Made by a program: the position numbers and the translations under genes. This document shows, piece after piece, positions 1 to 64,000 of a stretch of DNA of 64,000 nt. The number at the start of each line of letters is the position of its first letter. Positions within the stretch are counted from its first letter, which is position 1. The notes under the pieces are model-generated. The model saw nothing but the letters and a program-made list of their open reading frames with translations. It was not told where the DNA came from and made no database searches. Source of the stretch: Opitutaceae bacterium TAV5 (GTDB lineage: Bacteria; Verrucomicrobiota; Verrucomicrobiia; Opitutales; Opitutaceae); contig CP007053.1 of assembly GCA_000242935.3 (NCBI GenBank), positions 3,829,001 to 3,893,000 on the forward strand, read 5' to 3'.

Positions 1-2903
1 CGCACATAACCCTCGCTCCGGTCCCAGACCAGAGCAAAGCGGCCGCGTTTCCCCTCGAACACCAGACCCTCGGTTTTACCTGGCAACCGGGCGTCGCCCA
101 GAAACCTCGCTCCCTCAAATAACCACGCGCAGTTGGCGTAGGCCCAGAGGCCCGCCTTCGGTGTCCAGTCACGGCGCAACAACCCGAAATAATTCTCACG
201 CAGGATCGGCTCGCCGATCTCCCCTGCTGTCGCAATCCGGTCCTGCCGGTCAAAGTCATCCAGACAATAATACATCATTCCTCGCACATCCGCTGCGATA
301 GCGAGCCCCACCATCAAAACGAGATCTTCCGCTGCGATGCGCTCGTTGTTGCTCACACTCGAATTGGGAGCGCTCGGTGCGTAAAATTCCGACATCCACA
401 GCTCCTTTTCCCCAAACATCCGCAACGCCTTTCTGATGTCTTTGAGCGTTTGCAGGTAACTCCAGTAAACGTCCTCGTCTGTATCCGGAGAACGAGGAAC
501 GCCGCTGGCATGGAAGACGAGCAGATCGAAGTCGTTCCATGCGCCAAGATCGAAGACCTTTTTGAGAAAGGGAATGTCTCCATTGGCCACTACGCCGCCG
601 CCCAGCAAAATATCGGGGGCGAGCTTGTCCCGGCTTTTCCGCAGCAGAGGCAACCAGTCCTTCGCATACTTCTCCGCCCGAACCGCTTTTTTCTCCCCGC
701 CATGCAGATTCCACTCATTGGTAAATTCCAACACCGCAGCCCCACGTTGGCCGGTGTTTTTAACATTCGAATCGATGAACCCCAAGCGCGCGGTTTCATC
801 ACTCAACCAGGATTTTTTCCCCTGGAAATAATCGTCCGTCGCCTGGTTGTAGGGCACATTATTGTGATACCAGAGGTGGAACCCTTTTTTTCGTGCAAGC
901 TCCCATCCATCGGTCTGACGAAGCCAGCGAATCCCTGCCCGGTGCATTAAATCGAGCAACTGGTCTTCTGTGCGCAACTCGGTGTGCCCATTGGTTCCAA
1001 CACGCCCACGATAGGCGGAAATGCCAAAACGCGACTCCTTGCCATCCGTAAACTCGCGCCGGGGCATTACGCCCAGGCTGACACGCTGAAATTCCGTGCC
1101 ACGATTTGTCCGCGCCACCGCATCAAGATAAAGCGGTCCCGCCGCCCTTGGTGTAATGCGCAATTCCGGTTGCCACACCTCGAATGGAGCCAGCCAATGC
1201 GCTTCGTTTCCCTCTGAAACAACAACACCGTCATAATCAACCGCGCGCCAGGAAACATCCGCCCGCTGCGGCGCGTGAAACAGATTGGAGACCGCTCCTC
1301 TCAGCACGACCGGACGCACTTCGTCATAAATATAAAACGGAGACTCGCTTTTCAGATTAAAGGCCAGCCAGTCATGGGCGGCGACAGCAACCGCTTGCGA
1401 CGCCACAACAGAAGAGTCCGCACCGAATGCGAATGCCGCCGAACCACGCAACCGGCTGCGCATCCAAGGCACCCGGATCTTCCTCACCTGAAAATTCACA
1501 CGATCATCGTCCTCAATCAGTTTCCTGAAACCGTAATCATTGGCGATGGCCCAAACGACAGATCCCGACTGAAAGACTTGTGCCATTCCCTTGGTTTCCT
1601 GCCCGGGCACGCCTCCGGCGGGATTTCGCAACCAGCGCGCCGGTTTGATCTCTTCGACAAACTGTGCTCCGCCCGACCGGACGAACTGGAAGGAGGCCCC
1701 GCCTTCATCCCCGGCACCCGGTTCATTGTCCGGTGAAACCTCAAGCTCCATCCGGGCAACGTCAGGCGCGAGTGTCCAGCGGATGACAACCGGTTTCGTT
1801 TCTCCTTTACGTGGAAGGAATCGAAGCTCGACCTCGGGCCATTGTATTCTTTTTCCGGTTACGGATGTGGCGATTTCGGAAAAGTCTATCGCCTCGTCCC
1901 GTTCCGATTCCACCTCGCTACGTCCCTCGCGCACTACGATCTCGGGGACATGTCCATCAGAACTCCATTCCCCAAGGCGATAACCTGAAATCCCGCCTGC
2001 AAAAATGCCCGGCGTTTCCTGTTTCCCTGCTTTGTCTCTCTTGAAACGAGCATATAAATCCACCGAACCGGAGGGTTGAAACACGGCTGTATAAGAGAGG
2101 GTGGAAAGCGTGCGTGACCCGACGTCCTTGCGTGGCTTGGCGGACGGATCGGCACCGGACACCTTGAGTTCGGCGACGTTGAACGTACCCATATTACCAT
2201 ACCCCGACACAGCACTAAAGCGGATGGCCGCAAACGTGTCCCCGCCATTCCCGGGGCGCAGCGTGGCCTGGGCTGGCAGGTCTTTCCTGACTCCTGGCGC
2301 CAGCGAATGCGCCTCGCCTTTTCCCTGCTCAACGCATTCTATTGCGAGATCAAAACGATCATCGTTCAGATTGGCCTTTAGCAGTGTCGCCCGATACCAG
2401 TCGCCCGGCGTGAGAGGGACATTCCCCGGCCCGGTGACCGTCATTGGCGTCAATCCCGACGAGCGGAATGGCAAATGCACCAATGCCTCCCCGGCTGCAT
2501 TGAGCAATGTCACCGTTGCCTCGATTTTGTCCTGGTGATTTTGCGTTGGATGAGGGCGCCACTGGAAAACAAATTCAAGGCGCCAATAATGACCGGCGGA
2601 AAACTGCGGAGTCGTTGCCTCGGCTCCGGGAGGGTTTCCCGCCCAGCGAAAATCCTGCACACTCAGACACCGGCGTCCCCCGTCGCTCAAAATCCGGGCA
2701 AGCGCATACCCCTTGTTGTCACTGTTTGGAATGCCTGCGGTGCTCCAGCCCTTGTAAAAACCTGTATCCGTTGTTCCATTTTCATTAAACAGCCCCTCTC
2801 TTGAGAAGTTCTCCGAGTAAATCGTGGTCCCGGCAGAAACAGTCCAGAGCGGAACAAGGGAGATTGTGGTGACAAATGCCAAGTGTTGGAAAAATGAATA
2901 CAT
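1..2903 (-). CDS. Secreted clan GH-A-like glycoside hydrolase, C-terminus beyond window
   Basis: One open minus-strand frame runs from ATG at 2903 through position 1, about 967 codons, and continues past the left edge. The N-terminus (MYSFFQHLAFVTTISLVPLW) is a signal peptide, so export is expected. The first ~500 residues look like beta-sandwich or carbohydrate-binding modules. The later part reads as a TIM-barrel glycosidase: LLDLMHRAGIRWLRQTDGWE, then LEFTNEWNLHGGEK with a plausible acid/base Glu in TNEW near residue 729, then ELWMSEFYAPS near residue 840 with a plausible nucleophile Glu. That pair of glutamates on barrel strands is typical of clan GH-A; the exact GH family is not assignable by eye. 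It lies downstream of a PEP-CTERM gene and a pseudopilin on the same strand, with a XylR-type regulator nearby, which suggests plant-polysaccharide use. Confidence 0.72.
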   Translation of the reverse strand, partial: MYSFFQHLAFVTTISLVPLWTVSAGTTIYSENFSREGLFNENGTTDTGFYKGWSTAGIPNSDNKGYALARILSDGGRRCLSVQDFRWAGNPPGAEATTPQFSAGHYWRLEFVFQWRPHPTQNHQDKIEATVTLLNAAGEALVHLPFRSSGLTPMTVTGPGNVPLTPGDWYRATLLKANLNDDRFDLAIECVEQGKGEAHSLAPGVRKDLPAQATLRPGNGGDTFAAIRFSAVSGYGNMGTFNVAELKVSGADPSAKPRKDVGSRTLSTLSYTAVFQPSGSVDLYARFKRDKAGKQETPGIFAGGISGYRLGEWSSDGHVPEIVVREGRSEVESERDEAIDFSEIATSVTGKRIQWPEVELRFLPRKGETKPVVIRWTLAPDVARMELEVSPDNEPGAGDEGGASFQFVRSGGAQFVEEIKPARWLRNPAGGVPGQETKGMAQVFQSGSVVWAIANDYGFRKLIEDDDRVNFQVRKIRVPWMRSRLRGSAAFAFGADSSVVASQAVAVAAHDWLAFNLKSESPFYIYDEVRPVVLRGAVSNLFHAPQRADVSWRAVDYDGVVVSEGNEAHWLAPFEVWQPELRITPRAAGPLYLDAVARTNRGTEFQRVSLGVMPRREFTDGKESRFGISAYRGRVGTNGHTELRTEDQLLDLMHRAGIRWLRQTDGWELARKKGFHLWYHNNVPYNQATDDYFQGKKSWLSDETARLGFIDSNVKNTGQRGAAVLEFTNEWNLHGGEKKAVRAEKYAKDWLPLLRKSRDKLAPDILLGGGVVANGDIPFLKKVFDLGAWNDFDLLVFHASGVPRSPDTDEDVYWSYLQTLKDIRKALRMFGEKELWMSEFYAPSAPNSSVSNNERIAAEDLVLMVGLAIAADVRGMMYYCLDDFDRQDRIATAGEIGEPILRENYFGLLRRDWTPKAGLWAYANCAWLFEGARFLGDARLPGKTEGLVFEGKRGRFALVWDRSEGYV

Positions 2904-2988
2904 GAATGTCGGAAAGATTGGCTTGGGAACCGCCGGGTTTTTATGCGAAAGGGGTGCTCCACAGGCGTAAGAAAGGTCAGTCGCATTC

Positions 2989-3008
2989 GCACTTATAAAG
3001 ATAAGTGC
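2989..3008. promoter_or_regulatory. Palindrome upstream of the glycosidase, candidate operator
   Basis: GCACTTAT and ATAAGTGC form perfect 8-bp arms around an AAAG centre, about 85 bases upstream of the glycosidase ATG. The dyad size would suit a dimeric regulator such as the XylR-like protein at 6097-7281, but nothing here proves the pairing. The rest of the 380-base gap to the next gene holds only the hairpin at 3181-3263. Confidence 0.3.
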
Positions 3009-3180
3009 ACGCTGCCACAAAGTTGGCGGTTGCATTCGCCGAAGGCAGATCGGAGTCGGTGATTTGTTGCCGGACCGGAGTGTCAATCTGGCTGCCCAGT
3101 GGTGTGATGATTGAGAGAAGGGTGAATGAAGACATGGATTTGGGCCCGGTTAGCCGGGGCGGTGCGCAGGTATGTTCGAA

Positions 3181-3263
3181 CCGGCGATGGTGCGCATCAT
3201 CTCCACAGGCGACTTTTTTGTCGGAAAAAGTCGCGGCCTGTGGAGACAGGTGGCCATCGCCGG
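3181..3263 (-). terminator. Long hairpin just past the PEP-CTERM gene stop
   Basis: Nested inverted repeats pair CCGGCGATGG (3181) with CCATCGCCGG (3254), TCTCCACAGGC with GCCTGTGGAGA, and GCGACTTTTT with AAAAAGTCGC. The structure starts 21 bases after the minus-strand stop at 3284 and would end or attenuate transcription before the glycosidase. The part TGTGGAGAC...GCATCGCCGG reappears near 48677-48703, so it may also be a dispersed repeat. Confidence 0.5.
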
Positions 3264-3283
3264 TCGCGTGTGAACTATTCGGC

Positions 3284-4135
3284 TTAACGGCGGTTACGTT
3301 TCTGCCAGATATGCGCTCCGGCCAGCCCTGCGGACACGAGGCCGACAAGCAGCACTGCGGAGGAGGGTTCAGGAACGGCTGTGGCTGTTACAGATACGCC
3401 GTCCAGTGTGCTCCACGCCCTCATGCCATAAGCATTGGCTTTTGTTCCCAAAAACAGGTGGGAGCCGGCAGTAACATCGGCGGCAGTGAAGTTGGAGAAT
3501 GAACCGCTCGCCGTGTCTTTTTCTGCGAATGAGCCGGAGGTGAACGTCGCGCCCGTAAGAACAACCGACCATGTTTTCGCTTGGCCGTCGATGGACCAGA
3601 CAACATCGGTCGGGATGTCGCTCAGTCCACCGATAGTCAGGTCCGTACCTCCATCGAAGAGATGGAGTGCCCGCGTGGCTGGATTTGTTGCGGTGCCACC
3701 TTTCTGCCAATCGATGGTCAATGACAGTCTGCCTGCCGCCGGAATGGGGGTTCCAGTCGTATTCCCTATCGCGACATAAAACGTGCTTCTCGCATAGGCC
3801 GTATTGTAGTTGTTGGTGCCCAGCGTAATTCCACTCAGCGAGATTTGCAGCGATCCGTTTGCGAACGGGTTAAAGTCATCCCGCACGGAGGTGAGCGCTG
3901 AATAGTCGCCGTTCGTTGTGTTGGCGTTCATCCTCAGCAGGGCGGGCGTGCCACTCACAAAGGGAATATTCGCGCTAGCGGTGCCGCTGGCGGTCCATGT
4001 CGCTGTGTCGAGCGTATCAAACGGATCTGAAAGCGGTGTGAGGGCGGCTTGTGTCATGGCGACGGAAGCAAGGCTGATGGTGCACATTGCGAGGGAGCGC
4101 CAGAGCCAGCTTGTTTGGGATATGTTATTATTCAT
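3284..4135 (-). CDS. PEP-CTERM sorting-domain protein
   Basis: A 283-residue exported protein. ATG at 4135 is chosen because AAAGGAAA lies upstream and a signal peptide follows (WLWRSLAMCTISLASVAMTQ). The body is rich in Thr, Ser, Gly and Asn and resembles the beta-sandwich PEP-CTERM proteins of Verrucomicrobia. The C-terminus has the full tripartite sorting signal: VPEPSS, a hydrophobic helix (AVLLVGLVSAGLAGAHIW) and the basic end QKRNRR, so it should be processed by an exosortase that is not in this window. It lies 68 bases downstream of a pseudopilin gene on the same strand. Its ligand is unknown; a role in surface attachment to polysaccharide is inference. Confidence 0.85.
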   Translation of the reverse strand: MNNNISQTSWLWRSLAMCTISLASVAMTQAALTPLSDPFDTLDTATWTASGTASANIPFVSGTPALLRMNANTTNGDYSALTSVRDDFNPFANGSLQISLSGITLGTNNYNTAYARSTFYVAIGNTTGTPIPAAGRLSLTIDWQKGGTATNPATRALHLFDGGTDLTIGGLSDIPTDVVWSIDGQAKTWSVVLTGATFTSGSFAEKDTASGSFSNFTAADVTAGSHLFLGTKANAYGMRAWSTLDGVSVTATAVPEPSSAVLLVGLVSAGLAGAHIWQKRNRR

Positions 4136-4203
4136 GATGTTGTAGTTTCCTTTCATGTGGTTGCGGGAGACAGGTGAGACGGGAGCGAGGTGTGCGCGAC
4201 TGT

Positions 4204-4971
4204 TCATTGACTGAGCAAGGTTTGCACGGTGTTACGGAACTCCGTCACGGGGATCGCCTTGACATGACCATCGGCAAAGATGGCTTGAACTTTGCCCGTT
4301 TCCCAATCCCCAATTCCACGGACATTTCCGACGGGATCTGCAATCACATCAGACGGCCAGAAAGCCCAGTATCCGCTTTTTGCCGAACTACCGGTTCGAC
4401 ATGATGCCACCGTGATCAGGCGTGAGGGATTTGCGATTCGTGAGAATTCAATGCCAAAACCAAGGTTCTTGTTTCGGTCCGCATATGCCACGTTCAGCTT
4501 ATAAAAAACCCCCACATTTGCACCGTAATCGGACGAGTAAATATCGGACGACTCTCTCGTGGACCTGGATGTTTCCCAAAAGGGGGAATACAAGGCAGGG
4601 CTGCCTTTGTCTTGGTTGCCCGATCCATTTGGGATAAGCAGTCCGTCCGATGGCAGGCCATAGGGTTGAATCCGGGTGGACCAACGGGGAGGCGTGGCAT
4701 AGGTATCCGTTCCCAACGAAGGAAAATGCCCCCTGTTATCTTCAATAAATCCGGCGACTGCGACGCCGATGGCACGGAGATTACTCAAGCTCTGGACCAT
4801 GCGTGCGCTCTGTCTCACCTTGCCAAGTGTCATCAGCACAAGCCCGGCGAGGATGCCGATGATGGCGATGACGACGAGTAACTCGATCAAAGTGAACGCC
4901 GCCGTGTCCTTGGCTGGGCGGCGGCATACCTTGTGGAAAAGTGGGAGGCTGGCATGAGAGAGAGGAGACAT
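4204..4971 (-). CDS. DUF1559-like type II secretion pseudopilin
   Basis: A 255-residue protein from ATG 4971. A short basic leader ends in AAFTLIELLVVIAIIGILAG, the class III prepilin cleavage site and N-terminal helix, with Ala rather than Gly at -1. The C-terminal FADGHVKAIP is the short H-X9-DG-type tail common in pseudopilins of Planctomycetes and Verrucomicrobia. The middle (SDIYSSDYGANVGVFY, GYWAFWPSDV) is the usual globular domain. It is probably the first gene of the minus-strand unit with the PEP-CTERM gene, and these proteins often sit beside glycosidases in this phylum. An ORF extension upstream to 5193 is rejected because it puts 74 residues before the prepilin leader. Confidence 0.8.
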   Translation of the reverse strand: MSPLSHASLPLFHKVCRRPAKDTAAFTLIELLVVIAIIGILAGLVLMTLGKVRQSARMVQSLSNLRAIGVAVAGFIEDNRGHFPSLGTDTYATPPRWSTRIQPYGLPSDGLLIPNGSGNQDKGSPALYSPFWETSRSTRESSDIYSSDYGANVGVFYKLNVAYADRNKNLGFGIEFSRIANPSRLITVASCRTGSSAKSGYWAFWPSDVIADPVGNVRGIGDWETGKVQAIFADGHVKAIPVTEFRNTVQTLLSQ

Positions 4972-4998
4972 CGGGGATCGGGGATCAATCGGATTACC

Positions 4999-5024
4999 CG
5001 GAGAGGATATCAATTCTCTCTCCG
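4999..5024. promoter_or_regulatory. Inverted repeat upstream of the pseudopilin gene
   Basis: CGGAGAG and CTCTCCG are separated by 12 AT-rich bases, 28 bases upstream of the pseudopilin ATG. The half-site spacing would suit a dimeric AraC/XylR-type regulator. A TAGAAT hexamer on the minus strand sits next to it as a possible -10. Function is inferred from position only. Confidence 0.25.
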
Positions 5025-5191
5025 ATATTCTAGGCGAAATCGCGTCTTTTTTATTTAAAAATACGACACATCCTCTTTGACACGACACCATCCATGCCGA
5101 ATTACCGAGGTTGGTTGCGCCCCCCCTCCCCCATGTTTTCATCCATGCGCCTGAAAAAGAAAATGGCGCGCGCCTGCCAGCGGATTGCGCC

Positions 5192-5395
5192 ATGGTGAAC
5201 AGGATGAAAACGCGGTTTACCTGGTGGAAAGAATCGGACGGACGATTTCCCGGATATTTGAACGATTACCCCGACCACTGGACGCAGGGCGAGGACATGG
5301 ACGACCTCAAAATACATCTGCGCGATCTGTTTGAAACATTTGCGTCTGAAGACATCCCGGGGATCAGGAAAGAAGAGGTATTGGAAGTCGCATGA
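5192..5395 (+). CDS. hicB: HicB-family antitoxin
   Basis: A 67-residue protein; ATG 5192 or the in-frame ATG 5204 could start it, neither with a strong ribosome site. The sequence FTWWKESDGRFPGYLNDYPD...WTQGEDMDDL...LRDLFE...IPGIRKEEVLEV matches the partially degraded RNase H-like fold of HicB antitoxins that read YLNDFPD..TQG. Its stop overlaps the ATG of a HicA remnant by ATGA, the usual hicBA coupling. With the toxin cut to 18 residues this antitoxin has probably lost its partner. Confidence 0.72.
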   Translation: MVNRMKTRFTWWKESDGRFPGYLNDYPDHWTQGEDMDDLKIHLRDLFETFASEDIPGIRKEEVLEVA

Positions 5396-5448
5396 AGCGC
5401 CGCGATCTTGTCGCGGCGTTTGAGCGTCTGGAGTGTCGGTCATCATGA
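5392..5448 (+). pseudogene. hicA: Truncated HicA toxin remnant
   Basis: ATG 5392 overlaps the hicB stop. The frame reads MKRRDLVAAFERLECRSS and then TGA. MKRRDL..xxLExxGC is the canonical HicA mRNA-interferase N-terminus (double-stranded RNA-binding-like fold), normally 60-80 residues with an essential His around residue 25. Here the frame ends before that His. A shifted frame continues GHHDSCLIGEA, so a short indel may have caused the break. Too short for most gene callers. Confidence 0.65.
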
Positions 5449-5485
5449 TTCTTGCCTCATTGGAGAAGCGCTCTACCTTGCCACC

Positions 5486-5737
5486 ATGAGCACAAAAGAG
5501 GCAATGCTCCAGGAAATGGAGAACGTACCGGAATCGTTGATACAGGAAACGTATGATTTTCTCATTTTTTTGAAATCACGTTACGCGGTGCCTGCCGTTA
5601 CGGATTATGAAACCGACAGCCCCGAGCTTGAAGCGGCCTTGTTGCCCGCGGTTCGCAGCAGGCAGACAGCATTTCATGCGGGCGAATTGCGTGATATCGC
5701 GCACCGTATCGAAACGTCTTCCGCGTCCCTCAAATGA
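5486..5737 (+). CDS. Antitoxin-like protein, DUF2281 type
   Basis: An 83-residue protein: STKEAMLQEMENVPESLIQE followed by TYDFLIFLKSRY. This is the pattern of small DUF2281-like antitoxins (helical N-terminus with PExxxxEVxDFxxFLK). Its stop overlaps by ATGA the start of a ParE/RelE-like gene, the usual antitoxin-before-toxin order. The C-terminal half, ending in RIETSSASLK, is probably the toxin-neutralising tail. The family call rests on the N-terminal pattern only. Confidence 0.6.
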   Translation: MSTKEAMLQEMENVPESLIQETYDFLIFLKSRYAVPAVTDYETDSPELEAALLPAVRSRQTAFHAGELRDIAHRIETSSASLK

Positions 5738-6067
5738 TCCGCGAATTGCTCCGGTCGGATTACTTCACGGCCGATTTTGAAATCGCGTATGCCTGGTATT
5801 GGCGCACAGCCGGTGAATCCATCGCCCGCCGTTATCTTGAGGCTGTCATCCGAAGTGTGGAATCCCTGCAACGTATTCCCGGCCAAGGCAGGCCACGCTA
5901 TTTTTCACACCCTGAACTGGCAGATATACGTTCATGGCGTGTGGCCCCCCTTTGATGCGCATCTAGTATTTTATCGTTGTTCGGAAAATGCCGTTTTGCT
6001 GTTCAGGCTCCTTCACGGTCGCCGCAATCTTCCCTCCCGTCTGCTTGAACCACCTTCTGCGGATTGA
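5734..6067 (+). pseudogene. parE: ParE/RelE-family toxin with frameshift at a C6 run
   Basis: The first frame from ATG 5734 encodes FTADFEIAYAWYWRTAGESI, then RYLEAVIRSVESLQRIPGQG and ends at 5955 in RSWRVAPL. The frame reached by dropping one C from the run at 5945-5950 continues PFDAHLVFYRCSENAVLLFR followed by LLHGRRNLPSRL and stops at 6067. Together they give a full-length ParE-like fold with the family ending (hhhFYR...hhRhLHGRRxhxxhh). Either the toxin is inactivated, or the run is a sequencing error or a slippage site. The intact antitoxin gene sits directly upstream. Confidence 0.72.
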
Positions 6068-6096
6068 GTCCCGGCACTTTGTGTTTTGACCAACAC

Positions 6097-7281
6097 GTGA
6101 AAAATCCCCGCCGCCAGACTGATCTCGACGTCGCTCTGCTCATCGACACCGCATGCCAGTGGACACGGCATCTCATACTCGGGATCAATCGCTACAAGAG
6201 CATGCTGGCCTCGCCCTGGAATCTGCTCGTCGAACCGCACGGTTCCGCCGATGTGCTGCACCTGCCGCATGGATGGAAAGGCGACGGGGTGATCGCCGAC
6301 ATCCGGTTTCCGGACATGGCGCAGGAACTCGCGGGATGTGGTCCGCCTGTGGTGAATGTCTCCGATGCGGTGCTTCCCGATGCTCCGGATTTTCCGCGGG
6401 TCTGCATCGACCGCAAGGCTGCGTGCGAAATGGCCGTGGCACATTTCACGGAGCGTGGATTCACCCACTTCGCCTACATCGACCTGGCGGGCAACGACTG
6501 GGACCGGGAGACTCATCGCTATTTCACGGGCGCGTTGCGTGCGGCGGGCATCAAGGAATGCGCCAGCTACGAGGCGCAAAACCGCGCATGGGGAGCGCCC
6601 GACTGGAGTATCGATATCGACGCGCTGGGCGCATGGCTGCGTTCGCTGCCCAAGCCCGTCGCCATCTTCTCCTGGAGCGTAGGGCGCGAGGTGATACATG
6701 CTTGCCGGCGCGTGGGGATCAAGGTGCCGGAGGAGGTGGCTTTGCTGTTGCTGGCTTACGACGAGATTTTCAGCGAGGTCGGCCACGTGCCGATCTCGGG
6801 GATCGTGCATGCGTGGGAAGAAATCGGATACCAGGCCGCCGAGCGGTTGGGACGACTGCTTGCCGGGAAACGGATTCCGGCCCGCGAGCGGCGCACCCGG
6901 ATCCCGCCTGTCGGCGTGCGCACGCGGCAATCGACCGACACACTGGCGATCACCAATCCGGTCATCACGAGCGCGCTCGGTTACATCCGCGAAAATGCGG
7001 GGCGCGCGTTGCTCGTCGATGAGGTGGCGCAACATGCGGGCGTGTCACGGCGCAAGCTCGAACGCCACTTTCTCCACGTCATGGGCCGCACACCGGCGGA
7101 TCAGATCCGCCATGTGCAGGTGGAGCGGGCCAAGGCACTGCTGTCCGGGACAAACCGTCCGATTCCTGAAGTGGCCGAGGCGGCGGGGTTCGCCTCGCCG
7201 GAGTATATGGCGACCGTTTTCCGGAAAACCCTCGGACTCACTCCGCTCAAGTATCGCAAGAAACTGCATGCACAGACATGA
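6097..7281 (+). CDS. XylR-type transcriptional regulator (LacI-like sensor plus AraC HTH)
   Basis: About 394 residues from GTG 6097; TTG 6064 is an alternative that couples to the toxin stop, and neither has a clear ribosome site. Residues ~8-270 form a periplasmic-binding-protein-like sensor: DVALLIDTACQWTRHLILGI, FPRVCIDRKAACEMAVAHF, FAYIDL, and the LacI-type end of the domain VPISGIVHAWEEIGYQAAER. The last ~105 residues are a double helix-turn-helix AraC domain (VDEVAQHAGVSRRKLERHF and IPEVAEAAGFASPEYMATVF). This is the architecture of E. coli XylR, which binds xylose and activates its operon. It probably controls the divergent minus-strand unit encoding pseudopilin, PEP-CTERM protein and glycosidase. 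Confidence 0.85.
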   Translation: MKNPRRQTDLDVALLIDTACQWTRHLILGINRYKSMLASPWNLLVEPHGSADVLHLPHGWKGDGVIADIRFPDMAQELAGCGPPVVNVSDAVLPDAPDFPRVCIDRKAACEMAVAHFTERGFTHFAYIDLAGNDWDRETHRYFTGALRAAGIKECASYEAQNRAWGAPDWSIDIDALGAWLRSLPKPVAIFSWSVGREVIHACRRVGIKVPEEVALLLLAYDEIFSEVGHVPISGIVHAWEEIGYQAAERLGRLLAGKRIPARERRTRIPPVGVRTRQSTDTLAITNPVITSALGYIRENAGRALLVDEVAQHAGVSRRKLERHFLHVMGRTPADQIRHVQVERAKALLSGTNRPIPEVAEAAGFASPEYMATVFRKTLGLTPLKYRKKLHAQT

Positions 7282-7598
7282 TGGGCGGCTAAAACCGTTC
7301 CGATTTCGCAAACGGGAGACATGCGGACAAGGAGAAGGAGGCGCCGATGCGCTAATTCTTTCCGGCACAGCATGCTCTGTTATCGACGGCCTGGATGCCG
7401 AAGCGTTTGCCGATTTATGGGCAAGGGGGCGGCATTTTCCGTGAATTACGCTGGCTGCTAAACGCGGGAAAACTGGCGGAGTGGTTCGCCTGGCCAGACC
7501 AAAGGTGCCATAGATAAAAGGTAATTCTACGGTTCAAAGCGGCCCGCCCATCGCGCGACGCGCTGTGGGGAGTCATTAAACATCATAACGCCGCTTTC
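7282..7598. other. Intergenic region with possible coding debris
   Basis: No complete gene is seen. One short stretch on the plus strand near 7432-7516 reads GIFRELRWLLNAGKLAEWFA, which looks protein-like but has neither start nor recognisable family, so it may be a decayed gene end. No clear promoter motif is visible before the gene at 7599. Confidence 0.3.
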
Positions 7599-9188
7599 AT
7601 GTCCGCGTTCCATTCTCATTCCGGTTCCGCTTCGGATGATTCTCACGATCATCACGGCGAGCCCGCGCATCATCACCACGACCATGAGCACGAGGAATTC
7701 TCGCTGCCGTTGTTCATCCTGACGATCGCGCTCACGCTTGGCGGCCTGTTCGCCGCCCTGTGGTTTTTCTTTCCGTCGATCTGGTCCGCCCAGTTCGTGG
7801 GCCCGCTCTGGAAGGGAGTGGCGGCGTTTCTGGGGATCAGCCTGCTCAACTGTTTTGTGGAGTATTTTTTCCACCGTTACGTGCTGCACAAACCGGCGGT
7901 GCCGCTGTTCCGCTATTTTTACCGGCAGCACACGCTGCACCACGGACTGACCCGCATCGCGAAACGGCGCACGCGCGACGGGACCGGCGTGCTGTTTATC
8001 GAAAACAAATTCCCCATCGTCGAACCCGAGCAGCACGAGGCGTCGTTTTTCCCGTGGTACTCGTTCGCCACGTTTGCCGCGATCATGACGCCGGTGCTCG
8101 TGACGCTGCACTGGCTGATGCCGTCGTTCCCGTGGTTCATTGCCGGGTTCGCCGCGCTCGCCAGTTCGCTGACGCTTTACGAGGTGCTGCACGCCATCAA
8201 CCACTGGCCGTTCGAAAGCTGGGAGCCGCTCATCAAGCACCCGCGCTGGAAATGGTTCTGGCTGCCGGTCTATGGATTCCACCTGCGGCATCACGCCGTG
8301 ACGGATTGCAACGAATCGATCTCCGGGTTTTTCGGCCTGCCGGTGGCTGACTGGACGTTTCGCACCTGCGTGATCCCGCAGACAGTGTATGCGCAGGGAG
8401 AGGAGTGGGAGCCGGGCAAGTTCGAGAGCCCGCGTCCGGTCGGCTTTATCCGCTGGCTGGACGGAGTCGCCGACCGCGCGGTGAAGCGGCGTCGCGAGCG
8501 CGCTGCGCGCCCGGCGCCGGCAAGGACGGCTGCTGCGGCGGCGCTGCCGGATTTCAGCCGCGGCGAGGAGCGGGCCAACTGGATCACGCACGGCATCGGC
8601 CTGGCGCTGAGCATCGTCGGGCTCACGCTGCTCATCGTTTTCGCCAGCCTGCGCGGGGATGCCTGGCATGTGGCCAGTTTCACCGTATTCGGCCTGACAC
8701 TACTGCTGCTCTACACCGCTTCGACGCTTTATCACGGATGGCGGGCCGGCGGGCGGGCCAAGGGCCTGTTGCTGCGCATCGACCATGCGGCGATTTTCCT
8801 GCTCATTGCGGGCACCTACACGCCCTTCCTGCTGACGAGCCTGCGCGGGCCGTGGGGCTGGTCGCTGTTCGGCGTGGTCTGGGGCCTCTGCGGAGGCGGG
8901 GCAGTCTTCCAGTTTTTCTTCGGCGGACGTTTCCGCAAGGCCTCGACGATCGCGTATCTGGTGGCGGGGTGGCTGATCGTCGTGGCGCTCAAGCCGTTGC
9001 TCGACACGGTGCCGGACGGCGGCCTCTGGCTGCTGCTCGCCGGCGGCCTGTGCTACACGGGCGGGCTGATTTTCTACGCCTTGAAACACCTGAAGTATCA
9101 CCATGCGGCCTGGCACACCTGCGTGCTCGGCGGCAGCACCTGCCATTTCCTCTCCGTGCTGCTGTTCCTGCTGCCGCGGGGGGCATAG
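7599..9188 (+). CDS. Fatty acid hydroxylase superfamily / hemolysin III fusion membrane protein
   Basis: A 529-residue integral membrane protein with two normally separate modules. After a His-rich start (HSHSGS...HHHHDHEHEE), residues ~35-280 carry the membrane di-iron hydroxylase/desaturase signature: FHRYVLHK, RQHTLHHG, HAINHWPF and HLRHHAV. Residues ~325-525 form a seven-helix hemolysin III/PAQR-like domain starting ERANWITHGIGLALSIVG, with STLYHG, LRIDHAAIFLLIAGTYTP and the closing HTCVLGGSTCHFLSVLLF, the conserved metal-site His and Asp residues of that family. The linker RRRERAARPAPARTAAAA is low complexity. The reading frame is continuous. A role in lipid modification and sensing is inference; the substrate is unknown. 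Confidence 0.8.
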   Translation: MSAFHSHSGSASDDSHDHHGEPAHHHHDHEHEEFSLPLFILTIALTLGGLFAALWFFFPSIWSAQFVGPLWKGVAAFLGISLLNCFVEYFFHRYVLHKPAVPLFRYFYRQHTLHHGLTRIAKRRTRDGTGVLFIENKFPIVEPEQHEASFFPWYSFATFAAIMTPVLVTLHWLMPSFPWFIAGFAALASSLTLYEVLHAINHWPFESWEPLIKHPRWKWFWLPVYGFHLRHHAVTDCNESISGFFGLPVADWTFRTCVIPQTVYAQGEEWEPGKFESPRPVGFIRWLDGVADRAVKRRRERAARPAPARTAAAAALPDFSRGEERANWITHGIGLALSIVGLTLLIVFASLRGDAWHVASFTVFGLTLLLLYTASTLYHGWRAGGRAKGLLLRIDHAAIFLLIAGTYTPFLLTSLRGPWGWSLFGVVWGLCGGGAVFQFFFGGRFRKASTIAYLVAGWLIVVALKPLLDTVPDGGLWLLLAGGLCYTGGLIFYALKHLKYHHAAWHTCVLGGSTCHFLSVLLFLLPRGA

Positions 9189-9216
9189 ATCGCGACGAGT
9201 CAGGGGGGGCGGTTCA

Positions 9217-9237
9217 ATCGGCCGGCTTCGGGCCGAT
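9217..9237. terminator. Hairpin between convergent genes
   Basis: ATCGGCC and GGCCGAT form perfect 7-bp arms around GGCTTCG in the gap between convergent stops at 9188 and 9301. No T-run follows, so it is only a weak terminator candidate. Confidence 0.35.
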
Positions 9238-9300
9238 GACCAGGCGGATCGGACGTTTTCGGGAGTCGGTGAATCCGGATTCCGACGTAAGGTTAGCGGA

Positions 9301-12300
9301 TTAAGGCGTTGCGCGGGTGTCCGCCCGTTGCAGGCGGCGTTCGCGCAGCATCGCGAAAATAACCGGGGTGACGACGAGGATGTGGACGAGCGACGACAAC
9401 ATGCCGCCGACCACGGGAGCGGCGATGGGGCGCATGACTTCCACACCGGTGCGCACGCTCCAGAAAATCGGGAGGAGCGAGGCGACCGTCGTCGCCACCG
9501 TCATCACCTTGGGACGCAGGCGCAGTCGGGCGCCGGCCTTGATGGCGTCGATGAGTTCGGCATGGGAAAGCTGCTCTTTTCCTGTTTCCGCGAGTTTGGC
9601 CGCCACGGCTTCCTCAAGATAGACGACCATCACCACGCCGGTCTGGATCGCCGTGCCGAAGAGCGCGATGTAACCGACCCATACCGCCACGCTGAAATTG
9701 TAGCCGAGGATCGCTTGCAGGATCACGCCGCCGGTCAGCGCGAAGGGGACGGCGAGGATGACGTGCGCCGCCTCGCTCACGCTGCGGAAGGTCATCACGA
9801 GCAGGATGAAAATGATGCCGATCACCACCGGGAAAACATAGGCCAGCGTCTGCCGGGCGCGGATCTGGTTTTCGTACTGGCCCGAGTACTCGATCGTCAT
9901 GCCGGGATCGAGACGGACGTCGCGCTCGATGCGCTCCCGGATATCGTGAACGAAACTGCCGAGGTCGCGATCCTGCACGTTGGCCTGCACGAAGACGCGG
10001 AGGCGTCCGTTTTCGGAGGAGATTTCGCTCGGGCCGATCACGCGGCGGATGTCGGCAAGTTGCCGGAGCTGCACGAAGGGGCCGGCGGGCGTGGGAATGA
10101 GGAGTTCGCCGAGCTTTTCGAGATCGTCCCGGTCGGCGCGCTCGAGGCGCACCTGGATGGGCCAGCGTTCGCGTCCCTTGATCGTGGTCGTGACGGATAC
10201 GCCGCCGAGGCCGGCTTCGACGTAGCGGAAGAGGTCCTCGATCCGCAGGCCGTAACGGCCGAGCGCGTCGCGGTTGGCATGGATTTCCAGATACGGTTTT
10301 CCCTGTGAACGCGAGGGAGCGACGCCGGTCGCTCCGGGGATCGACGCGATGACGCGCTCGACCTCGAAGGCTTTTTGTTGGATGGCGTCGAGGTCGTCGC
10401 CGAAGATCTTGACGCCGACCTGCGCGCGGATGCCGGTGCTCGTCATCAGGATCCGGTTCTCGATCGGTTGCAGGAAACCGGGGACGTAGCCGGGGACTTG
10501 CGTGAGGCGTTCGCCGAGTTCGGAGACGATCTGCTGCTTGGTCATGCCGGCGGGCCATTCGGCGGGCGGCTTGAGCATGATGGTGGTCTCGATCATCTCG
10601 ACGGGCGCGGGGTCGGTGGCGGTCTCGGCGCGGCCGAGCTTGCCGGCGACGGAGGCGACCGCCGGGTGCTCGCGGATGACACGGTCCTGCCACGACATGA
10701 TGCGCTTCACCTCGGTCAGCGAGGTGGCGGGCAGGAGCACGGGCATGAAGAGCAGCGAACCTTCCTCCAGCGTGGGCATGAACTCGGCGCCGAAACCTTG
10801 CGTGCGCGCGGCGAGCGGGGCGGGCAGGCGTTCGCGGAGGTCGCGCGGCAGGCCGAAGGCGAGGACGCAGGCGAAGGCGAGCAGGACAAAGGCGCAGGCG
10901 AGGACGGTCTTGCGCCAGACGAGCGCCCAATCGAGGACAGGCTCGTAGATTTTGAGGAGGCCGCGCATCAGCCAGTTTTCGCTTTCGGGCTTGAACGGGC
11001 CGCGCACGAGCCAGGTGCAGAAAACGGGGACGGCGGTGATGGCGAGGACGACGGCGGCGAGGAGCGCGAAGGACTTGGTGTAGGCGAGCGGATGGAAGAG
11101 TTTGCCCTCCTGGCCGGTGAGCAGGAAGACCGGCACGAAGGCGAGGATGATGATCATCATCGAAAAAAACATGGGGCGGCCCACCTGCGTGGCGGCGGTG
11201 AGGGTTTCCTGAAAAACCTCGGGCGGGGTGAGGCGGCGGCGCAGGTGCTCCTCGGCGCGTTCGCAGTGGCGGATGACGTTTTCCGTCATGACGATGCCGG
11301 CGTCGACGAGCACGCCGATGGAGATGGCGATGCCGGTCAGCGACATGATGTGCGAAGGGATGCCAAACTCCTTCATCAGGATGAACGAGATGAGGATCGA
11401 GGCGGGCAGCGGCAGCGTGACGATGAGGATCGAGCGGAAATGGAAGAGGAAGAGGATGTGCGCGAGCGTCACGAGGATGATCTCCTCGACGAGCGCGCCC
11501 TTGAGGGTATCGATGGCGCGCTGGATGAGATCGCTGCGGTCGTAGAACGGCTCCACAGTGACGCCGGCCGGCAGGCCGCTGCCGAGGTCGGCGATGCGCG
11601 CCTTCACGTCATGAATGACCTGATACGCATTTTCGCCGTAGCGCATGACGACGATGCCGCCGACGACTTCGCGGCCGTCGACATCGAGCGCGCCGCGGCG
11701 GAAGTCGCCGCCGATCTGCACGTGCGCCACATCGCGCAGGTAGAGCGGCGTGCCGTCGCGCGCTTGCAGGGGGATGTTTTCGAGATCGGCAGGCGCGGTG
11801 ACGAGGCCGACGCCGCGCACGATGAACTCGGCGCCGTTTTCCTCGATGGTCTTGCCGCCGACGTTCAGGTTGCTGGCGGCGACGGCGTCCATGACTTCGC
11901 CGAGCATGAGGCCGTACTGTTTGAGTTTCAGGGACGAGACCTCGACCTGATACTGGCGGACGAAGCCGCCGATGCTGGCGACTTCGGATACGCCGGGGAC
12001 GGAGGCGAGCTGGTAGCGGACAAACGTGTCCTGGAGATTGCGGAGCGAGCCGAGGTCGTGCGCGCCGGACTCGTCTTTCAGGTAATACTGGTAAACCCAG
12101 CCGAGGCCGGTGGCGTCGGGGCCGAGGCGGGCGGCGACGCCGTCGGGGAGGACGTCGCCGAGAGAGTTGAGGCGTTCGAGGACGCGGGTGCGGGCGAAGT
12201 AGTTTTCGATATCGTCGTTGAAAATGACGGTGAGAAAGGAGAAACCGAACATCGAGGTGGCGCGCACGGTGCGCACCCCGGCGAGGCCCTGGAGCGAGAC

Positions 12301-12510
12301 GGAGAGCGGGTAGGTGATCTGGTCCTCGACTTCCTGCGGGGAGCGGCCGGGCCAGTCGGCGTAGACGATGACCTGGTTTTCCGAGAGGTCGGGAATGGCG
12401 TCCACGGGCACGGTGCGCAGGGCGACAAAACCCCAGGCGCAAAGGGCGATGAAGGCAGCCGCGACGAGGAAGCGGTTGTGGAGTGACCAGTGGATGACGC
12501 GGGAAATCAT
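9301..12510 (-). CDS. cusA: CusA-type heavy-metal efflux RND pump
   Basis: A 1069-residue inner-membrane proton/metal antiporter of the HME-RND family, the usual length. It begins MISRVIHWSLHNRFLVAAAF and contains VPVDAIPDLSENQVIVYADWPGR-type family sequence, two large periplasmic loops and twelve helices; GIAISIGVLVDAGIVMTENV is the charged transmembrane proton-relay helix. DPAPVEMIETTIMLKP and ENRILMTSTGI retain two of the three methionines that bind Cu(I)/Ag(I) in E. coli CusA; at the third position the sequence reads RYGLRIED with Leu. That favours Cu/Ag over Zn/Co/Cd (CzcA). Last gene of the minus-strand operon after the adaptor and outer-membrane genes. Confidence 0.9.
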   Translation of the reverse strand: MISRVIHWSLHNRFLVAAAFIALCAWGFVALRTVPVDAIPDLSENQVIVYADWPGRSPQEVEDQITYPLSVSLQGLAGVRTVRATSMFGFSFLTVIFNDDIENYFARTRVLERLNSLGDVLPDGVAARLGPDATGLGWVYQYYLKDESGAHDLGSLRNLQDTFVRYQLASVPGVSEVASIGGFVRQYQVEVSSLKLKQYGLMLGEVMDAVAASNLNVGGKTIEENGAEFIVRGVGLVTAPADLENIPLQARDGTPLYLRDVAHVQIGGDFRRGALDVDGREVVGGIVVMRYGENAYQVIHDVKARIADLGSGLPAGVTVEPFYDRSDLIQRAIDTLKGALVEEIILVTLAHILFLFHFRSILIVTLPLPASILISFILMKEFGIPSHIMSLTGIAISIGVLVDAGIVMTENVIRHCERAEEHLRRRLTPPEVFQETLTAATQVGRPMFFSMMIIILAFVPVFLLTGQEGKLFHPLAYTKSFALLAAVVLAITAVPVFCTWLVRGPFKPESENWLMRGLLKIYEPVLDWALVWRKTVLACAFVLLAFACVLAFGLPRDLRERLPAPLAARTQGFGAEFMPTLEEGSLLFMPVLLPATSLTEVKRIMSWQDRVIREHPAVASVAGKLGRAETATDPAPVEMIETTIMLKPPAEWPAGMTKQQIVSELGERLTQVPGYVPGFLQPIENRILMTSTGIRAQVGVKIFGDDLDAIQQKAFEVERVIASIPGATGVAPSRSQGKPYLEIHANRDALGRYGLRIEDLFRYVEAGLGGVSVTTTIKGRERWPIQVRLERADRDDLEKLGELLIPTPAGPFVQLRQLADIRRVIGPSEISSENGRLRVFVQANVQDRDLGSFVHDIRERIERDVRLDPGMTIEYSGQYENQIRARQTLAYVFPVVIGIIFILLVMTFRSVSEAAHVILAVPFALTGGVILQAILGYNFSVAVWVGYIALFGTAIQTGVVMVVYLEEAVAAKLAETGKEQLSHAELIDAIKAGARLRLRPKVMTVATTVASLLPIFWSVRTGVEVMRPIAAPVVGGMLSSLVHILVVTPVIFAMLRERRLQRADTRATP

Positions 12511-12512
12511 TT

Positions 12513-12631
12513 TTGGAAAAGCTGGAAGGCTGAAACGCTGAAAGCTGAAATCAGACTTCGGTTGTGGTATGGGTGAGGGGTCAGGCTGGTTTTATTTCAG
12601 CGTTTCGGATTTCAGCGTTTCAGCTTTTCCC
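12513..12631. repeat. Word-array hairpin overlapping the cusB 3' end
   Basis: The left arm is built from GCTGGAAGGCTGAAACGCTG-like words and the right arm, TTTCAGCGTTTC...TTTCAGCTTTTCCC, is its inverse. The right arm lies inside cusB and encodes its last residues (GKAETLKSETLK). It is one of a dozen hairpins with this architecture in the window. Confidence 0.75.
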
Positions 12632-14439
12632 GGGACTTCTTCACCGCATTCGAGCATGTCGGAGCCGAAGAAGGGATTGCGGAGGGCGGGTTGCGTGGCG
12701 TGCTGGAGCCAGCGGCCGGTGCCGAGTTCGGGAGTCATCGGGCATTGGTAGATGCGGACTCCGAGCGCGGTTCGTTCGGCAGGCGGGAGGGCGAGGACCT
12801 GATCGGCGAGTTGCGTGCTCCAGTGTTCGAAGGCGGCGCGGGCGGTTTTGAGATCGGAAGCCGCGGCGGCGGAGGCGGCGAGCGCGGGGACAGTAGTTGC
12901 GATCTTTTTCCAGGCGGCGAGATCGTCGGAGGCGAGGGCCTCGCTGGCAGATGCGGCGGCATGGACGACTTCGTCGGTGAGTCGGGTGTTCGGGGTCTGG
13001 AGTCTGGAGTTGTCGCCGGCGGGGGGGACCGTGCCAGGAGCAACATTGCCTGAACCCTGAACTCCGGCTTCCGGACCCTGAACCGGATCAGCGGCGGCGG
13101 AACTGCTGCTGATCTGCGCCTGCCCGTCGACGAGGAGCGCGCCTTCGGTGACGACGTGTTCGCCGGCAGCGAGGCCGGCGAGCACTTCCCAGGCGGTGTC
13201 GCCGGCGCGGCCAAGGCGGAGCGAACGTGGTTCGTAGGCGGTGCCGCCTTTGGCCACCCAGGCGACGGGCTGGTCGCGGGTGAAGAGGACGGCGCTGCGG
13301 GGGACGAGAAGCGCGTCGGAAGCGAGCGTGGCCGCGAGTGTGGCGTAAACGGTCTGGCCACGGCGGAGGGCGGCGTCGGTGTTGGGCAGTTCGACGCGGG
13401 CGCGGGCCGTGCGGGTGGTTTCGTTGAGGTTGGTGTCGATGTAGGTGATCGGGGCGTTCCAGGTGCGGCCGGGGGCGGCCGGGGTGGTGAGGGTGGCGGT
13501 GACGGTCTGGGAGAGGTCGGCGGTGGCACGGGCATCCTGCCCGTGATTTGCGGGGGAGGAGGCCGGAATTTGAAATTCGGAATTTGAGATTTTGGATTTC
13601 GGAGCGGGCGGGACGCCCGCGCCACGGTCCAGCACGGCGAGGTCCGGTTCGTAGATGTCGAGCAGCGCCCACAGGGTGGAGAAATCGGCGAGCGTGAAAA
13701 GCTCGTCGCCGGCGTTCACATAGCCGCCGGCGAAGGCGGCGGGGGCGCGGGCGATGACGGTGCCGGAGAGCGGTGCGAGGATTTCGGTGTCGCGGGAGAC
13801 GGCGTCGGCCTTGGCGAGCGCATCGATTTGCGTATCGAGCAGGCCGAGACGGCGGAGTTTTTCGCGGGCAACGGCGACGAGCGGCGAGTCCGGCGTGGCC
13901 GTGGCGAGGGCGTGGAATTCCTGGCGGGCGGTGAGCAGGTCGGGGCTGTAGACGGTGGCGAGCGGCTGGCCGGCGGTGACGACGACACCGGTGGTGGGGA
14001 TGTGAATACGCTCGATGCGGGCATCGGTCCACGCGGCGATGATTTTCTGCCGGGATTCGTCGGCCTCGATCGTGCCGGCGAGGCGGAGCGTGCGGGTGAG
14101 CGGGCCGCGGGTGACTTCGTGCGTCTGCACGCCGATGACGGCGGCGGACGAGGCGGCGAGGGTGACGACGTTGCCACCGGCGGGAATGCCTTGTTCGCCT
14201 TCATAGACAGGGACGAGCGTCATGCCGCAGATGGTGCACTTGCCGGGTTTGTCGGAGGTGATCCAGGGGTGCATCGGCGACTGGTAGAAGCGGATCTTGC
14301 GGGCAGCCGGGTTGCCGGCAGCGCCGTCGGATGCGTGGGCGGCGAGGTGCGCGGCATGGTAATGCTGGCTGGCGAAGAACCAGCCGCCGGCGGCCGCGAG
14401 CGCGGCGGTGACGAGGAGCGTGAGGGTGGTGCGGAACAT
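12592..14439 (-). CDS. cusB: CusB-type periplasmic adaptor with repeat-derived linkers
   Basis: A 615-residue membrane-fusion protein linking CusA to the outer-membrane channel. A signal/anchor helix (LTLLVTAALAAAGGWFFA) is followed by a heavy-metal-binding domain (YQSPMHPWITSDKPGKCTIC GM..VP), then lipoyl and alpha-hairpin domains (ATVYSPDLLTARQEF) and the beta-barrel (APITYIDTNLNETTRTARAR). The C-terminal extension has a second YQCPMTPE..metal site after a helical region. It is about 200 residues longer than E. coli CusB. Three stretches are clearly repeat-derived: ~271-311 (AGVPPAP, SKISNSEFQIP, HGQDARAT), ~452-485 (VQGPEAGVQGSGN, SRLQTPNTRL) and the tail KAETLKSETLK. All stay in frame. 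Confidence 0.88.
   Translation of the reverse strand: MFRTTLTLLVTAALAAAGGWFFASQHYHAAHLAAHASDGAAGNPAARKIRFYQSPMHPWITSDKPGKCTICGMTLVPVYEGEQGIPAGGNVVTLAASSAAVIGVQTHEVTRGPLTRTLRLAGTIEADESRQKIIAAWTDARIERIHIPTTGVVVTAGQPLATVYSPDLLTARQEFHALATATPDSPLVAVAREKLRRLGLLDTQIDALAKADAVSRDTEILAPLSGTVIARAPAAFAGGYVNAGDELFTLADFSTLWALLDIYEPDLAVLDRGAGVPPAPKSKISNSEFQIPASSPANHGQDARATADLSQTVTATLTTPAAPGRTWNAPITYIDTNLNETTRTARARVELPNTDAALRRGQTVYATLAATLASDALLVPRSAVLFTRDQPVAWVAKGGTAYEPRSLRLGRAGDTAWEVLAGLAAGEHVVTEGALLVDGQAQISSSSAAADPVQGPEAGVQGSGNVAPGTVPPAGDNSRLQTPNTRLTDEVVHAAASASEALASDDLAAWKKIATTVPALAASAAAASDLKTARAAFEHWSTQLADQVLALPPAERTALGVRIYQCPMTPELGTGRWLQHATQPALRNPFFGSDMLECGEEVPGKAETLKSETLK
12984..13084. repeat. Word-array hairpin inside cusB
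   Basis: The left arm GTTCGGGGTCTGGAG..GGAGTT pairs imperfectly with the right arm AACTCCGGCTTCCGGACCCT..GAAC. The same GTTCAGGGTTCAGAG vocabulary occurs in the hairpin at 31958-32055. Here it is translated as part of a linker in the adaptor protein. Confidence 0.65.
13523..13627. repeat. GGGCA/TGCCC repeat pair inside cusB
   Basis: GGCACGGGCATCCTGCCCGTG, shortened here, at 13526 and GCGGGCGGGACGCCCGCGCC at 13603 are the two short hairpins of a dispersed family also seen near 15908, 26509, 27453, 50204 and 51709. Between them lies a third word type (GAATTTGAAATTCGGAATTT). All are read through in frame. Confidence 0.7.
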
Positions 14440-14523
14440 TGGAAGAGGGCGAGTGGCGATGATGGGAGGGATGGGAGAGAGAGGAGGGATGGGAGAAATG
14501 GGATGAAGGTATCGGGGAAATAG

Positions 14524-15840
14524 TTACATGCCGGTTTTTCCCGGATTGTCCGGCAGTGTCAGGTCGCTGGCGGTGAGGAAGGCGAGTTCGGCGGCGGCGA
14601 GGGCGTGGTCGGCGCGGATGTCGGCGAGTTTTTGTCGCGTGTCGAGCGTAGCGCGTTCGGCGTCGAGCAGGGAGGGCAGGGGGGCGCGGCCGGTTTCGTA
14701 ATCGCGGCGGGCGGCGGCGGTGGCGGCGGCGGCGAGCGGGAGGAGTTCGTTTTCGTAGCGGCCGACCTGCGCGGCGGTGGCGGCGGTGCGGGCGTGGGCG
14801 GCGGCGGTGAGGCCGGCGATCTCGGCTTCGCCGGCATCGGCGGCGGCGCGGGGGGAGGCGAGCTGGCTTTGGGCAGCGCGGATTTCGGCGCGGTTGCGGC
14901 GGGCGTTGAACCAGGGCATGCTGAAGGCAATGCCGGTGTCGTAAGCGTAGATGGCTTCGCCCGAGCCGTTCATGTGGCGGGCGGCAATCATGAGTTCGGG
15001 ATCGATGGCGTTGACCTTGCGGGCAAGGGCGAGGCGCGCGTCGGCGGCGGCGGTTTCGCGGAGCGCGACGGCGATGTCGGGGCTGCGGGCGCGGGCGCGG
15101 GCCACGGCGTCGGCGAGCGTGAGGGAGGGCGGGGCGGGCGGCGGGAGCGTGAGCGGAGCGACGGGGGTCTGCGCAGGCCGGAGGAGAAGGGCGTTGAGCA
15201 TGGCGGCGTCCTGCGAGCGGGCGGAGTCGAGGTCGGTGCGTTCGGCGTCGAGCCGGGCGAGGTCGGTGTCGAGGGCGAGCAGATCGGTTTGCGGGCGCTG
15301 GCCGGTTTCGTAAGCGAGGCGGACGAGGACGCGGGTTTGCGCGAGGAGAGCGCGGAGTTGTGTGTTGAGCGCGAGGCGTTCGTCGGTGGCGGCGAGGCGG
15401 GTGAAGGCGGTGCGGGCCTGGTTGAGGAGGAGCCACTCGCTGCGGAGGGATTGCGCGTCGGCGACCGTGGCCTCGGCGGCGGCGGCGCGGGCGCGGAGTT
15501 TGGGGCGTCCGCTGAGGGGGATTTCCTGGGTCAGGCCGAATTCGAGGTCGTTGTAGGTGGTGAAGCGGTTGGTGTTGTCGCGCATGAACTCGACGCGCAG
15601 GCGCGGGTCCATCCAGGCGCCTTCGCTGTCGACGCGGGCGCGGCTGGCCTCGGCGGCGGCACGGGCGGCCGTCAGCGCGGGGTGGCGGGCGCGCAGTTCG
15701 GCGAAAATGGCCGGGAGCGTGAGCGGCGCGACGGCGGGGGAGATGTCATCCGTTTCAGACGCGGCGGCGGAGAGAGGCGCGGCGACCGGCCAGAGGCCGG
15801 AGAGTGACAGGAGCGTGTAGGTGACAAGCGTTGGACGCAT
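14524..15840 (-). CDS. cusC: TolC/CusC-family outer-membrane efflux protein
   Basis: A 438-residue outer-membrane channel. ATG 15840 is chosen because it begins a signal peptide (MRPTLVTYTLLSLSGLWPVA); the longer frame reaching 16605 only shadows the upstream gene. The two tandem OEP repeats are visible as long Ala/Arg/Glu-rich helices: LTAARAAAEASRARVDSEGA...GLTQEIPLSGRPKLRARAAA and RSPDIAVALRETAAADARLA...AFSMPWFNARRNRAEIRAAQ. PLSGR and PWFNARRN are the conserved turns of this family. Located between a small metallochaperone-like gene and the adaptor, it completes the tripartite pump. Confidence 0.85.
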   Translation of the reverse strand: MRPTLVTYTLLSLSGLWPVAAPLSAAASETDDISPAVAPLTLPAIFAELRARHPALTAARAAAEASRARVDSEGAWMDPRLRVEFMRDNTNRFTTYNDLEFGLTQEIPLSGRPKLRARAAAAEATVADAQSLRSEWLLLNQARTAFTRLAATDERLALNTQLRALLAQTRVLVRLAYETGQRPQTDLLALDTDLARLDAERTDLDSARSQDAAMLNALLLRPAQTPVAPLTLPPPAPPSLTLADAVARARARSPDIAVALRETAAADARLALARKVNAIDPELMIAARHMNGSGEAIYAYDTGIAFSMPWFNARRNRAEIRAAQSQLASPRAAADAGEAEIAGLTAAAHARTAATAAQVGRYENELLPLAAAATAAARRDYETGRAPLPSLLDAERATLDTRQKLADIRADHALAAAELAFLTASDLTLPDNPGKTGM

Positions 15841-15907
15841 GGGAGAGTGGCGAATCAATGAAGAGGGTAGAAGAACCGGATACCGGAGGGCACAGCGCAG
15901 AATGGAA

Positions 15908-16045
15908 GGACGCGGTGAGGCAACGCTCATGGGCAAGGATGCCCATGCCACTTTGCGGAGAGGCGACGCGTACGGGCTGGAAGCCCGTGCCACGTCGGAG
16001 CGGAGGGGCAACGCTTGCGGGCGGGACCCCCGCGCCACGCATCTC
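15908..16045. repeat. GGGCA/TGCCC hairpin array between efflux genes
   Basis: Three successive short hairpins are seen: CATGGGCAAGGATGCCCATG, ACGGGCTGGAAGCCCGT and GCGGGCGGGACCCCCGC, each flanked by GCCAC. It fills most of the 200-base gap between the outer-membrane gene and the upstream metal-binding gene. Confidence 0.7.
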
Positions 16046-16463
16046 AGCGGGTGGCGGCGTCCGCTTTCCGGGCGTCGGCGATTTTGGCGAGGGCGGGAGC
16101 CGGGTTTTTGTTGAACGGGCCGATGCAGCCCTTGCAGCAGAATTTTACGGTCTGGTCGGGCTGGTCTTTCTGTTTGTAAACGTACGTGACGGGCTCGCCC
16201 ATGGCGCCGAGTTTTTTGCCGGAGATGACGCAGGTGGTGAGCGGGTAGGGAGCCTCTCCGGATTTGTCTGCGACGGCTGTGACGGCTGCGGCGGCGGTTG
16301 CCGGGATGGCGGGCGGCGCGGCGCAGATGCCGCCGGAGTGGCAGGAGGCGGTGTCGCCGGGGGAGGCGGCGGCCTTGCTGTCGGCGGAGCCGGAGTCGAT
16401 GACGGCAAAGGCGAACGGGGCGATCAGGGCGAGGGCGAGCGCGAGGACCGGAAGTGTTTTCAT
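16044..16463 (-). CDS. Exported YHS/TRASH-like metal-binding protein
   Basis: A 139-residue protein with a signal peptide (MKTLPVLALALALIAPFAFA). The C-terminal half reads TCVISGKKLG...VKFCCKGCIGPFNKNP, the C-x(n)-CCKGC pattern of YHS/TRASH-type metal-binding domains, with an additional SCHSGGIC motif near residue 45. First gene of the minus-strand Cus operon (then channel, adaptor, pump), so it is probably a periplasmic copper or silver carrier or sensor. The ion is inferred from the pump. Confidence 0.68.
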   Translation of the reverse strand: MKTLPVLALALALIAPFAFAVIDSGSADSKAAASPGDTASCHSGGICAAPPAIPATAAAAVTAVADKSGEAPYPLTTCVISGKKLGAMGEPVTYVYKQKDQPDQTVKFCCKGCIGPFNKNPAPALAKIADARKADAATR

Positions 16464-16504
16464 AGGCCGGGTTATACGCGGATGAACGGGGAAACCCTGC
16501 GGGT

Positions 16505-16645
16505 TTTTTTGAAGTTGGTCGTTTGAAATTTGAAGTTGGTAGTTGGCAGTTGGTAATTGGTGGCCGGAAACCGGAAGGCACGACGTGATCGAAGACCAAT
16601 TTCAAATTACCAACTTCAAACGACCAACTCCCAACTTCTCCCGCC
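16505..16645. repeat. Word-array hairpin between divergent genes
   Basis: GAAGTTGGTCGTTTGAAATT and further GTTGGT words pair with CAATTTCAAATTACCAACTT and CAAACGACCAACTCC. The arms are about 45 bases with a ~45-base spacer. It occupies nearly the whole region between the metal-binding gene and the plus-strand isomerase gene. Confidence 0.75.
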
Positions 16646-16679
16646 CGGCGGGCGGGTTAAGGATTGTCGGGAGCGGGGA

Positions 16680-17474
16680 ATGAGGTTTTCGATTCCCGTC
16701 ATGATTCTGCCCGGTCTGGTTTCGGTTACGTTTCGCAAACTTGCTCCTGCCGACATCGTCGCGCTGGTGCGTCAGGCCGGTCTGGCCGGCATCGAGTGGG
16801 GCGGCGATGTGCATGTGCCGCACGGCGATCTGGCGCGTGCCCGCGAAGTCCGCGAACTCACGGAGCAGGCCGGGCTGCGCGTCGCGGCTTACGGGAGCTA
16901 TTATCGCGCGGGGCAAAGTGAAAGCGACGGGTTGCCGTTCACCCGCGTGCTCGACACGGCGCTCGAACTGGGGGCGCCGACGATCCGCGTGTGGCCGGGC
17001 GGGAAAGCCTCGGCCGAAGTATCGGATCAGGAGCGGGCGCGCATCGTGGCCGACCTGGAACGCATCGCCGGCCTCGCCGCCGCCCGGGGCGTGACGGTGT
17101 CAACCGAGTTTCATGCGGGCTCGCTGACGGACACGAACGAATCCGCCCGGCAGCTTCTCGCCGAGGTCAACCACCCGGCGCTGCTCACGTGCTGGCAGCC
17201 GCACAACGGCGAGGAAGCGGCGCCGGCCCTGCGCGGCCTGAAAGCGGTGCTGCCGCGGGTGGGTAACCTCCATGTTTTCCACTGGTGGCCGACTTCGGCC
17301 GACCGCCGCCCGCTGGCCGAAGGTGCGGAGCGGTGGCAGGCGTATCTCGCCGAGCTCGCAAAATCGCCGACGCCGGGCGGGCGCGAACGTTTCGCGCTGC
17401 TGGAGTTTGTGGCGGGCGATACCCCCGAGGCGTTCCTGCGCGATGCGGAAACGCTGAAGCAGTGGCTGGCGTGA
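16680..17474 (+). CDS. Sugar phosphate isomerase/epimerase, AP_endonuc_2-like TIM barrel
   Basis: A 264-residue protein from ATG 16680 (GGGGA just upstream). Motifs fit the xylose-isomerase-like barrel: ADIVALVRQAGLAGIEWGGD, VPHGDLARAREVRELTEQAG, TIRVWPGGKAS, TVSTEFHAGSLTD (metal-binding Glu), ALLTCWQPHNGEE and NLHVFHWWP. The family covers isomerases, epimerases and dehydratases, so the substrate is open. No signal peptide, so cytoplasmic. It stands alone between two word-array hairpins. Confidence 0.75.
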   Translation: MRFSIPVMILPGLVSVTFRKLAPADIVALVRQAGLAGIEWGGDVHVPHGDLARAREVRELTEQAGLRVAAYGSYYRAGQSESDGLPFTRVLDTALELGAPTIRVWPGGKASAEVSDQERARIVADLERIAGLAAARGVTVSTEFHAGSLTDTNESARQLLAEVNHPALLTCWQPHNGEEAAPALRGLKAVLPRVGNLHVFHWWPTSADRRPLAEGAERWQAYLAELAKSPTPGGRERFALLEFVAGDTPEAFLRDAETLKQWLA

Positions 17475-17479
17475 ACGGA

Positions 17480-17580
17480 GCAGAGCGGAGCAGAGGACAG
17501 AAGCCAGAGGCCAGAAGACAGAGCTACCTTTCTGGCCTCTGCTCTCTGGCCTCTGGCTTCTGTCCTCTGCATTCCGGCTT
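17480..17580. repeat. Word-array hairpin after the isomerase gene
   Basis: GCAGAGGACAGAAGCCAGAG..CCAGAAGACAGAG pairs with CTCTGGCCTCTGGCTTCTGT..CCTCTGC. GAACGGAGCA...TTGCTCCGTTC extends the stem. Same architecture as the other arrays, with a different word set. Confidence 0.8.
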
Positions 17581-17617
17581 GCTCCGTTCCCCGCAGGCCG
17601 AGCACCATCGGCGCACC

Positions 17618-18001
17618 ATGCATTCCAAACCGCAGGTTCTCGCCTGGCTCACCTGTGACGGCGTCCACATCGACCCCGCCACGGGCAAGCACACCATCCT
17701 CGGCATCTTCTCCAACATCCGCTCGCGCCAATTCCCGGTGACGCACCCGTTCATGGTCTGGTTCCTCTCGCTCAGCGACGTGCCGGCCGGCGAACACGCG
17801 ATCCGCATCTCGATGGGCCTCGATCCCTCGAATCCGCAGCCGCTGATCGATCGCAAATTCCAGTCGCAGGGCCCGCTCCAGCGGATCAATCTGATCAACG
17901 AAATCCGCAATCTCTCGTTTGCGCAACCGGGCGATTACGCTATCATTATCGAGATCGATGACGATCCGGTTCTCGTTACCAACATCAATGTGATGAACTG
18001 A
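17618..18001 (+). CDS. Conserved hypothetical protein, DUF6941-like
   Basis: A 127-residue cytoplasmic protein from ATG 17618: PQVLAWLTCDGVHIDPATGK, HTILGIFSNIRSRQFPVTHP, and a C-terminal IIIEIDDDPVLVTNINV. The predicted pattern is an all-beta sandwich. I recall similar small proteins grouped as DUF6941, but that is from memory of the pattern only. No catalytic motif is visible. It precedes the PfkB-family kinase gene by 90 bases on the same strand. Confidence 0.5.
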   Translation: MHSKPQVLAWLTCDGVHIDPATGKHTILGIFSNIRSRQFPVTHPFMVWFLSLSDVPAGEHAIRISMGLDPSNPQPLIDRKFQSQGPLQRINLINEIRNLSFAQPGDYAIIIEIDDDPVLVTNINVMN

Positions 18002-18091
18002 CGAAGACCGGCGCGTCTTTTTCTTCCGCTTCGCATCGCCGCCCCGCTTTCCTGCCCGCACCCGCAACGTCCGCCACTCCGTTTCCCCGCC

Positions 18092-19138
18092 ATGCCCACG
18101 TCTTCCCCCTTTCGTTTCGATCTCGTCGGTGTCGGTTCGCCGATCATGGACCTTCTCGCCCGCGTCCCCGATGTGTTTCTCCGGCATGTGCATGGCGCCA
18201 AGGGCGGGATGGAGCTCGTGGATGCGGAGGAGATGGGGCGGCTGGTCTCGCGGTTGCCGGCCCTGCCGGCGACGGCGTCCGGCGGGGCGGCCGCCAACAC
18301 CGCCAGCTCGGCGGCGCGGCTCGGGCTGCGGGTCACCTTTATCGGCAAGCTCGGTTCCGACACCACCGCGCAGGCCTACCGCGAACACTTCCGGCAGCTC
18401 GGCGGCGACGATTCACGTTTCAAGTACGCGGACTTGGCCAACGCCCGCTGCCTGTCGCTGATCACGCCCGACGGCGAACGCACCATGCGCACCTGTCTGG
18501 GCGCCGCGATGACGCTCGGGCCGGGCGAGATTTCGGCGGCGGATTTTTTCCAGTGCCGCCATGCGCATGTCGAAGGTTATCTGCTCTTCAACCGCGCGCT
18601 GGCCGACACCGTGCTCCGCTCCGCGCGCGCGGCGGGCTGCACGATCAGCATCGATCTGGCGTCATTCGAGGTGGTGAACTCTTCCCGCGAATGGCTGCTC
18701 GATCACATCCGCAAGGGGGTGGATGCGGTGTTTGCCAACGAGGACGAGATCCGCGCGCTGTTTCCCGATGCCGGCCCGTCACCCGATTACGGCAAACTCG
18801 CGGCCCGGCTGGCCGCGCTCGGGCCGGTGACGGCGGCCGTGAAGGTGGGCAAAAAAGGCGCCTGGGTGGCGCGTGGAGCAGAGCTGCACCACATCGAGCC
18901 GCGCCCGGCCTTGCAGGTGGTGGACACGACGGGCGCCGGCGATGCCTGGGCGGCGGGATTTTTGTCCGGCTGGCTGCGTGGCTGGAATATCGCCCGCGCC
19001 GGCGCGCTCGGATCGATTCTCGGCGCGGAGTGCGTGCAGCACCTCGGGCCCGGCATTCCCGATCATCGCTGGGAGGAGATCAATCTCGAGGCCGGCCGCC
19101 TCGTGTCCGGGCTTTGCCCGGGCGAGTGCTGGCGGTGA
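18092..19138 (+). CDS. PfkB-family sugar/adenosine kinase
   Basis: A 348-residue kinase of the ribokinase/adenosine kinase family. The N-terminal substrate motif is GVGSPIMDLLARV; GGAAANTASSAARLGLRVTFIGKLGSD is the first PfkB signature and DTTGAGDAWAAGFLSGWLRG the second, with the catalytic Asp in GAGD and the anion hole before it. FANEDEIRALF is the usual linker. The absence of sugar-specific motifs and the overall length favour an adenosine-kinase-like member. Cytoplasmic. Confidence 0.82.
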   Translation: MPTSSPFRFDLVGVGSPIMDLLARVPDVFLRHVHGAKGGMELVDAEEMGRLVSRLPALPATASGGAAANTASSAARLGLRVTFIGKLGSDTTAQAYREHFRQLGGDDSRFKYADLANARCLSLITPDGERTMRTCLGAAMTLGPGEISAADFFQCRHAHVEGYLLFNRALADTVLRSARAAGCTISIDLASFEVVNSSREWLLDHIRKGVDAVFANEDEIRALFPDAGPSPDYGKLAARLAALGPVTAAVKVGKKGAWVARGAELHHIEPRPALQVVDTTGAGDAWAAGFLSGWLRGWNIARAGALGSILGAECVQHLGPGIPDHRWEEINLEAGRLVSGLCPGECWR

Positions 19139-19174
19139 ATGGGCGGCCCGGCGGTCCGTCAGTAAAAATCCAGG

Positions 19175-20467
19175 CTACCGCACCAGCATGAAACCGAGGC
19201 GGAACTGGGTGTCGCTGCGGCGGTTGTAGTCGAGGAGCGTTTCGCCCCAGCCGGTGAAGAACTGGAAGTGCAGGTAACCGTGCGCCCAGCCGATGGGGAT
19301 GAGGTCGTTGATCCGGGCAAACGGCCAGGAAACATCCACGAGGATGCTGGCGTGGCCGCCGCTGCCGACGCGCGTGGTCGTGGCGATCTTGAGATTGTCG
19401 GCCCACTCGACGGACAGGTAGTAGTCGCCGTAGCCGCGGTAGGTGTCGATGTCGTCGTTTTCGCCGTCGTCGAGGTAGTAATACAGCCTGGGGGCGAAGG
19501 TGACCTGCCAGCGTTTGTCCTCGAGGTCGCCCCAGCGCAGTTCGGGGCGGAGGAACAGGATATTGATGCTCCGGCTTTCGTCGCCGTCCTGTCCGTTGGA
19601 TTCATGTTCGAACCCGCCGGCATAGCCGAAGCGGCCGCCGAGGATGCGGGAGCCGGCGTCATGGCGCGCATACGAAATGGAAGGCCGGTAGCTGGAATCG
19701 TAAAACGGCTTCGAATCCGAGTGCAGGTCCCAGACCGACGTCTGTGTGTAGGCCAGGTAGACATCCTGCCACCAGTGTTCGCCTCCGACCGTGTCGTCAC
19801 CGGGGCCGAACGGACGGTACTTGAGGCTGAACTGGAACCGTGCATTGCGACCGCCGCCCCCGCCGACCGAGAAATAAATGGGCTCGTTGGCCATCAGCCC
19901 GAGATCGCGGGCGGAGCGGCGTGGTGATCCGGCGGCTCCGGCTTCGCCACCTCCGGGAGTGGCCGCTCCGGCGCCGGAGGGAGAGGCGTCGCCGGCAGGG
20001 GCGGATGCGGAGCCGGCGACGGCCCCCGCCGTCTCTGCGGCGGAGGTTGGCGGAGCGGCTTCGGCGCTGACCTGCAACGCCACCGCGCCCGAGGCGCCGC
20101 TGGTATCCTGCACGACGATGAAGCCGGTCATGCCGGGCGGCAGCATGCCGGAGTAGGCGATGCGCGCCCAGGCGCCGGGGGCGAGGGTGACCTCGGCCGG
20201 CGCGTCGGCACTGCGGGCGAGCGTGACGGCGTCGGCGCGCTGGCCGAGCCGGGCGACCAGGCCGAGCGAGGCAGGCACGGGCTGCGTGACGGCGCTGTCT
20301 CCACCGTTGGTCAGCAACAGGGAAAGGATGACCGGCTCGCTGCCGGCGATGGCAGAGGCGGGCGCCTCGAGGGTGGAGCGGATGGCCCCCGGGCAGAGCA
20401 GGGGCAGAAGGCTGCACAAGAGGGCGAGACCAGGGCGGAAAAAGGGACGGGAGCACGCGAGATGCAT
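19175..20467 (-). CDS. pldA: Outer-membrane phospholipase A (OMPLA) with N-terminal extension
   Basis: A 430-residue outer-membrane protein. ATG 20467 gives a signal peptide (MHLACSRPFFRPGLALLCSL), preferred over 20533. Residues ~30-140 look like an Ig-like beta-sandwich (EPVILSLLLTNGGDSAV, WARIAYSGMLPPGMTGFIVV). A 50-residue Ala/Gly/Pro linker follows, and the last ~230 residues form the OMPLA barrel. FEHESNGQDGDESRSIN gives catalytic His288, Ser290 and Asn302 with exactly the H-x-S and +14 Asn spacing of E. coli PldA (H142, S144, N156). It ends in Arg rather than the usual aromatic residue. It should hydrolyse phospholipids in the outer leaflet. Confidence 0.85.
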   Translation of the reverse strand: MHLACSRPFFRPGLALLCSLLPLLCPGAIRSTLEAPASAIAGSEPVILSLLLTNGGDSAVTQPVPASLGLVARLGQRADAVTLARSADAPAEVTLAPGAWARIAYSGMLPPGMTGFIVVQDTSGASGAVALQVSAEAAPPTSAAETAGAVAGSASAPAGDASPSGAGAATPGGGEAGAAGSPRRSARDLGLMANEPIYFSVGGGGGRNARFQFSLKYRPFGPGDDTVGGEHWWQDVYLAYTQTSVWDLHSDSKPFYDSSYRPSISYARHDAGSRILGGRFGYAGGFEHESNGQDGDESRSINILFLRPELRWGDLEDKRWQVTFAPRLYYYLDDGENDDIDTYRGYGDYYLSVEWADNLKIATTTRVGSGGHASILVDVSWPFARINDLIPIGWAHGYLHFQFFTGWGETLLDYNRRSDTQFRLGFMLVR

Positions 20468-20549
20468 GACCGGCAGTGAGACGAGCCCGTTGTGAAGGAC
20501 AATGCCGGAAGCGATTTTTGTGCGGTTACTCATCCCGAACCATGAATAA

Positions 20550-20630
20550 ACCGCTGAAGGTCGCTAACGGACGCCAAACCAGGCTTTCCCGATGGTTTGA
20601 TTTTAGCGTCCGTTAGCGACCTTCAGCGGT
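20550..20630. repeat. CGCTAA-family hairpin repeat, short form
   Basis: ACCGCTGAAGGTCGCTAACG pairs almost perfectly with CGTTAGCGACCTTCAGCGGT. The same CGCTAACGGACGC vocabulary forms the ends of the longer copies at 22543-22740 and 49505-49693. The remaining ~320 bases up to the tRNA show nothing else recognisable. Confidence 0.7.
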
Positions 20631-20955
20631 CTCCCTCCTGTTCCCGTCAATCCGCGTAACCCTGAAAACCAGAGGCGGCACCGGGAACCACCCCGATGCC
20701 GCCTCAACCAGCAAACCAATAACTAGAACCAGGCAACAATTGTTGCTGCGGGGAAAGACGCGGTGCTCCGGCAAACGTTCAAAAAAGCGGAAGATATTTT
20801 CCCGTTTTTTGTAACCTGTTTGAAAACAAAATCATGAAAATGATATTTTGTTTTCCGGTCTCCCGCCGGGAAAGAAAAACCGGCGGAAAGGAAGCACGAT
20901 GGTTTTGCGGTTTACAAGGAAGCGGGCGTTTCTAGCGTCCGGAGTTTCCATCCGT

Positions 20956-21043
20956 GCCCGGATGGCGGAATTGGCAGACGCAGCGGACTCAAAATCCGCC
21001 GCCCCTTAAAGGCGTGTGGGTTCGACCCCCACTCCGGGCACCA
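20956..21043 (+). tRNA. tRNA-Leu (CAA)
   Basis: Acceptor arms GCCCGGA/TCCGGGC, D-arm GGCGGAATTGGCAGACGC, anticodon stem GCGGA/TCCGC with loop CTCAAAA (anticodon CAA), a long class II variable arm and T-arm GTGGGTTCGACCCCCAC. The discriminator is A and CCA is encoded. The length and variable arm are right for leucine. Confidence 0.95.
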
Positions 21044-21121
21044 TTCAAGTCGCGTGAGAATGCGACGCATTGCCGGGATGCCGAAACGGTATTTCGGCCC
21101 GGGAGTTTTCCACATCCAGAC

Positions 21122-21949
21122 ATGTCCGAAGCCACTGCGCTGCTCTACGAATCACACTGCCACACGCCGCTCTGCAAACACGCCATCGGCGAACCCTGGG
21201 AATACGCCGCCGCCGCCGAGGCGCGCGGATTGCGGGGGATCATCTTCACCTGCCACAGCCCCTTGCCCGACGGGTGGTCGGCCGACGTGCGGATGTCACC
21301 GGGGGAATTCGAGGTTTATGTGGAGATGATCGCGCGGACCCGCGAGCGGTTCGCCGGCCGCGTCGATGTGCGGCTCGGGCTGGAAAGCGACTTCTACCCG
21401 GGCGTCGAGCCGTGGCTGGAAAAACTCCACGCGCGCGCGCCGCTGCACCACGTGCTCGGCTCCGTGCACTACCAGGTGGGCGATTACCGGAGGCTCTATT
21501 TCAAGGGCGACGTTTTCGCGTATCAGCAACTCTACTACGACCACCTCGCGCGATCGGCCGAGACCGGGCTGTACGACACGCTGGCGCATCCCGACCTGAT
21601 CAAGAACGAGAACCCGGCCCAGTGGGATTTTGCCCGCATCCGTCCCTTTATCGAGCGGGCGCTCGACCGCATCGCGGCGACCGGGGTGGCGATGGAGCTC
21701 AACACCAGCGGACTCCAGAAGGCGTTGCCCGAGATGAATCCCGGCCCGCAGCAACTGCAGATGATGGCGGAGCGCGGCATCCCGGTGGTGATCGGCGCCG
21801 ATGCGCACCGCCCGCAACGCGTGGGCGCCAGCTACGAGGAGGCGCTTCGTCTGCTCGAGGCGGCCGGTTACCGGGAGGTGAGCTGGTTTCTCGATCGCAA
21901 GCGGCGGAGCGTGTCGATCGCCGACGCGCTGGCTTCGTTGCAGGGGTGA
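21122..21949 (+). CDS. PHP-domain histidinol-phosphatase-like protein
   Basis: A 275-residue cytoplasmic metalloenzyme from ATG 21122. It starts with the PHP motif ESHCHTPLCKHA and continues with IIFTCHSPLP, LGLESDFYPG, VLGSVHYQVGDY, DTLAHPDLIK and VVIGADAHRP, together the usual metal-binding His/Asp/Glu set. This order matches HisK-type histidinol phosphatases (histidine biosynthesis, last phosphatase step). Other PHP phosphoesterases share the motifs, so the substrate is probable, not certain. It directly follows tRNA-Leu. Confidence 0.78.
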   Translation: MSEATALLYESHCHTPLCKHAIGEPWEYAAAAEARGLRGIIFTCHSPLPDGWSADVRMSPGEFEVYVEMIARTRERFAGRVDVRLGLESDFYPGVEPWLEKLHARAPLHHVLGSVHYQVGDYRRLYFKGDVFAYQQLYYDHLARSAETGLYDTLAHPDLIKNENPAQWDFARIRPFIERALDRIAATGVAMELNTSGLQKALPEMNPGPQQLQMMAERGIPVVIGADAHRPQRVGASYEEALRLLEAAGYREVSWFLDRKRRSVSIADALASLQG

Positions 21950-21993
21950 GCGATCCCGCAGCTACGCTCAACGGATACAAGCGAAGCCCCTGC

Positions 21994-22500
21994 TCATGCC
22001 GGCTTGAGGGAAAATGCGGGGAGAGCGCCGGCTTCGCGCAGGAGGGTCATGGCGCGTTTCTCGGCGGCGCGCATGCGGCGTTTTTTGACCGGTTGCAGGT
22101 CGTCGTAACCGGCGAGGTGCAGCCAGCCATGGACGAGGTAGAGGGTGAGCTCTTCGGAGAAATCGCGGCCGTGCTCCGCCGCATAGCGGGCGGCGGTGTC
22201 CGCGGAAACGCACACCTCGCCGGCCGCGCCGGTGCCGGCGGAATCGCCGGGTGAGAGGGAGGGCGGAGCCTCGAAGGTGATCACGTCGGTGGAAGAGGGA
22301 TCGTCGAGGAAATCGGCGTGGAGCCGGGCGAGGGCGGCGTCGGTGAGAAATACGAGCGAGAGCTCGCCAGCGGGCGGGCCGCCTTCGAAGCGGCCGGCAT
22401 GGGCGTCGAGATAGTGGAGAGCACGGGTCACTGCGCGGCGGTCGAGCCGGAGGCGGGAGTGGGCGTTGCGGATAAAAATGTCTCTCGGTGCGGTCGGCAT
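21994..22500 (-). CDS. ybeY: YbeY endoribonuclease / 16S rRNA maturation factor
   Basis: A 168-residue protein. LSLVFLTDAALARLHADFLD, STDVITFE and GEVCVSAD are the family blocks; VHGWLHLAGYDD at 123-134 is the zinc site. Two His ligands (H124, H128) are kept, but the third position of the canonical HGxLHLxGYDH is Asp134 here. Bacteroidetes YbeY proteins also deviate at this site, so activity is likely retained. It processes rRNA 3' ends and supports ribosome quality control. Confidence 0.85.
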   Translation of the reverse strand: MPTAPRDIFIRNAHSRLRLDRRAVTRALHYLDAHAGRFEGGPPAGELSLVFLTDAALARLHADFLDDPSSTDVITFEAPPSLSPGDSAGTGAAGEVCVSADTAARYAAEHGRDFSEELTLYLVHGWLHLAGYDDLQPVKKRRMRAAEKRAMTLLREAGALPAFSLKPA

Positions 22501-22542
22501 GGCAGGCGGGCGCGGATTTTCGATTTTTGATTCCCGATTTTC

Positions 22543-22740
22543 GATTAAACCTGAAAACCGCGGCAGAGGGAACCGCTAAAGGACGCTAACGGACGCTAAA
22601 CCAGGACAGGGTCAGGCAGGATGATCCGACGATGCCTTCACCCGGCAGGTGAATGTCCCGGTCTCCTGATCTCACCATCAATCTGTTTTCCTTTAGCGAC
22701 TTTTAGCGTCCTTTAGCGGTCTCGACTTCTGAAGTCCCTT
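22543..22740. repeat. CGCTAA-family repeat, long form
   Basis: The end arms ACCGCTAAAGGACGCTAACG and CGACTTTTAGCGTCCTTTAG are inverted. The interior CCTTCACCCGGCAGGTGAAT...CCCGGTCTCCTGAT resembles the interior of the copy at 49505-49693, and the flanks (AACCTGAAAACCG, GACTTCTGAAGTC) also match. The copy is worn at its ends. Confidence 0.7.
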
Positions 22741-22797
22741 TCTCCTCTCTTTCTTGCGTCTTGCGCCCGCGGGCCGGGTTGGCCGGTAATTTCCGGG

Positions 22798-23616
22798 ATG
22801 TCTTCCGGAAAACAGGCAACACCCGACAAACTCACCGAGATCATGGCGTGGAAACGGCAGGAAGTGGCGCCGCGCCTGCGCGCGGTGTCGCTCGACGAAC
22901 TGGCCGCGCTCGACGCCCGCCTGCCGCGTCCGCCGTCGTTTGCCGCGGCGCTGCGCCGGCCCGACGGACAACTCGCCGTCATCGCCGAGATCAAGCGCCG
23001 TTCGCCCTCCGCCGGCGACATCCGGGCGGGCGCATCCGCGCTCGACCAGGCGCGCCGCTACCAGGCAGCCGGGGCGGATGCGCTTTCCGTGCTCACCGAC
23101 GCGAAGTACTTCGGCGGCACGCTCGACGACCTGCGCGAGGTCACGGCGCATTTTGCGAAAAACCCGCCGGCCCGGCCCTGCATTCGCAAGGATTTTATGG
23201 TGCACCCGGTGCAGGTGCTGGAGGCGCGCGAGGCCGGGGCGAGCGCCATCCTCATCATCGTGCGCGCGCTCGACGATGCCGATATCGCCACGCTTTTCGC
23301 CGCCGCCGGCGCCGCCGGGCTCGATGCGCTGTTCGAGATCCACAACGAGGCCGAGCTCGATCGCGCCCTGCGGCATGGCGCGCGGATCATCGGGGTCAAC
23401 AACCGCGACCTCTCGATCTTCAAGACCGATCTTGCGCTCAGCGAACGGCTCATCCCGCGTTTCCCGCGCGAGGTGGTGGCGGTCAGCGAGAGCGGCATCT
23501 TCACCGGGGCCGACGCCGCCCGCGCGCGGGCGTGCGGCGCGCATGCGATCCTCTGCGGCGAGGCGCTGATGAAGGCGCCCGACCCGGCCGCGCTGATCGC
23601 GGAGTTTCGCGGATGA
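22798..23616 (+). CDS. trpC: Indole-3-glycerol-phosphate synthase
   Basis: A 272-residue TIM-barrel enzyme of tryptophan biosynthesis that closes the ring of carboxyphenylaminodeoxyribulose phosphate. The conserved blocks are present in order: AVIAEIKRRSPSAGDI (catalytic Glu and Lys), DALSVLTDAKYFGGTL, CIRKDFMVHP (catalytic Lys), EARE, LFEIHNEAELDRAL (Glu), IIGVNNRDLSIFKTDL (Asn) and VAVSESGIFT (Glu, Ser). Length is normal. It stands alone rather than in a trp operon. Confidence 0.95.
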   Translation: MSSGKQATPDKLTEIMAWKRQEVAPRLRAVSLDELAALDARLPRPPSFAAALRRPDGQLAVIAEIKRRSPSAGDIRAGASALDQARRYQAAGADALSVLTDAKYFGGTLDDLREVTAHFAKNPPARPCIRKDFMVHPVQVLEAREAGASAILIIVRALDDADIATLFAAAGAAGLDALFEIHNEAELDRALRHGARIIGVNNRDLSIFKTDLALSERLIPRFPREVVAVSESGIFTGADAARARACGAHAILCGEALMKAPDPAALIAEFRG

Positions 23617-23771
23617 AGACGGGCGGACGGACCGGCCGGGAGGAGGGGGACCCGGCAGCCCGCCAGCCATCCGGCGGGAGCACCGGCTGTCCGCCTTTCC
23701 AACCCCCGGACAGCCAGACCGGTTACATGCGGGCTTGATTGCCGCATCCGCTCCGCTTTGCTCGGCCGATT

Positions 23772-25958
23772 GTGATCCGTCGTTTCCTGACTGCCTCGCT
23801 CCCGCTCGTCTGCCTCGCCCTGTCACCCCGGGTATGCGCCGACATGCCCCAACTGACGGCCAAAGAATCCCGGATCACGCCCGAAGGCGTGGTGTTTTCC
23901 GGCGACGCCCGGCTGACGCAGGACGGCGTCATCCTCACCGCCGACGAGATCATTTACCGGACCAAGGAACAACTGGCCGCCGCTCGCGGCCACGTCGTGT
24001 TCACCCACGAAGGCGCGCGGTTGCTCGCCGAGGAAGTGTACTTCAACGTCGGGAAGAAGGAGTTCGACGTGCGCCATTTTCGCGGCGGCCAGTTCCCTTA
24101 TTATGTCAGCGGCGACCGGGCGACGGGCACGGCCCAGGCGGCCACGCTCTTCGGCGCGCAGGTGCAATACGGCGAAACCGAGCCGCTCGTGCCGATCCTC
24201 TCCGCGCCGAAAATCGCCTGGGAGCGCGATACGTCGGTCACGGTCGACAAGGGCAAACTCGCGCTCGGCGACACGCTCGGCATCCCTGTGCCCGGCTTTT
24301 CGCTCGCGTTGCCCGAGCCGGCCATCCGCTACACGGATGTGGGCGTCGGCTATTCGTCCACGCTCGGCGCCGAGCTCAACGTCACCTTCGCCCCGCCCGT
24401 GGGGAAGGGCATTCGCGCCGGCGCGGATCTCGGCCTGTTCAGCAAGCGCGGCGTGCTCATCGGCCCGGTCGCCACCTATGACACCTTTCCGGCGGAAAAG
24501 AAAAAGAAGGACGGCAAGGCCCCCGCGCCCGACGCTGCGGAACTCGCCAGCAATCTGCTCGCTCCTCCCGGACGCGGAGCTTCGGGCGGCCTGCGCACCG
24601 GTTATATCCATGACTTCGGCGACACCGGCGATGACGTCGTCGGCGAGGACATCCACTCCAACCGCGGCTTCGTCGAATGGCAGCACCACCAGATCCTCGC
24701 CCCCTCGGTCACTTTCAACGCCCGCGTCAACTACTGGTCCGACTCCGAAGTGACGCGCGATTTCCGGCGCGACCTGTTCCGGAAAGACCAGGTGCCCGAC
24801 ACCTTCGGCGAACTCTACCAGACCGGCCTCAACCACACCGTCTCGCTCTTTTTCCGCGCCCAGGCCAACGATTATTTCCCGATGCAGCAGCGCCTGCCCG
24901 AAATCCGTTTCGACGGCCTGCCCATCGCGCTCGGCGCCGGCATCTATCACCGGCTCAACGCCAGCATCGCCGTCCTCGAGCAGACCAGCATCACCGGCCC
25001 CGAGGCGCCCGTCGGCTACGACAAGACCCTGCGCACCAACCGGGCCGATATCTATTATTCCATGACGCGCCCCTTCAGCCCGCGCGAGTGGCTGAGCCTG
25101 TCGCCCGTCGTCGGCGGCCGCGCCACGTATTACCAGCGCGCCACCGGCGGGCGCGATGACTACGCGCGCTTTCTCGGCGAAGTCGGCTTCGATATGGAGA
25201 TGCGGGCGAGCTCCACCTGGGACGACATCAAGAGCCCGGTCTGGGGCGTGGACGGCCTCCGCCACCTCGTCACGCCGCGCCTCTCTTACCGCTACATCCC
25301 GGATGCCGACAAGGGCTCGCAGTACATCCCGCCGATCGACGACCTGCCGTTCGACACGTACCTCCAGCCGCTCGGCCTCGGCAACCAGCGCAACATCGAC
25401 AGCCTCTCCGCCGCCAACACCCTGCGTATCGGTATCGACAATACGCTCCAGACCCGCGACCCCGTCTACGGCTCGCGCGATCTCGTCAAGCTGGCCCTCG
25501 CCGCCGACTACCATTTCAGCGATCTGCCGGCCGGCGCGGACGATCATCTTTCCGATCTCCACATCGGCCTCAGCCTGAGCCCGGCCCGCTGGCTCCAGTT
25601 CGATCTCTACCAGCGACTCGACACGAGCAGCTTCTCGACCAACGAAATCAACAGCGGCCTGACCATTCGCGATGCCGATCTCTGGTGGTTGCGCGTGGGC
25701 GAGCACTACCTGGAAGACGTGGCCGACCCGATCCAGGAGTACACCGCGGATGCCGGCTACCGGTTCAACGAGATCTGGTCGCTTCTCGGAAGCTGGCGCT
25801 ACGATGCGCGCACGAGCCGGTTCACCCGCCAGCGTTACGGGCTTCGCCAGCAACTGACGCGCGTCTGGGCGCTGACCTGGCTGGTGGGGCTTTCCCGCGG
25901 CGACGAACGCGGCGACGATTTCAGCTTCACCGTGCGGGTGGACATGACGACGTTCTGA
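23772..25958 (+). CDS. lptD: LptD-like LPS-assembly outer-membrane protein
   Basis: About 728 residues from GTG 23772, which starts directly at a signal peptide (VIRRFLTASLPLVCLALSPR); TTG 23739 would add 11 residues. Residues ~35-130 form an OstA/LptA-like beta-jellyroll (ITPEGVVFSGDARLTQDGVI, LTADEIIYRTKEQLAAARGH). The rest is a large beta-barrel with alternating aromatic patterns: SRNRGF-like FVEWQHHQIL, YFPMQQRLPEIRFDGLPIAL and LVTPRLSYRYIPDAD, the block order of LptD. There is no clear Cys pair for the disulfide switch known in E. coli. It would insert LPS into the outer leaflet. Confidence 0.8.
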   Translation: MIRRFLTASLPLVCLALSPRVCADMPQLTAKESRITPEGVVFSGDARLTQDGVILTADEIIYRTKEQLAAARGHVVFTHEGARLLAEEVYFNVGKKEFDVRHFRGGQFPYYVSGDRATGTAQAATLFGAQVQYGETEPLVPILSAPKIAWERDTSVTVDKGKLALGDTLGIPVPGFSLALPEPAIRYTDVGVGYSSTLGAELNVTFAPPVGKGIRAGADLGLFSKRGVLIGPVATYDTFPAEKKKKDGKAPAPDAAELASNLLAPPGRGASGGLRTGYIHDFGDTGDDVVGEDIHSNRGFVEWQHHQILAPSVTFNARVNYWSDSEVTRDFRRDLFRKDQVPDTFGELYQTGLNHTVSLFFRAQANDYFPMQQRLPEIRFDGLPIALGAGIYHRLNASIAVLEQTSITGPEAPVGYDKTLRTNRADIYYSMTRPFSPREWLSLSPVVGGRATYYQRATGGRDDYARFLGEVGFDMEMRASSTWDDIKSPVWGVDGLRHLVTPRLSYRYIPDADKGSQYIPPIDDLPFDTYLQPLGLGNQRNIDSLSAANTLRIGIDNTLQTRDPVYGSRDLVKLALAADYHFSDLPAGADDHLSDLHIGLSLSPARWLQFDLYQRLDTSSFSTNEINSGLTIRDADLWWLRVGEHYLEDVADPIQEYTADAGYRFNEIWSLLGSWRYDARTSRFTRQRYGLRQQLTRVWALTWLVGLSRGDERGDDFSFTVRVDMTTF

Positions 25959-25977
25959 ATGACGTAGGGGAACTTCT

Positions 25978-26150
25978 GAAAATTCATTTTTGAACAGAAG
26001 GAAACAAAGGAAACGAAGGTAAAAACAAAGAAGACCCCCCACCGAATAAGAAGTTATTTATTTCAAGAAGATTGAACAGGAATGAACGGTAAGCGTCCTT
26101 GGTTGTTCTTCGTTCTCTTCGTTGCCTTCTGTTCAATTTCCGGAACCTCC
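25978..26150. repeat. Word-array hairpin before the RNA methyltransferase gene
   Basis: TTGAACAGAAGGAAACAAAG and GAAACGAAGG words at the left pair with TTCTTCGTTCTCTTCGTTGC and CTTCTGTTCAATTT at the right. The spacer is about 60 bases. The right arm ends 15 bases before the gene start. Confidence 0.75.
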
Positions 26151-26166
26151 CCTGATTCAATCTCCC

Positions 26167-27447
26167 ATGAGCGTCGCGGCGAACCAGAAGCGTGTCTTCC
26201 TGCAACTCCGGTCGCGGCTGCTGCCGCTCGACCGGCGATTTCCCGAGCGGTTGAAAGATGCGCTCTCCGACCGCCGTTTCGGCGGGCGCGATCGCCGGCT
26301 TTACTGCGAACTGGCCTTCACCGCCGCCCGGCTGCGCCGCGTGTGGCCGGAGCATGACGACGACTTCATCGCGCTCGTCGCCACGGCCTGTGCGGCTACA
26401 CCGGATACGGCGGCGTTTCGCGCCGCCTTCGCGCGTGGCACGGGCTTTTTCTGTCAATCCCGCCAATCGCCTGCGATTCCGGACGCCGCGCCGCGCCGCC
26501 TCCCCGAACATGGGCAAGGATGCCCCTGCCACCTCACGGACGGGAAGTCCGTGCCGCGCGAGCTTTTCCCCGCATGGGCGCTGGAACCGGGGCGGCCCGC
26601 CGCTTCTCCGGCCACCGCAGCCGCGCTGCTCTCGCGGGCTCCGCTCTGGCTGCGGTTGCAGACGGCGACGCCCGCCGGGGTCGCTGCGGTCGAGGCGGAG
26701 CTGGCCGGGCGAGGCTGGCCGGTGGAGCGTTTTGAGGCGTTGCCGACGGCATGGCGGCTGCCGCCCGATGCGGCGGTGACATCGACGGAGAGCTACCGCG
26801 ACGGCCGGGTCGAGGTGCAGGATCTCGGCTCGCAACTCCTGCTCGAAACCGTCGCGCCGGCGCCGGGCGGACGCTGGCTCGATGCGTGCGCCGGAGCGGG
26901 CGGCAAGACCTTGCAACTCGCGCAGCTGCTCGGCCCGCAGGGACGCGTGGAAGCGCACGATATCCGCGCCGCCGCGCTTGCCGAGCTGCGCAGGCGGGCG
27001 CAACGCGGCGGCTTCGCCAACATCCGCACGCTCGCCACACTGCCTCCGGCGGAGAGCGAAGCGACGGAAGGCGGCGGTTACGACGGCGTGCTGGTGGATG
27101 CGCCGTGCAGCGGCACCGGCACGTGGCGGCGCGCGCCGCATCTCATGCATTGCACCACGCCGGAGGATATCACCCGCGCCGCCCGGCGGCAGCGCGAGTT
27201 GCTCGACCGGCACGCGCCGCGTGTGCGGTCGGGAGGGCTGCTCGTCTACGCGACATGCTCGCTGTGCGACGAGGAAAACAGCCGTGTGGCGGCCGGTTTT
27301 CTCGAAGCGCACGGCGACGTTTTCGAGGTGCGCCCGCCGGTGCGAACCTTCGGTTTCGCGCCGGATGCGTGCGGCGGCCTCACGATCCTCCCCGAGCGGC
27401 ACGACACCGACGGTTTTTACGTGGCGGCCTTCCGCCGCCGCGGTTGA
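26167..27447 (+). CDS. RsmB/NOP2-family rRNA m5C methyltransferase with repeat insertion
   Basis: A 426-residue SAM-dependent methyltransferase from ATG 26167. The catalytic domain is clear: LDACAGAGGKTLQLAQLLG (SAM site), RVEAHDIRAAALAELRRRA, GVLVDAPCSGTGTWRRAPH (motif IV PCSGTGT), VYATCSLCDEEN (motif VI, catalytic Cys) and a C-terminal TDGFYVAAFRRRG. It methylates cytosine in rRNA, probably 16S, and is cytoplasmic. Residues ~94-136 contain a stretch (AIPDAAPRRLPEHGQGCPCH, LTDGKSVPREL) encoded by two members of the GGGCA/TGCCC repeat family, inserted in frame before the N-terminal region joins the catalytic domain. Confidence 0.85.
   Translation: MSVAANQKRVFLQLRSRLLPLDRRFPERLKDALSDRRFGGRDRRLYCELAFTAARLRRVWPEHDDDFIALVATACAATPDTAAFRAAFARGTGFFCQSRQSPAIPDAAPRRLPEHGQGCPCHLTDGKSVPRELFPAWALEPGRPAASPATAAALLSRAPLWLRLQTATPAGVAAVEAELAGRGWPVERFEALPTAWRLPPDAAVTSTESYRDGRVEVQDLGSQLLLETVAPAPGGRWLDACAGAGGKTLQLAQLLGPQGRVEAHDIRAAALAELRRRAQRGGFANIRTLATLPPAESEATEGGGYDGVLVDAPCSGTGTWRRAPHLMHCTTPEDITRAARRQRELLDRHAPRVRSGGLLVYATCSLCDEENSRVAAGFLEAHGDVFEVRPPVRTFGFAPDACGGLTILPERHDTDGFYVAAFRRRG
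26509..26570. repeat. GGGCA/TGCCC repeats inside the RNA methyltransferase gene
   Basis: CATGGGCAAGGATGCCCCTG and ACGGACGGGAAGTCCGTGCC are two hairpins of the dispersed family, read through as coding sequence. Confidence 0.7.
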
Positions 27448-27452
27448 ATTGG

Positions 27453-27606
27453 CGCGGGCGGGACGCCCGCAAGCGTTGCCTCTCCGCTGCTGAAGTGGCG
27501 CGGGCATCCCTGCCCGTGGACGGTGCGAAGCGCCGCCTCCGTGCCACTCCGGAACACGGGCAAGATGCCCGTGCCACTCCCGAGCGGGCGGGACGCCCGC
27601 GCCACT
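27453..27606. repeat. GGGCA/TGCCC hairpin array between convergent genes
   Basis: Four short hairpins in a row: GCGGGCGGGACGCCCGC, CGGGCATCCCTGCCCG, CACGGGCAAGATGCCCGTG and a second GCGGGCGGGACGCCCGC. GGACGGTGCGAAGCGCCGCC between them is a recurrent spacer also found at 50228 and 51759. It fills the gap between the methyltransferase stop and the PgpH stop. Confidence 0.8.
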
Positions 27607-27634
27607 TCAACCGCTTGCCATGCCGCCGCTCCGG

Positions 27635-30244
27635 TTACACCACGGGCGGTTTTTGCGGTTTGCCGCTGCCGGCGGGAGCGGTGGCGGACGGCGGAGTCTC
27701 GCGGGCGGGCGACGCCTTGGCCTCGCGGGTTTCACCGTCCTCGTCCTCGCTGTCTCCCGCGGCGGCATCCCGGCCGGCCTTGCCGTTGTCGCGGGCGGTT
27801 TCGGCGGCGGCGGTGTCATCGGCTTTCGGATACGCGACGCGGCCGTGCAGCATGTTGAGCAGGGTGTGGGAAAAACTTTCCTTGATCTCGGTCAGCTCGG
27901 CAAAGGTGAGCGGCGCGTCGTCGAGCTGGCCGTCGGCGATGCGGTCGTTGACGATCTGCTCGATGAGTTCGCCGAGGTGCTGCGGCGTGACGCGGCGGAG
28001 CGAGCGCGAGGCGGCCTCGATGCCGTCGGCCAGATGGATGATGGCGCTCTCCTTGAAGCGCGGCGTGGGGCCGTCGTAGCGGTAGGTCGTTTCGGAGACG
28101 GGCGCGGGTTGCAGACCGGGTCCCGCGCCTGGCGAAAAGGGATCGCGCGAGTCGGGCCGGACGGGGCCGACTGGCGAGGCGGTGCCGCGGGCCGCGAACG
28201 GAGCCGGCGTGGCGCCGGAGCCGCGCAGGTGGAAGGGCGGTTGCGTGAACGTGGTGCCGGCCTTGGTCACGGCGCGGTGGAAAAAATACCGGATCAGCGT
28301 GGTGCCGTGGTGTTGCTGGATCACGTCGATGACGGCGCGGGGGAGCTTGTACTTGAGGGCGAGGTCCACGCCGTCCTTGACGTGGCTCTTGATGATGAGG
28401 GCGGAGAGGGACGGGTTGTTGTCGTCGTGCGGGTTCACGCCGTCCACCTGGTTTTCCATGAAATACTCGGGCTTGTTGGTCTTGCCGATGTCGTGGAAGA
28501 GCGCGCAGACGCGGGCGAGGAGCGGGTTGGCGCCGATGGCCGAGGCGGCGTTTTCGGCGAGCTGGGCGACGACGAGCGAGTGGTGGTAGGTGCCGGGCGC
28601 CTCCATCTGCATGTGGCGCAGGAGCGGGTGATTGTAGTCGGTGAGCTCGAGCAGCGTGATGTCGGTGGTGCGCTTGAAAAGGGCTTCGAGGACGGGCAGC
28701 AGGCCGGCCACGATGACGCCGCTGGCGATGCCGGTGGCGAGGCTGGCGCCCATCTGCTTGGCGATGACGAGCCAGGGGAGGCGGTCGAAGAGGCCGAGGA
28801 GGAGCACGGCCAGCGCCATGGTGAGCCCGGCCCAGGTCGCGGCGCGCACGACGTTGCTGCGCTTGCGCGTGTTTTGCGCGGCGAACACCGCCACCATCGA
28901 GGAGACGAAAGCGAGGACGAGGATGTCCACGCGGTTGCCGTAGATGACGCTGGCGAAGATGGCGATGAGCAGCGCCATGAACATGCCCGAGCCGGCATCG
29001 ATCATGATGGCGACGACCAGCGGGGCGATGATGACCGGGGCGACATAGGGAAGCACGGAGGCCGCGGCGGTGTTGGAGAGGAAGAAGGGCAGGCTGCCGA
29101 GCGCGAAAGCGCCGCGCACCAGGGCCAGGTTGATGACCACCACGAGCGCGAGGAGCGCGAGGCGGCCGTTGCTGCGGAGCGTCTCGGCGTCCTCGAGCCG
29201 GATGTAGAGGATGCTGGCGATGACCATCGCAAACACGAGCAGGAGGCGGCCGGCGAGTTGCAGGCCCTCGTCGCGGGCGAGGGTGCCGGTCTCGACGAGA
29301 TGGTGCCGCCAGGCGACGAGCATCTCGTACTGCTCGGGAGTGACGCGGGTGTCGGGCTCGATGATCGTCTCGCCGCGGGCGACCTTGATGACCACGGGCT
29401 GGAGCGTCGCCAGGGTGCGTTCCTGGGAGCGACGGGTGGCGGCGTCGTCATAGACGAGATTCGGGATGAGGCCGCCGCGGAGGATGCGGAAGAGCGCCAG
29501 CGAGCGCTCGCGGTCGGTGATCTCGGCGGCGAGATTGATGCGGAGAAAGGTGAGCGCCTCCTCCAGCGACTCGACCCGGCTGGAGATGACCTCGTCATCG
29601 TTGCGCAGCACCTGGAAAACGGCCACCGACCCGTCGGGCACGCGGCTCTGGGAGAGCGAGGCGCCGTCGTGGATGCCGCCCTGGTAAATGGCGCGCAGGG
29701 TGGACAGGCCGGAGTCGAAAAGAGCGGCGAGGGCGTGGCCGGTCTCGACGCCGAGGAGCTCGGCGGCATCGGCCGTGCTCACGCGATGGGTACCCCGGGC
29801 GTTGAAGCTGGCCACGGCCTTTTCGAGGGCGGCGCCGCGTTCGGCGGGCGGGAGGGAGCGGATGCGTTCGAGCTCGTTGTGGAAGGCGCGGAGGTGGAGT
29901 TCGAAACGGGCGAGGGGTTCGGGATCGATCCGGTAGATGGGCGCCACCCGGTCGCTGATCTGCTCGCGCAGGCGTTCGGTGCGGACGGTGCTGGTGTAGC
30001 TGAACGGTTCGTTGGCGGCGATGCGCGTGGAGGCGACCTGGTTGGGGAGGACGGGCAGGGTGTGGCTGCTGACGCCGACGAAACTGATCAGGACGATCGA
30101 GACGACGGTGAACGCGAAAATGATGCCGGCGACGAGGCGGCTGGATTCGAGGAAGTTGGCGAACCCGGATTTTTCTGCGGATTTTCGTCGTCGCGGCGCG
30201 GGCGCTCCGGTGAAGAGGCGGCGAAGGTTTTTGAAAAGACTCAT
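27635..30244 (-). CDS. PgpH-type 7TM-HD phosphohydrolase (c-di-AMP phosphodiesterase family)
   Basis: An 869-residue membrane protein. One N-terminal helix (LVAGIIFAFTVVSIVLISFV) is followed by a ~250-residue extracytoplasmic 7TMR-HDED domain, seven helices (LLLVFAMVIASILYIRLED onward), and a cytoplasmic HD domain with YHHSLVVAQLAE, VCALFHDIGKTNKPEYFMEN and NPSLSALIIKSHVKDGVDLA. This is the architecture of Listeria PgpH, which degrades cyclic di-AMP. The linker after FTQPPFHL contains an unusual 40-residue Pro/Gly/Ala stretch (GSGATPAPFAARGTASPVGP) absent from the usual TYRYDGPxP context. It precedes nothing on its strand but the repeat array. Confidence 0.85.
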   Translation of the reverse strand: MSLFKNLRRLFTGAPAPRRRKSAEKSGFANFLESSRLVAGIIFAFTVVSIVLISFVGVSSHTLPVLPNQVASTRIAANEPFSYTSTVRTERLREQISDRVAPIYRIDPEPLARFELHLRAFHNELERIRSLPPAERGAALEKAVASFNARGTHRVSTADAAELLGVETGHALAALFDSGLSTLRAIYQGGIHDGASLSQSRVPDGSVAVFQVLRNDDEVISSRVESLEEALTFLRINLAAEITDRERSLALFRILRGGLIPNLVYDDAATRRSQERTLATLQPVVIKVARGETIIEPDTRVTPEQYEMLVAWRHHLVETGTLARDEGLQLAGRLLLVFAMVIASILYIRLEDAETLRSNGRLALLALVVVINLALVRGAFALGSLPFFLSNTAAASVLPYVAPVIIAPLVVAIMIDAGSGMFMALLIAIFASVIYGNRVDILVLAFVSSMVAVFAAQNTRKRSNVVRAATWAGLTMALAVLLLGLFDRLPWLVIAKQMGASLATGIASGVIVAGLLPVLEALFKRTTDITLLELTDYNHPLLRHMQMEAPGTYHHSLVVAQLAENAASAIGANPLLARVCALFHDIGKTNKPEYFMENQVDGVNPHDDNNPSLSALIIKSHVKDGVDLALKYKLPRAVIDVIQQHHGTTLIRYFFHRAVTKAGTTFTQPPFHLRGSGATPAPFAARGTASPVGPVRPDSRDPFSPGAGPGLQPAPVSETTYRYDGPTPRFKESAIIHLADGIEAASRSLRRVTPQHLGELIEQIVNDRIADGQLDDAPLTFAELTEIKESFSHTLLNMLHGRVAYPKADDTAAAETARDNGKAGRDAAAGDSEDEDGETREAKASPARETPPSATAPAGSGKPQKPPVV

Positions 30245-30280
30245 GTTTGAAAAACGGGGAGAGATTTGGCTGGCCGGTTC

Positions 30281-31261
30281 CTACGAGTCGTTTTTTTCGC
30301 CCGTGATCGGGTTTTTGTAACGTTCATAGGCGTCGATGATCTTGTGGACGAGCGGATGGCGGACGACGTCGGCCCCGCTGAAATGGTGAAATGCGATTTC
30401 GGGTATGTCGTGCAGGATGCTCTCGATCTCGACCAGACCGGACTGGCGGGCGCGGGGCAGGTCGATCTGCGTGATGTCGCCGGTGACGACCATGCGCGAC
30501 TCCTCGCCGAGGCGGGTGAGGAACATCATCATCTGCTCGGGCGTGGTGTTTTGCGCCTCGTCGAGGATGACGAAACTGTGCGGCAGGGTGCGGCCGCGCA
30601 TGTAGGCGAGGGGAGCGATTTCGATGACGCCTTTTTCCGTGAGTTTCTCGACTTCGCTGATGTCGAGCATGTCGTGCATGGCGTCGTAGAGCGGGCGGAG
30701 GTAGGGGAGGATTTTTTCGCGAAGATCGCCGGGGAGAAACCCGAGCGCCTCGCCCGCCTCGACGGCCGGACGGGTGAGGACGATGCGCTCGACCTCCCCC
30801 TTGATCAGCGCGGAGACGGCGGCGGCCATGGCGAGATACGTCTTGCCGGTGCCGGCCGGGCCGATGCCGAACGTGAGCGGCTGGCGCAGGATGGACTGGA
30901 GATAGAGTTTTTGCCCGAGCGACTTGGGGACAATGCTCTTGCGATGGGTGGCCACGACGAGCGGCCGGGCGAAAAGTTCGCGGAGCGGTTCGCCGCCATC
31001 GCGGGCGATGAGATCGACGAAGCGCGTGAAGTCCGGCGAACGCACCTGCATCCCCTGGGAGCAGGCTTCATTGAGAAAATGGAACAGGTGTTCGACCCGC
31101 GTGATGGCCTCGTCGGCGGGCGCCTCGACGCGCAGCCAGTCCTCGCGTGTGACGAGCGTGACGCCGAGGGCATGTTCGGCGTGGGCCAGGTTGTCGGTGC
31201 GGCCGGCATAGAGCCGGGAAAGATGGCGGGCGGAGGGAAAGTGGAGGGTTCTGGACGGCAT
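30281..31261 (-). CDS. phoH: PhoH-family ATPase
   Basis: A 326-residue cytoplasmic protein. GPAGTGKT at 134-141 is the Walker A motif, SFVILDEAQNTTPEQMMMFL the Walker B region, and VTGDITQIDLP a further conserved block. KLYLQSILRQPLTFGIGPAG and LTRPAVEAGEALGFLPGDLR are typical of the PhoH/YbeZ group, which often works with YbeY in RNA metabolism. The gene lies immediately upstream of the PgpH-type gene (36 bases), the order known in many bacteria, and the two are probably cotranscribed. Confidence 0.88.
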   Translation of the reverse strand: MPSRTLHFPSARHLSRLYAGRTDNLAHAEHALGVTLVTREDWLRVEAPADEAITRVEHLFHFLNEACSQGMQVRSPDFTRFVDLIARDGGEPLRELFARPLVVATHRKSIVPKSLGQKLYLQSILRQPLTFGIGPAGTGKTYLAMAAAVSALIKGEVERIVLTRPAVEAGEALGFLPGDLREKILPYLRPLYDAMHDMLDISEVEKLTEKGVIEIAPLAYMRGRTLPHSFVILDEAQNTTPEQMMMFLTRLGEESRMVVTGDITQIDLPRARQSGLVEIESILHDIPEIAFHHFSGADVVRHPLVHKIIDAYERYKNPITGEKNDS

Positions 31262-31388
31262 TGTCGGAAAAACTGAAATGCTGAAAAACTGAAATGCTGA
31301 AACTCGGGCTTTGGCGGGCGATGGCGGGACGGGTGGGCGGCGGGTTTGGAGTCAGTTTTTCGACTTTTCGGTTTTCAGTGTTTCCGGC
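31262..31388. repeat. Word-array hairpin overlapping the HIT gene 3' end
   Basis: AAAAACTGAAATGCTG repeated twice at the left pairs with TCAGTTTTTCGACTTTTC and GGTTTTCAGTGTTTCC at the right. The right arm encodes the last residues of the HIT protein (ETLKTEKSKN). The vocabulary is the same as at 12513-12631. Confidence 0.75.
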
Positions 31389-31870
31389 GTCGGCTGTGCC
31401 GCCGCCACCAGCTTTTCCCACGTCTGTTCGAGGGCCTGCGGGAGGAGGCGGGTCTGTCCGAGGACGGGCATGAAGTTGTTGTCGCCGTTCCAGCGGGGCA
31501 CGATGTGGCCGTGGAGGTGGTCGATGCTGCCGCCGGAAGCGCGGCCGAGGTTGAAGCCGATGTTGAAGGCATCGGGGTGCATCACGGTGCGGAGCAGGCG
31601 TTTGCCGTGGACGATGATGTCGAACAGGTCGGTGCGTTCTTCGGCGGAGAGGTCCTCGATGTCGCCGACCTCGCGAAACGGGATGGCGAGCAGGTGGCCG
31701 GGATTGTACGGGAACCGGTTGAGCATCAGGTACGAGAGCGGGCTGCGGTAAACGATGAACGCCGCGCGGTCGTCGCCGAGGGCAGGCAACTCGGTGAACG
31801 GGCGCTGAAGCGCAGGCGAACGGGGCGCCTCGATGTAATCCATGCGCCAGTAAGGATGGAGTTGCTGCAT
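31352..31870 (-). CDS. HIT-family nucleotide hydrolase/transferase
   Basis: A 172-residue protein from ATG 31870. The histidine triad is HLHGHIV at 118-124, preceded by NIGFNLGRASGGSI as in the AP4A-phosphorylase/Fhit-like branch. NPGHLLAIPFREVGDIEDLS is the second conserved block. HIT proteins cleave phosphoanhydride bonds of dinucleoside polyphosphates or nucleotidyl amides. The C-terminal ETLKTEKSKN is templated by a hairpin arm and is unlikely to be functional. Confidence 0.85.
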   Translation of the reverse strand: MQQLHPYWRMDYIEAPRSPALQRPFTELPALGDDRAAFIVYRSPLSYLMLNRFPYNPGHLLAIPFREVGDIEDLSAEERTDLFDIIVHGKRLLRTVMHPDAFNIGFNLGRASGGSIDHLHGHIVPRWNGDNNFMPVLGQTRLLPQALEQTWEKLVAAAQPTPETLKTEKSKN

Positions 31871-31957
31871 AGTGAAGAACCCGGGCAGAGAAACGCCCGT
31901 CGGGAGGCTTGTCAAAGCCGGACCCCCCGCCCGCTCCGCCACCGACCGGTGGCGGGG

Positions 31958-32055
31958 CGGAAGTTCAGAGTTCCGTGTTTGGGGTTTCCGGTTCGGGCAA
32001 CGCGGCTGCCAACAATAACCCTGAACCCCGGACTCTGAACCCTGAACTTGAAACC
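31958..32055. repeat. Word-array hairpin between HIT and cyclophilin genes
   Basis: GTTCAGAGTTCCG, GGGGTTTCCGGTTC words at the left pair with AACCCTGAACCCCGGACTCT and GAACCCTGAAC at the right. The vocabulary matches the hairpin inside cusB. Confidence 0.7.
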
Positions 32056-32129
32056 GGCGTGTCGAGCCGGTTTCGACTTCTGCCTTGCGGCGCGGGCGCG
32101 GAGACTTCTCGCTCCCGGTTTTCCATACC

Positions 32130-32648
32130 ATGAGCAACACCACCGAACAGGAAGTCGCCGTCATCTCCACCGCCTATGGCGACATCACCATTGCCTTCTG
32201 GCCCGACGTCGCGCCGAAGACCGTCGAGAATTTCAAAAAACTCGCCCGCGAGGGGTTTTATGACGGCACCGCGTTCCACCGCATCATCAAGGGCTTCATG
32301 ATCCAGGGCGGCTGCCCCAACACGAAGGAAGGCGCGCGCGGCCTCCCCGGCACCGGCGACCCCGGTTACAAGATCAAGGCCGAGTTCAACACGAAGTCGC
32401 ACGTCCGCGGCGTCATTTCGATGGCTCGCGCGGCGAACCCTGACTCCGCCGGCAGCCAGTTTTTCATCTGCCACGGCGACGCCCGCTTCCTTGACCGCCA
32501 GTACACCGCCTTCGGCGAACTCGTGGCCGGCGACGATGTCCTCGAAAAAATCGCCACGGTGCCGACGAAGTCGGGTGGCGGCGGCGAAAAGAGCACGCCG
32601 ATCGAGCGCATCGCGGTGAAAACCGTCCGCATCGAGACGAAGAGCTGA
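32130..32648 (+). CDS. Cyclophilin-type peptidyl-prolyl isomerase
   Basis: A 172-residue cytoplasmic protein without signal peptide. The cyclophilin core is complete: ITIAFWPDVAPKTVENFKKL, FYDGTAFHRIIKGFMIQGG (catalytic Arg in FHRII), GVISMARAANPDSAGSQFFI and LDRQYTAFGELVAGDDVLEK. The Trp involved in cyclosporin binding is not present, as in many bacterial members. It catalyses cis/trans isomerisation of prolyl bonds. Confidence 0.93.
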   Translation: MSNTTEQEVAVISTAYGDITIAFWPDVAPKTVENFKKLAREGFYDGTAFHRIIKGFMIQGGCPNTKEGARGLPGTGDPGYKIKAEFNTKSHVRGVISMARAANPDSAGSQFFICHGDARFLDRQYTAFGELVAGDDVLEKIATVPTKSGGGGEKSTPIERIAVKTVRIETKS

Positions 32649-32654
32649 TTTTTT

Positions 32655-32743
32655 TGCCCACGAAACACACGAAAGGGCACGAAAAAAATACCCGGAATTC
32701 CGGTTTCTGTCTTTTCGTGTCCTTTCGTGTGTTTCGTGGGCTC
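32655..32743. repeat. Word-array hairpin between convergent genes, possible terminator
   Basis: GCCCACGAAACACACGAAAG pairs with CTTTCGTGTGTTTCGTGGGC, and GGCACGAAAAA with TTTTCGTGTCC. It is a nearly perfect ~30-bp stem with a ~25-base loop, exactly between two convergent stops, so it could end transcription from both sides. Confidence 0.8.
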
Positions 32744-32745
32744 TT

Positions 32746-33720
32746 TTATGATTTCGGTTTCGGTCCCGGCAGCGTCAGAGGATCGATTTTTTCTCTCAAC
32801 TCCACGGTGGCCAGAACCTTGGGCACGTACATCTGCGTTTCCACCGGCAACGCATCGGCGATGGCTTCGAAGGAGCCGGCTTCCTTTTTCCGCAACAGCC
32901 GCGCCACGCGTCCCTCGCCCGCGTTGTAGGCCGCCAGGGTGAGCGGCCACGACGAAAAACGCCCGTAAAGCCTTTTCAGGTAACGCGCCGCCGCCTCCGC
33001 GCTCTTTTCCGGTTGCAGCCGTTCGTCCTCCGGATCGAGCGACAACCCCATGTGCTCGGCCGTCTTCGGCATGAACTGGAACAGGCCTCGCGCCCCCGCC
33101 GGACTCTGTGCTTCGGGATTCCAGGACGATTCCACCTCGGCCAGCCAGACCCACTCCGACGGCACGCCCTCGCGGGTGAAAACGGTTTTGACCTCGTCCA
33201 CCCATTTGCCGGCCCTCGCCGGGGCGGGGCGAGCGGCCAGCCGCGTTTTCCATGCGTCGAGGTCGCGAGTGATTTCCGCCGCCGTCGGCCGGCGTTTGGG
33301 CGGGGGAGGGGGTGTTCCCGGAACGGTGGTTTCGGTGGGGCGGGTCGGTGAGGCCAGCCGCGCCCGGGCCAGCGCTTCGGCGGCCATCGACAGGTAATCG
33401 AGCCGGGCCAGCAGCCAGTCCGCATAAGGCTGGGCCCACGGATACTGGCGCGCCTGGTTGAGCAACGCTTCCGCCTGCGGACGCAGCCGGGCGAGGTCTT
33501 CGAGCGTGCCGTCCTGCAATGCCTGCTCCACGGCGCGGTTGAGAGCCGTTTCGGCCGCCTCCTGCGTCTCCGGGGGCAGGTGCGCCCGGACGGCCTCCGC
33601 GAACTCCGCAATATCTTCGTCGGAAGGCAGTTCGTAGTCATCAAGAAGATCCTGCGAGGAAAGGCCGGCAGGGAGGAGCAGGCAGAGGCCGAAGGAGAGA
33701 CTGAAACAACGCGAGAGCAT
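32746..33720 (-). CDS. Lytic murein transglycosylase, SLT domain
   Basis: A 324-residue exported protein from ATG 33720, which starts a signal peptide (MLSRCFSLSFGLCLLLPAGL). Residues ~25-125 are helical and Ala/Leu-rich; a Pro-rich linker follows; the SLT/lysozyme-like domain starts near 175 with LAEVESSWNPEAQSPAGARG (catalytic Glu197), LFQFMPKTAEHMGL and AARYLKRLYGRFSSWPLTLA AYNAGEG. It cleaves peptidoglycan glycan strands. The fold resembles MltC/Slt family 1. Confidence 0.88.
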   Translation of the reverse strand: MLSRCFSLSFGLCLLLPAGLSSQDLLDDYELPSDEDIAEFAEAVRAHLPPETQEAAETALNRAVEQALQDGTLEDLARLRPQAEALLNQARQYPWAQPYADWLLARLDYLSMAAEALARARLASPTRPTETTVPGTPPPPPKRRPTAAEITRDLDAWKTRLAARPAPARAGKWVDEVKTVFTREGVPSEWVWLAEVESSWNPEAQSPAGARGLFQFMPKTAEHMGLSLDPEDERLQPEKSAEAAARYLKRLYGRFSSWPLTLAAYNAGEGRVARLLRKKEAGSFEAIADALPVETQMYVPKVLATVELREKIDPLTLPGPKPKS

Positions 33721-33876
33721 CGTGGTGGCGCAGGGAAAAAACAGGGTCCACACCGATGCCCCAGCCTCGGCCCGGGCGCAACCGCGGTTTTTGCCCGGGC
33801 CGGATCCGCAGGGGCGACGATGACAGGTCCGGGTTGTGGGAATGCCGGGGGGGGTCATCGGCCAATTTTTTGATCT

Positions 33877-33915
33877 TATTGCATGCAATAGCATTGAGTA
33901 ACCTGATCGATCAGG
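33877..33915. promoter_or_regulatory. Two palindromes upstream of the Rpn-like gene
   Basis: TATTGCATGCAATA (33877-33890) and CCTGATCGATCAGG (33902-33915) are perfect palindromes 25 bases apart, centre to centre, ending 16 bases before ATG 33932. They could be repressor sites for this gene or lie in its promoter. Confidence 0.35.
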
Positions 33916-33931
33916 CAGCGTGTGCGGGGTC

Positions 33932-34900
33932 ATGAGTGATGAATCCCTCCATCAGCCGCACGACAAACTCGTCAAGGCCGGGTTCGAAGATATTCCCAGT
34001 GCGGTTGCGTTCTTCGAGGGGGTGTTTCCTCCTGCGGTCAAGCGCTGGCTGGATTTTGGGGATGTCGGGCTGGTGTCAGGGAGCTACATCAGCAAAAAGC
34101 TCCGGAAGCGGGAGAGCGATCTGGTCTTCAGGATCGGGCGGTGGGAAGCGGACGGAGGCAAACCGGGAGAGCCGAAGGAAGACGTTTTCGTTTATGTGCT
34201 GTTCGAGCACCAGAGTACGCCGGAGCGCTGGCTGGCGTTGCGATTGCTCACCTACATTGCGGCATTTTTGCAGAAATTCGTGGAGAAGCATCCTGATGCC
34301 AGAGCCTTGCCGGTGGTGCTTCCTGTCATTCTTGCCCAGAACAACCGGCGGTGGGCTCTCTCGCCGCGTTTCGCCGATCTCTTCGCTCTTGCCGACGAAA
34401 TGGCGAAGGATGTCGCGGAGTTTATCCCGGCCTTTACATTTCGCCTGATCCAGTTGGCGGAGATTCCGTTCGACAAGATTTGGGGAACGCCATTGGGGAT
34501 TATGACCTTGCGTGTGCTCAAGGCCGGCAGTCAGGGAAAGGATTCGCTGATGAGCGATGCGGTCTGGGACCAGTCGTTGATGGTGCGCTTGCCGCCCGAT
34601 GCCCTGGAACGCATCTTCCACTACATCTTCGGGGTGGGGGAGATTGACTTGGAGAGCATTCGGGAGAAGATTTTCGAAATTGAGAACGAACCCGTCCGGA
34701 ACAAAGCCATGACTATCGCAGAACAGTTCAGAATGGAGGGCCGGCAAGAAGGTCGGCATGAGGGTGTGTTAATCGGGCAGATCCAGTTGCTCCAGCGGCT
34801 CCTGGGGCAGGATGTTGCCGATACGAAAATTCTGTCGATGCAAACGCTCGACCAGCTCGAGGCGTTGCGCCGGCGGCTCGAGCATGGGCTGAAGCGGTAA
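33932..34900 (+). CDS. Rpn-family (PD-(D/E)XK) putative transposase/nuclease
   Basis: A 322-residue protein from ATG 33932. HDKLVKAGFEDIPSAVAFFE, ESDLVFRIGRW (Asp) and VFVYVLFEHQSTPERWLALR (the E-x-Q/K end of the PD-(D/E)XK site), then RLLTYIAAFLQKF, VVLPVILAQN and a C-terminal EGRQEGRHEGVLIGQIQLLQ are the sequence marks of Rpn/YhgA recombination-promoting nucleases. E. coli RpnA nicks DNA and raises recA-independent recombination; other members act in phage defence. It stands alone between two repeats. Confidence 0.82.
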   Translation: MSDESLHQPHDKLVKAGFEDIPSAVAFFEGVFPPAVKRWLDFGDVGLVSGSYISKKLRKRESDLVFRIGRWEADGGKPGEPKEDVFVYVLFEHQSTPERWLALRLLTYIAAFLQKFVEKHPDARALPVVLPVILAQNNRRWALSPRFADLFALADEMAKDVAEFIPAFTFRLIQLAEIPFDKIWGTPLGIMTLRVLKAGSQGKDSLMSDAVWDQSLMVRLPPDALERIFHYIFGVGEIDLESIREKIFEIENEPVRNKAMTIAEQFRMEGRQEGRHEGVLIGQIQLLQRLLGQDVADTKILSMQTLDQLEALRRRLEHGLKR

Positions 34901-34916
34901 GGATCCGAACCGGTTA

Positions 34917-35030
34917 GCCGCGAAAGAACGCAAAATCACCCGGCCCGGCGAGAATCTCCCGCGCGCTTATAAGCGCGATGGGGGGCTTCATGCGCACCAG
35001 GATTTTTGCGCCCTTTCGCGGCCAATCCTT
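34917..35030. repeat. Word-array hairpin with internal palindrome
   Basis: AGCCGCGAAAGAACGCAAAA pairs with TTTTTGCGCCCTTTCGCGGC. The loop contains the perfect palindrome CGCGCTTATAAGCGCG (34972-34987). It follows the Rpn-like gene. Confidence 0.7.
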
Positions 35031-35093
35031 CGCTCGGTACGCGTTCATTCGCGGTTACGGTTTGGATTCTTTATTAGCTGCTGATAATCAAAT

Positions 35094-35160
35094 TGTTCTT
35101 TGAAAAATCGAAGACCGGGAAATCCGGGTTGACGCTGTCCACTTGCGAAAAGTTTTAAGT
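35094..35160 (+). promoter_or_regulatory. Leader of the pseudopilin operon with boxA-like motif and possible promoter
   Basis: TGTTCTTTGAAAA (35094-35106) resembles the boxA antitermination element of rRNA leaders. TTGACG (35129) followed by TTTTAA about 18 bases on could be -35/-10. The block GCGAAAAGTTTTAAGTTTTC and the following CAGGGT resemble the leader of the solo cassette gene at 50428. All are weak alone. Confidence 0.3.
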
Positions 35161-35412
35161 TTTCCGGCTCTCGCGTGTTTTTCAGGGTAACCGCTCATGA
35201 ACCCATCCCCTGCCACACCCCTCATTTGCTTTCCCCGGTCGTCCACATGTCCGGCGGTGGAGCCTGTCTTGGCAGGGTCGCCCAAAGGGACGGGTCACCG
35301 GTCCGGATTTCAGCGTTTCAGCCTTTCAGCGGTTCAGCTTTTCCGGTCGGCTCATCTTTGCGATTGCGCTGCACCGGAGGATGGCTTTCTTGGAGCCTTT
35401 CACCTCCCCCCT

Positions 35413-36087
35413 ATGCGCTACCCGACTTCCAGTCCGAGGTTTTCTACCCGCGTGCTCCCCGCTCGCCGAGCGGATTCCGACTGCACTCGATACAATCGCA
35501 ATGCATTTACATTGATCGAGTTACTGACCGTCATCGCGATCATTGGCATTCTGGCCGGAATCACCTTTGGTATCACCAAAGGCGTAAACGAGCGGGCGGC
35601 GATCAATCAGGCCCGGACAGAACTGTCGGCATTGGCTACGGCCTTAGAAAACTACAAACGGCAATACGGAGATTATCCACAGACAGGACCTGATCCCGGA
35701 ACAGCTGCTACAACAGTAACGATCACGGTGGGCGACCCTGCTGCACAATTCTTGAATGCTTTATCAGGAAAGCTGGGACCAACCTTGAAAAATATAAGCG
35801 GAAAAAATTTTGTTGAGCTTGGGAGATTTACTTTGGAAACGGAAAATTTGCCGGATCCTGCAGCGACAAACGCTGTATCTGTAGCTAATGCATTTCTTGA
35901 TCCGTGGGGGCGCCGTTATATGTATTGCTATAAAGACCAAGCGAATCCAGGAACGTGGAATAACCCATCTTATGTTTTATTTTCGACAGGACCTGATGGA
36001 AAGAGAAAAGCAAGTGATCCAACTTCTGCAGGCGTAGTTGATTACGCTGATACTGATAACATTGATAATATTTACGTAAACCGATAA
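35413..36087 (+). CDS. GspG-like major pseudopilin
   Basis: A 224-residue protein. A 36-residue Arg-rich leader ends at AFTLIELLTVIAIIGILAGI, a class III prepilin site. QARTELSALATALENYKRQY GDYP and FLDPWGRRYMYCYK..GPDGKRKASD are the marks of type II secretion GspG (calcium-loop region). An in-frame ATG at 35197 would give a 108-residue leader that includes a word-repeat stretch, so ATG 35413 is preferred. First gene of a seven-gene plus-strand set that is visibly AT-richer than its surroundings. Confidence 0.8.
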   Translation: MRYPTSSPRFSTRVLPARRADSDCTRYNRNAFTLIELLTVIAIIGILAGITFGITKGVNERAAINQARTELSALATALENYKRQYGDYPQTGPDPGTAATTVTITVGDPAAQFLNALSGKLGPTLKNISGKNFVELGRFTLETENLPDPAATNAVSVANAFLDPWGRRYMYCYKDQANPGTWNNPSYVLFSTGPDGKRKASDPTSAGVVDYADTDNIDNIYVNR

Positions 36088-36099
36088 CTTCCTGTGACT

Positions 36100-36753
36100 A
36101 TGGATACAAAAAAATACATGCGATATAAAGGATTTACATTGATTGAACTATTGACGGTTATAGCTGTAATCGGAATTTTGGCAGCAATTATGATTCCGAC
36201 TGTAGGCGCCGTACGAAATTCAGCCCGAAAAGCGAAAACAAAAACTCAGTTTAGCCAATGGGGGGCTGCGTTTGAGATGTTCAAGCAAGAGTATGGCTAT
36301 TATCCCAATTTTTCCACCACTCCCACTACTGGAAATTATATTCTGGCCGACAATGCTGATGCAGAAAAATTTGCGGGAACATTAACAGGCAAGACTTTGA
36401 GCGGAAGTGGTACACCAACTGACGCTAATCTTAATGGCAATAAAAAGAAAATCAGCTTTTATTCCCTAAGTGATGCCGAACTTAGCTCAACAACAACTGC
36501 TAATGCGAAAATTCAAGATGCATTCGGAAATACAGAAATTGGCATCATTATTGATGTTACGGGTGATGGACGCATCAAGTTGGACGATATTAGTGGTTCA
36601 TTAACAGTTAATGCAAAGGATGGAGGCAGCTTTACCCCGACAAGCGGTGGAACTGATAGAGATATTCCGACCGATGGTGTTCGTGCTGGGGTGATTTTTT
36701 ATTCTGCAGGTAAAGACGGAAGTCCCAAGGGCGCTGTTATGAGTTGGAAGTAG
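36100..36753 (+). CDS. GspG-like pseudopilin, second copy
   Basis: A 217-residue protein from ATG 36100. The leader MDTKKYMRYKG is followed by FTLIELLTVIAVIGILAAIM, a classical Gly/Phe prepilin site. QFSQWGAAFEMFKQEYGYYP mirrors the GspG helix and the globular domain is Thr/Ser/Gly/Asp-rich, ending VRAGVIFYSAGKDGSPKGAV. It begins 12 bases after the preceding gene and is probably cotranscribed. It may form a heteropolymer with the first copy. Confidence 0.75.
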   Translation: MDTKKYMRYKGFTLIELLTVIAVIGILAAIMIPTVGAVRNSARKAKTKTQFSQWGAAFEMFKQEYGYYPNFSTTPTTGNYILADNADAEKFAGTLTGKTLSGSGTPTDANLNGNKKKISFYSLSDAELSSTTTANAKIQDAFGNTEIGIIIDVTGDGRIKLDDISGSLTVNAKDGGSFTPTSGGTDRDIPTDGVRAGVIFYSAGKDGSPKGAVMSWK

Positions 36754-36792
36754 ATACTAGGCACTCTAGGTCGGAGCAATGGATTAAATAAA

Positions 36793-37449
36793 ATGATTCT
36801 TACTAACTATACGAAAAACCGAGCTTTTACCTTGATTGAGCTTTTGGTCGTTATAGGGCTGATTGCCGTATTGGTTGGAGGAATCGGCATGGCTCTTGCG
36901 AAAGGGGGCGACCGCAGTGCCGCCCTGCAAGGAGGACAGGGATTGTTATCCAGTCTGCTATCCGGAGTGCGTGGCAGAGCGGCTTTAGCCCAAGAAGAAA
37001 CAGGTCTCTTTGTAGATTCGGACCCATCATCTACTGGTTTTCTGCAGGCGTTTCGAATTGCTGTGAAGTCCGGTTCCAACTGGGAGCCTGTTGGTGAACA
37101 AATAATGTTGCCTCAAGGAATTTTTCTGATTCCTCCGACGTCGGGTACTTTTACCGCTGCCCAAGTCGCACTTACCCCCCTTGGTGGCGGTTCATGGCCA
37201 GCAAGTCGCTACTCAACAGGTTTTGATGGATCCAGTGCCACACTGAATAATATCACTGGCACTTATAAAATGGTTTATTCACTCTCAGCGCGGGGGACTA
37301 CTGCAACAGGGGGGAAGCTCATCTTGGCGGCTGGTGAACGCACTGCAACAGGTATAAGGCTTCTTAACCCAGATTATATTCGCGGAGCAACTCTAAGTTC
37401 ATATGGCGTATTGACTCTTCTGACTGACTCAACGGCATTTGATAATTAA
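36793..37449 (+). CDS. Pseudopilin, Verru_Chthon cassette protein D-like
   Basis: A 218-residue protein. NRAFTLIELLVVIGLIAVLV is the prepilin site and helix, then GGIGMALAKGGDRSAALQGG QGLLSSLLSGVRGRAALAQ. This GspH-like N-terminus with a loop of small residues and the position two genes before a cassette C gene fit the Verru_Chthon cassette D family known from Verrucomicrobium and Chthoniobacter. The globular domain is a beta-sandwich. Family name from memory of the pattern and context. Confidence 0.65.
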   Translation: MILTNYTKNRAFTLIELLVVIGLIAVLVGGIGMALAKGGDRSAALQGGQGLLSSLLSGVRGRAALAQEETGLFVDSDPSSTGFLQAFRIAVKSGSNWEPVGEQIMLPQGIFLIPPTSGTFTAAQVALTPLGGGSWPASRYSTGFDGSSATLNNITGTYKMVYSLSARGTTATGGKLILAAGERTATGIRLLNPDYIRGATLSSYGVLTLLTDSTAFDN

Positions 37450-37453
37450 TAAT

Positions 37454-38050
37454 ATGATATTTGATTTTGTGTACTGTAATAAAGTATCTCGATCTAGGGC
37501 TTTTTCCTTGGTTGAGGTTGTCGTTGCTGTGGGTATTTTTGCTCTCGCTGTTGTCACTGTTATTGGATTGTTGGTTCCTATAACACAATCGGTTGCTGAT
37601 GTAAGGGATACCGATGATGCTACGCGGGTTGTCTCAACAATTCAAGCTGAGCTGCAAAGGTTGCCTTTTTTAGGAGCACAAAGCATACAAAACGCACTAA
37701 AGTTTGCCTCTGACGTGGCAGCGGATGATTCTAACGCCACCTATGATCCTTCAGCAGATAACAGTATCTTGTTTGCGAGTAGGGGGGGGGATAAAGTTGG
37801 ATTCTACAATGCCAGTTCTGTCTGGGATCCTGATTCAAGCCTGAGTTCCACTGAGGAGGATGCCTTGAAGTTTTTTGAAATAGTGCTTATTCGAAACGAG
37901 GCGATCTCTCGTCCTGTCGATGATAACGAGGCAGGTTACTTGGCTTTTACTCTTCGCTTACGCTGGCCGGCATTCAGGCCCGATGGCCAGCGTAATACAC
38001 AAAACGATCAGAAAAATGTATTGCTTGTGCCGATGGCAATTACCCGATGA
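37454..38050 (+). CDS. Pseudopilin, Verru_Chthon cassette protein B-like
   Basis: A 198-residue protein from ATG 37454, four bases after the previous stop; TTG 37439 would overlap that gene. SRAFSLVEVVVAVGIFALAV is a GspI-like N-terminus, then LVPITQSVADVRDTDDATRV and RVVSTIQAELQRLPF. Such a GspI-like member is cassette B in the Verru_Chthon set. The stop overlaps the next gene (ATGA), so translation is coupled. Confidence 0.7.
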   Translation: MIFDFVYCNKVSRSRAFSLVEVVVAVGIFALAVVTVIGLLVPITQSVADVRDTDDATRVVSTIQAELQRLPFLGAQSIQNALKFASDVAADDSNATYDPSADNSILFASRGGDKVGFYNASSVWDPDSSLSSTEEDALKFFEIVLIRNEAISRPVDDNEAGYLAFTLRLRWPAFRPDGQRNTQNDQKNVLLVPMAITR

Positions 38051-39168
38051 ATTTTACTGGTAACCTATATTCGCTTCGTGCTGGCCGATCTCAGGTGGTT
38101 AAAGGCTTTACCATCGTTGAGCTTCTTGTCGCTGTCGGTATCACCGCTTTACTTGTTGCATCGATGCTAATTGTTACGATCAATGTGATTAATGTGTGGG
38201 GCCGTACATCTGGATCTCTGGCTGCTGGAAATCAGGCACGGTTGATTCTGGATCAGATTACTCAGGATCTGCAAGCTGCCGTTTTTCAAAGGGATAATAA
38301 TGTTTGGTTGGCAGCAAGCATACAAGGTGCCCAAACAACAGCTGCAGGTGATTCAGCTTATAGCAAGGCTGATTGGACAGGTGGCACTAATTTGAAGCCC
38401 AATACGATTGACGTTGATCATGAATATGATCTTGCTAGTTGTAAATTTGGGCAGGCAGGTGTTTGGCTTCGATTTTTTACCATCCCTTCTGATGAAAATG
38501 ATGAGTTGACGGACGTGTCGGCGCCAAGAGCAATCGCTTATCAGATAATTCGTGTTGGATTAGGTACGGCTCCCAATATCCAATATACATATCAATTATT
38601 TCGTTCAGAGGTCTCGCCAATGGATTCTTCTGTGGCAGGTCGTTCAACTTTCGAGATAGGTTATGATCTTTTTACTGCAGATGTGAACGGATACAATGCA
38701 CAAGATGATGGTTGGTCATTGGTCAATCCACAGACGCTAGGAAATCCGAAAAAACGGAAGTCTAACGCAGGAAATATACGGATGCCTAATGCGCAGCAAT
38801 TGCTTGCTAACGATATTGTCGATTTTGGGATCCGATTTTACGAACCTGATTCATCGACACCTCCTAATCTGATTGAAATATTCCCTGTAGATCGTCGAGT
38901 TGGATCGGCTGCAACTAGAGGTTTATTGGCGGTGACAATGGATACTTCGAAAAATCAACCGACGTATGGGTATACTCCGGGAAATAGATCTTATGGTTAT
39001 CCAACGGTCGCCGAAGTAATGGTTAGAATTTTAACTGCGGAGGGAGCTAGGCTTCTGCAGGCTTATGAAGAGAACCATCTTCAGACTACAGACGATTGGT
39101 GGGGCATTGTTGAGAAAAATTCGCAAGTCTATACTCGTCGAATTGAGATCAAGGCTACGGCATTATGA
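38047..39168 (+). CDS. Pseudopilin, Verru_Chthon cassette protein C
   Basis: A 373-residue protein. KGFTIVELLVAVGITALLVA is the GspJ-like prepilin helix, followed by VWGRTSGSLAAGNQARLILD and QITQDLQAAVFQRDNNVWLA. The same order of blocks (QITQDLQ..., FGQAGVWLRFFT, VSAPRAIAYQI, FRSEVSP, STFEIGYDL, PNAQQLLANDIVDFGIRFYE, TVAEVMVRILTAEGARLL) is repeated in the solo gene at 50428-51576, so the two are paralogues. It overlaps both neighbours by ATGA. Confidence 0.8.
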   Translation: MNFTGNLYSLRAGRSQVVKGFTIVELLVAVGITALLVASMLIVTINVINVWGRTSGSLAAGNQARLILDQITQDLQAAVFQRDNNVWLAASIQGAQTTAAGDSAYSKADWTGGTNLKPNTIDVDHEYDLASCKFGQAGVWLRFFTIPSDENDELTDVSAPRAIAYQIIRVGLGTAPNIQYTYQLFRSEVSPMDSSVAGRSTFEIGYDLFTADVNGYNAQDDGWSLVNPQTLGNPKKRKSNAGNIRMPNAQQLLANDIVDFGIRFYEPDSSTPPNLIEIFPVDRRVGSAATRGLLAVTMDTSKNQPTYGYTPGNRSYGYPTVAEVMVRILTAEGARLLQAYEENHLQTTDDWWGIVEKNSQVYTRRIEIKATAL

Positions 39169-42023
39169 ACAAAATGAACGCATATCCTCATGACTCTCAT
39201 GTTCAGCTGCGATCCGACAGAGGATTCGCCTTATTGGTCACAATTGTACTGGTTGCGTTTCTGGTTCTCATCTTAGTCGCTTTGGCTACTTTCAGTCGCG
39301 TAGAAACGCAGGTCGCTGACAACTCGCAGCAGATAGCTAAAGCACGCGAAAATGCTATTATGGCTCTTAACATCGCTGTCGGGCAATTGCAGAAGCATGC
39401 GGGGCCTGATCGGCGTGCTACAGGACGAGGTGATCTCGTTAGCAATGTAGTCAAAGAGCGATTTATTACGGGAATCTGGGATGAAACTCCAACTAAAGAC
39501 GAACCACTCGTATGGCTTGTGAGCAAGGGTGAAGATCCAACGAACTCCGCCGTTAATGATGCGCTGACAGCTGTTTTAGCACCGGGAACTGGAACCGCCG
39601 CTTATGATGATACGGCAAGTGCACCGTGGGTTTTCCTTGTATGGGATAACAGTGTCGCTAACTCTGACTATCGAATCCGTCTCGAAAAGCAACCTATACG
39701 GGTACCTCCAAGTGCAGTCCCTGGCGCAGGATCTACTGGAAGTGATGTCATCATAGGGAATTACGCCTATTGGGTGAGTGATGAGGGAATCAAAGCCAGT
39801 GCAGCATTAAACGCTGGTACAAGCATTTCGTATAATAATGATGGTACGGGAAGTAGTGGACAGGGTGACAATTGGTCTGGGGCACCCAATGAAAAACGAA
39901 ATCGACTTGCTCAATTTGCGTTACCTAGAACTAGGCTTGATAGGACGAATCTATTTGGATCATCTTTTGATATATATGATAATAAATTGCCTGACGTTTT
40001 GCAGGGGCGGCAGCTTTTATTTATCTCCGGTGCTCCTACATTGACAGTATGGAAAGAGAAATTCCACGATGTGACAACCTTAAGCCAAGGGGTACTGGCA
40101 GATGTTTCGGCAACGACTACGGATGGACGGCTTAAAGAAGACTTATCCGATATTGCCAATCCTCGACTTCCAGCTCTCCTTCCGTTTCAGCAGGCCCGTG
40201 TAGCTCCATCAACTGGTTTTGTCGCAACGTATACCCCAAATCCAGATAGCCCTACTATTGGAGATAGGTACCCAGCCTATCCAGTATTGACTGAATTTGG
40301 TATCCGTTTCTGGTATTCGATTTCTGGAACGGATATTATGTTGAATTATATTATTGATGCTGAGCTATGGAATCCCTATGCGGCGGATGTTCAGCTTCCC
40401 GGTAGTGTTAATAAATTCCAGATGGAGATAACCAATTTACCGGGAAGTGTTGATCTGGTTGATGATTTAGGGACAGCATATCCAGGGGTCGGGCTTGGTA
40501 CTGTATTGCCATCTCCATTCGTTGTTGAAATTGATCCTTCATTGATTTGGACTGCCGGTGAAATTAAGCGTGTTTCAGGTTCCGCGGGGAGTCTGCTAGT
40601 TGCGGGAAGTAGTGGAACTCAGGATACTATAAGTACGACCGTTGCCGTGACGGGTACACCAACTGAAATATCTACTGTAAATAATATACCTGCCGTTAAT
40701 AACTTGGTGGTGGTGCTTCAGATGACTAGGGTAGCGGCCTCAACAGATGATATTCAGACATATGATCCTCAGATTGCATACTCTGCTGGAAATGGAATTA
40801 GCAATTCCAATGCGGCATCATTTGGCTATGGGTTTCAGCTGAATGAAGATCTCAGAGTATGGACAAGTGGAGATGGCAGCGTTTCTCCCCAAGCAGATCC
40901 TCGCCGCGGAACTTTACAAGGAACGGCCTATTATGAGCCTAATGCCACTGCGGTTTGGCAAAATGACCCTGCTGCCAATAATGCATCTTTAGCCCTTTCC
41001 ACCGAATTTACAGGAATTACTTCCCCAGATGTGATCGTGCTTTTTGATCTCCCTCGCCAAGAGATCACATCATTGGGAATGTTTGTTCATGCAAAGGAAA
41101 CTCTTCCATACGAATTAGGCAATACATGGGGGACAAATAATAATTATTATGATAGGTATTTTATTTCTACCGTTCCTCGGTTTGCGTCCACCGCAGAATG
41201 GAATCCTGAGAGTAATAAGCCGCTGCCTAATCGTTACATTAAGGTCCATCATCCTGAAAGCAGTGCCACGATTAGTCCCACAGATCTTCAGAATTATGAA
41301 AGGGCTGCGATGTATTTGTTGCAAACAGGCTCATTTAATATTAATTCTACATCTATTCAGGCTTGGGAAGCTATTTTAGGCTCCAAGCTCCTCGGCTGGG
41401 AACATGAAGGAGTTGCTTCTGGAGGTATTTCATTGGATAATGCGTTTTTCCGGTTACCCCATGGCGCACAACAGTTGACCAAACCACTTTTGGGATCTGC
41501 TACTGACCCGCTTGATGATGTTGACTCCATTAATAGCGGGGGACGGCAGTTGGAGGAAAACGAGATAGAGAGACTGGCAGCGGAAATCGTTAATGAGATA
41601 AAAATTCATACGGCATCGAACGGACCTTATCGAACATTAGCCCGATTTATTGATGATGGCGTTATTGAAAGGGCTATTGTAGCTGCAGGTATCAATAGTG
41701 CTCCTGCAAATGGCAGTCTCTCAACGAATTTTATGGGAACATCGGCTGCTCTGACTCAAGCAGATGTTGTGAACGCTATAGCACCGTTTATGACTCCGCG
41801 CACTGACACTTTTATGATCCGAGCTTACGGGGATGTTCGAAATCCTATGACGGATAGTATTGAGGGAAGAGCTTGGTGTGAGGCAGTGGTGCAGCGCCTG
41901 CCCGAGATGGTGGATTCGAGCCTTGATGCGTTGGAACCCAATCCCCCATCCGCTCCGTATTTTTATTTTGGCCGTAAGTTTAAAATAATTTCTTTCCGAT
42001 GGCTCACATTCGACGACTTATAA
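39165..42023 (+). CDS. Verru_Chthon cassette protein A (large pseudopilin-like, GspK-like)
   Basis: A 952-residue protein. RGFALLVTIVLVAFLVLILV is a type IV-pilin-like N-terminus of the PilX/GspK kind, followed by ALATFSRVETQVADNSQQIA KARENAIMALNIAVGQLQKH AGPDRRATGRGD. The body is a long beta-rich surface domain, with ESIEGRAWCEAVVQRLPEMV near the end, a feature I associate with cassette A. Translationally coupled to cassette C. Presumably a minor tip subunit that, with B, C and D, builds a short pilus or pseudopilus; substrate and role are unknown in the literature I can recall. Confidence 0.75.
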   Translation: MNKMNAYPHDSHVQLRSDRGFALLVTIVLVAFLVLILVALATFSRVETQVADNSQQIAKARENAIMALNIAVGQLQKHAGPDRRATGRGDLVSNVVKERFITGIWDETPTKDEPLVWLVSKGEDPTNSAVNDALTAVLAPGTGTAAYDDTASAPWVFLVWDNSVANSDYRIRLEKQPIRVPPSAVPGAGSTGSDVIIGNYAYWVSDEGIKASAALNAGTSISYNNDGTGSSGQGDNWSGAPNEKRNRLAQFALPRTRLDRTNLFGSSFDIYDNKLPDVLQGRQLLFISGAPTLTVWKEKFHDVTTLSQGVLADVSATTTDGRLKEDLSDIANPRLPALLPFQQARVAPSTGFVATYTPNPDSPTIGDRYPAYPVLTEFGIRFWYSISGTDIMLNYIIDAELWNPYAADVQLPGSVNKFQMEITNLPGSVDLVDDLGTAYPGVGLGTVLPSPFVVEIDPSLIWTAGEIKRVSGSAGSLLVAGSSGTQDTISTTVAVTGTPTEISTVNNIPAVNNLVVVLQMTRVAASTDDIQTYDPQIAYSAGNGISNSNAASFGYGFQLNEDLRVWTSGDGSVSPQADPRRGTLQGTAYYEPNATAVWQNDPAANNASLALSTEFTGITSPDVIVLFDLPRQEITSLGMFVHAKETLPYELGNTWGTNNNYYDRYFISTVPRFASTAEWNPESNKPLPNRYIKVHHPESSATISPTDLQNYERAAMYLLQTGSFNINSTSIQAWEAILGSKLLGWEHEGVASGGISLDNAFFRLPHGAQQLTKPLLGSATDPLDDVDSINSGGRQLEENEIERLAAEIVNEIKIHTASNGPYRTLARFIDDGVIERAIVAAGINSAPANGSLSTNFMGTSAALTQADVVNAIAPFMTPRTDTFMIRAYGDVRNPMTDSIEGRAWCEAVVQRLPEMVDSSLDALEPNPPSAPYFYFGRKFKIISFRWLTFDDL

Positions 42024-42778
42024 GTCTATTTGTTCTGTTTTTCTTCGGCGGTGAGAGGATTTTGATTTCTCAGCCGATTCCAGAGGATTCATCCAACCGG
42101 GCAGCATTTACCGTCCTAGCTTTACCCGGTGCGGCATCTCAGATGCCTGCGGAGCTTTATTATTTACATGGACCTTCTGATGGTCTGGTTCTGCGATTCA
42201 TGGAAAACCGACGTTCCGAAATGATCGCCCGTGCTTCTGCTGGCCCATTGGTATTTGGAACTCGAAATACGACAGGAACATTGGAAAAACCAACATTTAC
42301 TCGGGTGACAGAGGTTTCATGGCCACAGTCGGCTAAGAGAGCTCTTGTATTATTTGCTTACACCCCTGCCGTCGCTGGAACCACCGGGGCACAGGTCAAA
42401 GCCATTGCTATAGATGATTCCATTGACTCGTTCCCGTCACAGTCGGTAAAAATACTGAATTTTAGTGGTACTGCGTTATTGGCAAAAGTTGGAGATTTTG
42501 AAGGATTAATTACAACGGGTCCCTCTTCTGCAATTAAGTATCCAAAGGATAAGCTGGAAGCTGTTAAATCAGGGAAAATGGTACGTTTCCCTCTACTTCT
42601 CGGAACACGAAAAGATGGAGCTGCCACCAAAATTCTGTTTTCGGGTAATGTTGATGGATGGCCTGACTCGAGAACATTGGTCATGATTACTCCATCGACC
42701 AAAAATGGAAAACCAGGGGTGCAAGTAAGCTTTATAGTTGAAGCGATTGCTTCTGAGAAATCTGTTGCTCTAAAATAG
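41999..42778 (+). CDS. Secreted hypothetical protein of the cassette operon
   Basis: A 259-residue protein overlapping cassette A by 25 bases. A signal peptide (RRLISLFVLFFFGGERILIS) is followed by an all-beta pattern: FTVLALPGAASQMPAELYYL, LVLRFMENRRSEMIARASAG, VTEVSWPQSAKRALVLFAY and a C-terminal GKPGVQVSFIVEAIASEKSV. I do not recognise a family. Small exported proteins commonly end Verru_Chthon operons, and the same AT-rich composition suggests it belongs to this one. Its stop codon lies in the inverted repeat at 42776. Confidence 0.6.
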   Translation: MAHIRRLISLFVLFFFGGERILISQPIPEDSSNRAAFTVLALPGAASQMPAELYYLHGPSDGLVLRFMENRRSEMIARASAGPLVFGTRNTTGTLEKPTFTRVTEVSWPQSAKRALVLFAYTPAVAGTTGAQVKAIAIDDSIDSFPSQSVKILNFSGTALLAKVGDFEGLITTGPSSAIKYPKDKLEAVKSGKMVRFPLLLGTRKDGAATKILFSGNVDGWPDSRTLVMITPSTKNGKPGVQVSFIVEAIASEKSVALK

Positions 42779-42881
42779 TCGGTGCTGAAAAATACATCAA
42801 CCTATTAACTGATAGAATATTGATTTGATCGTCAAACCTCAACCTTGCCCGGCCTAAACCGAGGTTCTTCAGCACCGACTA
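42776..42881. repeat. 106-bp inverted-repeat element with AAAAT flanks
   Basis: TAGTCGGTGCTGAA (42776-42789) and TTCAGCACCGACTA (42868-42881) are perfect 14-bp inverted ends. AAAAT occurs at both outer sides (42772-42776 and 42881-42885). The interior has no gene. It may be a MITE or a long-loop terminator. The following ~400 bases to the IS element show no gene, only the start of REP-like units. Confidence 0.6.
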
Positions 42882-43249
42882 AAATAACAACAGACCGCAA
42901 AGAGCGCGGCCGGGAGGGGCAGGGGCTATGGACTTCGTGGCCTAGCGGTTCGCAAATACATGGATTTTTCCGTCTGCGCGCATAAGGCTTTCCTCAATGC
43001 CTCCAAATCATCCGTTTATTGTTCGCGGGCCGATCGGGCTTCCGCTCGCTAGGTAATCGGGGATTTCCTAGTATGTTTTTGTTTACCAACCTCACAACAA
43101 GGCTGGCAACAAATCTACGCCACCCGCTCCGGCTCGTCGCCCGGCAGCGCGCCGCCACCGTTGAGGCTATTCCTCGCTTCTCGTCTTCCGGCGGCCGGTA
43201 GATGGCCCAGCCCGTGGTTACGCAGATGGGGATGCCAAGGGGGTTGGGA

Positions 43250-43286
43250 CAAGCCGACGGGGGGGCAAGCCGACGGGGTCAGGCCG
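43250..43286. repeat. REP-like tandem units left of the IS element
   Basis: CAAGCCGACGGGG occurs at 43250 and 43266 and again at 44852 beyond the IS. The second unit runs into GTCAGGCCG, cut by the IS insertion. These belong to the REP sequences of the RAYT at 44924. Confidence 0.7.
43276..43286. repeat. IS4 target-site duplication, left copy
   Basis: GGGTCAGGCCG directly abuts the left terminal repeat; the same 11 bases abut the right end at 44828-44838. Confidence 0.85.
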
Positions 43287-44827
43287 GAATGGCGCTTAGA
43301 TAAGGGGGCTGGTCGTTATTTTTTACGTCTGGAAGCGGAGATGATCATGATATGTCTGGGACTGGTCATGAACTGGAAGTTTTTGGGTCTGCGTTTTTTT
43401 GTTCTGGGTTCGGCCCTGAGTGGGCGAAGAGGGACTGGGTCGGAAGCGATCTGGAGGGTGATGAGATGGATGAGGCGACGGTTTTTGCGAGGTTTGGCCG
43501 GCAGGAGCAGGGGGAGCCAGGAGCGCAGGGTGTCGATGGTGCCCTTGAAGCTGAGTCTTTCGATGTCAACATCATGAGTGATGGCCGTTTCGAGCATCAA
43601 TGCGCGAACCATGTTGTAGGCGATGGCCTGCATCCAGATCTCCTTTTCGACCATTTGGGGTGTCAGGCAGCGCAGGATATCGAGGCCGAGGGTGATTTTG
43701 ATGTCTTTGTAAAAAAGCTCGATCCGCCACCGGCGCATATACAGGGCAACCAGTTCGTGGTCCGGGTATTGTGCCGGGTCGAGCAAGGTAGTGGCCAGGG
43801 CGATCTGGCGGGTCCGGAATCCGGGAACCCCGACTTGAAAACGGACGATCCGCAGGACCAGTTCGCGGGGCAGTTCCCGCCACAGACACCGTTCCCATGT
43901 TTCCGGACGCTGGGGTTTTTTCCATCTGCTGATGCCGGCGTTATCCCTGCGGGCCTGGTGCAGGCGAAAAACGACCGGGACGCCCTTGCGTGCAAACAGG
44001 GCGATCAGTCCCCATCCGCAGAACCCCCGGTCAGCGAGCAGGACTTCGCCCTTGTGGACCCATCCGACCAGTTGCCGGGCCAGGGATATCTCGTGGTTTT
44101 TCCATGCGCTGGTCGCAAATTTGACCAGCCTGCCGGTTCCCAGACAAAACACTCCTACCAGCTGGGCGACCGGAAAACCGCATCCGGGCTTCTGCTGTCC
44201 GGCATAAGGCCATTGCCGGCGGTTTTGTTCTGTGTCCGGCATGCTCATCCCCGTGCCATCGATCACCTTGACCCGGTGGCCCCGCCAAAGGTAAGCGTCA
44301 CGGTGGCGTTGCTTTATCCACAGACTGACCGAAGCGAATCCCTTGCGCAATACCTCCAGAGGCAAGCGTCTGCGTGCCTGGCAATAACCGCCGGTCGCCC
44401 CGTCGGGAACACCCAGGCCTCTGCCCGAGTACCATGCCTGAACCCGCCTCACCGCTTCCCGGCACGAGCACGAACGGTCCAGCACTTGCGACAAAAACGT
44501 CCAGAATGTCACCCGGGTGCTGAACACCCGGTCCCGGCAACCTTGCCCCTTCGAGAACACATCGGCCGTCAAAAAACGTCCGCCAATCTCGCTGAGCCCT
44601 CCCAACTGCCCCGTCGCCAGCGACAGCCTGCCGGCCGCTCTCCGTGAACGGCTGCCACACAAATGATGCGAAAAACCCGGCAAATATAACGTCTTGGTTT
44701 TCAAACCATTATGATTAACCAAAAGAAGGCACGTTTCAACTTGAATATCAAGAAATTATGAAAACACACTCCTCTCCTTCATCCCCCCTTCGCTTCAACG
44801 GTATCCCCCCTTATCTAAGCGCCATTC
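43287..44827. mobile_element. IS4-family insertion sequence, 1541 bp
   Basis: Perfect 22-bp terminal inverted repeats (GAATGGCGCTTAGATAAG... at 43287-43308 and its complement at 44806-44827) enclose one transposase gene. An 11-bp target duplication flanks the element, as expected for IS4 (10-13 bp). The element is intact and looks recent because ends and duplication are perfect. It sits inside a REP unit. Confidence 0.9.
43316..44722 (-). CDS. IS4-family transposase
   Basis: A 468-residue DDE transposase. The catalytic residues are visible: Asp155 in VKVIDGTGMSMPD, Asp231 in VLLADRGFCGWG, and the YREK signature Y328, R331, E335, K342 in YMRRWRIELFYKDIK with exact 2-3-6 spacing. The N-terminal FWTFLSQVLDRSCSCREAVR is the typical IS4 DUF4372-like helix region. 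It should cut and rejoin the 22-bp ends. The frame is complete, so the enzyme may be active. Confidence 0.92.
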   Translation of the reverse strand: MVNHNGLKTKTLYLPGFSHHLCGSRSRRAAGRLSLATGQLGGLSEIGGRFLTADVFSKGQGCRDRVFSTRVTFWTFLSQVLDRSCSCREAVRRVQAWYSGRGLGVPDGATGGYCQARRRLPLEVLRKGFASVSLWIKQRHRDAYLWRGHRVKVIDGTGMSMPDTEQNRRQWPYAGQQKPGCGFPVAQLVGVFCLGTGRLVKFATSAWKNHEISLARQLVGWVHKGEVLLADRGFCGWGLIALFARKGVPVVFRLHQARRDNAGISRWKKPQRPETWERCLWRELPRELVLRIVRFQVGVPGFRTRQIALATTLLDPAQYPDHELVALYMRRWRIELFYKDIKITLGLDILRCLTPQMVEKEIWMQAIAYNMVRALMLETAITHDVDIERLSFKGTIDTLRSWLPLLLPAKPRKNRRLIHLITLQIASDPVPLRPLRAEPRTKKRRPKNFQFMTSPRHIMIISASRRKK

Positions 44828-44838
44828 GGGTCAGGCCG
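44828..44838. repeat. IS4 target-site duplication, right copy
   Basis: GGGTCAGGCCG directly after the right terminal repeat, identical to 43276-43286. Confidence 0.85.
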
Positions 44839-44882
44839 TTGTTTGTTGGGGCAAGCCGACGGGGTCAGGCCGTTGTTTGTTG
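44828..44882. repeat. Direct REP units preceding the RAYT gene
   Basis: GGGTCAGGCCG followed by TTGTTTGTTG occurs at 44828-44848 and 44862-44882, 34 bases apart, joined by GGGCAAGCCGACG. The second copy is the exact inverse complement of 45854-45874 at the other side of the RAYT gene. Confidence 0.85.
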
Positions 44883-44923
44883 ATTTTGAATTGCCATGAA
44901 GGAGATTGGCGTGAATGTGAGGC

Positions 44924-45871
44924 ATGGCCAGAAAGCTGAGAATTCAGTATGCCGGGGCGTGTTACCACGTGATCAACCGGGGGAATTACCGGAGGGATCT
45001 GTTCGAAAGCCCGGGAACGGCGGAGGCTTTTTTGAGGGTTTTGTTCGAGGCGGTGGAGAAGTTTGGCTGGGAAATTTATGCCTGGGTGCTGATGCGCAAC
45101 CACTACCATCTGGCGCTGGGCACTCCGGATCCCACATTGGTAGAAGGAATGCATTGGTTGCAGAGTACTCTGGCAACGCGCTTTAACCGTTTCCGGAAAG
45201 AAAGCGGCCATCTGTTTCAGGGACGCTACAAGTCGATTTTACTGGAAGACGAGGCAATCGTCGGGCGAGTTGTCGACTACATCCACCTTAATCCGGTCAG
45301 AGCTAAAATCGTAACTCCTGAACAGGTGGGCGCGTACCGGTGGAGCAGTCTGGTGCGGTTCATCCGGGGATCCCGGAAGCGAGGTATGCTGGCGTCAGAG
45401 TGGCTGAAGGCGAGAGGAGGCTGGGATGACAGTACAGAGGGGTGGAAGGCCTACGAGGCCCATCTTGTCGAGATCGGACGTGATGAGGCTGCTTGGGAAC
45501 GGGAAGGGCTGGTCGGGTTGTCGAAAGGCTGGGCAATCGGCACGCCCGTGTGGCGGCAAGCCGTGGCCAAGGATCATGCGCGGCTGTCGTTGAACCCGGG
45601 AATGGAGCAGGAAGAGATTCAGGAACTGCGTCGTTTGGCGTGGGTTGAGAGTTTGCACAAGCACTTGCGTCTGGGAGGCAAGAATCAGGATGATCTGAAA
45701 AGCCGGCCGAAAAACCTGCCATGGAAAGTAACGCTTGCCTACCAGATCCGGCAGGAAACGGGCGCGCCGATCCCGTGGCTTGCCGCGAATCTGCACCTTG
45801 GCAAACCGGCGTCGGTACGCAGCTACCTGTCACGCCATGGAATATTGAGAAATCAACAAACAACGGCCTGA
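44924..45871 (+). CDS. tnpA_REP: REP-associated tyrosine transposase (RAYT, Y1/HUH family)
   Basis: A 315-residue single-strand transposase. The N-terminal MARKLRIQYAGACYHVINRG is typical of the group; the HUH pair is H60-Y-H62 in MRNHYHLAL and the catalytic Tyr119 is in VVDYIHLNPVRAK. The C-terminal ~120 residues form the extra helical domain. RAYTs are domesticated IS200/IS605 relatives that spread short REP hairpins. Here the gene is bordered by a perfect 21-bp inverted repeat, whose right copy overlaps its stop, and by REP arrays, so gene and substrate lie together. Confidence 0.88.
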   Translation: MARKLRIQYAGACYHVINRGNYRRDLFESPGTAEAFLRVLFEAVEKFGWEIYAWVLMRNHYHLALGTPDPTLVEGMHWLQSTLATRFNRFRKESGHLFQGRYKSILLEDEAIVGRVVDYIHLNPVRAKIVTPEQVGAYRWSSLVRFIRGSRKRGMLASEWLKARGGWDDSTEGWKAYEAHLVEIGRDEAAWEREGLVGLSKGWAIGTPVWRQAVAKDHARLSLNPGMEQEEIQELRRLAWVESLHKHLRLGGKNQDDLKSRPKNLPWKVTLAYQIRQETGAPIPWLAANLHLGKPASVRSYLSRHGILRNQQTTA

Positions 45872-45922
45872 CCCCGTTTCCGTTCTCTGACCCCGTTTCC
45901 GTTCTCTCCGTTTCCGTTCTCC
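45854..45922. repeat. REP array right of the RAYT gene
   Basis: CAACAAACAACGGCCTGACC begins the array (inverse of the left unit); CTGACCCCGTTTCCGTTCT then occurs twice in tandem, followed by a partial CCGTTTCCGTTCT. A further single copy, GGCCTGACCCCGTTCCCGTT, is at 46660-46679. Confidence 0.8.
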
Positions 45923-45952
45923 ATCGTCACTCCGGCTCAATGCCGCCCTTGA

Positions 45953-45977
45953 CAGGTGCTATCAATGATAGCACCTG
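45953..45977. promoter_or_regulatory. Perfect palindrome before the FitA-like antitoxin gene, likely operator
   Basis: CAGGTGCTATCA and TGATAGCACCTG are perfect 12-bp arms around a single A, ending 6 bases before the antitoxin start. Ribbon-helix-helix antitoxins of this kind repress their own operon by binding such dyads. Confidence 0.7.
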
Positions 45978-45983
45978 TTGCCC

Positions 45984-46220
45984 ATGCCACAATTACTCGT
46001 CCGTGACATCGAGCCATCCGTCGTCAAGAAACTGCGCAGCCGTGCAGCGGCACAAGGTGTGTCTGTCGAAGAGGCACACCGGCGCTTGCTGCGTGCCGCG
46101 CTGGTCGGCAGCACGCCGGCTCCCGGGCGCAACTTCATCGAATACCTGCGCAGCATCCCCCGGGACGAATCCATCGCATTCACGCGCAGCACTGACCTTC
46201 CTCGCGACATTTCTCTTTAA
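45984..46220 (+). CDS. FitA/VapB-like antitoxin (ribbon-helix-helix)
   Basis: A 78-residue protein from ATG 45984. MPQLLVRDIEPSVVKKLRSR AAAQGVSVEEAHRRLLRAAL is the Arc/FitA-type ribbon-helix-helix with a basic beta-strand; the C-terminal FIEYLRSIPRDESIAFTRST is the toxin-binding tail. Its stop overlaps the toxin start (TAATG). The palindrome directly upstream is a likely autoregulatory site. Confidence 0.85.
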   Translation: MPQLLVRDIEPSVVKKLRSRAAAQGVSVEEAHRRLLRAALVGSTPAPGRNFIEYLRSIPRDESIAFTRSTDLPRDISL

Positions 46221-46627
46221 TGGCCTGCCTCATTGATACTTGTGTCATATCCGAATTGAGGAAGCCGCAGTGCAACCCTGGCGTTGCCGCATGGATGTCC
46301 GGGATATCGCCGGAAGAAGCCTGCCTCAGTGTAATTACCTTGGGGGAGATCCGCCGCGGCATCGAGCTGCACCGGCTCAAGGATCCCGTCGCGGCCGGAA
46401 GCCTCGAGCGGTGGTTGTCCGGCCTCGAAACCCATTATGCCGAACGCATCCTTCCGATAACCGCCGCTATCGCCGACCGATGGGGGCATCTGTCTCCTCA
46501 TCAACCACTCCCGGTTTCAGACGGTCTCATTGCCGCGACCGCGATCGAGCACAGACTCTCCATCGTGACCCGAAACGTTGACGATTTCCGGCGCTCGGGC
46601 GTCAACACCCTCAACCCATTTCTGTAA
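46220..46627 (+). CDS. FitB/VapC-like PIN-domain toxin
   Basis: A 135-residue PIN ribonuclease. The acidic residues are kept: Asp in LIDTCVISELRKP, Glu in LGEIRRGIELH, Asp in VSDGLIAATAIEH and Asp in TRNVDDFRRSGV. The last element, ITRN..DF..., is the family ending. It should cut RNA, probably tRNA, when released from the antitoxin encoded directly upstream. The gene is intact. Confidence 0.88.
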   Translation: MACLIDTCVISELRKPQCNPGVAAWMSGISPEEACLSVITLGEIRRGIELHRLKDPVAAGSLERWLSGLETHYAERILPITAAIADRWGHLSPHQPLPVSDGLIAATAIEHRLSIVTRNVDDFRRSGVNTLNPFL

Positions 46628-46702
46628 TCCAGGATGCCATAGGGCGGAGGGGGTCTGGCCTGACCCCGTTCCCGTTCTCGTGGCGCTTCCGCCCGCTTCA
46701 TG

Positions 46703-47101
46703 TCAGACCGTCCATCGATTCAGCGGGTAATGTTGGTCAATGAATTCGTAATCCCGGTCGTTTTCCAGCAAACCCACGCCGTGTTGAACGACGGTTGCCG
46801 CGATCAGACAGTCGATGGAGTTCCGGATGGTGATTCCCTGACGCCGCAGATTGCGGTAAATCGTTGCGCCAAGTTCAAACGTGGAAGCATCGTCGGAGAG
46901 GTAGAGCAGGTTGCTGAATTGCTGTTTGACCGCCACATATTGCTTTTCGTCGCGGATGCCTTGCAACACTTCCGTGAGGACGAATCCGCAAAGGCAAAGG
47001 TCGTCCCGGTTTAGAATGAGTTCGGTCAGACGCTCCGTTTGCGGAGTCGTTTTATTGCGAAGGAAATCGATCCAGACCGTGGAATCCACGAGGGTTTTCA
47101 T
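46703..47101 (-). CDS. vapC: VapC-like PIN-domain toxin
   Basis: A 132-residue PIN ribonuclease. Conserved acids: VDSTVWIDFLRN, FVLTEVLQGIRDE, NSIDCLIAATVVQHG and LENDRDYEFI. It is the second gene of a minus-strand pair and overlaps the antitoxin stop by ATGA. Intact length. Confidence 0.88.
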   Translation of the reverse strand: MKTLVDSTVWIDFLRNKTTPQTERLTELILNRDDLCLCGFVLTEVLQGIRDEKQYVAVKQQFSNLLYLSDDASTFELGATIYRNLRRQGITIRNSIDCLIAATVVQHGVGLLENDRDYEFIDQHYPLNRWTV

Positions 47102-47301
47102 TCCACCCTGGCCTTTCGCATGGCGTTCAGGTCACCTTCCCATTTCACCTTGCCGCGCAAGTCCAGCAGCCCCGTCTGTTTCTCTCGACGCACTAGCTGG
47201 GTAAGGGCATGATTTACAAGTTCTTTTCTCGTTTTTATCCCGGTCAGTTTCAAGCCCTGCCTGATCAGGTTTTCGTCCAGAACAATGTTGGTTCGTTTCA
47301 T
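47098..47301 (-). CDS. vapB: VapB-like antitoxin
   Basis: A 67-residue protein from ATG 47301. MKRTNIVLDENLIRQGLKLT GIKTRKELVNHALTQLVRRE is the VapB (DUF2191) ribbon-helix-helix. The tail LLDLRGKVKWEGDLNAMR carries the L-RGK-WEGDL motif that binds the toxin. A GTG at 47310 in frame could add three residues. The inverted repeat at 47303-47336 overlaps the start. Confidence 0.88.
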   Translation of the reverse strand: MKRTNIVLDENLIRQGLKLTGIKTRKELVNHALTQLVRREKQTGLLDLRGKVKWEGDLNAMRKARVE

Positions 47302-47302
47302 C

Positions 47303-47336
47303 GCATACACATAAAATACGAATCTGATGTGTATGC
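47303..47336. promoter_or_regulatory. Inverted repeat at the vapBC start, likely operator
   Basis: GCATACACAT and ATGTGTATGC are perfect 10-bp arms with a 14-base AT-rich spacer. The position directly upstream of the vapB ATG fits autorepression. Confidence 0.65.
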
Positions 47337-47461
47337 AAGCATGAGGGAAGGTTCCCTTTGTTTCCAGGGGGGCGGGGAGGCGGGGACGAGCCAGGCGGTC
47401 TGACCGTCGGGTGCTGATTGTGGGGGTTGCTGCGAGGGAAACCAGGAGAACAGGGGGGAGG

Positions 47462-47540
47462 ATGGCTACAGAAAGGCCGGGAATCCGGTATCCCGGAGCC
47501 TGTTACCCTGGGATCAACCGGGGGAATTCATTGCAGGGAG
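47462..47540 (+). pseudogene. RAYT gene remnant (5' end only)
   Basis: The bases from ATGGCTACAGAAAGG to GATCAACCGGGGGAATTC align with the 5' end of the intact RAYT at 44924 (ATGGCCAGAAAG...GATCAACCGGGGGAATTA). The translation keeps RYPGACY..INRGN against QYAGACYHVINRGN. It breaks off after ~26 codons. The HYH histidine has been lost. It testifies to an earlier copy of the same transposase. Confidence 0.7.
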
Positions 47541-47619
47541 CGGCCTGGCCGGTTGCTATTTCCGAGGTTCTTCCATCTGTTGCCGGGTAATTGCGGCCGC
47601 GACGAAGCCCTTCCCGACG

Positions 47620-48408
47620 ATGATTCTCGATGCAACCTGTGACATCACCTACACGAACGAGTCCGACGTGCCCGCTCTCTTCATGCTGCGTCCGAGGAGC
47701 GGGTGGGCGCAGTGGATCATGGAGGATCATTACCACATCGGCCCGCGCGTCCAGATGGTGGAGTTTACCGACCTGTACGGGAATCTTTGCCAGCGGCTCG
47801 TGATGCCGCCCGGCGAGTTCCGGGTATCCGTAAAAGTACGGGCCGATGTCCAGGACCGGATCGACGTGGATCCGGCAGCGTCGGCGATGCCGGTGCAGAC
47901 CCTGCCGACGGATGTGCTGCATTATCTTTTGCCGAGCCGCTATTGCCAGTCGGACCGGATGGGGGACCTGGCTCTGGAGATTGTCGGGCAAACCGTGCCC
48001 GGCTATCCGAGCGCCGAGGCGATTCGCGCGTGGATCAACAAAAACATTCACTATCAGTATGGTACCAGCGATGCCTCCACGTCGGCGGTGGATACGGTCC
48101 GAACCCGGCAGGGCGTGTGCCGCGATTTTGCCCATCTGGGCATCGCTCTGTGCCGGTGCCTGAGTATTCCGGCGCGCATGGTCGTGGGCTTCCTGCACGA
48201 GCTCGATCCGATGGATCTGCATGCCTGGTTCGAGGCTTACGTCAACGGACGCTGGTTTACCTTCGACGCCACCCAGGACCAGCCTCGCGGCAACCGGATC
48301 GTCGTCGCCTACGGGCGCGATGCCGCCGATGTGGCCTTGGTGACAACCTTTGCTCCCACGACCCTGAACGTTATGAAAGTGACCGTCTCCGCCGCGCCTG
48401 TCTCGTAG
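47620..48408 (+). CDS. Transglutaminase-like cysteine protease family protein
   Basis: A 262-residue cytoplasmic protein. The N-terminal ~110 residues are the bacterial transglutaminase N-domain (CDITYTNESDVPALFMLRPR, DLYGNLCQRLVMPPGE). The catalytic triad is Cys167 (TRQGVCRDFAHLGIALCR), His201 (DLHAWFEAYVNG) and Asp216 (WFTFDATQD). RMVVGFLHE is a conserved block. Such proteins often act as amidases or peptidases on peptidoglycan or peptide substrates. No signal peptide is visible. Confidence 0.85.
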   Translation: MILDATCDITYTNESDVPALFMLRPRSGWAQWIMEDHYHIGPRVQMVEFTDLYGNLCQRLVMPPGEFRVSVKVRADVQDRIDVDPAASAMPVQTLPTDVLHYLLPSRYCQSDRMGDLALEIVGQTVPGYPSAEAIRAWINKNIHYQYGTSDASTSAVDTVRTRQGVCRDFAHLGIALCRCLSIPARMVVGFLHELDPMDLHAWFEAYVNGRWFTFDATQDQPRGNRIVVAYGRDAADVALVTTFAPTTLNVMKVTVSAAPVS

Positions 48409-48526
48409 CCCGCGGACCGGGCCAATCCACAGGGCTCGGGTGAACGGTGTCCGGAAGAGAGATCAGGGGGAAATCAGGGGGAAGGAGAGGAGTCCGGCTT
48501 CAGGGCATTTTATACCAGCGTCCCGA

Positions 48527-48618
48527 ATGTTTTTGATTTTACACAAAGGCCGCAAAGGACGCGAAGAAGGTAATTGGCAATCCTTTGCGCTCTTTGCGGC
48601 CTTGGTGTAAAAATCCGA
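48527..48618. repeat. Word-array hairpin after the transglutaminase gene
   Basis: TTTTACACAAAGGCCGCAAA and GGACGCGAAG pair with CTCTTTGCGGCCTTGGTGTA and AAAA. The same CACAAAGGCCGCAAAG vocabulary occurs at 51597-51685. Confidence 0.8.
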
Positions 48619-48754
48619 AGGCTTTGGGGCTTTGGTATTAAACAGAACGGTAGCCGTAGGCACATGCCCCCGTACATGTGGAGACGATGCAAAGCATCGC
48701 CGGCTTGAGGTGAGGTGCCCTGCGCCTCGTCCGGCAGGCGATCTTTGGTCCCGG

Positions 48755-49150
48755 TCAATCCTGCCAGTTTACAACTTGCAGGCCGTCCACACGCCCGAAT
48801 TCCCGTATGTTGCGGGTAACGAGGGTGGCTCCCAGTCTTCTGGCCTGGGCGGCAATCAGGGTATCCAAGGGACCGATTCCCTGTCCTTTCGATTCCAGAT
48901 CATGCCGGATGGCCGCATAATGGTGCGCATCTTCCCGGGTCCAGGGCTCGACCGGCAGGAGGCTGGCAAGCTCGGCGAGGCGAAGGCGGGCTGATTCGCT
49001 CGTGCCTTTGGTCACCCCGAATTCCCTTTCTGCCAGGACGATGACGGACAGGCAGAGCTCCGGGAACGCCGCCTGCATCCGCCTTCTCAGGCCTGCATGA
49101 TCTCCTCGCATGTACGCGGAGAGAGCGTTGGTATCAGGCATGTAGCTCAT
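48755..49150 (-). CDS. vapC: VapC-like PIN-domain toxin
   Basis: A 131-residue PIN ribonuclease. Conserved acids: MPDTNALSAYMRGDH, LAEREFGVTKG, GPLDTLIAAQARRLG and TRNIREFGRVDGL. FG-VDGL..VNW at the end is typical of the VapC group that cuts tRNA-fMet. It overlaps the antitoxin stop by ATGA. Intact. Confidence 0.9.
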   Translation of the reverse strand: MSYMPDTNALSAYMRGDHAGLRRRMQAAFPELCLSVIVLAEREFGVTKGTSESARLRLAELASLLPVEPWTREDAHHYAAIRHDLESKGQGIGPLDTLIAAQARRLGATLVTRNIREFGRVDGLQVVNWQD

Positions 49151-49458
49151 TCGCGCGGAATATCGGGGATGGCATGAGGAGCGACGTCGGGCAAATCGGG
49201 ACAGGAACCTGCCAGCGCTACAAAACGCCGACGGCGTTCTTCCGCATCCGAGGTCAGGGGTTCGATAAGGAGGGCGCCGCTCGAGGTCCGCGAGATGAAG
49301 GCTTCGGTGCCGGGAAGGCGGAACTCGCGAGGCAGACGGGCCGCCTGCGAACCACCATGCTTGAAGATCTTGATAATCCGTCGATTAGTTGGAGCAGAGG
49401 GTGCTGCGACGGGTTCGCCGGGCATCAGGGGTCTGGATCGGGAACGTATGGACGGCAT
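49147..49458 (-). CDS. vapB: VapB-like antitoxin, AbrB/SpoVT type
   Basis: A 103-residue protein. RRIIKIFKHGGSQAARLPRE FRLPGTEAFISRTSSGALLI is the AbrB-like swapped-hairpin of VapB antitoxins (IFKNGGSQAVRLPxEFR). The ~25-residue N-terminal extension is unusual and an internal ATG (49425) is a possible alternative start. Forms a minus-strand pair with the toxin downstream. Confidence 0.85.
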   Translation of the reverse strand: MPSIRSRSRPLMPGEPVAAPSAPTNRRIIKIFKHGGSQAARLPREFRLPGTEAFISRTSSGALLIEPLTSDAEERRRRFVALAGSCPDLPDVAPHAIPDIPRE

Positions 49459-49504
49459 GTAGCTATGTGTAGATACGAAACCGTCGGAGTCAAGAACTGG
49501 TACT

Positions 49505-49693
49505 GTAACCCTGAAAGCCGTAATAATGGGAACCGCTAATCTCCGCTAATCCGGAAGTGATGAGCCAAAGGAACCAGAGGTTCCCTTCACTCGGAAGGTG
49601 AAGACTCCGGGCACCCGATTTGTTTTTCAACCTGCTCATTATTAGCGTCTATTAGCGTTCATTAGCGGTTTCTATTTCTGAATTCAGGGTAAC
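49505..49693. repeat. CGCTAA-family repeat, best preserved copy (189 bp)
   Basis: The outer ends GTAACCCTGAA (49505) and TTCAGGGTAAC (49683) are inverted. Inside them ACCGCTAATCTCCGCTAAT faces ATTAGCGTTCATTAGCGGT. The interior resembles that of the 22543-22740 copy. No gene fits inside. This looks like a non-autonomous mobile repeat. Confidence 0.75.
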
Positions 49694-49778
49694 GGATGCG
49701 AATTTCGTAGCCATACAGACTTCCTTATTCCGATAAAAAGATATCGCTTTTCGCTGTTTTTCAGTTTTTTTAGATAAA

Positions 49779-50126
49779 ATGATAACGATAAAATCCTCAG
49801 CCGAGGTGGCATCCGCCTTGGCAGCCAGGCTGCGGGAGCGGCGGTTGCGGCGAGGGTGGAGCCAGGCGGAACTGGCAGAGCGGGCGGGTCTCAGGTTGCC
49901 GACCTATGTGATGTTCGAGCGGACCGGGCGGATCGCACTGGCGCGGCTGCTCAAGGTGCTGGACGTGCTCGGACTGCTGGAAGAGTTCGACCGGATCGGG
50001 CGAAGCGAGGATCTGGCAGGCATGACGCTGGACGATCTTGTGCGGCCCGTGCCGAAGCGGGGACGGAGGACGGACCGTGGCGGCCGTGGCACTATCAGGG
50101 CGAAAAGAGACGGGCAGGAGGCATAG
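49779..50126 (+). CDS. hipB: HipB-like XRE-family antitoxin/regulator
   Basis: A 115-residue protein with an XRE helix-turn-helix: LAARLRERRLRRGWSQAELAERAGLRLPTYVMFERTGR, listed here in outline, at residues ~14-50, followed by IALARLLKVLDVLGLLEEFD. The basic tail (KRGRRTDRGGRGTIRAKRDG) may contact DNA. The gene precedes a HipA start by three bases, the hipBA order, but hipA is cut. It may still repress its own promoter. Confidence 0.75.
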   Translation: MITIKSSAEVASALAARLRERRLRRGWSQAELAERAGLRLPTYVMFERTGRIALARLLKVLDVLGLLEEFDRIGRSEDLAGMTLDDLVRPVPKRGRRTDRGGRGTIRAKRDGQEA

Positions 50127-50129
50127 GGT

Positions 50130-50201
50130 ATGGAACGGATGCAGGTGTATTACGAGGGGCAAACGGTCGGCACGCTGGCGTTGGGGTGTAATCGGAAATG
50201 A
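50130..50201 (+). pseudogene. hipA: HipA kinase remnant truncated by a repeat element
   Basis: ATG 50130 follows the hipB stop by three bases. MERMQVYYEGQTVGTLAL resembles the HipA N-terminal subdomain (L-V-Y-xG-xVG-L). After GCNRK a stop follows at 50201, where the inverted-repeat element at 50187-50319 begins. The kinase of ~420 residues is absent, and no continuation is evident beyond the element. Confidence 0.65.
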
Positions 50202-50319
50202 TAAGTGGCACGGGCATCCCTGCCCGTGGACGGCGCGAAGCGCCGCCTTCCGGAACACAGGCAGGAACCCTGCCACTTCATGGCCAAAGATGTCCATGCC
50301 TCCACCATTGCCGATTACA
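50187..50319. mobile_element. 133-bp inverted-repeat element carrying GGGCA/TGCCC hairpins
   Basis: TGTAATCGGAAATG (50187-50200) and CATTGCCGATTACA (50306-50319) are inverted with one mismatch. Between them lie CACGGGCATCCCTGCCCGTG, the GGACGGCGCGAAGCGCCGCC spacer and CAGGCAGGAACCCTGCC. This is the only copy with clear outer ends, and it interrupts hipA. Confidence 0.65.
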
Positions 50320-50427
50320 CTCTTGGCAGTGGTCCGGGGGGGGCCACTTGCCCGCCACATGGGTTATTTTTCATGCGCGAAAATTTTTAATTGCCCCGGA
50401 CGACCTCGTTGGCAGGGTTGAACGATT

Positions 50428-51576
50428 GTGCAAGTTGTCAGGATAACAGAAGGTAACAGAAGCGCATCGACGGGGTTCACGCTTGTGGAGTTGCTGGTGT
50501 CCCTTGGAATCACGGCCGCTTTGGTGACCGGCCTCCTGACGATAACCGGCCATGTGCTCGGCGTCTGGAATCGCTCGTCCGGCAAATTGCAGACCGGGAA
50601 CGATGCGCGGCGCGTGCTCGACCAGTTGACCGCCGATTTGCAGGGAGCGATCATGCGGCGCGACGGGAATGCATGGCTGGTGGCGACGCTCCAGCGGGAT
50701 CAGGGGGTGACGGGCGATACGGGGATGGATGCCAAGTTCAAGGACAAGTGGAAGGCGGGCGCGGGCGGCGCGGTGAAGCCGGGGGCGGGCGACGGTTCTC
50801 TGGATTTTTCGGACGGGCGGGAGCCCCGGTTCGGGCAAGCGGGAGTGTGGCTGCGGTTTTTCACCACGCCGCCGGATAACCATGTGGCGGCAAAGTCGGT
50901 GCTGAAACTGCACGACGTGTCGGCGCCGCGCGCTGTATCCTGGAGAATGATACGCGGGGAAATGCCGGGAGGCGGGTGTCGCTATCTGCTGTTTCGGGCG
51001 GAAGTCCGGCCTTGCAGCGACACCGCCACCGGCAGGTCGACGTTTGAACTCGGATACGACCTGCTCGGTGGTGTGAACGGGAGCGAGCCCGGCGACAGCG
51101 CCGCCAGTTTCGGTTACAACAAGGGAAGCGGGACAGAGGCCGATCCGGGCAATGTTATCCGCCCCAACGCCAATCAGCTCATCGCCACCGAAGTGGTGGA
51201 TTTCGGCATCCGGTTGTTCGGGCAGGACAACGCGGGCGCGCGGGTCGAGGTGTTCCCGTGCCACCGGGACGCGGCGGGGGCGTTGCTGGCCGGAGGGAGC
51301 ATCGGCGCGGCGGATTTGCCGGTGAGTCATGCCGCCTCGACGGTGCGTAACACGGCGACCGCTCCGGTGACGTGTTTGACTGTGGGCGACATCGAGTACG
51401 GGTTTCCGGTCGCGGCGGAGATTTTTCTCCGGATCCTCACGCCGCAAGGCGCGACGATGCTGACGGCGTTCGAGGAGGATACGGGCCGTTTCCCGGGGCG
51501 GGGCTGGTGGGACATCGTCGAGGAGTACTCGGAGGTGTTCGTCCGGTGGGTCGAAATCCTGGCGCCTGCGTTCTGA
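50428..51576 (+). CDS. Solo Verru_Chthon cassette protein C paralogue
   Basis: A 382-residue protein from GTG 50428. STGFTLVELLVSLGITAALV is the prepilin helix; VLGVWNRSSGKLQTGNDARR VLDQLTADLQGAIMRRDGNA WLV follows, as in the gene at 38047. FGQAGVWLRFFTTP, VSAPRAVSWRMI, FRAEVRPC, RSTFELGYDLLGG and PNANQLIATEVVDFGIRLFG match block for block. Unlike that copy it is GC-rich like the host and has no A, B or D partners beside it. It could feed into the same pseudopilus or be a relic. Confidence 0.8.
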   Translation: MQVVRITEGNRSASTGFTLVELLVSLGITAALVTGLLTITGHVLGVWNRSSGKLQTGNDARRVLDQLTADLQGAIMRRDGNAWLVATLQRDQGVTGDTGMDAKFKDKWKAGAGGAVKPGAGDGSLDFSDGREPRFGQAGVWLRFFTTPPDNHVAAKSVLKLHDVSAPRAVSWRMIRGEMPGGGCRYLLFRAEVRPCSDTATGRSTFELGYDLLGGVNGSEPGDSAASFGYNKGSGTEADPGNVIRPNANQLIATEVVDFGIRLFGQDNAGARVEVFPCHRDAAGALLAGGSIGAADLPVSHAASTVRNTATAPVTCLTVGDIEYGFPVAAEIFLRILTPQGATMLTAFEEDTGRFPGRGWWDIVEEYSEVFVRWVEILAPAF

Positions 51577-51596
51577 TCGCCGGCAGCCCGAAAGGT

Positions 51597-51685
51597 CCGG
51601 ATTTTTACACGAAGGCCACAAAGAACGCAAAAAATTGGTGATTATCAACTTCGTTGTCTTTGCGGTCTTTGTGATCTTTGTGTAA
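51597..51685. repeat. Word-array hairpin after the solo cassette gene
   Basis: GGATTTTTACACGAAGGCCA and CAAAGAACGCAAAA pair with TTGTCTTTGCGGTCTTTGTG and ATCTTTGTGTAA. Same vocabulary as 48527-48618. Confidence 0.8.
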
Positions 51686-51708
51686 CGGATGTTACGCGAC
51701 GGAGGGGA

Positions 51709-51895
51709 AGTGGCGCGGGCGTCTCGCCCGCTCCGGCGTGGCACGGCCATCCTGGCCGTGGACGGCGCGAAGCGCCGCCGGTTTGTTTCCGGACGTCGCG
51801 GAGAGGCAACGCGCACGGGCAAGATGCCCGTGCCACGCCGGAGCGGAGAGGCACCCGAAGCGGGCGAGACGCCCGCGCCACGACGCTCCGCGTAA
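51709..51895. repeat. GGGCA/TGCCC hairpin array, longest copy
   Basis: Five hairpins in ~185 bases: GCGGGCGTCTCGCCCGC, CACGGCCATCCTGGCCGTG, the GGACGGCGCGAAGCGCCGCC spacer, CACGGGCAAGATGCCCGTG and GCGGGCGAGACGCCCGC. Flanks are GTGGC/GCCAC. TGTAACGGATGTTACG and CGTAACATCCGTGTG around it form outer inverted ends. The rest up to 52025 holds no gene. Confidence 0.8.
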
Positions 51896-52025
51896 CATCC
51901 GTGTGTAAGGTCAAAACTGCCTGGAATCCCGGACTGATGCCGGCACGGATCCTTCCCGGGAGGCGTGGAGCCGGTACGGAAATTGCATCCTGTGCCGGAC
52001 GGGTTTTGATTCCTGTCTCCATCTC

Positions 52026-52718
52026 ATGAAAATTCACTGGTTCCAGCATGTTCCGTTTGAAGGGCTCGGGGAGATCGGGCCGTGGCTGCTCGCTCGCGGG
52101 CATGAACTCTCCTGTACCCGATTTTACGCGGGCGAGTTGCCGGCGGCAGAGGCGGCGACGTGCGACTGGCTCGTCGTGATGGGCGGACCGATGAATATCT
52201 ACCAGTACCGCGATTATCCCTGGCTGCGCGCGGAAAAGCAGGCGATCCGCGCGCGAATCGACGCCGGGGCGCGGGTGCTCGGCGTATGCCTGGGCGCGCA
52301 ACTCATCGCCGACGTGCTCGGAGCCCGGATCTACCAGAACGCCGAACGCGAGATCGGCTGGCTGCCGGTGCGGGCGGTGGCGGGCAGTGAAAAGGAGCCG
52401 CTGGCTTTTCCGGACGGAGAGTCGCTGGTGTTTCACTGGCATGGAGACACGTTTGACCTGCCGACGGGAGCGACGCGGCTGGCCTCGAGCGAGGGCTGCG
52501 TCAACCAGGCGTTCGCGATCGGTTCGCGGGTGCTCGGGTTGCAGTTTCACCTCGAGATGGGGCTGTCCGAGGTAGAGCGGATTTGTGGGGAATGCGCCGC
52601 CGAACTGACGCCGGACCGCTATGTGCAGGATGCCGAAAAAATTCTCGGGCAAACACCGTTTGCCGCGGAGGGGGCCAAAGGCCTGCTGAACCGGTTGCTG
52701 GGGCGGATGGCGTCGTGA
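52026..52718 (+). CDS. Class I glutamine amidotransferase-like protein
   Basis: A 230-residue cytoplasmic protein. The nucleophile Cys88 is in RVLGVCLGAQLIADVLGA; the His/Glu pair is in LGLQFHLEMGLSEVERI. WLVVMGGPMNIYQYRDYPWL is the family block preceding the oxyanion region. It belongs to the GMP-synthase-like stand-alone group; the acceptor substrate is unknown. Confidence 0.82.
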   Translation: MKIHWFQHVPFEGLGEIGPWLLARGHELSCTRFYAGELPAAEAATCDWLVVMGGPMNIYQYRDYPWLRAEKQAIRARIDAGARVLGVCLGAQLIADVLGARIYQNAEREIGWLPVRAVAGSEKEPLAFPDGESLVFHWHGDTFDLPTGATRLASSEGCVNQAFAIGSRVLGLQFHLEMGLSEVERICGECAAELTPDRYVQDAEKILGQTPFAAEGAKGLLNRLLGRMAS

Positions 52719-52929
52719 GCGGAGCGGCGGCATGGCAAGCTGTCGGCCTCCGGCCTCGGTACGTGCCGCTGCAGACGACGCAACGCGTCGCCGGTTCGGA
52801 CGTCGAGGCACCGGGCGAAGCGCTGACGCGCCTCGTCGCAGCGGGATTGGCAGAAAAATGCCGCCGCTCCGTCACACGTCGTCGTCGCCAGACAGTTACG
52901 CCCGCCCGGGGGGAGGGGGCGGGCGCCCG

Positions 52930-53769
52930 TTACGGCAGCCAGGGAAACTTCCGCGCGTCGGGTTTGCGTTTTTCCTGCTGGGCCCGGTGAAATTCCTTGG
53001 CCTCGTCGCTCATGTAGTAGAGCAGGGTGGCGTTGCCGGCCAGTTCCTGCAGGCCGGCCTGGCCGTCGACGTCGGCGTTGAACGCGCTTTTCAGGCAGCG
53101 GATCGCGAGCGGGCTGTGGCCGAGAATCTCGCGCGCCCACTTCACGCCTTCGGCTTCCAGATCCGCAACCGGCACGACGGTGTTGACCAGGCCCATGTCG
53201 AGCGCCTGTTGCGCGTTGTACTGGCGGCACAGATACCAGATTTCGCGCGCCTTTTTCTGGCCGACGATCCGGGCCAGGTAGCTGGAGCCGAAGCCGCCGT
53301 CGAAGCTGCCCATGCGCGGGCCGACCTGGGAAAAAATCGCGTTGTCGGCCGCGAGGGTCAGGTCGCAGACCACGTGCAACACATGCCCGCCGCCAACGGC
53401 GTAGCCGGCGACCAGGGCGATCACGACCTTGGGCATCGAGCGGATGAGCTTTTGCACATCGAGGATGTTGAGCCGCGGGATGCCGTCGCCGCCGATGTAG
53501 CCGGCGTGGCCGCGCACGCTCTGGTCGCCGCCCGCGCAAAACGCGTACTTGCCGTCGGTGTGCGGACCGGCGCCGGTGAGGAGCACCACGCCGATGGAGG
53601 TGTCCTCGCGGGCGTCGATGAGGGCGTTGTGCAGTTCGAAGACCGTTTCGGGGCGGAAGGCGTTGCGCTTTTCCGGGCGGTTGAGGGTGATCTTCGCGAT
53701 CCCGTCGGCCTTGTGGTAGAGGATGTCTTTCCAGGTGCCGGTGGCTTTCCAGTCGGGGAGATTCGTCAT
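52930..53769 (-). CDS. menB: 1,4-dihydroxy-2-naphthoyl-CoA synthase
   Basis: A 279-residue crotonase-fold enzyme from ATG 53769. It closes the naphthoate ring in menaquinone synthesis. [35 protein letters not shown] (oxyanion loop, MenB-specific), [40 protein letters not shown] and [17 protein letters not shown] are diagnostic of MenB rather than a general enoyl-CoA hydratase. An upstream extension to 53892 antisense to the next gene is rejected. No other men genes are in the window. Confidence 0.93.
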
Positions 53770-53890
53770 AGAGGAAACTGCCGAGCGTGCGCCGCTCTTC
53801 GCCAGCGTCAATATCGGCGGACAGCGAGGCCGGCCGCCGCAAATGCCAGATTGCGCCGCGAGGGCGGTTTCGTCAAAAGTCCGGTTCATC

Positions 53891-54415
53891 ATGACACTAC
53901 TCGAATGGCTCGAGGCGCTCAGTTACATCGTGACCATCGTCGGCTTGCCGTTTGCCATTTTTGTTTTCCTGAAAGAGCAGCGCAAGGAACGGCAGAACGA
54001 TGACGAGGAGCTCTACCTGCAGCTTTCCGACGAGTACGCCAAGTTTCTCCAGCTCGTGCTCGGCAACGCCGATCTGCAACTCGTCACGCGCCGGTCGGTG
54101 CCGGGGCTCACGCCCGAGCAGATCGAGCGGCGCAACGTCATCTTCGAAATCCTCATCGCGCTTTTCGAACGCGCCTACCTGCTCGTTTACGAGGAAGACA
54201 TGAGCCCGCAAACCGCGCGTCTGTGGCAATCGTGGGACGACTACATGCACGAGTGGTGCCGCCGGCAGGATTTCCGTGAGTTGCTGCCGGTCCTGCTGCC
54301 GGGAGAAGACCCGGATTTTTGCCGCTACATCCAGAAAATCGCTGACGCCGAGGCTGGCGAACCGGCGAGTGTCCTTCCGGCGGCGGGCAGCACGACCCGG
54401 GGAGACGAAAAATGA
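53891..54415 (+). CDS. Single-pass membrane protein of unknown function
   Basis: A 174-residue protein from ATG 53891. One N-terminal helix ([16 protein letters not shown]) precedes a soluble, helical, charged region: [28 protein letters not shown]...[38 protein letters not shown] do not recognise a named family; similar short proteins with an N-terminal anchor and a DYxxWxxRxDF motif exist. It overlaps radC by 4 bases. Confidence 0.6.
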
Positions 54416-55185
54416 ACGGCGGTGTCATCACGGTCGCACCGGGACGGGTGTCCGCTCCCGCGCCGGGTTCCGAAGCAGCGTCTTCGTCCAATCTGTTGCG
54501 CGCCCTGGTGAGCAGCGAGCGTCCGCAGGAGCGGCTGGCGCGGCTGGGGCCGGGTTCGCTGGGCGACGTCGAACTGCTGGCGATGCTGTTGCGCAGCGGC
54601 ACGCGCGGGCACGATGTGATCACGCTCGCCACGCGTCTGCTGAAAGAGGCCGGGTCGCTGCACGGGCTGACGCGCTGGAGCGCGGCGGATTTCCGGCGGT
54701 TGCGCGGCATCGGTCCGGTCAAGGCGCTGCAACTGGTGACGGTGATGGAAGTGGCGCGGCGCATCCTTTGCCAGGGTGTGGGGGAAGCGCCGCTGATGAG
54801 TGACAGCGCCGCCGTGGCGGCGTTCATGCAGGCGCGGGTGCAGGGGCTGGCGGTCGAGAAGTGCTGGACGCTGTGCCTGAACGTGCGCAAGCGGCTGATC
54901 CGTTGCGTGGAGATCACCTCCGGGACGGCGAACCAGGCGCTGTGCCACGCGCGGGAGGTGTTTCGGGATGCGATCCGCGAATCGGCGTGCGGGGTGATTC
55001 TCGTCCACAATCATCCGGGCGGCGACCCGATGCCGAGCAAGGCCGACATCGAGCAGACGCGACGTTTGCGGGCGGCGGCCGAGGTGGTGCAGATCGAACT
55101 GGTGGACCACGTCATCGTCGGCCACCGCGACGCGGATCCGGCCGGGCGCGGCTTTTTCAGCTTTCGCGAGGCCGGGATGATCTGA
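54412..55185 (+). CDS. radC: RadC-family JAB-domain protein
   Basis: A 257-residue protein. The N-terminal helix-hairpin-helix is seen in PQERLARLGPGSLGDVELLA and WSAADFRRLRGIGPVKALQL; the JAB/MPN metalloenzyme motif is in CGVILVHNHPGGDPMPSKAD (H-x-H...D), with an upstream Glu in RCVEITSGTANQAL. The frame is complete. Despite its name a repair role is doubtful; many RadC homologues travel with mobile elements, and here it stands before two tRNA genes. Confidence 0.88.
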   Translation: MNGGVITVAPGRVSAPAPGSEAASSSNLLRALVSSERPQERLARLGPGSLGDVELLAMLLRSGTRGHDVITLATRLLKEAGSLHGLTRWSAADFRRLRGIGPVKALQLVTVMEVARRILCQGVGEAPLMSDSAAVAAFMQARVQGLAVEKCWTLCLNVRKRLIRCVEITSGTANQALCHAREVFRDAIRESACGVILVHNHPGGDPMPSKADIEQTRRLRAAAEVVQIELVDHVIVGHRDADPAGRGFFSFREAGMI

Positions 55186-55297
55186 CGACGCGGCGCAGCC
55201 GCGGATGCGGGGGAGGGGAGGGAGACAAAAGGATGATCGGGCGAAAAAAACTCTTGAAGTCCGGACGATCGCCGGGAGATTTGCCGTTCCCTTTTTC

Positions 55298-55383
<86 letters not shown>

Positions 55384-55395
55384 CTTTCCCGAAAT

Positions 55396-55416
55396 AAAAA
55401 AACGGGCTTCGGCCCG
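55396..55416 (-). terminator. Intrinsic terminator-like hairpin oriented for the minus strand
   Basis: CGGGC-TTCG-GCCCG preceded by A7 on the plus strand reads on the minus strand as a GC stem followed by a T-run. There is no visible minus-strand gene to the right that it would end. Confidence 0.5.
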
Positions 55417-55479
55417 GAGTGGCGAGAGGGAGGGATTGACAGCGCCGGAATGGATGCGCATGAACCGGTCATTGTTTTT

Positions 55480-55553
55480 GCGGCTGTAGTTTAGTGGTAA
55501 AACTCCACTCTTCCAAAGTGGTCTCGAGAGTTCGATTCTCTCCAGCCGCACCA
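55480..55553 (+). tRNA. tRNA-Gly (TCC), probable attachment target of the element to its right
   Basis: Acceptor GCGGCTG/CAGCCGC, anticodon stem CCACT/AGTGG with loop CTTCCAA (anticodon TCC), T-arm GAGAGTTCGATTCTCTC. CCA is encoded at 55551-55553. The viral-type gene set starts 90 bases after it; use as an attachment site is inference. Confidence 0.93.
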
Positions 55554-55600
55554 TTTACAAGCTGCTGATTTACTGCTAGTTAGCTGGCAGGCGAGGGGAT

Positions 55601-55621
55601 TGGCAGCAAAATGGCAGCAAA
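55601..55621. repeat. Direct repeat at the left end of the provirus
   Basis: TGGCAGCAAA occurs at 55601-55610 and 55612-55621, followed by TCGCTGCTG in inverse sense. It may be part of an attachment region or a protein-binding site before the first gene. Confidence 0.45.
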
Positions 55622-55646
55622 TCGCTGCTGATGGAGGGCGGGCTTG

Positions 55647-55901
55647 ATGAACGCCGCCCAACTCCAAGGCGGCAAAGCCGTTTGCCCGCGTCCGCGCCGC
55701 TCCTATACGCCGAAGGAAGCGTCCGCGCTTCTGGCGGAATGGGGCATTTTCCGAAGCGAAAAATGGTTCTGGAAAGCCTGTAAGAATAAACGCGTGCGCA
55801 CGCTGCCGGCGTTTTCGTCCGGCCGTTATCAAGTCCCGGAAGAAGAGCTTTTCCGGCTGGCCGGGATCAAGGACCAGGCGGAACCGGAGGGAGCGTCATG
55901 A
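55647..55901 (+). CDS. Small HTH (MerR/excisionase-like) DNA-binding protein
   Basis: An 84-residue protein from ATG 55647 with GGAGGG nine bases upstream. RRSYTPKEASALLAEWGIFR SEKWFWKACKNKRVRTLPAF SSGRYQVPEEELFRLAG has the order of a winged helix-turn-helix excisionase-type protein (helix-turn-helix, then a wing with GRY-V-EEEL). It overlaps the initiator start (ATGA). It may control excision, replication or early expression. Confidence 0.6.
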   Translation: MNAAQLQGGKAVCPRPRRSYTPKEASALLAEWGIFRSEKWFWKACKNKRVRTLPAFSSGRYQVPEEELFRLAGIKDQAEPEGAS

Positions 55902-57733
55902 GCGCCCGGGACGCCGCCCGCGAGGCGAAATCAAGGGCGATTCTCGCCCGAAATACTGCCAGCGAAACGGCATTTCTGGCCGAAAGCGCCGGGCGTTTGG
56001 CATGGCTGAAACCGGCCTCCGAAACGCTCACACGGTGTATTATCGCAGAGGCAACGGAACGCGAACAGGCGTTTATCGACGCCGCCGAGCGTCACGACGA
56101 ATTGGCCGGTTTCGACGTAAACGCCCATTTGGCGCAGGCGATTGCCGCCGCCCGAAACACGAAACGGCACACGGCCCGGCACATTTCCCGCGCTCCGGAA
56201 GTGGGCATTTCCGGGACCGGGGCTCTTTACGACATCTCCGAATCGGATGAAACCGATTACGTCGAGACGCTAGAGGAAACGCGTTCTTTCAAGTGGTATG
56301 CCGGGGTTGAGAAGACGTTTTTCTCGCTGATGGACGGCGAGACCGGCGCACTGGTAAGCCCGGAAAAATACGAAAAACGTCTGGCCGAAAAAGAGCGTTT
56401 GCTGGATCAGGCTTACACCATCGTCAACGGCCTGCGCGATGGCGGGATTGAGGCGATGCGAGACGACAAGTGGAAGCTATGGCGTTTCCATGTGCACAGC
56501 GAACATGTGCAGGAATTGCCCTCTTTCCGCCGCATCATGCTAAACCCCTACGTGGCGGCGATGGCCCGCGCAGGGAAGCTGGCGGCGCTGGAGCACTTCC
56601 TCTCGCTGTTCGATCCCTGGCGTTACCGATTCTGGACATTTACAACCGGAGAGCGCTGCAAGGTCGATACGCTCCGCGCCCGGATTCGCTGGCTGCATCG
56701 CCGCATTTCCAAGCTGAATGGCCATTTCAAAAAATGGGGCTTCCCGCTGGAAATCGTGTTTCGCGCCACCGAATTTGGCACACTCGAAGACGGCAAACGC
56801 GATGCGAAGGGCATCCGAAACGGTGGCGAAATCACCCGAAAAGGCCGGCATACTTTTTACCATCCGCATGCCCATTGCGTCGTATTGGTGCATCCAAACG
56901 CCCCGTTTATGTCGGAGGCGAAATGGGAAATGGTCATCAATTCGGTCCACGGTTTTTGGAAACGGGCGGGCGAAAAACTCCATTGGGATGCGGGCAAATA
57001 CATTCAAAACGCCCGCGAGTGCTGCAAGTATGCCACGAAGCCGGGCGACATGGTCGAACTGGCCCGTTCGCGGCCGAGTGAGCTTGCGGCGCTTTACGAA
57101 GCCACCCGGAAAATGCGGCTAGTAGAGCCGATGGGCATGTTGCGGGAGCGGATCAAAGCCCGCGCCGCTGCCGGCCTCATGCTGGCCCGCGACACGACAT
57201 CCGGCGACGGCGGAATCTGGTTGGAAGTCCGCGATCCGGATGCCAACCCGACGACGAAACCGTTTCCGGGTGAAAGCGAGGCCGCCACCCGCCAGCGCCG
57301 GCTGACACTGAAGGCGCTGCGCGAGGAAATGCGCCGCTCGCACTTCCGGGACGCCGAAGACCAGCCGGACGTGTGCACGGTCGTGAAACGGTGCATGCCG
57401 ACAGTCGGCCCGGATCGGGTGAAAGAGCCGACCGTCATGGTCATGGGCAACGTGTTTGACCTCGCGGCCGTTCGCAATCATCCGCTCGTTAGGCGCATAA
57501 GACACTATACTAAAGAGAGTTATATGGGTGGCCTTCGGCTTGCCCGTCTCGAAGACGGGGAGCGTTCCGGCGGCGGATGCCTGGATCAGAGTCCACACGG
57601 TCACATCAACTGTCCCGCCGATGCGTGGACACCGCCGAATCCCGATTTTGAACCGGATTTTTATGCAAATCCGGGAAGTTTCGAGACCGCCTGGCCGGTC
57701 TCGGAGGCAATCGAAACCACCGCCAACACATGA
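55898..57733 (+). CDS. rep: HUH rolling-circle replication initiator
   Basis: A 611-residue endonuclease. Motif 1 is RYRFWTFTTGERC (243-253); motif 2 is YHPHAHCVVLVHP with metal ligands H324 and H326; motif 3 is ARECCKYATKPGD with nucleophile Tyr378 and Lys381. Single-Tyr motif 3 in CCKYxxKPGD resembles Rep_1 plasmid initiators (pC194/pUB110 type) more than the two-Tyr phage gpA type. It nicks the origin and starts rolling-circle copying. The ~230-residue N-terminus and the 230-residue C-terminus are extra and unassigned. Longest gene of the element. Confidence 0.85.
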   Translation: MSARDAAREAKSRAILARNTASETAFLAESAGRLAWLKPASETLTRCIIAEATEREQAFIDAAERHDELAGFDVNAHLAQAIAAARNTKRHTARHISRAPEVGISGTGALYDISESDETDYVETLEETRSFKWYAGVEKTFFSLMDGETGALVSPEKYEKRLAEKERLLDQAYTIVNGLRDGGIEAMRDDKWKLWRFHVHSEHVQELPSFRRIMLNPYVAAMARAGKLAALEHFLSLFDPWRYRFWTFTTGERCKVDTLRARIRWLHRRISKLNGHFKKWGFPLEIVFRATEFGTLEDGKRDAKGIRNGGEITRKGRHTFYHPHAHCVVLVHPNAPFMSEAKWEMVINSVHGFWKRAGEKLHWDAGKYIQNARECCKYATKPGDMVELARSRPSELAALYEATRKMRLVEPMGMLRERIKARAAAGLMLARDTTSGDGGIWLEVRDPDANPTTKPFPGESEAATRQRRLTLKALREEMRRSHFRDAEDQPDVCTVVKRCMPTVGPDRVKEPTVMVMGNVFDLAAVRNHPLVRRIRHYTKESYMGGLRLARLEDGERSGGGCLDQSPHGHINCPADAWTPPNPDFEPDFYANPGSFETAWPVSEAIETTANT

Positions 57734-58083
57734 AAAACGAGACCCAAGGAATCCCCACGTCCGCCCCTGCGCCCCGCCCGCCGCTGAAACGCACACCTGC
57801 GCTGTGGATTCGGCCGAATCCGGACACGGCCGGCCGTTGCACAGTGTTCCGCGTCGATGTGCTTCGCACGTCGGAAGACGGCTTCGCCGTGGTCGAAGTC
57901 GTCGAAAACAGACAGCACACGCTGAAACACGTGAACATCAGCGATCTCGCCAGCACGCCCGAAAAGGCGATGGAGCGAATCCTTTCCCGACTTTCTGCCA
58001 TGCTCGCCGGACCGGCGTTAACCGCAATGCCTGGGATGAAGGCGAGCACGGCGGACAACCTTTCCCCGGAGACCGCACCATGA
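57730..58083 (+). CDS. Element protein of unknown function
   Basis: A 117-residue protein. A Pro-rich start (IPTSAPAPRPPLKRTPALWI) is followed by a beta-rich part (CTVFRVDVLRTSEDGFAVVE VVENRQHTLKHVNI) and a helix. It overlaps both neighbours by ATGA. No family recognised. Confidence 0.55.
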   Translation: MKNETQGIPTSAPAPRPPLKRTPALWIRPNPDTAGRCTVFRVDVLRTSEDGFAVVEVVENRQHTLKHVNISDLASTPEKAMERILSRLSAMLAGPALTAMPGMKASTADNLSPETAP

Positions 58084-58418
58084 ACCTGCGCAACGCCTAC
58101 GAATATCTTTTGGCAGAACTTGAAAGCTCCTGCCTCGAAGTGGTGCTAGTGCCGCAACGCATCCGCACGAACGAAGGCGGCATGATCCGCGTCGCCGTGT
58201 CTAAAAACGCCACCTGGTACCGGCGTTTCTGCGCGAGCTACGCCAGTTCACGGCGACGGAAAAACCTCGCTTTCGACACCAAAATCAAACGCCGCAACGT
58301 TGCCACGACGCTGCAAACGCTGATCCGGTGCGGGTATTCACGCAGCCAGTACGCTGCGCATCTCGTACACATCGCCCGCCGCACCGCCGTCGAAATGCCC
58401 GCCGAATTTGCCGCATGA
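58080..58418 (+). CDS. Element protein of unknown function, basic
   Basis: A 112-residue, Arg-rich protein. NLRNAYEYLLAELESSCLEV VLVPQRIRTN is followed by VSKNATWYRRFCASYASSRR RKNLAFDTKI and KRRNVATTLQTLIRCGYSRS QYAAHLVHIA. The charge (pI well above 9 by eye) suggests nucleic-acid binding. Overlaps both neighbours by ATGA. Confidence 0.55.
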   Translation: MNLRNAYEYLLAELESSCLEVVLVPQRIRTNEGGMIRVAVSKNATWYRRFCASYASSRRRKNLAFDTKIKRRNVATTLQTLIRCGYSRSQYAAHLVHIARRTAVEMPAEFAA

Positions 58419-58915
58419 AAACAAAACTCCTCACTCGAAAAGTACTCTCTTCACACGGGCATTATGTAGCGAACGCCGAAACAGGCGCGGTCCTGCTCTC
58501 GTATGCTCCATTGCCAATTAAACGATTCGGTTTTTCGCAGGCGGACATTTCGACCAAACCAATCGACATCCTTTGCGTTGGTTACTGGCTCTTCGATGGG
58601 AAATATGAGCCCCCTGTAGTTCTTCCCGAAAAACCGCTCTTCATTCCGTTGAAACGGGAATTTTTCGAGGCGTTCAAGCGTGGGGAAAAACGAAACGAAT
58701 ACCGTATCTATGGTCCATGCTGGAATGAGCGCACCTGCCGAATCAGCCGCGCCGTTGTCCTCTCGCTTGGATACGGAAAACAACACCGTCTGAAGGGTCG
58801 AATCACCAGCTTCGGTGTAAACACCGCCCCGCACAACATTCCCGGCTGGCGCGAGTGCTACGGCATCAACGCACACCATCCCGCCGCCGTCATCGGCATC
58901 GCCTTGGACAAATGA
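58415..58915 (+). CDS. ASCH/PUA-like domain protein
   Basis: A 166-residue protein from ATG 58415. The core LFIPLKREFFEAFKRGEKRN EYRIYGPCWNERTCRISRAV VLSLGYGKQHRLKGRITSFG has the order of the ASCH fold (beta-alpha-GxKxxE-R...VLxxGyGk.rL.G.V). ASCH domains bind RNA and are common in phages. Overlaps both neighbours. Confidence 0.65.
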   Translation: MKTKLLTRKVLSSHGHYVANAETGAVLLSYAPLPIKRFGFSQADISTKPIDILCVGYWLFDGKYEPPVVLPEKPLFIPLKREFFEAFKRGEKRNEYRIYGPCWNERTCRISRAVVLSLGYGKQHRLKGRITSFGVNTAPHNIPGWRECYGINAHHPAAVIGIALDK

Positions 58916-59064
58916 AAATGCTCGCCAGCAAACACCAAATGACCCGCCACGAACGCGACCGCGTGCATGGCATTTACCGTAGCGGCCGGACGAACGGTCT
59001 CCCTGCTGACCTCGCATGGCGTGAGGCGATTTTCGCCGTCCTGATTTTGCCCGTCTTCCCCTGA
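58912..59064 (+). CDS. Small element protein
   Basis: A 50-residue protein from ATG 58912, overlapping the preceding stop. KMLASKHQMTRHERDRVHGI YRSGRTNGLPADLAWREAIF AVLILPVFP. The order basic helix then hydrophobic end is all that can be said. Confidence 0.45.
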   Translation: MKMLASKHQMTRHERDRVHGIYRSGRTNGLPADLAWREAIFAVLILPVFP

Positions 59065-59071
59065 TTTCCCG

Positions 59072-59812
59072 ATGAAAAACGAACCCGAAAACACACCGCC
59101 TGCCAGCCAGGCGAAAACGGTGGCATCCTCCGAATTGCTCGACACGGAAATGCCGCCTGTAACCGGCGAGGAAACGCCCTCTGCCACGCCACCCGCGCAA
59201 ACACCCGCATCCGATGCGGCCGGCGAAGTCGATTCACTGAATCGCCCGTTTGACCCGACCAAATTCCGGCACGAAAAAGACAGCCTCGGCCGCTGGAAAA
59301 ATCTTTTTGCCGGCCGAAAGGGCAAAAAGGGCAAAACGCCCGGCACTGAGACGCAACCGCCGCCACCCGCCAGCTTCATTCCGGACGTGGACCCGTCTCC
59401 GTTGCCGGATGACAGTGACGATGACGCCGCCGATGATTCCACGGCGTCTGACACCCCGGCCGATGACGGCGCGCTCGCGCCGGAAGACGCGGCCGAAGTG
59501 TTCGCCAACGCCGTTTACACGGCCACTGGATTCGCCACTGGCGAACACGAGGAAGCGCAGCCGCCGCCGGGCGCCCATCGCAACCTGAAACGCACCATCG
59601 CCGCGAAGGTGCGCGCCTCCGATGTGCAGATCGTGGGGTGGGTCGCCGTGGCGTTTGCCGTGCTGGCTTACCTGCTGACCGTGTTTCGCAAGCCGAAAAC
59701 CGCAGCACAGGTGCGCGCCTGGATGAAATGCGAGCCGGCCGAAAAAACCGTTTCGCCCGCCGCGCCGCCGCGCCAGGTCGAACCAATCATTTCACAACAG
59801 GATTTCCTGTAA
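59072..59812 (+). CDS. Single-pass membrane protein with acidic linker
   Basis: A 246-residue protein. Residues 50-75 have NRPFDPTKFRHEKDSLGRWK followed by a basic patch (FAGRKGKKGK); a strongly acidic, Pro/Ala-rich linker spans ~85-155; one helix (IVGWVAVAFAVLAYLLTVF) lies near 187-206. A FDPxxFRxxxDxxGRW block recurs, as far as I recall, in proteins of tailless prophages, but I cannot verify it. Probably a membrane component of the virion or of its assembly. Confidence 0.55.
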   Translation: MKNEPENTPPASQAKTVASSELLDTEMPPVTGEETPSATPPAQTPASDAAGEVDSLNRPFDPTKFRHEKDSLGRWKNLFAGRKGKKGKTPGTETQPPPPASFIPDVDPSPLPDDSDDDAADDSTASDTPADDGALAPEDAAEVFANAVYTATGFATGEHEEAQPPPGAHRNLKRTIAAKVRASDVQIVGWVAVAFAVLAYLLTVFRKPKTAAQVRAWMKCEPAEKTVSPAAPPRQVEPIISQQDFL

Positions 59813-59835
59813 CGCCAACCTCAACGCATCACGCC

Positions 59836-60207
59836 ATGAGCAACAAAAACACCGAAAAGAAACACGATGCGGCCGCACCGGCCGACTCCACCAAAACGGC
59901 CGGCACGCCTCCGAATGTCACGTTTGTTGACGTGGAGGTTTTGCCACCCGTCACGCAAATCCTGATCACGCCGGAACCCGCCTGGCGGATGTTCTCGCGC
60001 CATGCCCTCGCGCTGATCCTGCCTGGCGCGTTTCTGGCGCTGGTCGGCTTCATCATCGCCGTGGTACGGCCGGATGCTACCTGGCTGCTGTTGTTGCTGC
60101 CGTTCCTCCTGGTCGTGGCGCTGCTTTTCCGGCCGCGCAATCCGGAACCGGATGCAGTCCGCCCCGGCCTCGTCAATCGCGCCTTGCAATCGCTCTTCCG
60201 CAAGTAA
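59836..60207 (+). CDS. Two-helix membrane protein upstream of the packaging ATPase
   Basis: A 123-residue protein from ATG 59836. A soluble N-terminus (~60 residues) is followed by two helices, ALALILPGAFLALVGFIIAV and TWLLLLLPFLLVVALLF, and a basic tail. Its stop overlaps the ATPase ATG (TAATG). Candidate structural membrane protein or packaging-vertex protein. Confidence 0.6.
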   Translation: MSNKNTEKKHDAAAPADSTKTAGTPPNVTFVDVEVLPPVTQILITPEPAWRMFSRHALALILPGAFLALVGFIIAVVRPDATWLLLLLPFLLVVALLFRPRNPEPDAVRPGLVNRALQSLFRK

Positions 60208-60725
60208 TGGACGATATTCACCGCGCAATCATCGGCGGCACGGGTTCAGGCAAAACCTTTGTCGCCCAACAATGGGCCGCCGATTTCCGCCGCGCTGGCA
60301 TCGGCACGCTTGTGATGCACAAGCCTCGCGAGCCGTGGCCGGCGGAATGCGCGTCATGGCAGACACCCGATCCGGAACGCCTGCAAGCCATGTTCTGGCG
60401 GGCAAAGCGTTGTGCCGTCTTCATGGAGTTGGCGGATGCGCACGTGAACAAATGGGATGACCGCTTCCATCAGTGTTTTTCCGAAGGAAGGCACGAAGGA
60501 CACCGGTGCTTTTTCATCAGCCAGTACGGACCGCAGGTGCATCCGCTGATCCGCGCCAATTGTTCATCCCTCGCCCTGTTCGCCACCACAAAAAAGGCGG
60601 CAAAAGCGTGGGCGGAAGAGTTCAACGATGAAGGTCTGATGGGGGCGGTGACGCTCCCGCCTCACATGTTTTATTTCAAGCCCTCACGCTACCAACCCGC
60701 CGTTTTGCGAAAGGTGAGAGCATGA
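60207..60725 (+). CDS. Genome-packaging-type ATPase (FtsK/HerA, PM2 P9-like)
   Basis: A 172-residue P-loop ATPase. Walker A is IIGGTGSGKTF (10-17); AVFMELADA near 70-78 is the Walker B strand with Glu74; CFFISQYGPQVHPLIRANCS supplies the sensor Gln106 and Arg116 typical of FtsK/HerA-type packaging enzymes. This is the short form expected for PM2 P9 or FLiP-type viruses, distinct from the terminases of tailed phages. It would pump genome DNA into the capsid. Filamentous-phage Zot proteins also have a Walker fold but carry a C-terminal transmembrane part, absent here. Confidence 0.75.
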   Translation: MDDIHRAIIGGTGSGKTFVAQQWAADFRRAGIGTLVMHKPREPWPAECASWQTPDPERLQAMFWRAKRCAVFMELADAHVNKWDDRFHQCFSEGRHEGHRCFFISQYGPQVHPLIRANCSSLALFATTKKAAKAWAEEFNDEGLMGAVTLPPHMFYFKPSRYQPAVLRKVRA

Positions 60726-61072
60726 ACACGGTGACAATCTCTCTTCCCCCGCCCTCATCACGCTGCTGTGGCGCTCCGGTTTTGTATGTGACGATGGGAA
60801 ATGCTCCGATGGAAAAACAATGCAGCCAATGCAGGAAATTTTACCCGATCGGACAAAAACCGGAATACATTCAACCTCGCATTGATTGCGCGTTGGAAAT
60901 GAGCGAAGCGGTGGTCAAGTCGCTGAAGCTGGACCCGACGAATATGGCTGAACCCGTGGCGAGGTTGAAGGCGGCAATCGCCGCTCTTGGCCCATTTGTG
61001 GAGCGTGACAGTCCGGAGCGTGACGGTGCCGGCGCCGTCACATGCCGGCGTGTCACGCCGGCTAAACTCTAA
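60722..61072 (+). CDS. Small putative zinc-ribbon protein
   Basis: A 116-residue protein. Two cysteine knuckles (SRCCGAPV and KQCSQCRKFYP, 20 residues apart) suggest a zinc ribbon; the rest is helical (MSEAVVKSLKLDPTNMAEPV ARLKAAIAALG). Overlaps the ATPase stop (ATGA). Function unknown. Confidence 0.55.
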   Translation: MNTVTISLPPPSSRCCGAPVLYVTMGNAPMEKQCSQCRKFYPIGQKPEYIQPRIDCALEMSEAVVKSLKLDPTNMAEPVARLKAAIAALGPFVERDSPERDGAGAVTCRRVTPAKL

Positions 61073-61079
61073 CGCGGCA

Positions 61080-61844
61080 GTGTCACACGAAAACCTGGTA
61101 CTATCGGTGTTTCCCGGCGCGGACCTGCTCGGACGCGGATTCGAGGCGGAGGGGTTTTGCGTGGTGCGCGGGCCTGACCTCGTGTGGGGCGGCGACGTGC
61201 GGGATTTCCACCCTCCGCCCGGAGCGTTTGCTGGCGTGATCGGCGGACCGCCGTGTCAGGATTTTTCGCGGGCGCGGCGTTGTCCCCCGACCGGGAACGG
61301 CGTCGCCATGTTACACGAATTCTCCCGCGTGGTGTACGAGGCGCGGCCGGATTGGTGGCTGATGGAAAACGTGCCGGGCGTGGATCATCTCATGGTGGAA
61401 GGGTATTCCGTCCAGCGGTTCAACCTGAACGCATCGGAATGCGGATGCCGGCAAAACCGGCTGCGGACGTTTCATTTCGGAACGTGTGACGGCTCGATGG
61501 CCGTTTGCGATCGAGCCGTCACGTTTCGGCACCTAGAGCGGACTTGCCTTGCGTCGGAAGCGTCCCGGCCGGATCGGCGCGGATGGGCGGATTTTTGCGA
61601 ATTGCAGGGCCTGCCGCGAGATTTCGACCTGCCGGGGCTGTCGGTATCGGCCAAATACCGGGCCGTGGGCAACGGCGTGCCGGTGCCGATGGCTCGCGTG
61701 ATTGCGAGGGCGGTGCGCGCCCGCGGACAGTCACGTTTTGTCCGCTTGTGCGCGTGCGGTTGCGGCCGTCCGCTGTCCATTCGGCAAAAGTGCGCCACAC
61801 CCGCTTGTCGAAAACGCCTGGAGCGCGCCAGGCGCGCCGCCTGA
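61080..61844 (+). CDS. C5-cytosine DNA methyltransferase
   Basis: A 254-residue enzyme from GTG 61080; the frame opens earlier (ATG 60987), but that part only shadows the previous gene. Motif I LSVFPGADLLGRGFE; motif IV VIGGPPCQDFSRA with catalytic Cys59; motif VI MENVPG; motif VIII QNRLRTFHF; motif X AVGNGVPVPMARVIAR. The target-recognition region between VIII and IX is unusually short. The C-terminus CACGCGRPLSIRQKCATPAC adds a zinc-finger-like cluster. It methylates cytosine, possibly to protect the element DNA from host restriction. Confidence 0.85.
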   Translation: MSHENLVLSVFPGADLLGRGFEAEGFCVVRGPDLVWGGDVRDFHPPPGAFAGVIGGPPCQDFSRARRCPPTGNGVAMLHEFSRVVYEARPDWWLMENVPGVDHLMVEGYSVQRFNLNASECGCRQNRLRTFHFGTCDGSMAVCDRAVTFRHLERTCLASEASRPDRRGWADFCELQGLPRDFDLPGLSVSAKYRAVGNGVPVPMARVIARAVRARGQSRFVRLCACGCGRPLSIRQKCATPACRKRLERARRAA

Positions 61845-61900
61845 TAACGGCGTTTGTGGTTGGGGGGACGGGGTGGAGTGGTTCCGGTGCATGGTGATTT

Positions 61901-61970
61901 CAGGGCATTTTGCGGCATTTCCGGGCGGTTTCATCCGGTTCCGGGCGATTGCGGGCGATTGGCGAGCTTT
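61901..61970. repeat. Seven degenerate decamers (iteron-like), candidate origin or packaging site
   Basis: CAGGGCATTT, TGCGGCATTT, CCGGGCGGTT, TCATCCGGTT, CCGGGCGATT, GCGGGCGATT and GGCGAGCTTT follow each other without gap. The period is 10 bases, one helical turn. It lies in the only noncoding stretch (~175 bases) between the replication/packaging and capsid genes. Confidence 0.6.
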
Positions 61971-62021
61971 CGCCCTGTGTGGAAACGGCGGATACAAGGG
62001 GCTCACCCGTTCACCGAACCA

Positions 62022-62180
62022 ATGATCAAGAAAATCACCTCCACAGTCACGGCCGCACTCAAATCCGGCCAGTTCTGGGCCGGCTTCGCGGCCGGCATCG
62101 TCGTAGGCGTCGCCTACCGCGGGAAAATCCCCGCCGTCATCACCACCAACGCCAGCAAGCTCCCCGGCGCGAGCGCCTGA
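62022..62180 (+). CDS. Small one-helix membrane protein
   Basis: A 52-residue protein from ATG 62022. SGQFWAGFAAGIVVGVAYRG is a glycine-zipper-rich transmembrane helix, with a basic N-terminus (MIKKITSTVTAALK). It precedes the capsid gene by 47 bases. Small proteins of this kind populate the inner membrane of PM2-like virions. Confidence 0.6.
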   Translation: MIKKITSTVTAALKSGQFWAGFAAGIVVGVAYRGKIPAVITTNASKLPGASA

Positions 62181-62182
62181 GA

Positions 62183-62212
62183 GTAACGGAATAATAACTA
62201 CAAAACCGTTAC
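62183..62212. promoter_or_regulatory. Inverted repeat before the capsid gene
   Basis: GTAACGG and CCGTTAC are perfect 7-bp arms around the AT-rich centre AATAATAACTACAAAA, 15 bases before the capsid ATG. It may be an operator of a late promoter or an RNA hairpin controlling translation. Confidence 0.4.
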
Positions 62213-62227
62213 CACGGATCAAACATC

Positions 62228-63043
62228 ATGGCTCTCATCGTAAATCCCATCCTCGGCATCGAAGGCGTGACGGCTGGCGGCAATGCAACCGGCTCCCTCC
62301 GGGTCGGCCCGCGTTATCACACCCTCGTCTTTTTTACCTACCTGAACGGGGCGCTTGTCGCCGCCGATTCGGTCATCGGCCGCGTCCGCCTGATGGTGAA
62401 CAAAAAGGACATCCGCTCCCTGTTCGCTGCCGAAATCCTCAAAATCAACGCGTTCAACAAGCATCCGGACACAGCCGGCGCGCTCTCCATCCATTTTGCG
62501 GAGCCGTGGCAGACGGACGTTGACGCGATGATCCGTACCGCCTGGGACACGACCGGCGAACAGTCCTTCACGTTCAGCCTCGAACTCAAAACGCAGGCAG
62601 AACCTACCGACATTGTGCGGATCGAAGCCATCCAAGTCTACGACAACGGCCATCTTTTCTCCGCTGATGGAAAGACGCTGGTGAAGTTCATCATGCGCCA
62701 GCTTCGCACGACCTACAACGCCGGCGCGGGTCAGTACGACATCACGGACAAGTATGTCGGCAACCGCATCGCTCGTCTGTTTTTCGACGGTCCTTCGAAT
62801 ATCACCGATCTCGAAATCGTCGCGGACAATCTCAAGATTCACGACGCCACCAGGGTCGAAAACAACACCCTGCTTGACCGCTACGGCATGGACCCGACGC
62901 AATTCAAATATGCGTACGTGGCGGACATCATCGGCCGGACCGAATGGCTGATGGCGAGCGAAACGCTCAACCTGCAACTGGAGTCCGCTGCCGGCCAGAC
63001 CATCACGGTCATCGACGAATCCCTGACGGGCAGTTTCGCCTGA
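62228..63043 (+). CDS. PM2 P2-like double-jelly-roll major capsid protein
   Basis: A 271-residue protein, against 269 for PM2 P2. The N-terminal half (GGNATGSLRVGPRYHTLVFF, VIGRVRLMVNKKDIRSLFAA, EILKINAFNKHPDTAGALSI HFAEPW) has the order I know from the viral coat P2 N-terminal domain: (x)GxxATxxLxxGxRYHxIxL, then VNGKxIRxxxAxEhxxIN. The second half (VRIEAIQVYDNGHLFSADGK..., NTLLDRYGMDPTQFKYAYVA DIIGRTEWLMASETLNLQLE) is a second beta-sandwich. The strong spacing before it and its upstream inverted repeat fit high expression. This is the main support for the tailless-virus reading. Confidence 0.75.
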   Translation: MALIVNPILGIEGVTAGGNATGSLRVGPRYHTLVFFTYLNGALVAADSVIGRVRLMVNKKDIRSLFAAEILKINAFNKHPDTAGALSIHFAEPWQTDVDAMIRTAWDTTGEQSFTFSLELKTQAEPTDIVRIEAIQVYDNGHLFSADGKTLVKFIMRQLRTTYNAGAGQYDITDKYVGNRIARLFFDGPSNITDLEIVADNLKIHDATRVENNTLLDRYGMDPTQFKYAYVADIIGRTEWLMASETLNLQLESAAGQTITVIDESLTGSFA

Positions 63044-63151
63044 TTCGTTCCACCATCCGAAACCTTCACCGTTCGCGCCGCGCCTGTCATCGCGCCGTCG
63101 GCCTTGTAACCGGCCGGCGCGCCATGCCAGGCGCGGGCGGCGCAATTACTC

Positions 63152-63448
63152 ATGGCTACTTCTTCCGGGGCGGATGCCTCAACTTCCGGTTTTTTTTCCA
63201 ACCTGTTTTCCGGTGTCCTCAATACCGGAACGCAAATCGCGACCACTCTTGTCCAGGGCAAGGTTGACCAGAAAGCGGCCGAAAACGCCGCGAAGCTCGC
63301 CGCCACCCAGGCAGCGGCCGGAACATCGCAGGCCGCAACGCCTGCGACCGGGACCGGCTCCAAGCTGTCGCCCGGCTACTGGATCGCCTTTGTGGCGGTC
63401 GGCGTCGTGGCGTTGATCTCCATCGTTCTAATCGCCCGCCGTCGCTGA
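63152..63448 (+). CDS. Small one-helix membrane protein, candidate virion component
   Basis: A 98-residue protein. A Ser/Thr/Ala-rich soluble region with NLFSGVLNTGTQIATTLVQG is followed by one C-terminal helix (YWIAFVAVGVVALISIVLIA) and RRR. The order resembles small capsid-associated membrane proteins of tailless viruses. Confidence 0.6.
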   Translation: MATSSGADASTSGFFSNLFSGVLNTGTQIATTLVQGKVDQKAAENAAKLAATQAAAGTSQAATPATGTGSKLSPGYWIAFVAVGVVALISIVLIARRR

Positions 63449-63453
63449 TTCCC

Positions 63454-63750
63454 ATGTTACCAGCTATCGCAGGAATTGCGTCCTCATTATTCGGAGGCGG
63501 GGACGCGGCCGCTCCCGGCAACGTCTTGGGCGGGAGTATCAATATCGGCAGCAAGGTCGTAGGATCGGGCAAGGCCACGACAACACAGGATGTGCCTGCC
63601 GAGACAGCGGCCGCGACGGCCGCTGTCAACTGGTCTGTGTTGGCGGTACAGATCGGCATCGCCCTGGCTGCGCTGGTAGCTGCCGGCATGCTGCTGTTTG
63701 CACTCCTCCGCGGACCGACTCCCTCCCGCTCCCGCAAAAAGAAAGGCTGA
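63454..63750 (+). CDS. Small one-helix membrane protein, candidate virion component
   Basis: A 98-residue protein starting LPAIAGIASSLFGGGDAAAP. One C-terminal helix (VQIGIALAALVAAGMLLFAL) and a basic end (SRSRKKKG). GGSINIGSKVVGSGKATTTQ in the middle suggests a beta-hairpin. It begins six bases after the preceding gene and resembles it, so the two may be paralogues. Confidence 0.6.
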   Translation: MLPAIAGIASSLFGGGDAAAPGNVLGGSINIGSKVVGSGKATTTQDVPAETAAATAAVNWSVLAVQIGIALAALVAAGMLLFALLRGPTPSRSRKKKG

Positions 63751-63752
63751 AC

Positions 63753-64000
63753 ATGGGACTCTTTTCGTCATCGAAATCGGACGCGTCAACGAAGGTCACT
63801 GACCAGAGCAACAACGTTGCGGATGGCGCTCTCGGCCTCGCTGCCAGCGGCAAGGGTGCCAGTGCGGCCAATGCACAGGATCAGGCTGTATCGGTGTCGG
63901 GGTCGAAAAACACCGTCGATCAGAGCGTAAGCCTGACGGACAATTCCGGGAGCATTCAGGGGCTCAAGGGCAACAACAACACCATCGTCATGCAGACGAC
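63753..64000 (+). CDS. Low-complexity element protein, cut by the window edge
   Basis: At least 82 codons from ATG 63753, open to the end. It is rich in Ser, Asn, Asp, Gly and Thr (SSSKSDASTKVTDQSNNVAD, GSKNTVDQSVSLTDNSGSIQ GLKGNNNTIV) and lacks a helix in the visible part. The repetition of TVDQSxSLTDNS-like segments suggests a beta-solenoid or stalk; a spike or fibre role (like PM2 P1) is a guess. Confidence 0.5.
   Translation, partial: MGLFSSSKSDASTKVTDQSNNVADGALGLAASGKGASAANAQDQAVSVSGSKNTVDQSVSLTDNSGSIQGLKGNNNTIVMQT

Follow-up and report, generated by a model that had tools for sequence, protein, structure and literature searches.

The described systems closest to the locus analysed here belong to the order Vinavirales, whose cultured members include the Pseudoalteromonas phage PM2 of the Corticoviridae and autolykiviruses such as Vibrio phage 1.249.A. 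Divergent prophages of this order are also known from Verrucomicrobia, where Yutin et al. 2022 reported eight of them (PMC9502842); they were described as 'possibly degenerate', since known lysins and regulators were missing, and were excluded from the core-gene count. The mechanism of integration was left unclear for the Vinavirales prophages except HGV-2, which has IS630 transposases (PMC9502842). The ICTV has since created the families Mestraviridae, Asemoviridae and Parnassusviridae on the basis of nine shared signature genes.

Here we analyse a window of 64,000 nucleotides from the chromosome of Opitutaceae bacterium TAV5 (G000:C1:3829001-3893000), close to the right end of which a divergent double-jelly-roll capsid protein had been predicted from the DNA letters. 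The gene lies in an 18.9 kb prophage with an exact 30-bp repeat of the 3' end of a tRNA-Gly gene at both borders. Taking the profile matches, gene order and structural model together, its product is almost certainly the major capsid protein (MCP) of a temperate, tailless, membrane-containing virus of the Vinavirales, of the PM2/autolykivirus type. As Vinavirales prophages have been reported from Verrucomicrobia (PMC9502842), this is a capsid protein of an already known kind, and the element may itself be among those eight. The analysis adds an element with defined borders, apparently largely complete, that has an integrase and a tRNA att site, and a direct profile-based test that places both halves of the capsid protein in the P2 family.

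Capsid gene and family membership

62228..63043, plus strand: predicted major capsid protein, double jelly roll, P2 family (Pfam, PHROG, profile comparison, model)

The frame opens with an ATG at 62228, closes with a stop ending at 63043 and encodes 271 aa with no internal stops; in agreement with the original prediction, its product is close in length to PM2 P2, which has 269 aa (AF155037, gene 5523-6332). When the surrounding 4 kb were shuffled 200 times, a stop-to-stop frame of at least 271 codons arose in 6 cases, and thus frame length says little by itself in such G+C-rich DNA. The gene is instead taken to be real because of its homologies, the 34-40% identity of its product to the MCPs of three other Opitutaceae elements, and its G+C content by codon position (0.57/0.40/0.77), a coding pattern on the plus strand like that of the neighbouring genes. 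This pattern is reversed in an overlapping 308-aa antisense frame, which was rejected as a real gene.

Two curated Pfam profiles match the one chain, each at about twice its cut-off of 25 bits: P2_N at residues 11-127 (E 1.5e-14, 54.3 bits) and P2_C at residues 156-266 (E 6e-13, 49.2 bits). The assignment of the N-terminal half to P2_N is thereby upheld, while the accompanying view that no clear similarity extends to the C-terminal half was wrong, because Pfam recognises both halves. In addition, PHROG 8536 ('major head protein') covers residues 11-227 (E 2.7e-10). Direct identity to known capsid proteins is low, only about 17-18% to PM2 P2 and 25% to the MCP of 1.249.A, and a tblastn search of 50,697 phage records with the single capsid sequence returned the autolykivirus 1.249.A as its sole match, at E 0.7. 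Comparison of profiles gives a far clearer relationship: a profile of the four Opitutaceae MCPs aligns with an autolykivirus/asemovirus MCP profile over columns 1-268 (hhalign, probability 99%, E 3.5e-18) and with PM2 P2 at E 1e-5. The one PDB chain matched by a five-sequence capsid profile is 9t9v, a 'Double jelly roll capsid protein' (E 1.9e-5). Scans of viral contigs with the proteins P0001, L005 and L007 gave no matches, nor did a plasmid search.

Predicted fold of the capsid protein

A first structural model, built from three Opitutaceae sequences, was weak (pLDDT 51.6) and was replaced by an AlphaFold2 model from 13 sequences (pLDDT 80.7, pTM 0.82), which leans on the autolykivirus MCPs, since these are contained in its alignment and were absent from that of the first. 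Even with the weaker three-sequence model, Foldseek placed PM2 P2 at the top (E 2.7e-11), and all 50 of the 50 matches listed were double-jelly-roll capsid or scaffold proteins. In the 13-sequence model, one beta domain spans about residues 11-137, with a helix inserted at 67-76, and a second spans about 152-270, with a helix inserted at 209-218; profiles and model both predict two jelly rolls in one chain. The best solved match of the model is PM2 P2 (TM 0.81, E 9e-18), which superposes over the full length (Z 27.4, rmsd 2.5 Å, 253 of 271 residues). Weaker matches include STIV (Z 18.8), PR772 and PRD1 (18.1 and 17.6), FLiP (13.6) and phiCjT23 (13.4). The comparison with PM2 P2 and FLiP that had been proposed as a check therefore comes out clearly in favour of PM2 P2, and neither of the outcomes named beforehand as refuting the prediction, a single sandwich or a best match to a non-viral family, was seen.

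The model also aligns with cellular proteins, the DUF2961 structures 4kq7 and 8ah3 (both Z 12.3), and this family is present in the PVC group (PMC8812541), so that the capsid-like protein might be conceived of as a double-jelly-roll carbohydrate enzyme of the DUF2961/GH172 type, common in bacteria. Against this, PM2 P2 is the better structural match by 15 Z units and Pfam gives P2_N and P2_C only, with no match to DUF2961; on these two counts a cellular origin was ruled out. The neighbours, too, are phage genes, among them a packaging ATPase, a Rep, a spike fibre and an integrase, whereas DUF2961 genes are reported to have no virus genes beside them (PMC8812541). We accordingly regard the probability of a cellular enzyme as very low and retain the reading as a viral capsid protein.

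Boundaries and gene content of the prophage

The features that define the element, given in window coordinates unless stated otherwise, are as follows.

55480..55553, plus strand: tRNA-Gly(TCC), integration target (ARAGORN)
55524..55553, plus strand: attL, 30-bp exact repeat TCGAGAGTTCGATTCTCTCCAGCCGCACCA, equal to the tRNA-Gly 3' end
55644..55901, plus strand: 85-aa small protein adjoining Rep, kept in TAV2_C8 (57%) and G063 (39%)
55898..57733, plus strand: 611-aa rolling-circle replication initiator, Rep_1-like, HxH motif in 'FYHPHAHCVVL'
57730..58083, plus strand: 117-aa conserved protein, 40-42% identity in both TAV2 elements
59072..59812, plus strand: 246-aa protein, gp h-like by position, upstream of the ATPase, one TM at 187-205
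59836..60207, plus strand: small protein immediately upstream of the ATPase, two membrane helices
60207..60725, plus strand: 172-aa packaging ATPase, P9-like, Walker A GGTGSGKT, PHROG 2666 terminase
60722..61072, plus strand: 116-aa CxxC protein (ORF only)
61080..61844, plus strand: C5-cytosine DNA methyltransferase, cargo (Pfam DNA_methylase, E 4e-21)
62022..62180, plus strand: short hydrophobic peptide, encoded between ATPase and MCP; position and hydrophobicity are P7-like
63152..63448, plus strand: 98-aa protein, P3-like by position, C-terminal membrane helix (TM 77-95)
63454..63750, plus strand: 98-aa protein, P8-like by position, C-terminal membrane helix (TM 67-85)
63753..64000, plus strand: 323-aa structural protein, gp j/P10-like, running past the window to 64724 (continued coordinates)
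just inside the right repeat, minus strand: 366-aa tyrosine recombinase (Phage_integrase, E 2.4e-8)
G000:C1:3903380-3903409: attR, outside the window, 18,856 bp downstream of attL

From left to right the element thus carries the 85-aa gene, Rep, the 117-aa gene, membrane proteins, ATPase, methyltransferase, P7-like peptide, MCP and P3/P8-like proteins, followed by the gp j-like, penton-like, spike-fibre and tail-fibre-like genes, a set of small genes and, at the right end, the integrase.

The 30-bp att repeat has only these two copies in the genome. In Geminisphaera colitermitum TAV2 it has a single copy, at the tRNA-Gly gene; as the shared flank is only about 124 bp, TAV2 offers an unoccupied tRNA-Gly, and a syntenic empty att site, tried as an interpretation, was rejected. 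An integrase 78% identical to that of the element is encoded in TAV2 (L049; G001:C52:19136-20227) on a contig without a P2_N match, and the integrase may therefore also serve other elements. Elsewhere in the window, positions 36000-43000 have a G+C content of about 45%, against about 64% around them, and hold what appears by eye to be a pseudopilin/prepilin-type gene cluster, after which comes a gene that by eye is transposase-like (43316-44722, minus strand).

Among the left-hand genes, the 611-aa initiator matches Pfam Rep_1 at E 5.3e-8 with 33.1 bits, just under the cut-off of 33.2, and is 36-52% identical to the Reps of the TAV2 and G063 elements. The adjoining 85-aa protein is possibly a DNA-binding or excision factor, and the 246-aa protein has homologues in TAV2_C34, TAV2_C8 and G063. 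The ATPase is, on sequence comparison, the best link to cultured viruses: that of autolykivirus 1.249.A is 39% identical to it (E 5e-21), and PM2 P9 aligns with the ATPase family over 70 columns (hhalign, probability 95%). The methyltransferase, whose GTG start was placed by reference to the homologue in TAV2_C8 (L015), is 79% identical to that homologue, whereas the capsid proteins of the two elements share only 38%; no counterpart was found in the stretch of TAV2_C34 examined. We read this as a recent exchange of a cargo gene. A perfect 19-bp sequence, GCCGGCGTGTCACGCCGGC, with the inverted-repeat arms GCCGGCGTG/CACGCCGGC, has two copies in the element, one just before the methyltransferase start (window 61044-61062) and one in the right part, outside the window (G000:C1:3899870-3899888); GTGAC repeats surround both, and it is perhaps a regulatory or terminator site.

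The P7-, P3-, P8- and gp h-like labels rest on position, hydrophobicity and membrane helices, the small proteins being too short for homology; the relatives have a protein in the same position as the P3-like one. The 323-aa protein is 33-39% identical to proteins of both TAV2 elements, via which it is linked transitively to PM2 gp j, the latter matching the same-position G063 protein at E 2e-6. The family of the 188-aa penton-like protein matches autolykivirus NVP1249A_17 (E 7e-7), while its comparison with PM2 P1 is insignificant (probability 7%). Directly after the penton-like gene, a 428-aa protein contains the head-spike fibre domain NF048003 (E 1.3e-27), and the right part of the element continues with a 404-aa tail-fibre-like protein (PHROG 4176) and the small conserved genes. 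One of the proteins there, very basic and of 62 aa (G000:C1:3898903-3899091; L002 15904-16092), is 84% identical in both TAV2 elements, a conservation far above that of the capsid proteins, and is a candidate DNA-binding virion protein. A 173-aa protein (G000:C1:3899000-3899521; L002 16001-16522) just reaches the Pfam DUF4258 cut-off at 25.0 bits.

Comparison with described viruses

The element resembles PM2 in having an MCP of near-equal length with two jelly rolls, P2_N and P2_C, and in the gene order Rep - gp h - P9 - P7 - P2 - P3 - P8 - gp j - spike. It differs in size (18.9 kb against 10.1 kb), in possessing an integrase with att sites, a methyltransferase, and separate penton-like and spike-fibre genes, in an initiator of Rep_1-like type for which no similarity to PM2 P12 was detected, and in an MCP that does not group with those of PM2 and Cr39582 in the MCP tree, which sets it apart from the Corticoviridae. 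The autolykivirus 1.249.A is the closest cultured relative by ATPase and shares the penton-like protein; it carries an annotated DNA polymerase B, whereas a Rep and an integrase are encoded here, and the MCP of this element branches apart from the autolykivirus MCPs. Features typical of Vinavirales that are found here are an MCP and a P9-type ATPase in one module, with the ATPase upstream, and, by the transitive link, a gp j/P10-like protein. Gene comparison shows a Vinavirales morphogenesis gene order inside a prophage flanked by tRNA-Gly att repeats.

The HUH-type, Rep_1-like initiator also brings to mind an ssDNA virus of the FLiP/finnlakevirus type, since FLiP and phiCjT23 (Finnlakeviridae) combine a double-jelly-roll fold with rolling-circle replication known from the literature, and the FLiP MCP aligns with the model. 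Both sequence profile and fold are, however, far closer to PM2 P2, the finnlakevirus matches reaching Z 13.4-13.6 only, and a packaging ATPase is present here, while FLiP has none (PMC5894146). The ATPase and the Z scores led us to rule out such a virus, which we hold to be very improbable.

For a virus of the PM2/autolykivirus type, and by analogy with PM2, three copies of the MCP would form a pseudo-hexagonal capsomer, and such capsomers would make up an icosahedral shell; the lipid vesicle inside it would be held by the P7-, P3- and P8-like membrane proteins. Rep would copy a circular dsDNA by rolling circle, the ATPase would pack the dsDNA at the expense of ATP, and the 188-aa penton-like protein would form receptor-binding vertices with the 428-aa spike fibre. 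The tyrosine integrase would recombine attP with the 3' end of tRNA-Gly.

Relatives and evolutionary position

The element is rare: counting the present genome, P2_N matches above the cut-off turned up in 4 of 189 related genomes and in 3 of 388 sampled from the whole phylum. A further P2_N match in G018 (L008) was under the cut-off, lay within an HlyD-type membrane fusion protein and was discarded. TAV2 harbours two related elements (TAV2_C34 and TAV2_C8; L014/L015), another Opitutaceae genome, G063, has one, and G166, of another family in the same order, has one distant relative. The order Rep - membrane protein - ATPase - MCP - gp j-like - penton-like - fibre is common to TAV2_C34, TAV2_C8, G063 and this element. 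The TAV2 and G063 elements differ in that their MCP loci have no adjoining integrase, and a search for clear att repeats at them found none. Those of TAV2_C34 and G063 (L010, L012), from different genera, adjoin the same host gene (67% identical), by eye 4-alpha-glucanotransferase-like; as neither a tRNA nor a clear att repeat was found there, a second integration site may exist.

In a maximum-likelihood tree of MCPs, which was built from sequences other than those of Parnassusviridae and Vinavirales clade A, the four Opitutaceae MCPs form one branch (support 98/95) apart from Corticoviridae, Autolykiviridae, Asemoviridae and Mestraviridae. G166 joins the four on one side of a branch at 91/93, a placement made unsure by its long branch. 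The suggestion that the capsid protein could represent a new lineage thus stands as regards the separate, supported branch and gives way in that this branch lies inside the known Vinavirales, of which Verrucomicrobia prophages were already reported (PMC9502842). The Opitutaceae branch could be distant enough in its MCPs to rank as a further family.

The clade A Verrucomicrobia prophages of Yutin et al. 2022 are like this element in host phylum, prophage state and divergent MCP, and also in having no recognised lysin or PM2 regulators; here, scans with Pfam and PHROG recognised neither lysins nor PM2-type regulators among the element proteins scanned. Integration was left unclear in that study outside HGV-2, whereas this element has a tyrosine integrase and a tRNA-Gly att site. 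The missing lysin and regulators, and the published view of Verrucomicrobia vinaviruses as possibly degenerate (PMC9502842), would fit an inactive, decaying remnant with a real capsid gene that no longer makes virus. Yet the genes for morphogenesis, replication and integration have open frames and stand in the conserved order, the att repeats are exact, and the order is kept in relatives whose proteins are 26-55% identical, pointing to selection; if the cell wall of the host is unusual, the lysin needed may also go unrecognised. Decay is thus unlikely, if still a serious alternative to an active prophage. More tentatively, as a proposition falling a little short of even, the Opitutaceae elements may be intact temperate vinaviruses of a lineage at family rank that has yet to be described, distinguished by a genome that at 18.9 kb exceeds any cultured vinavirus compared, by integration at tRNA-Gly through a tyrosine recombinase, and by a lysin outside all known families.

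Implications

The virus order is known, but its Opitutaceae branch, from which nothing has been cultured, has received hardly any study. For this element, the tyrosine integrase and tRNA-Gly att site point to a concrete integration mechanism, where most Vinavirales had been left unclear (PMC9502842), and the idea of the group as only degenerate is weakened. Very few phages have been cultured from the Verrucomicrobiota; here this phylum gains a clearly delimited example, a tailless membrane phage closely related to elements in a cultivated genus, whose induction and isolation are directly testable.
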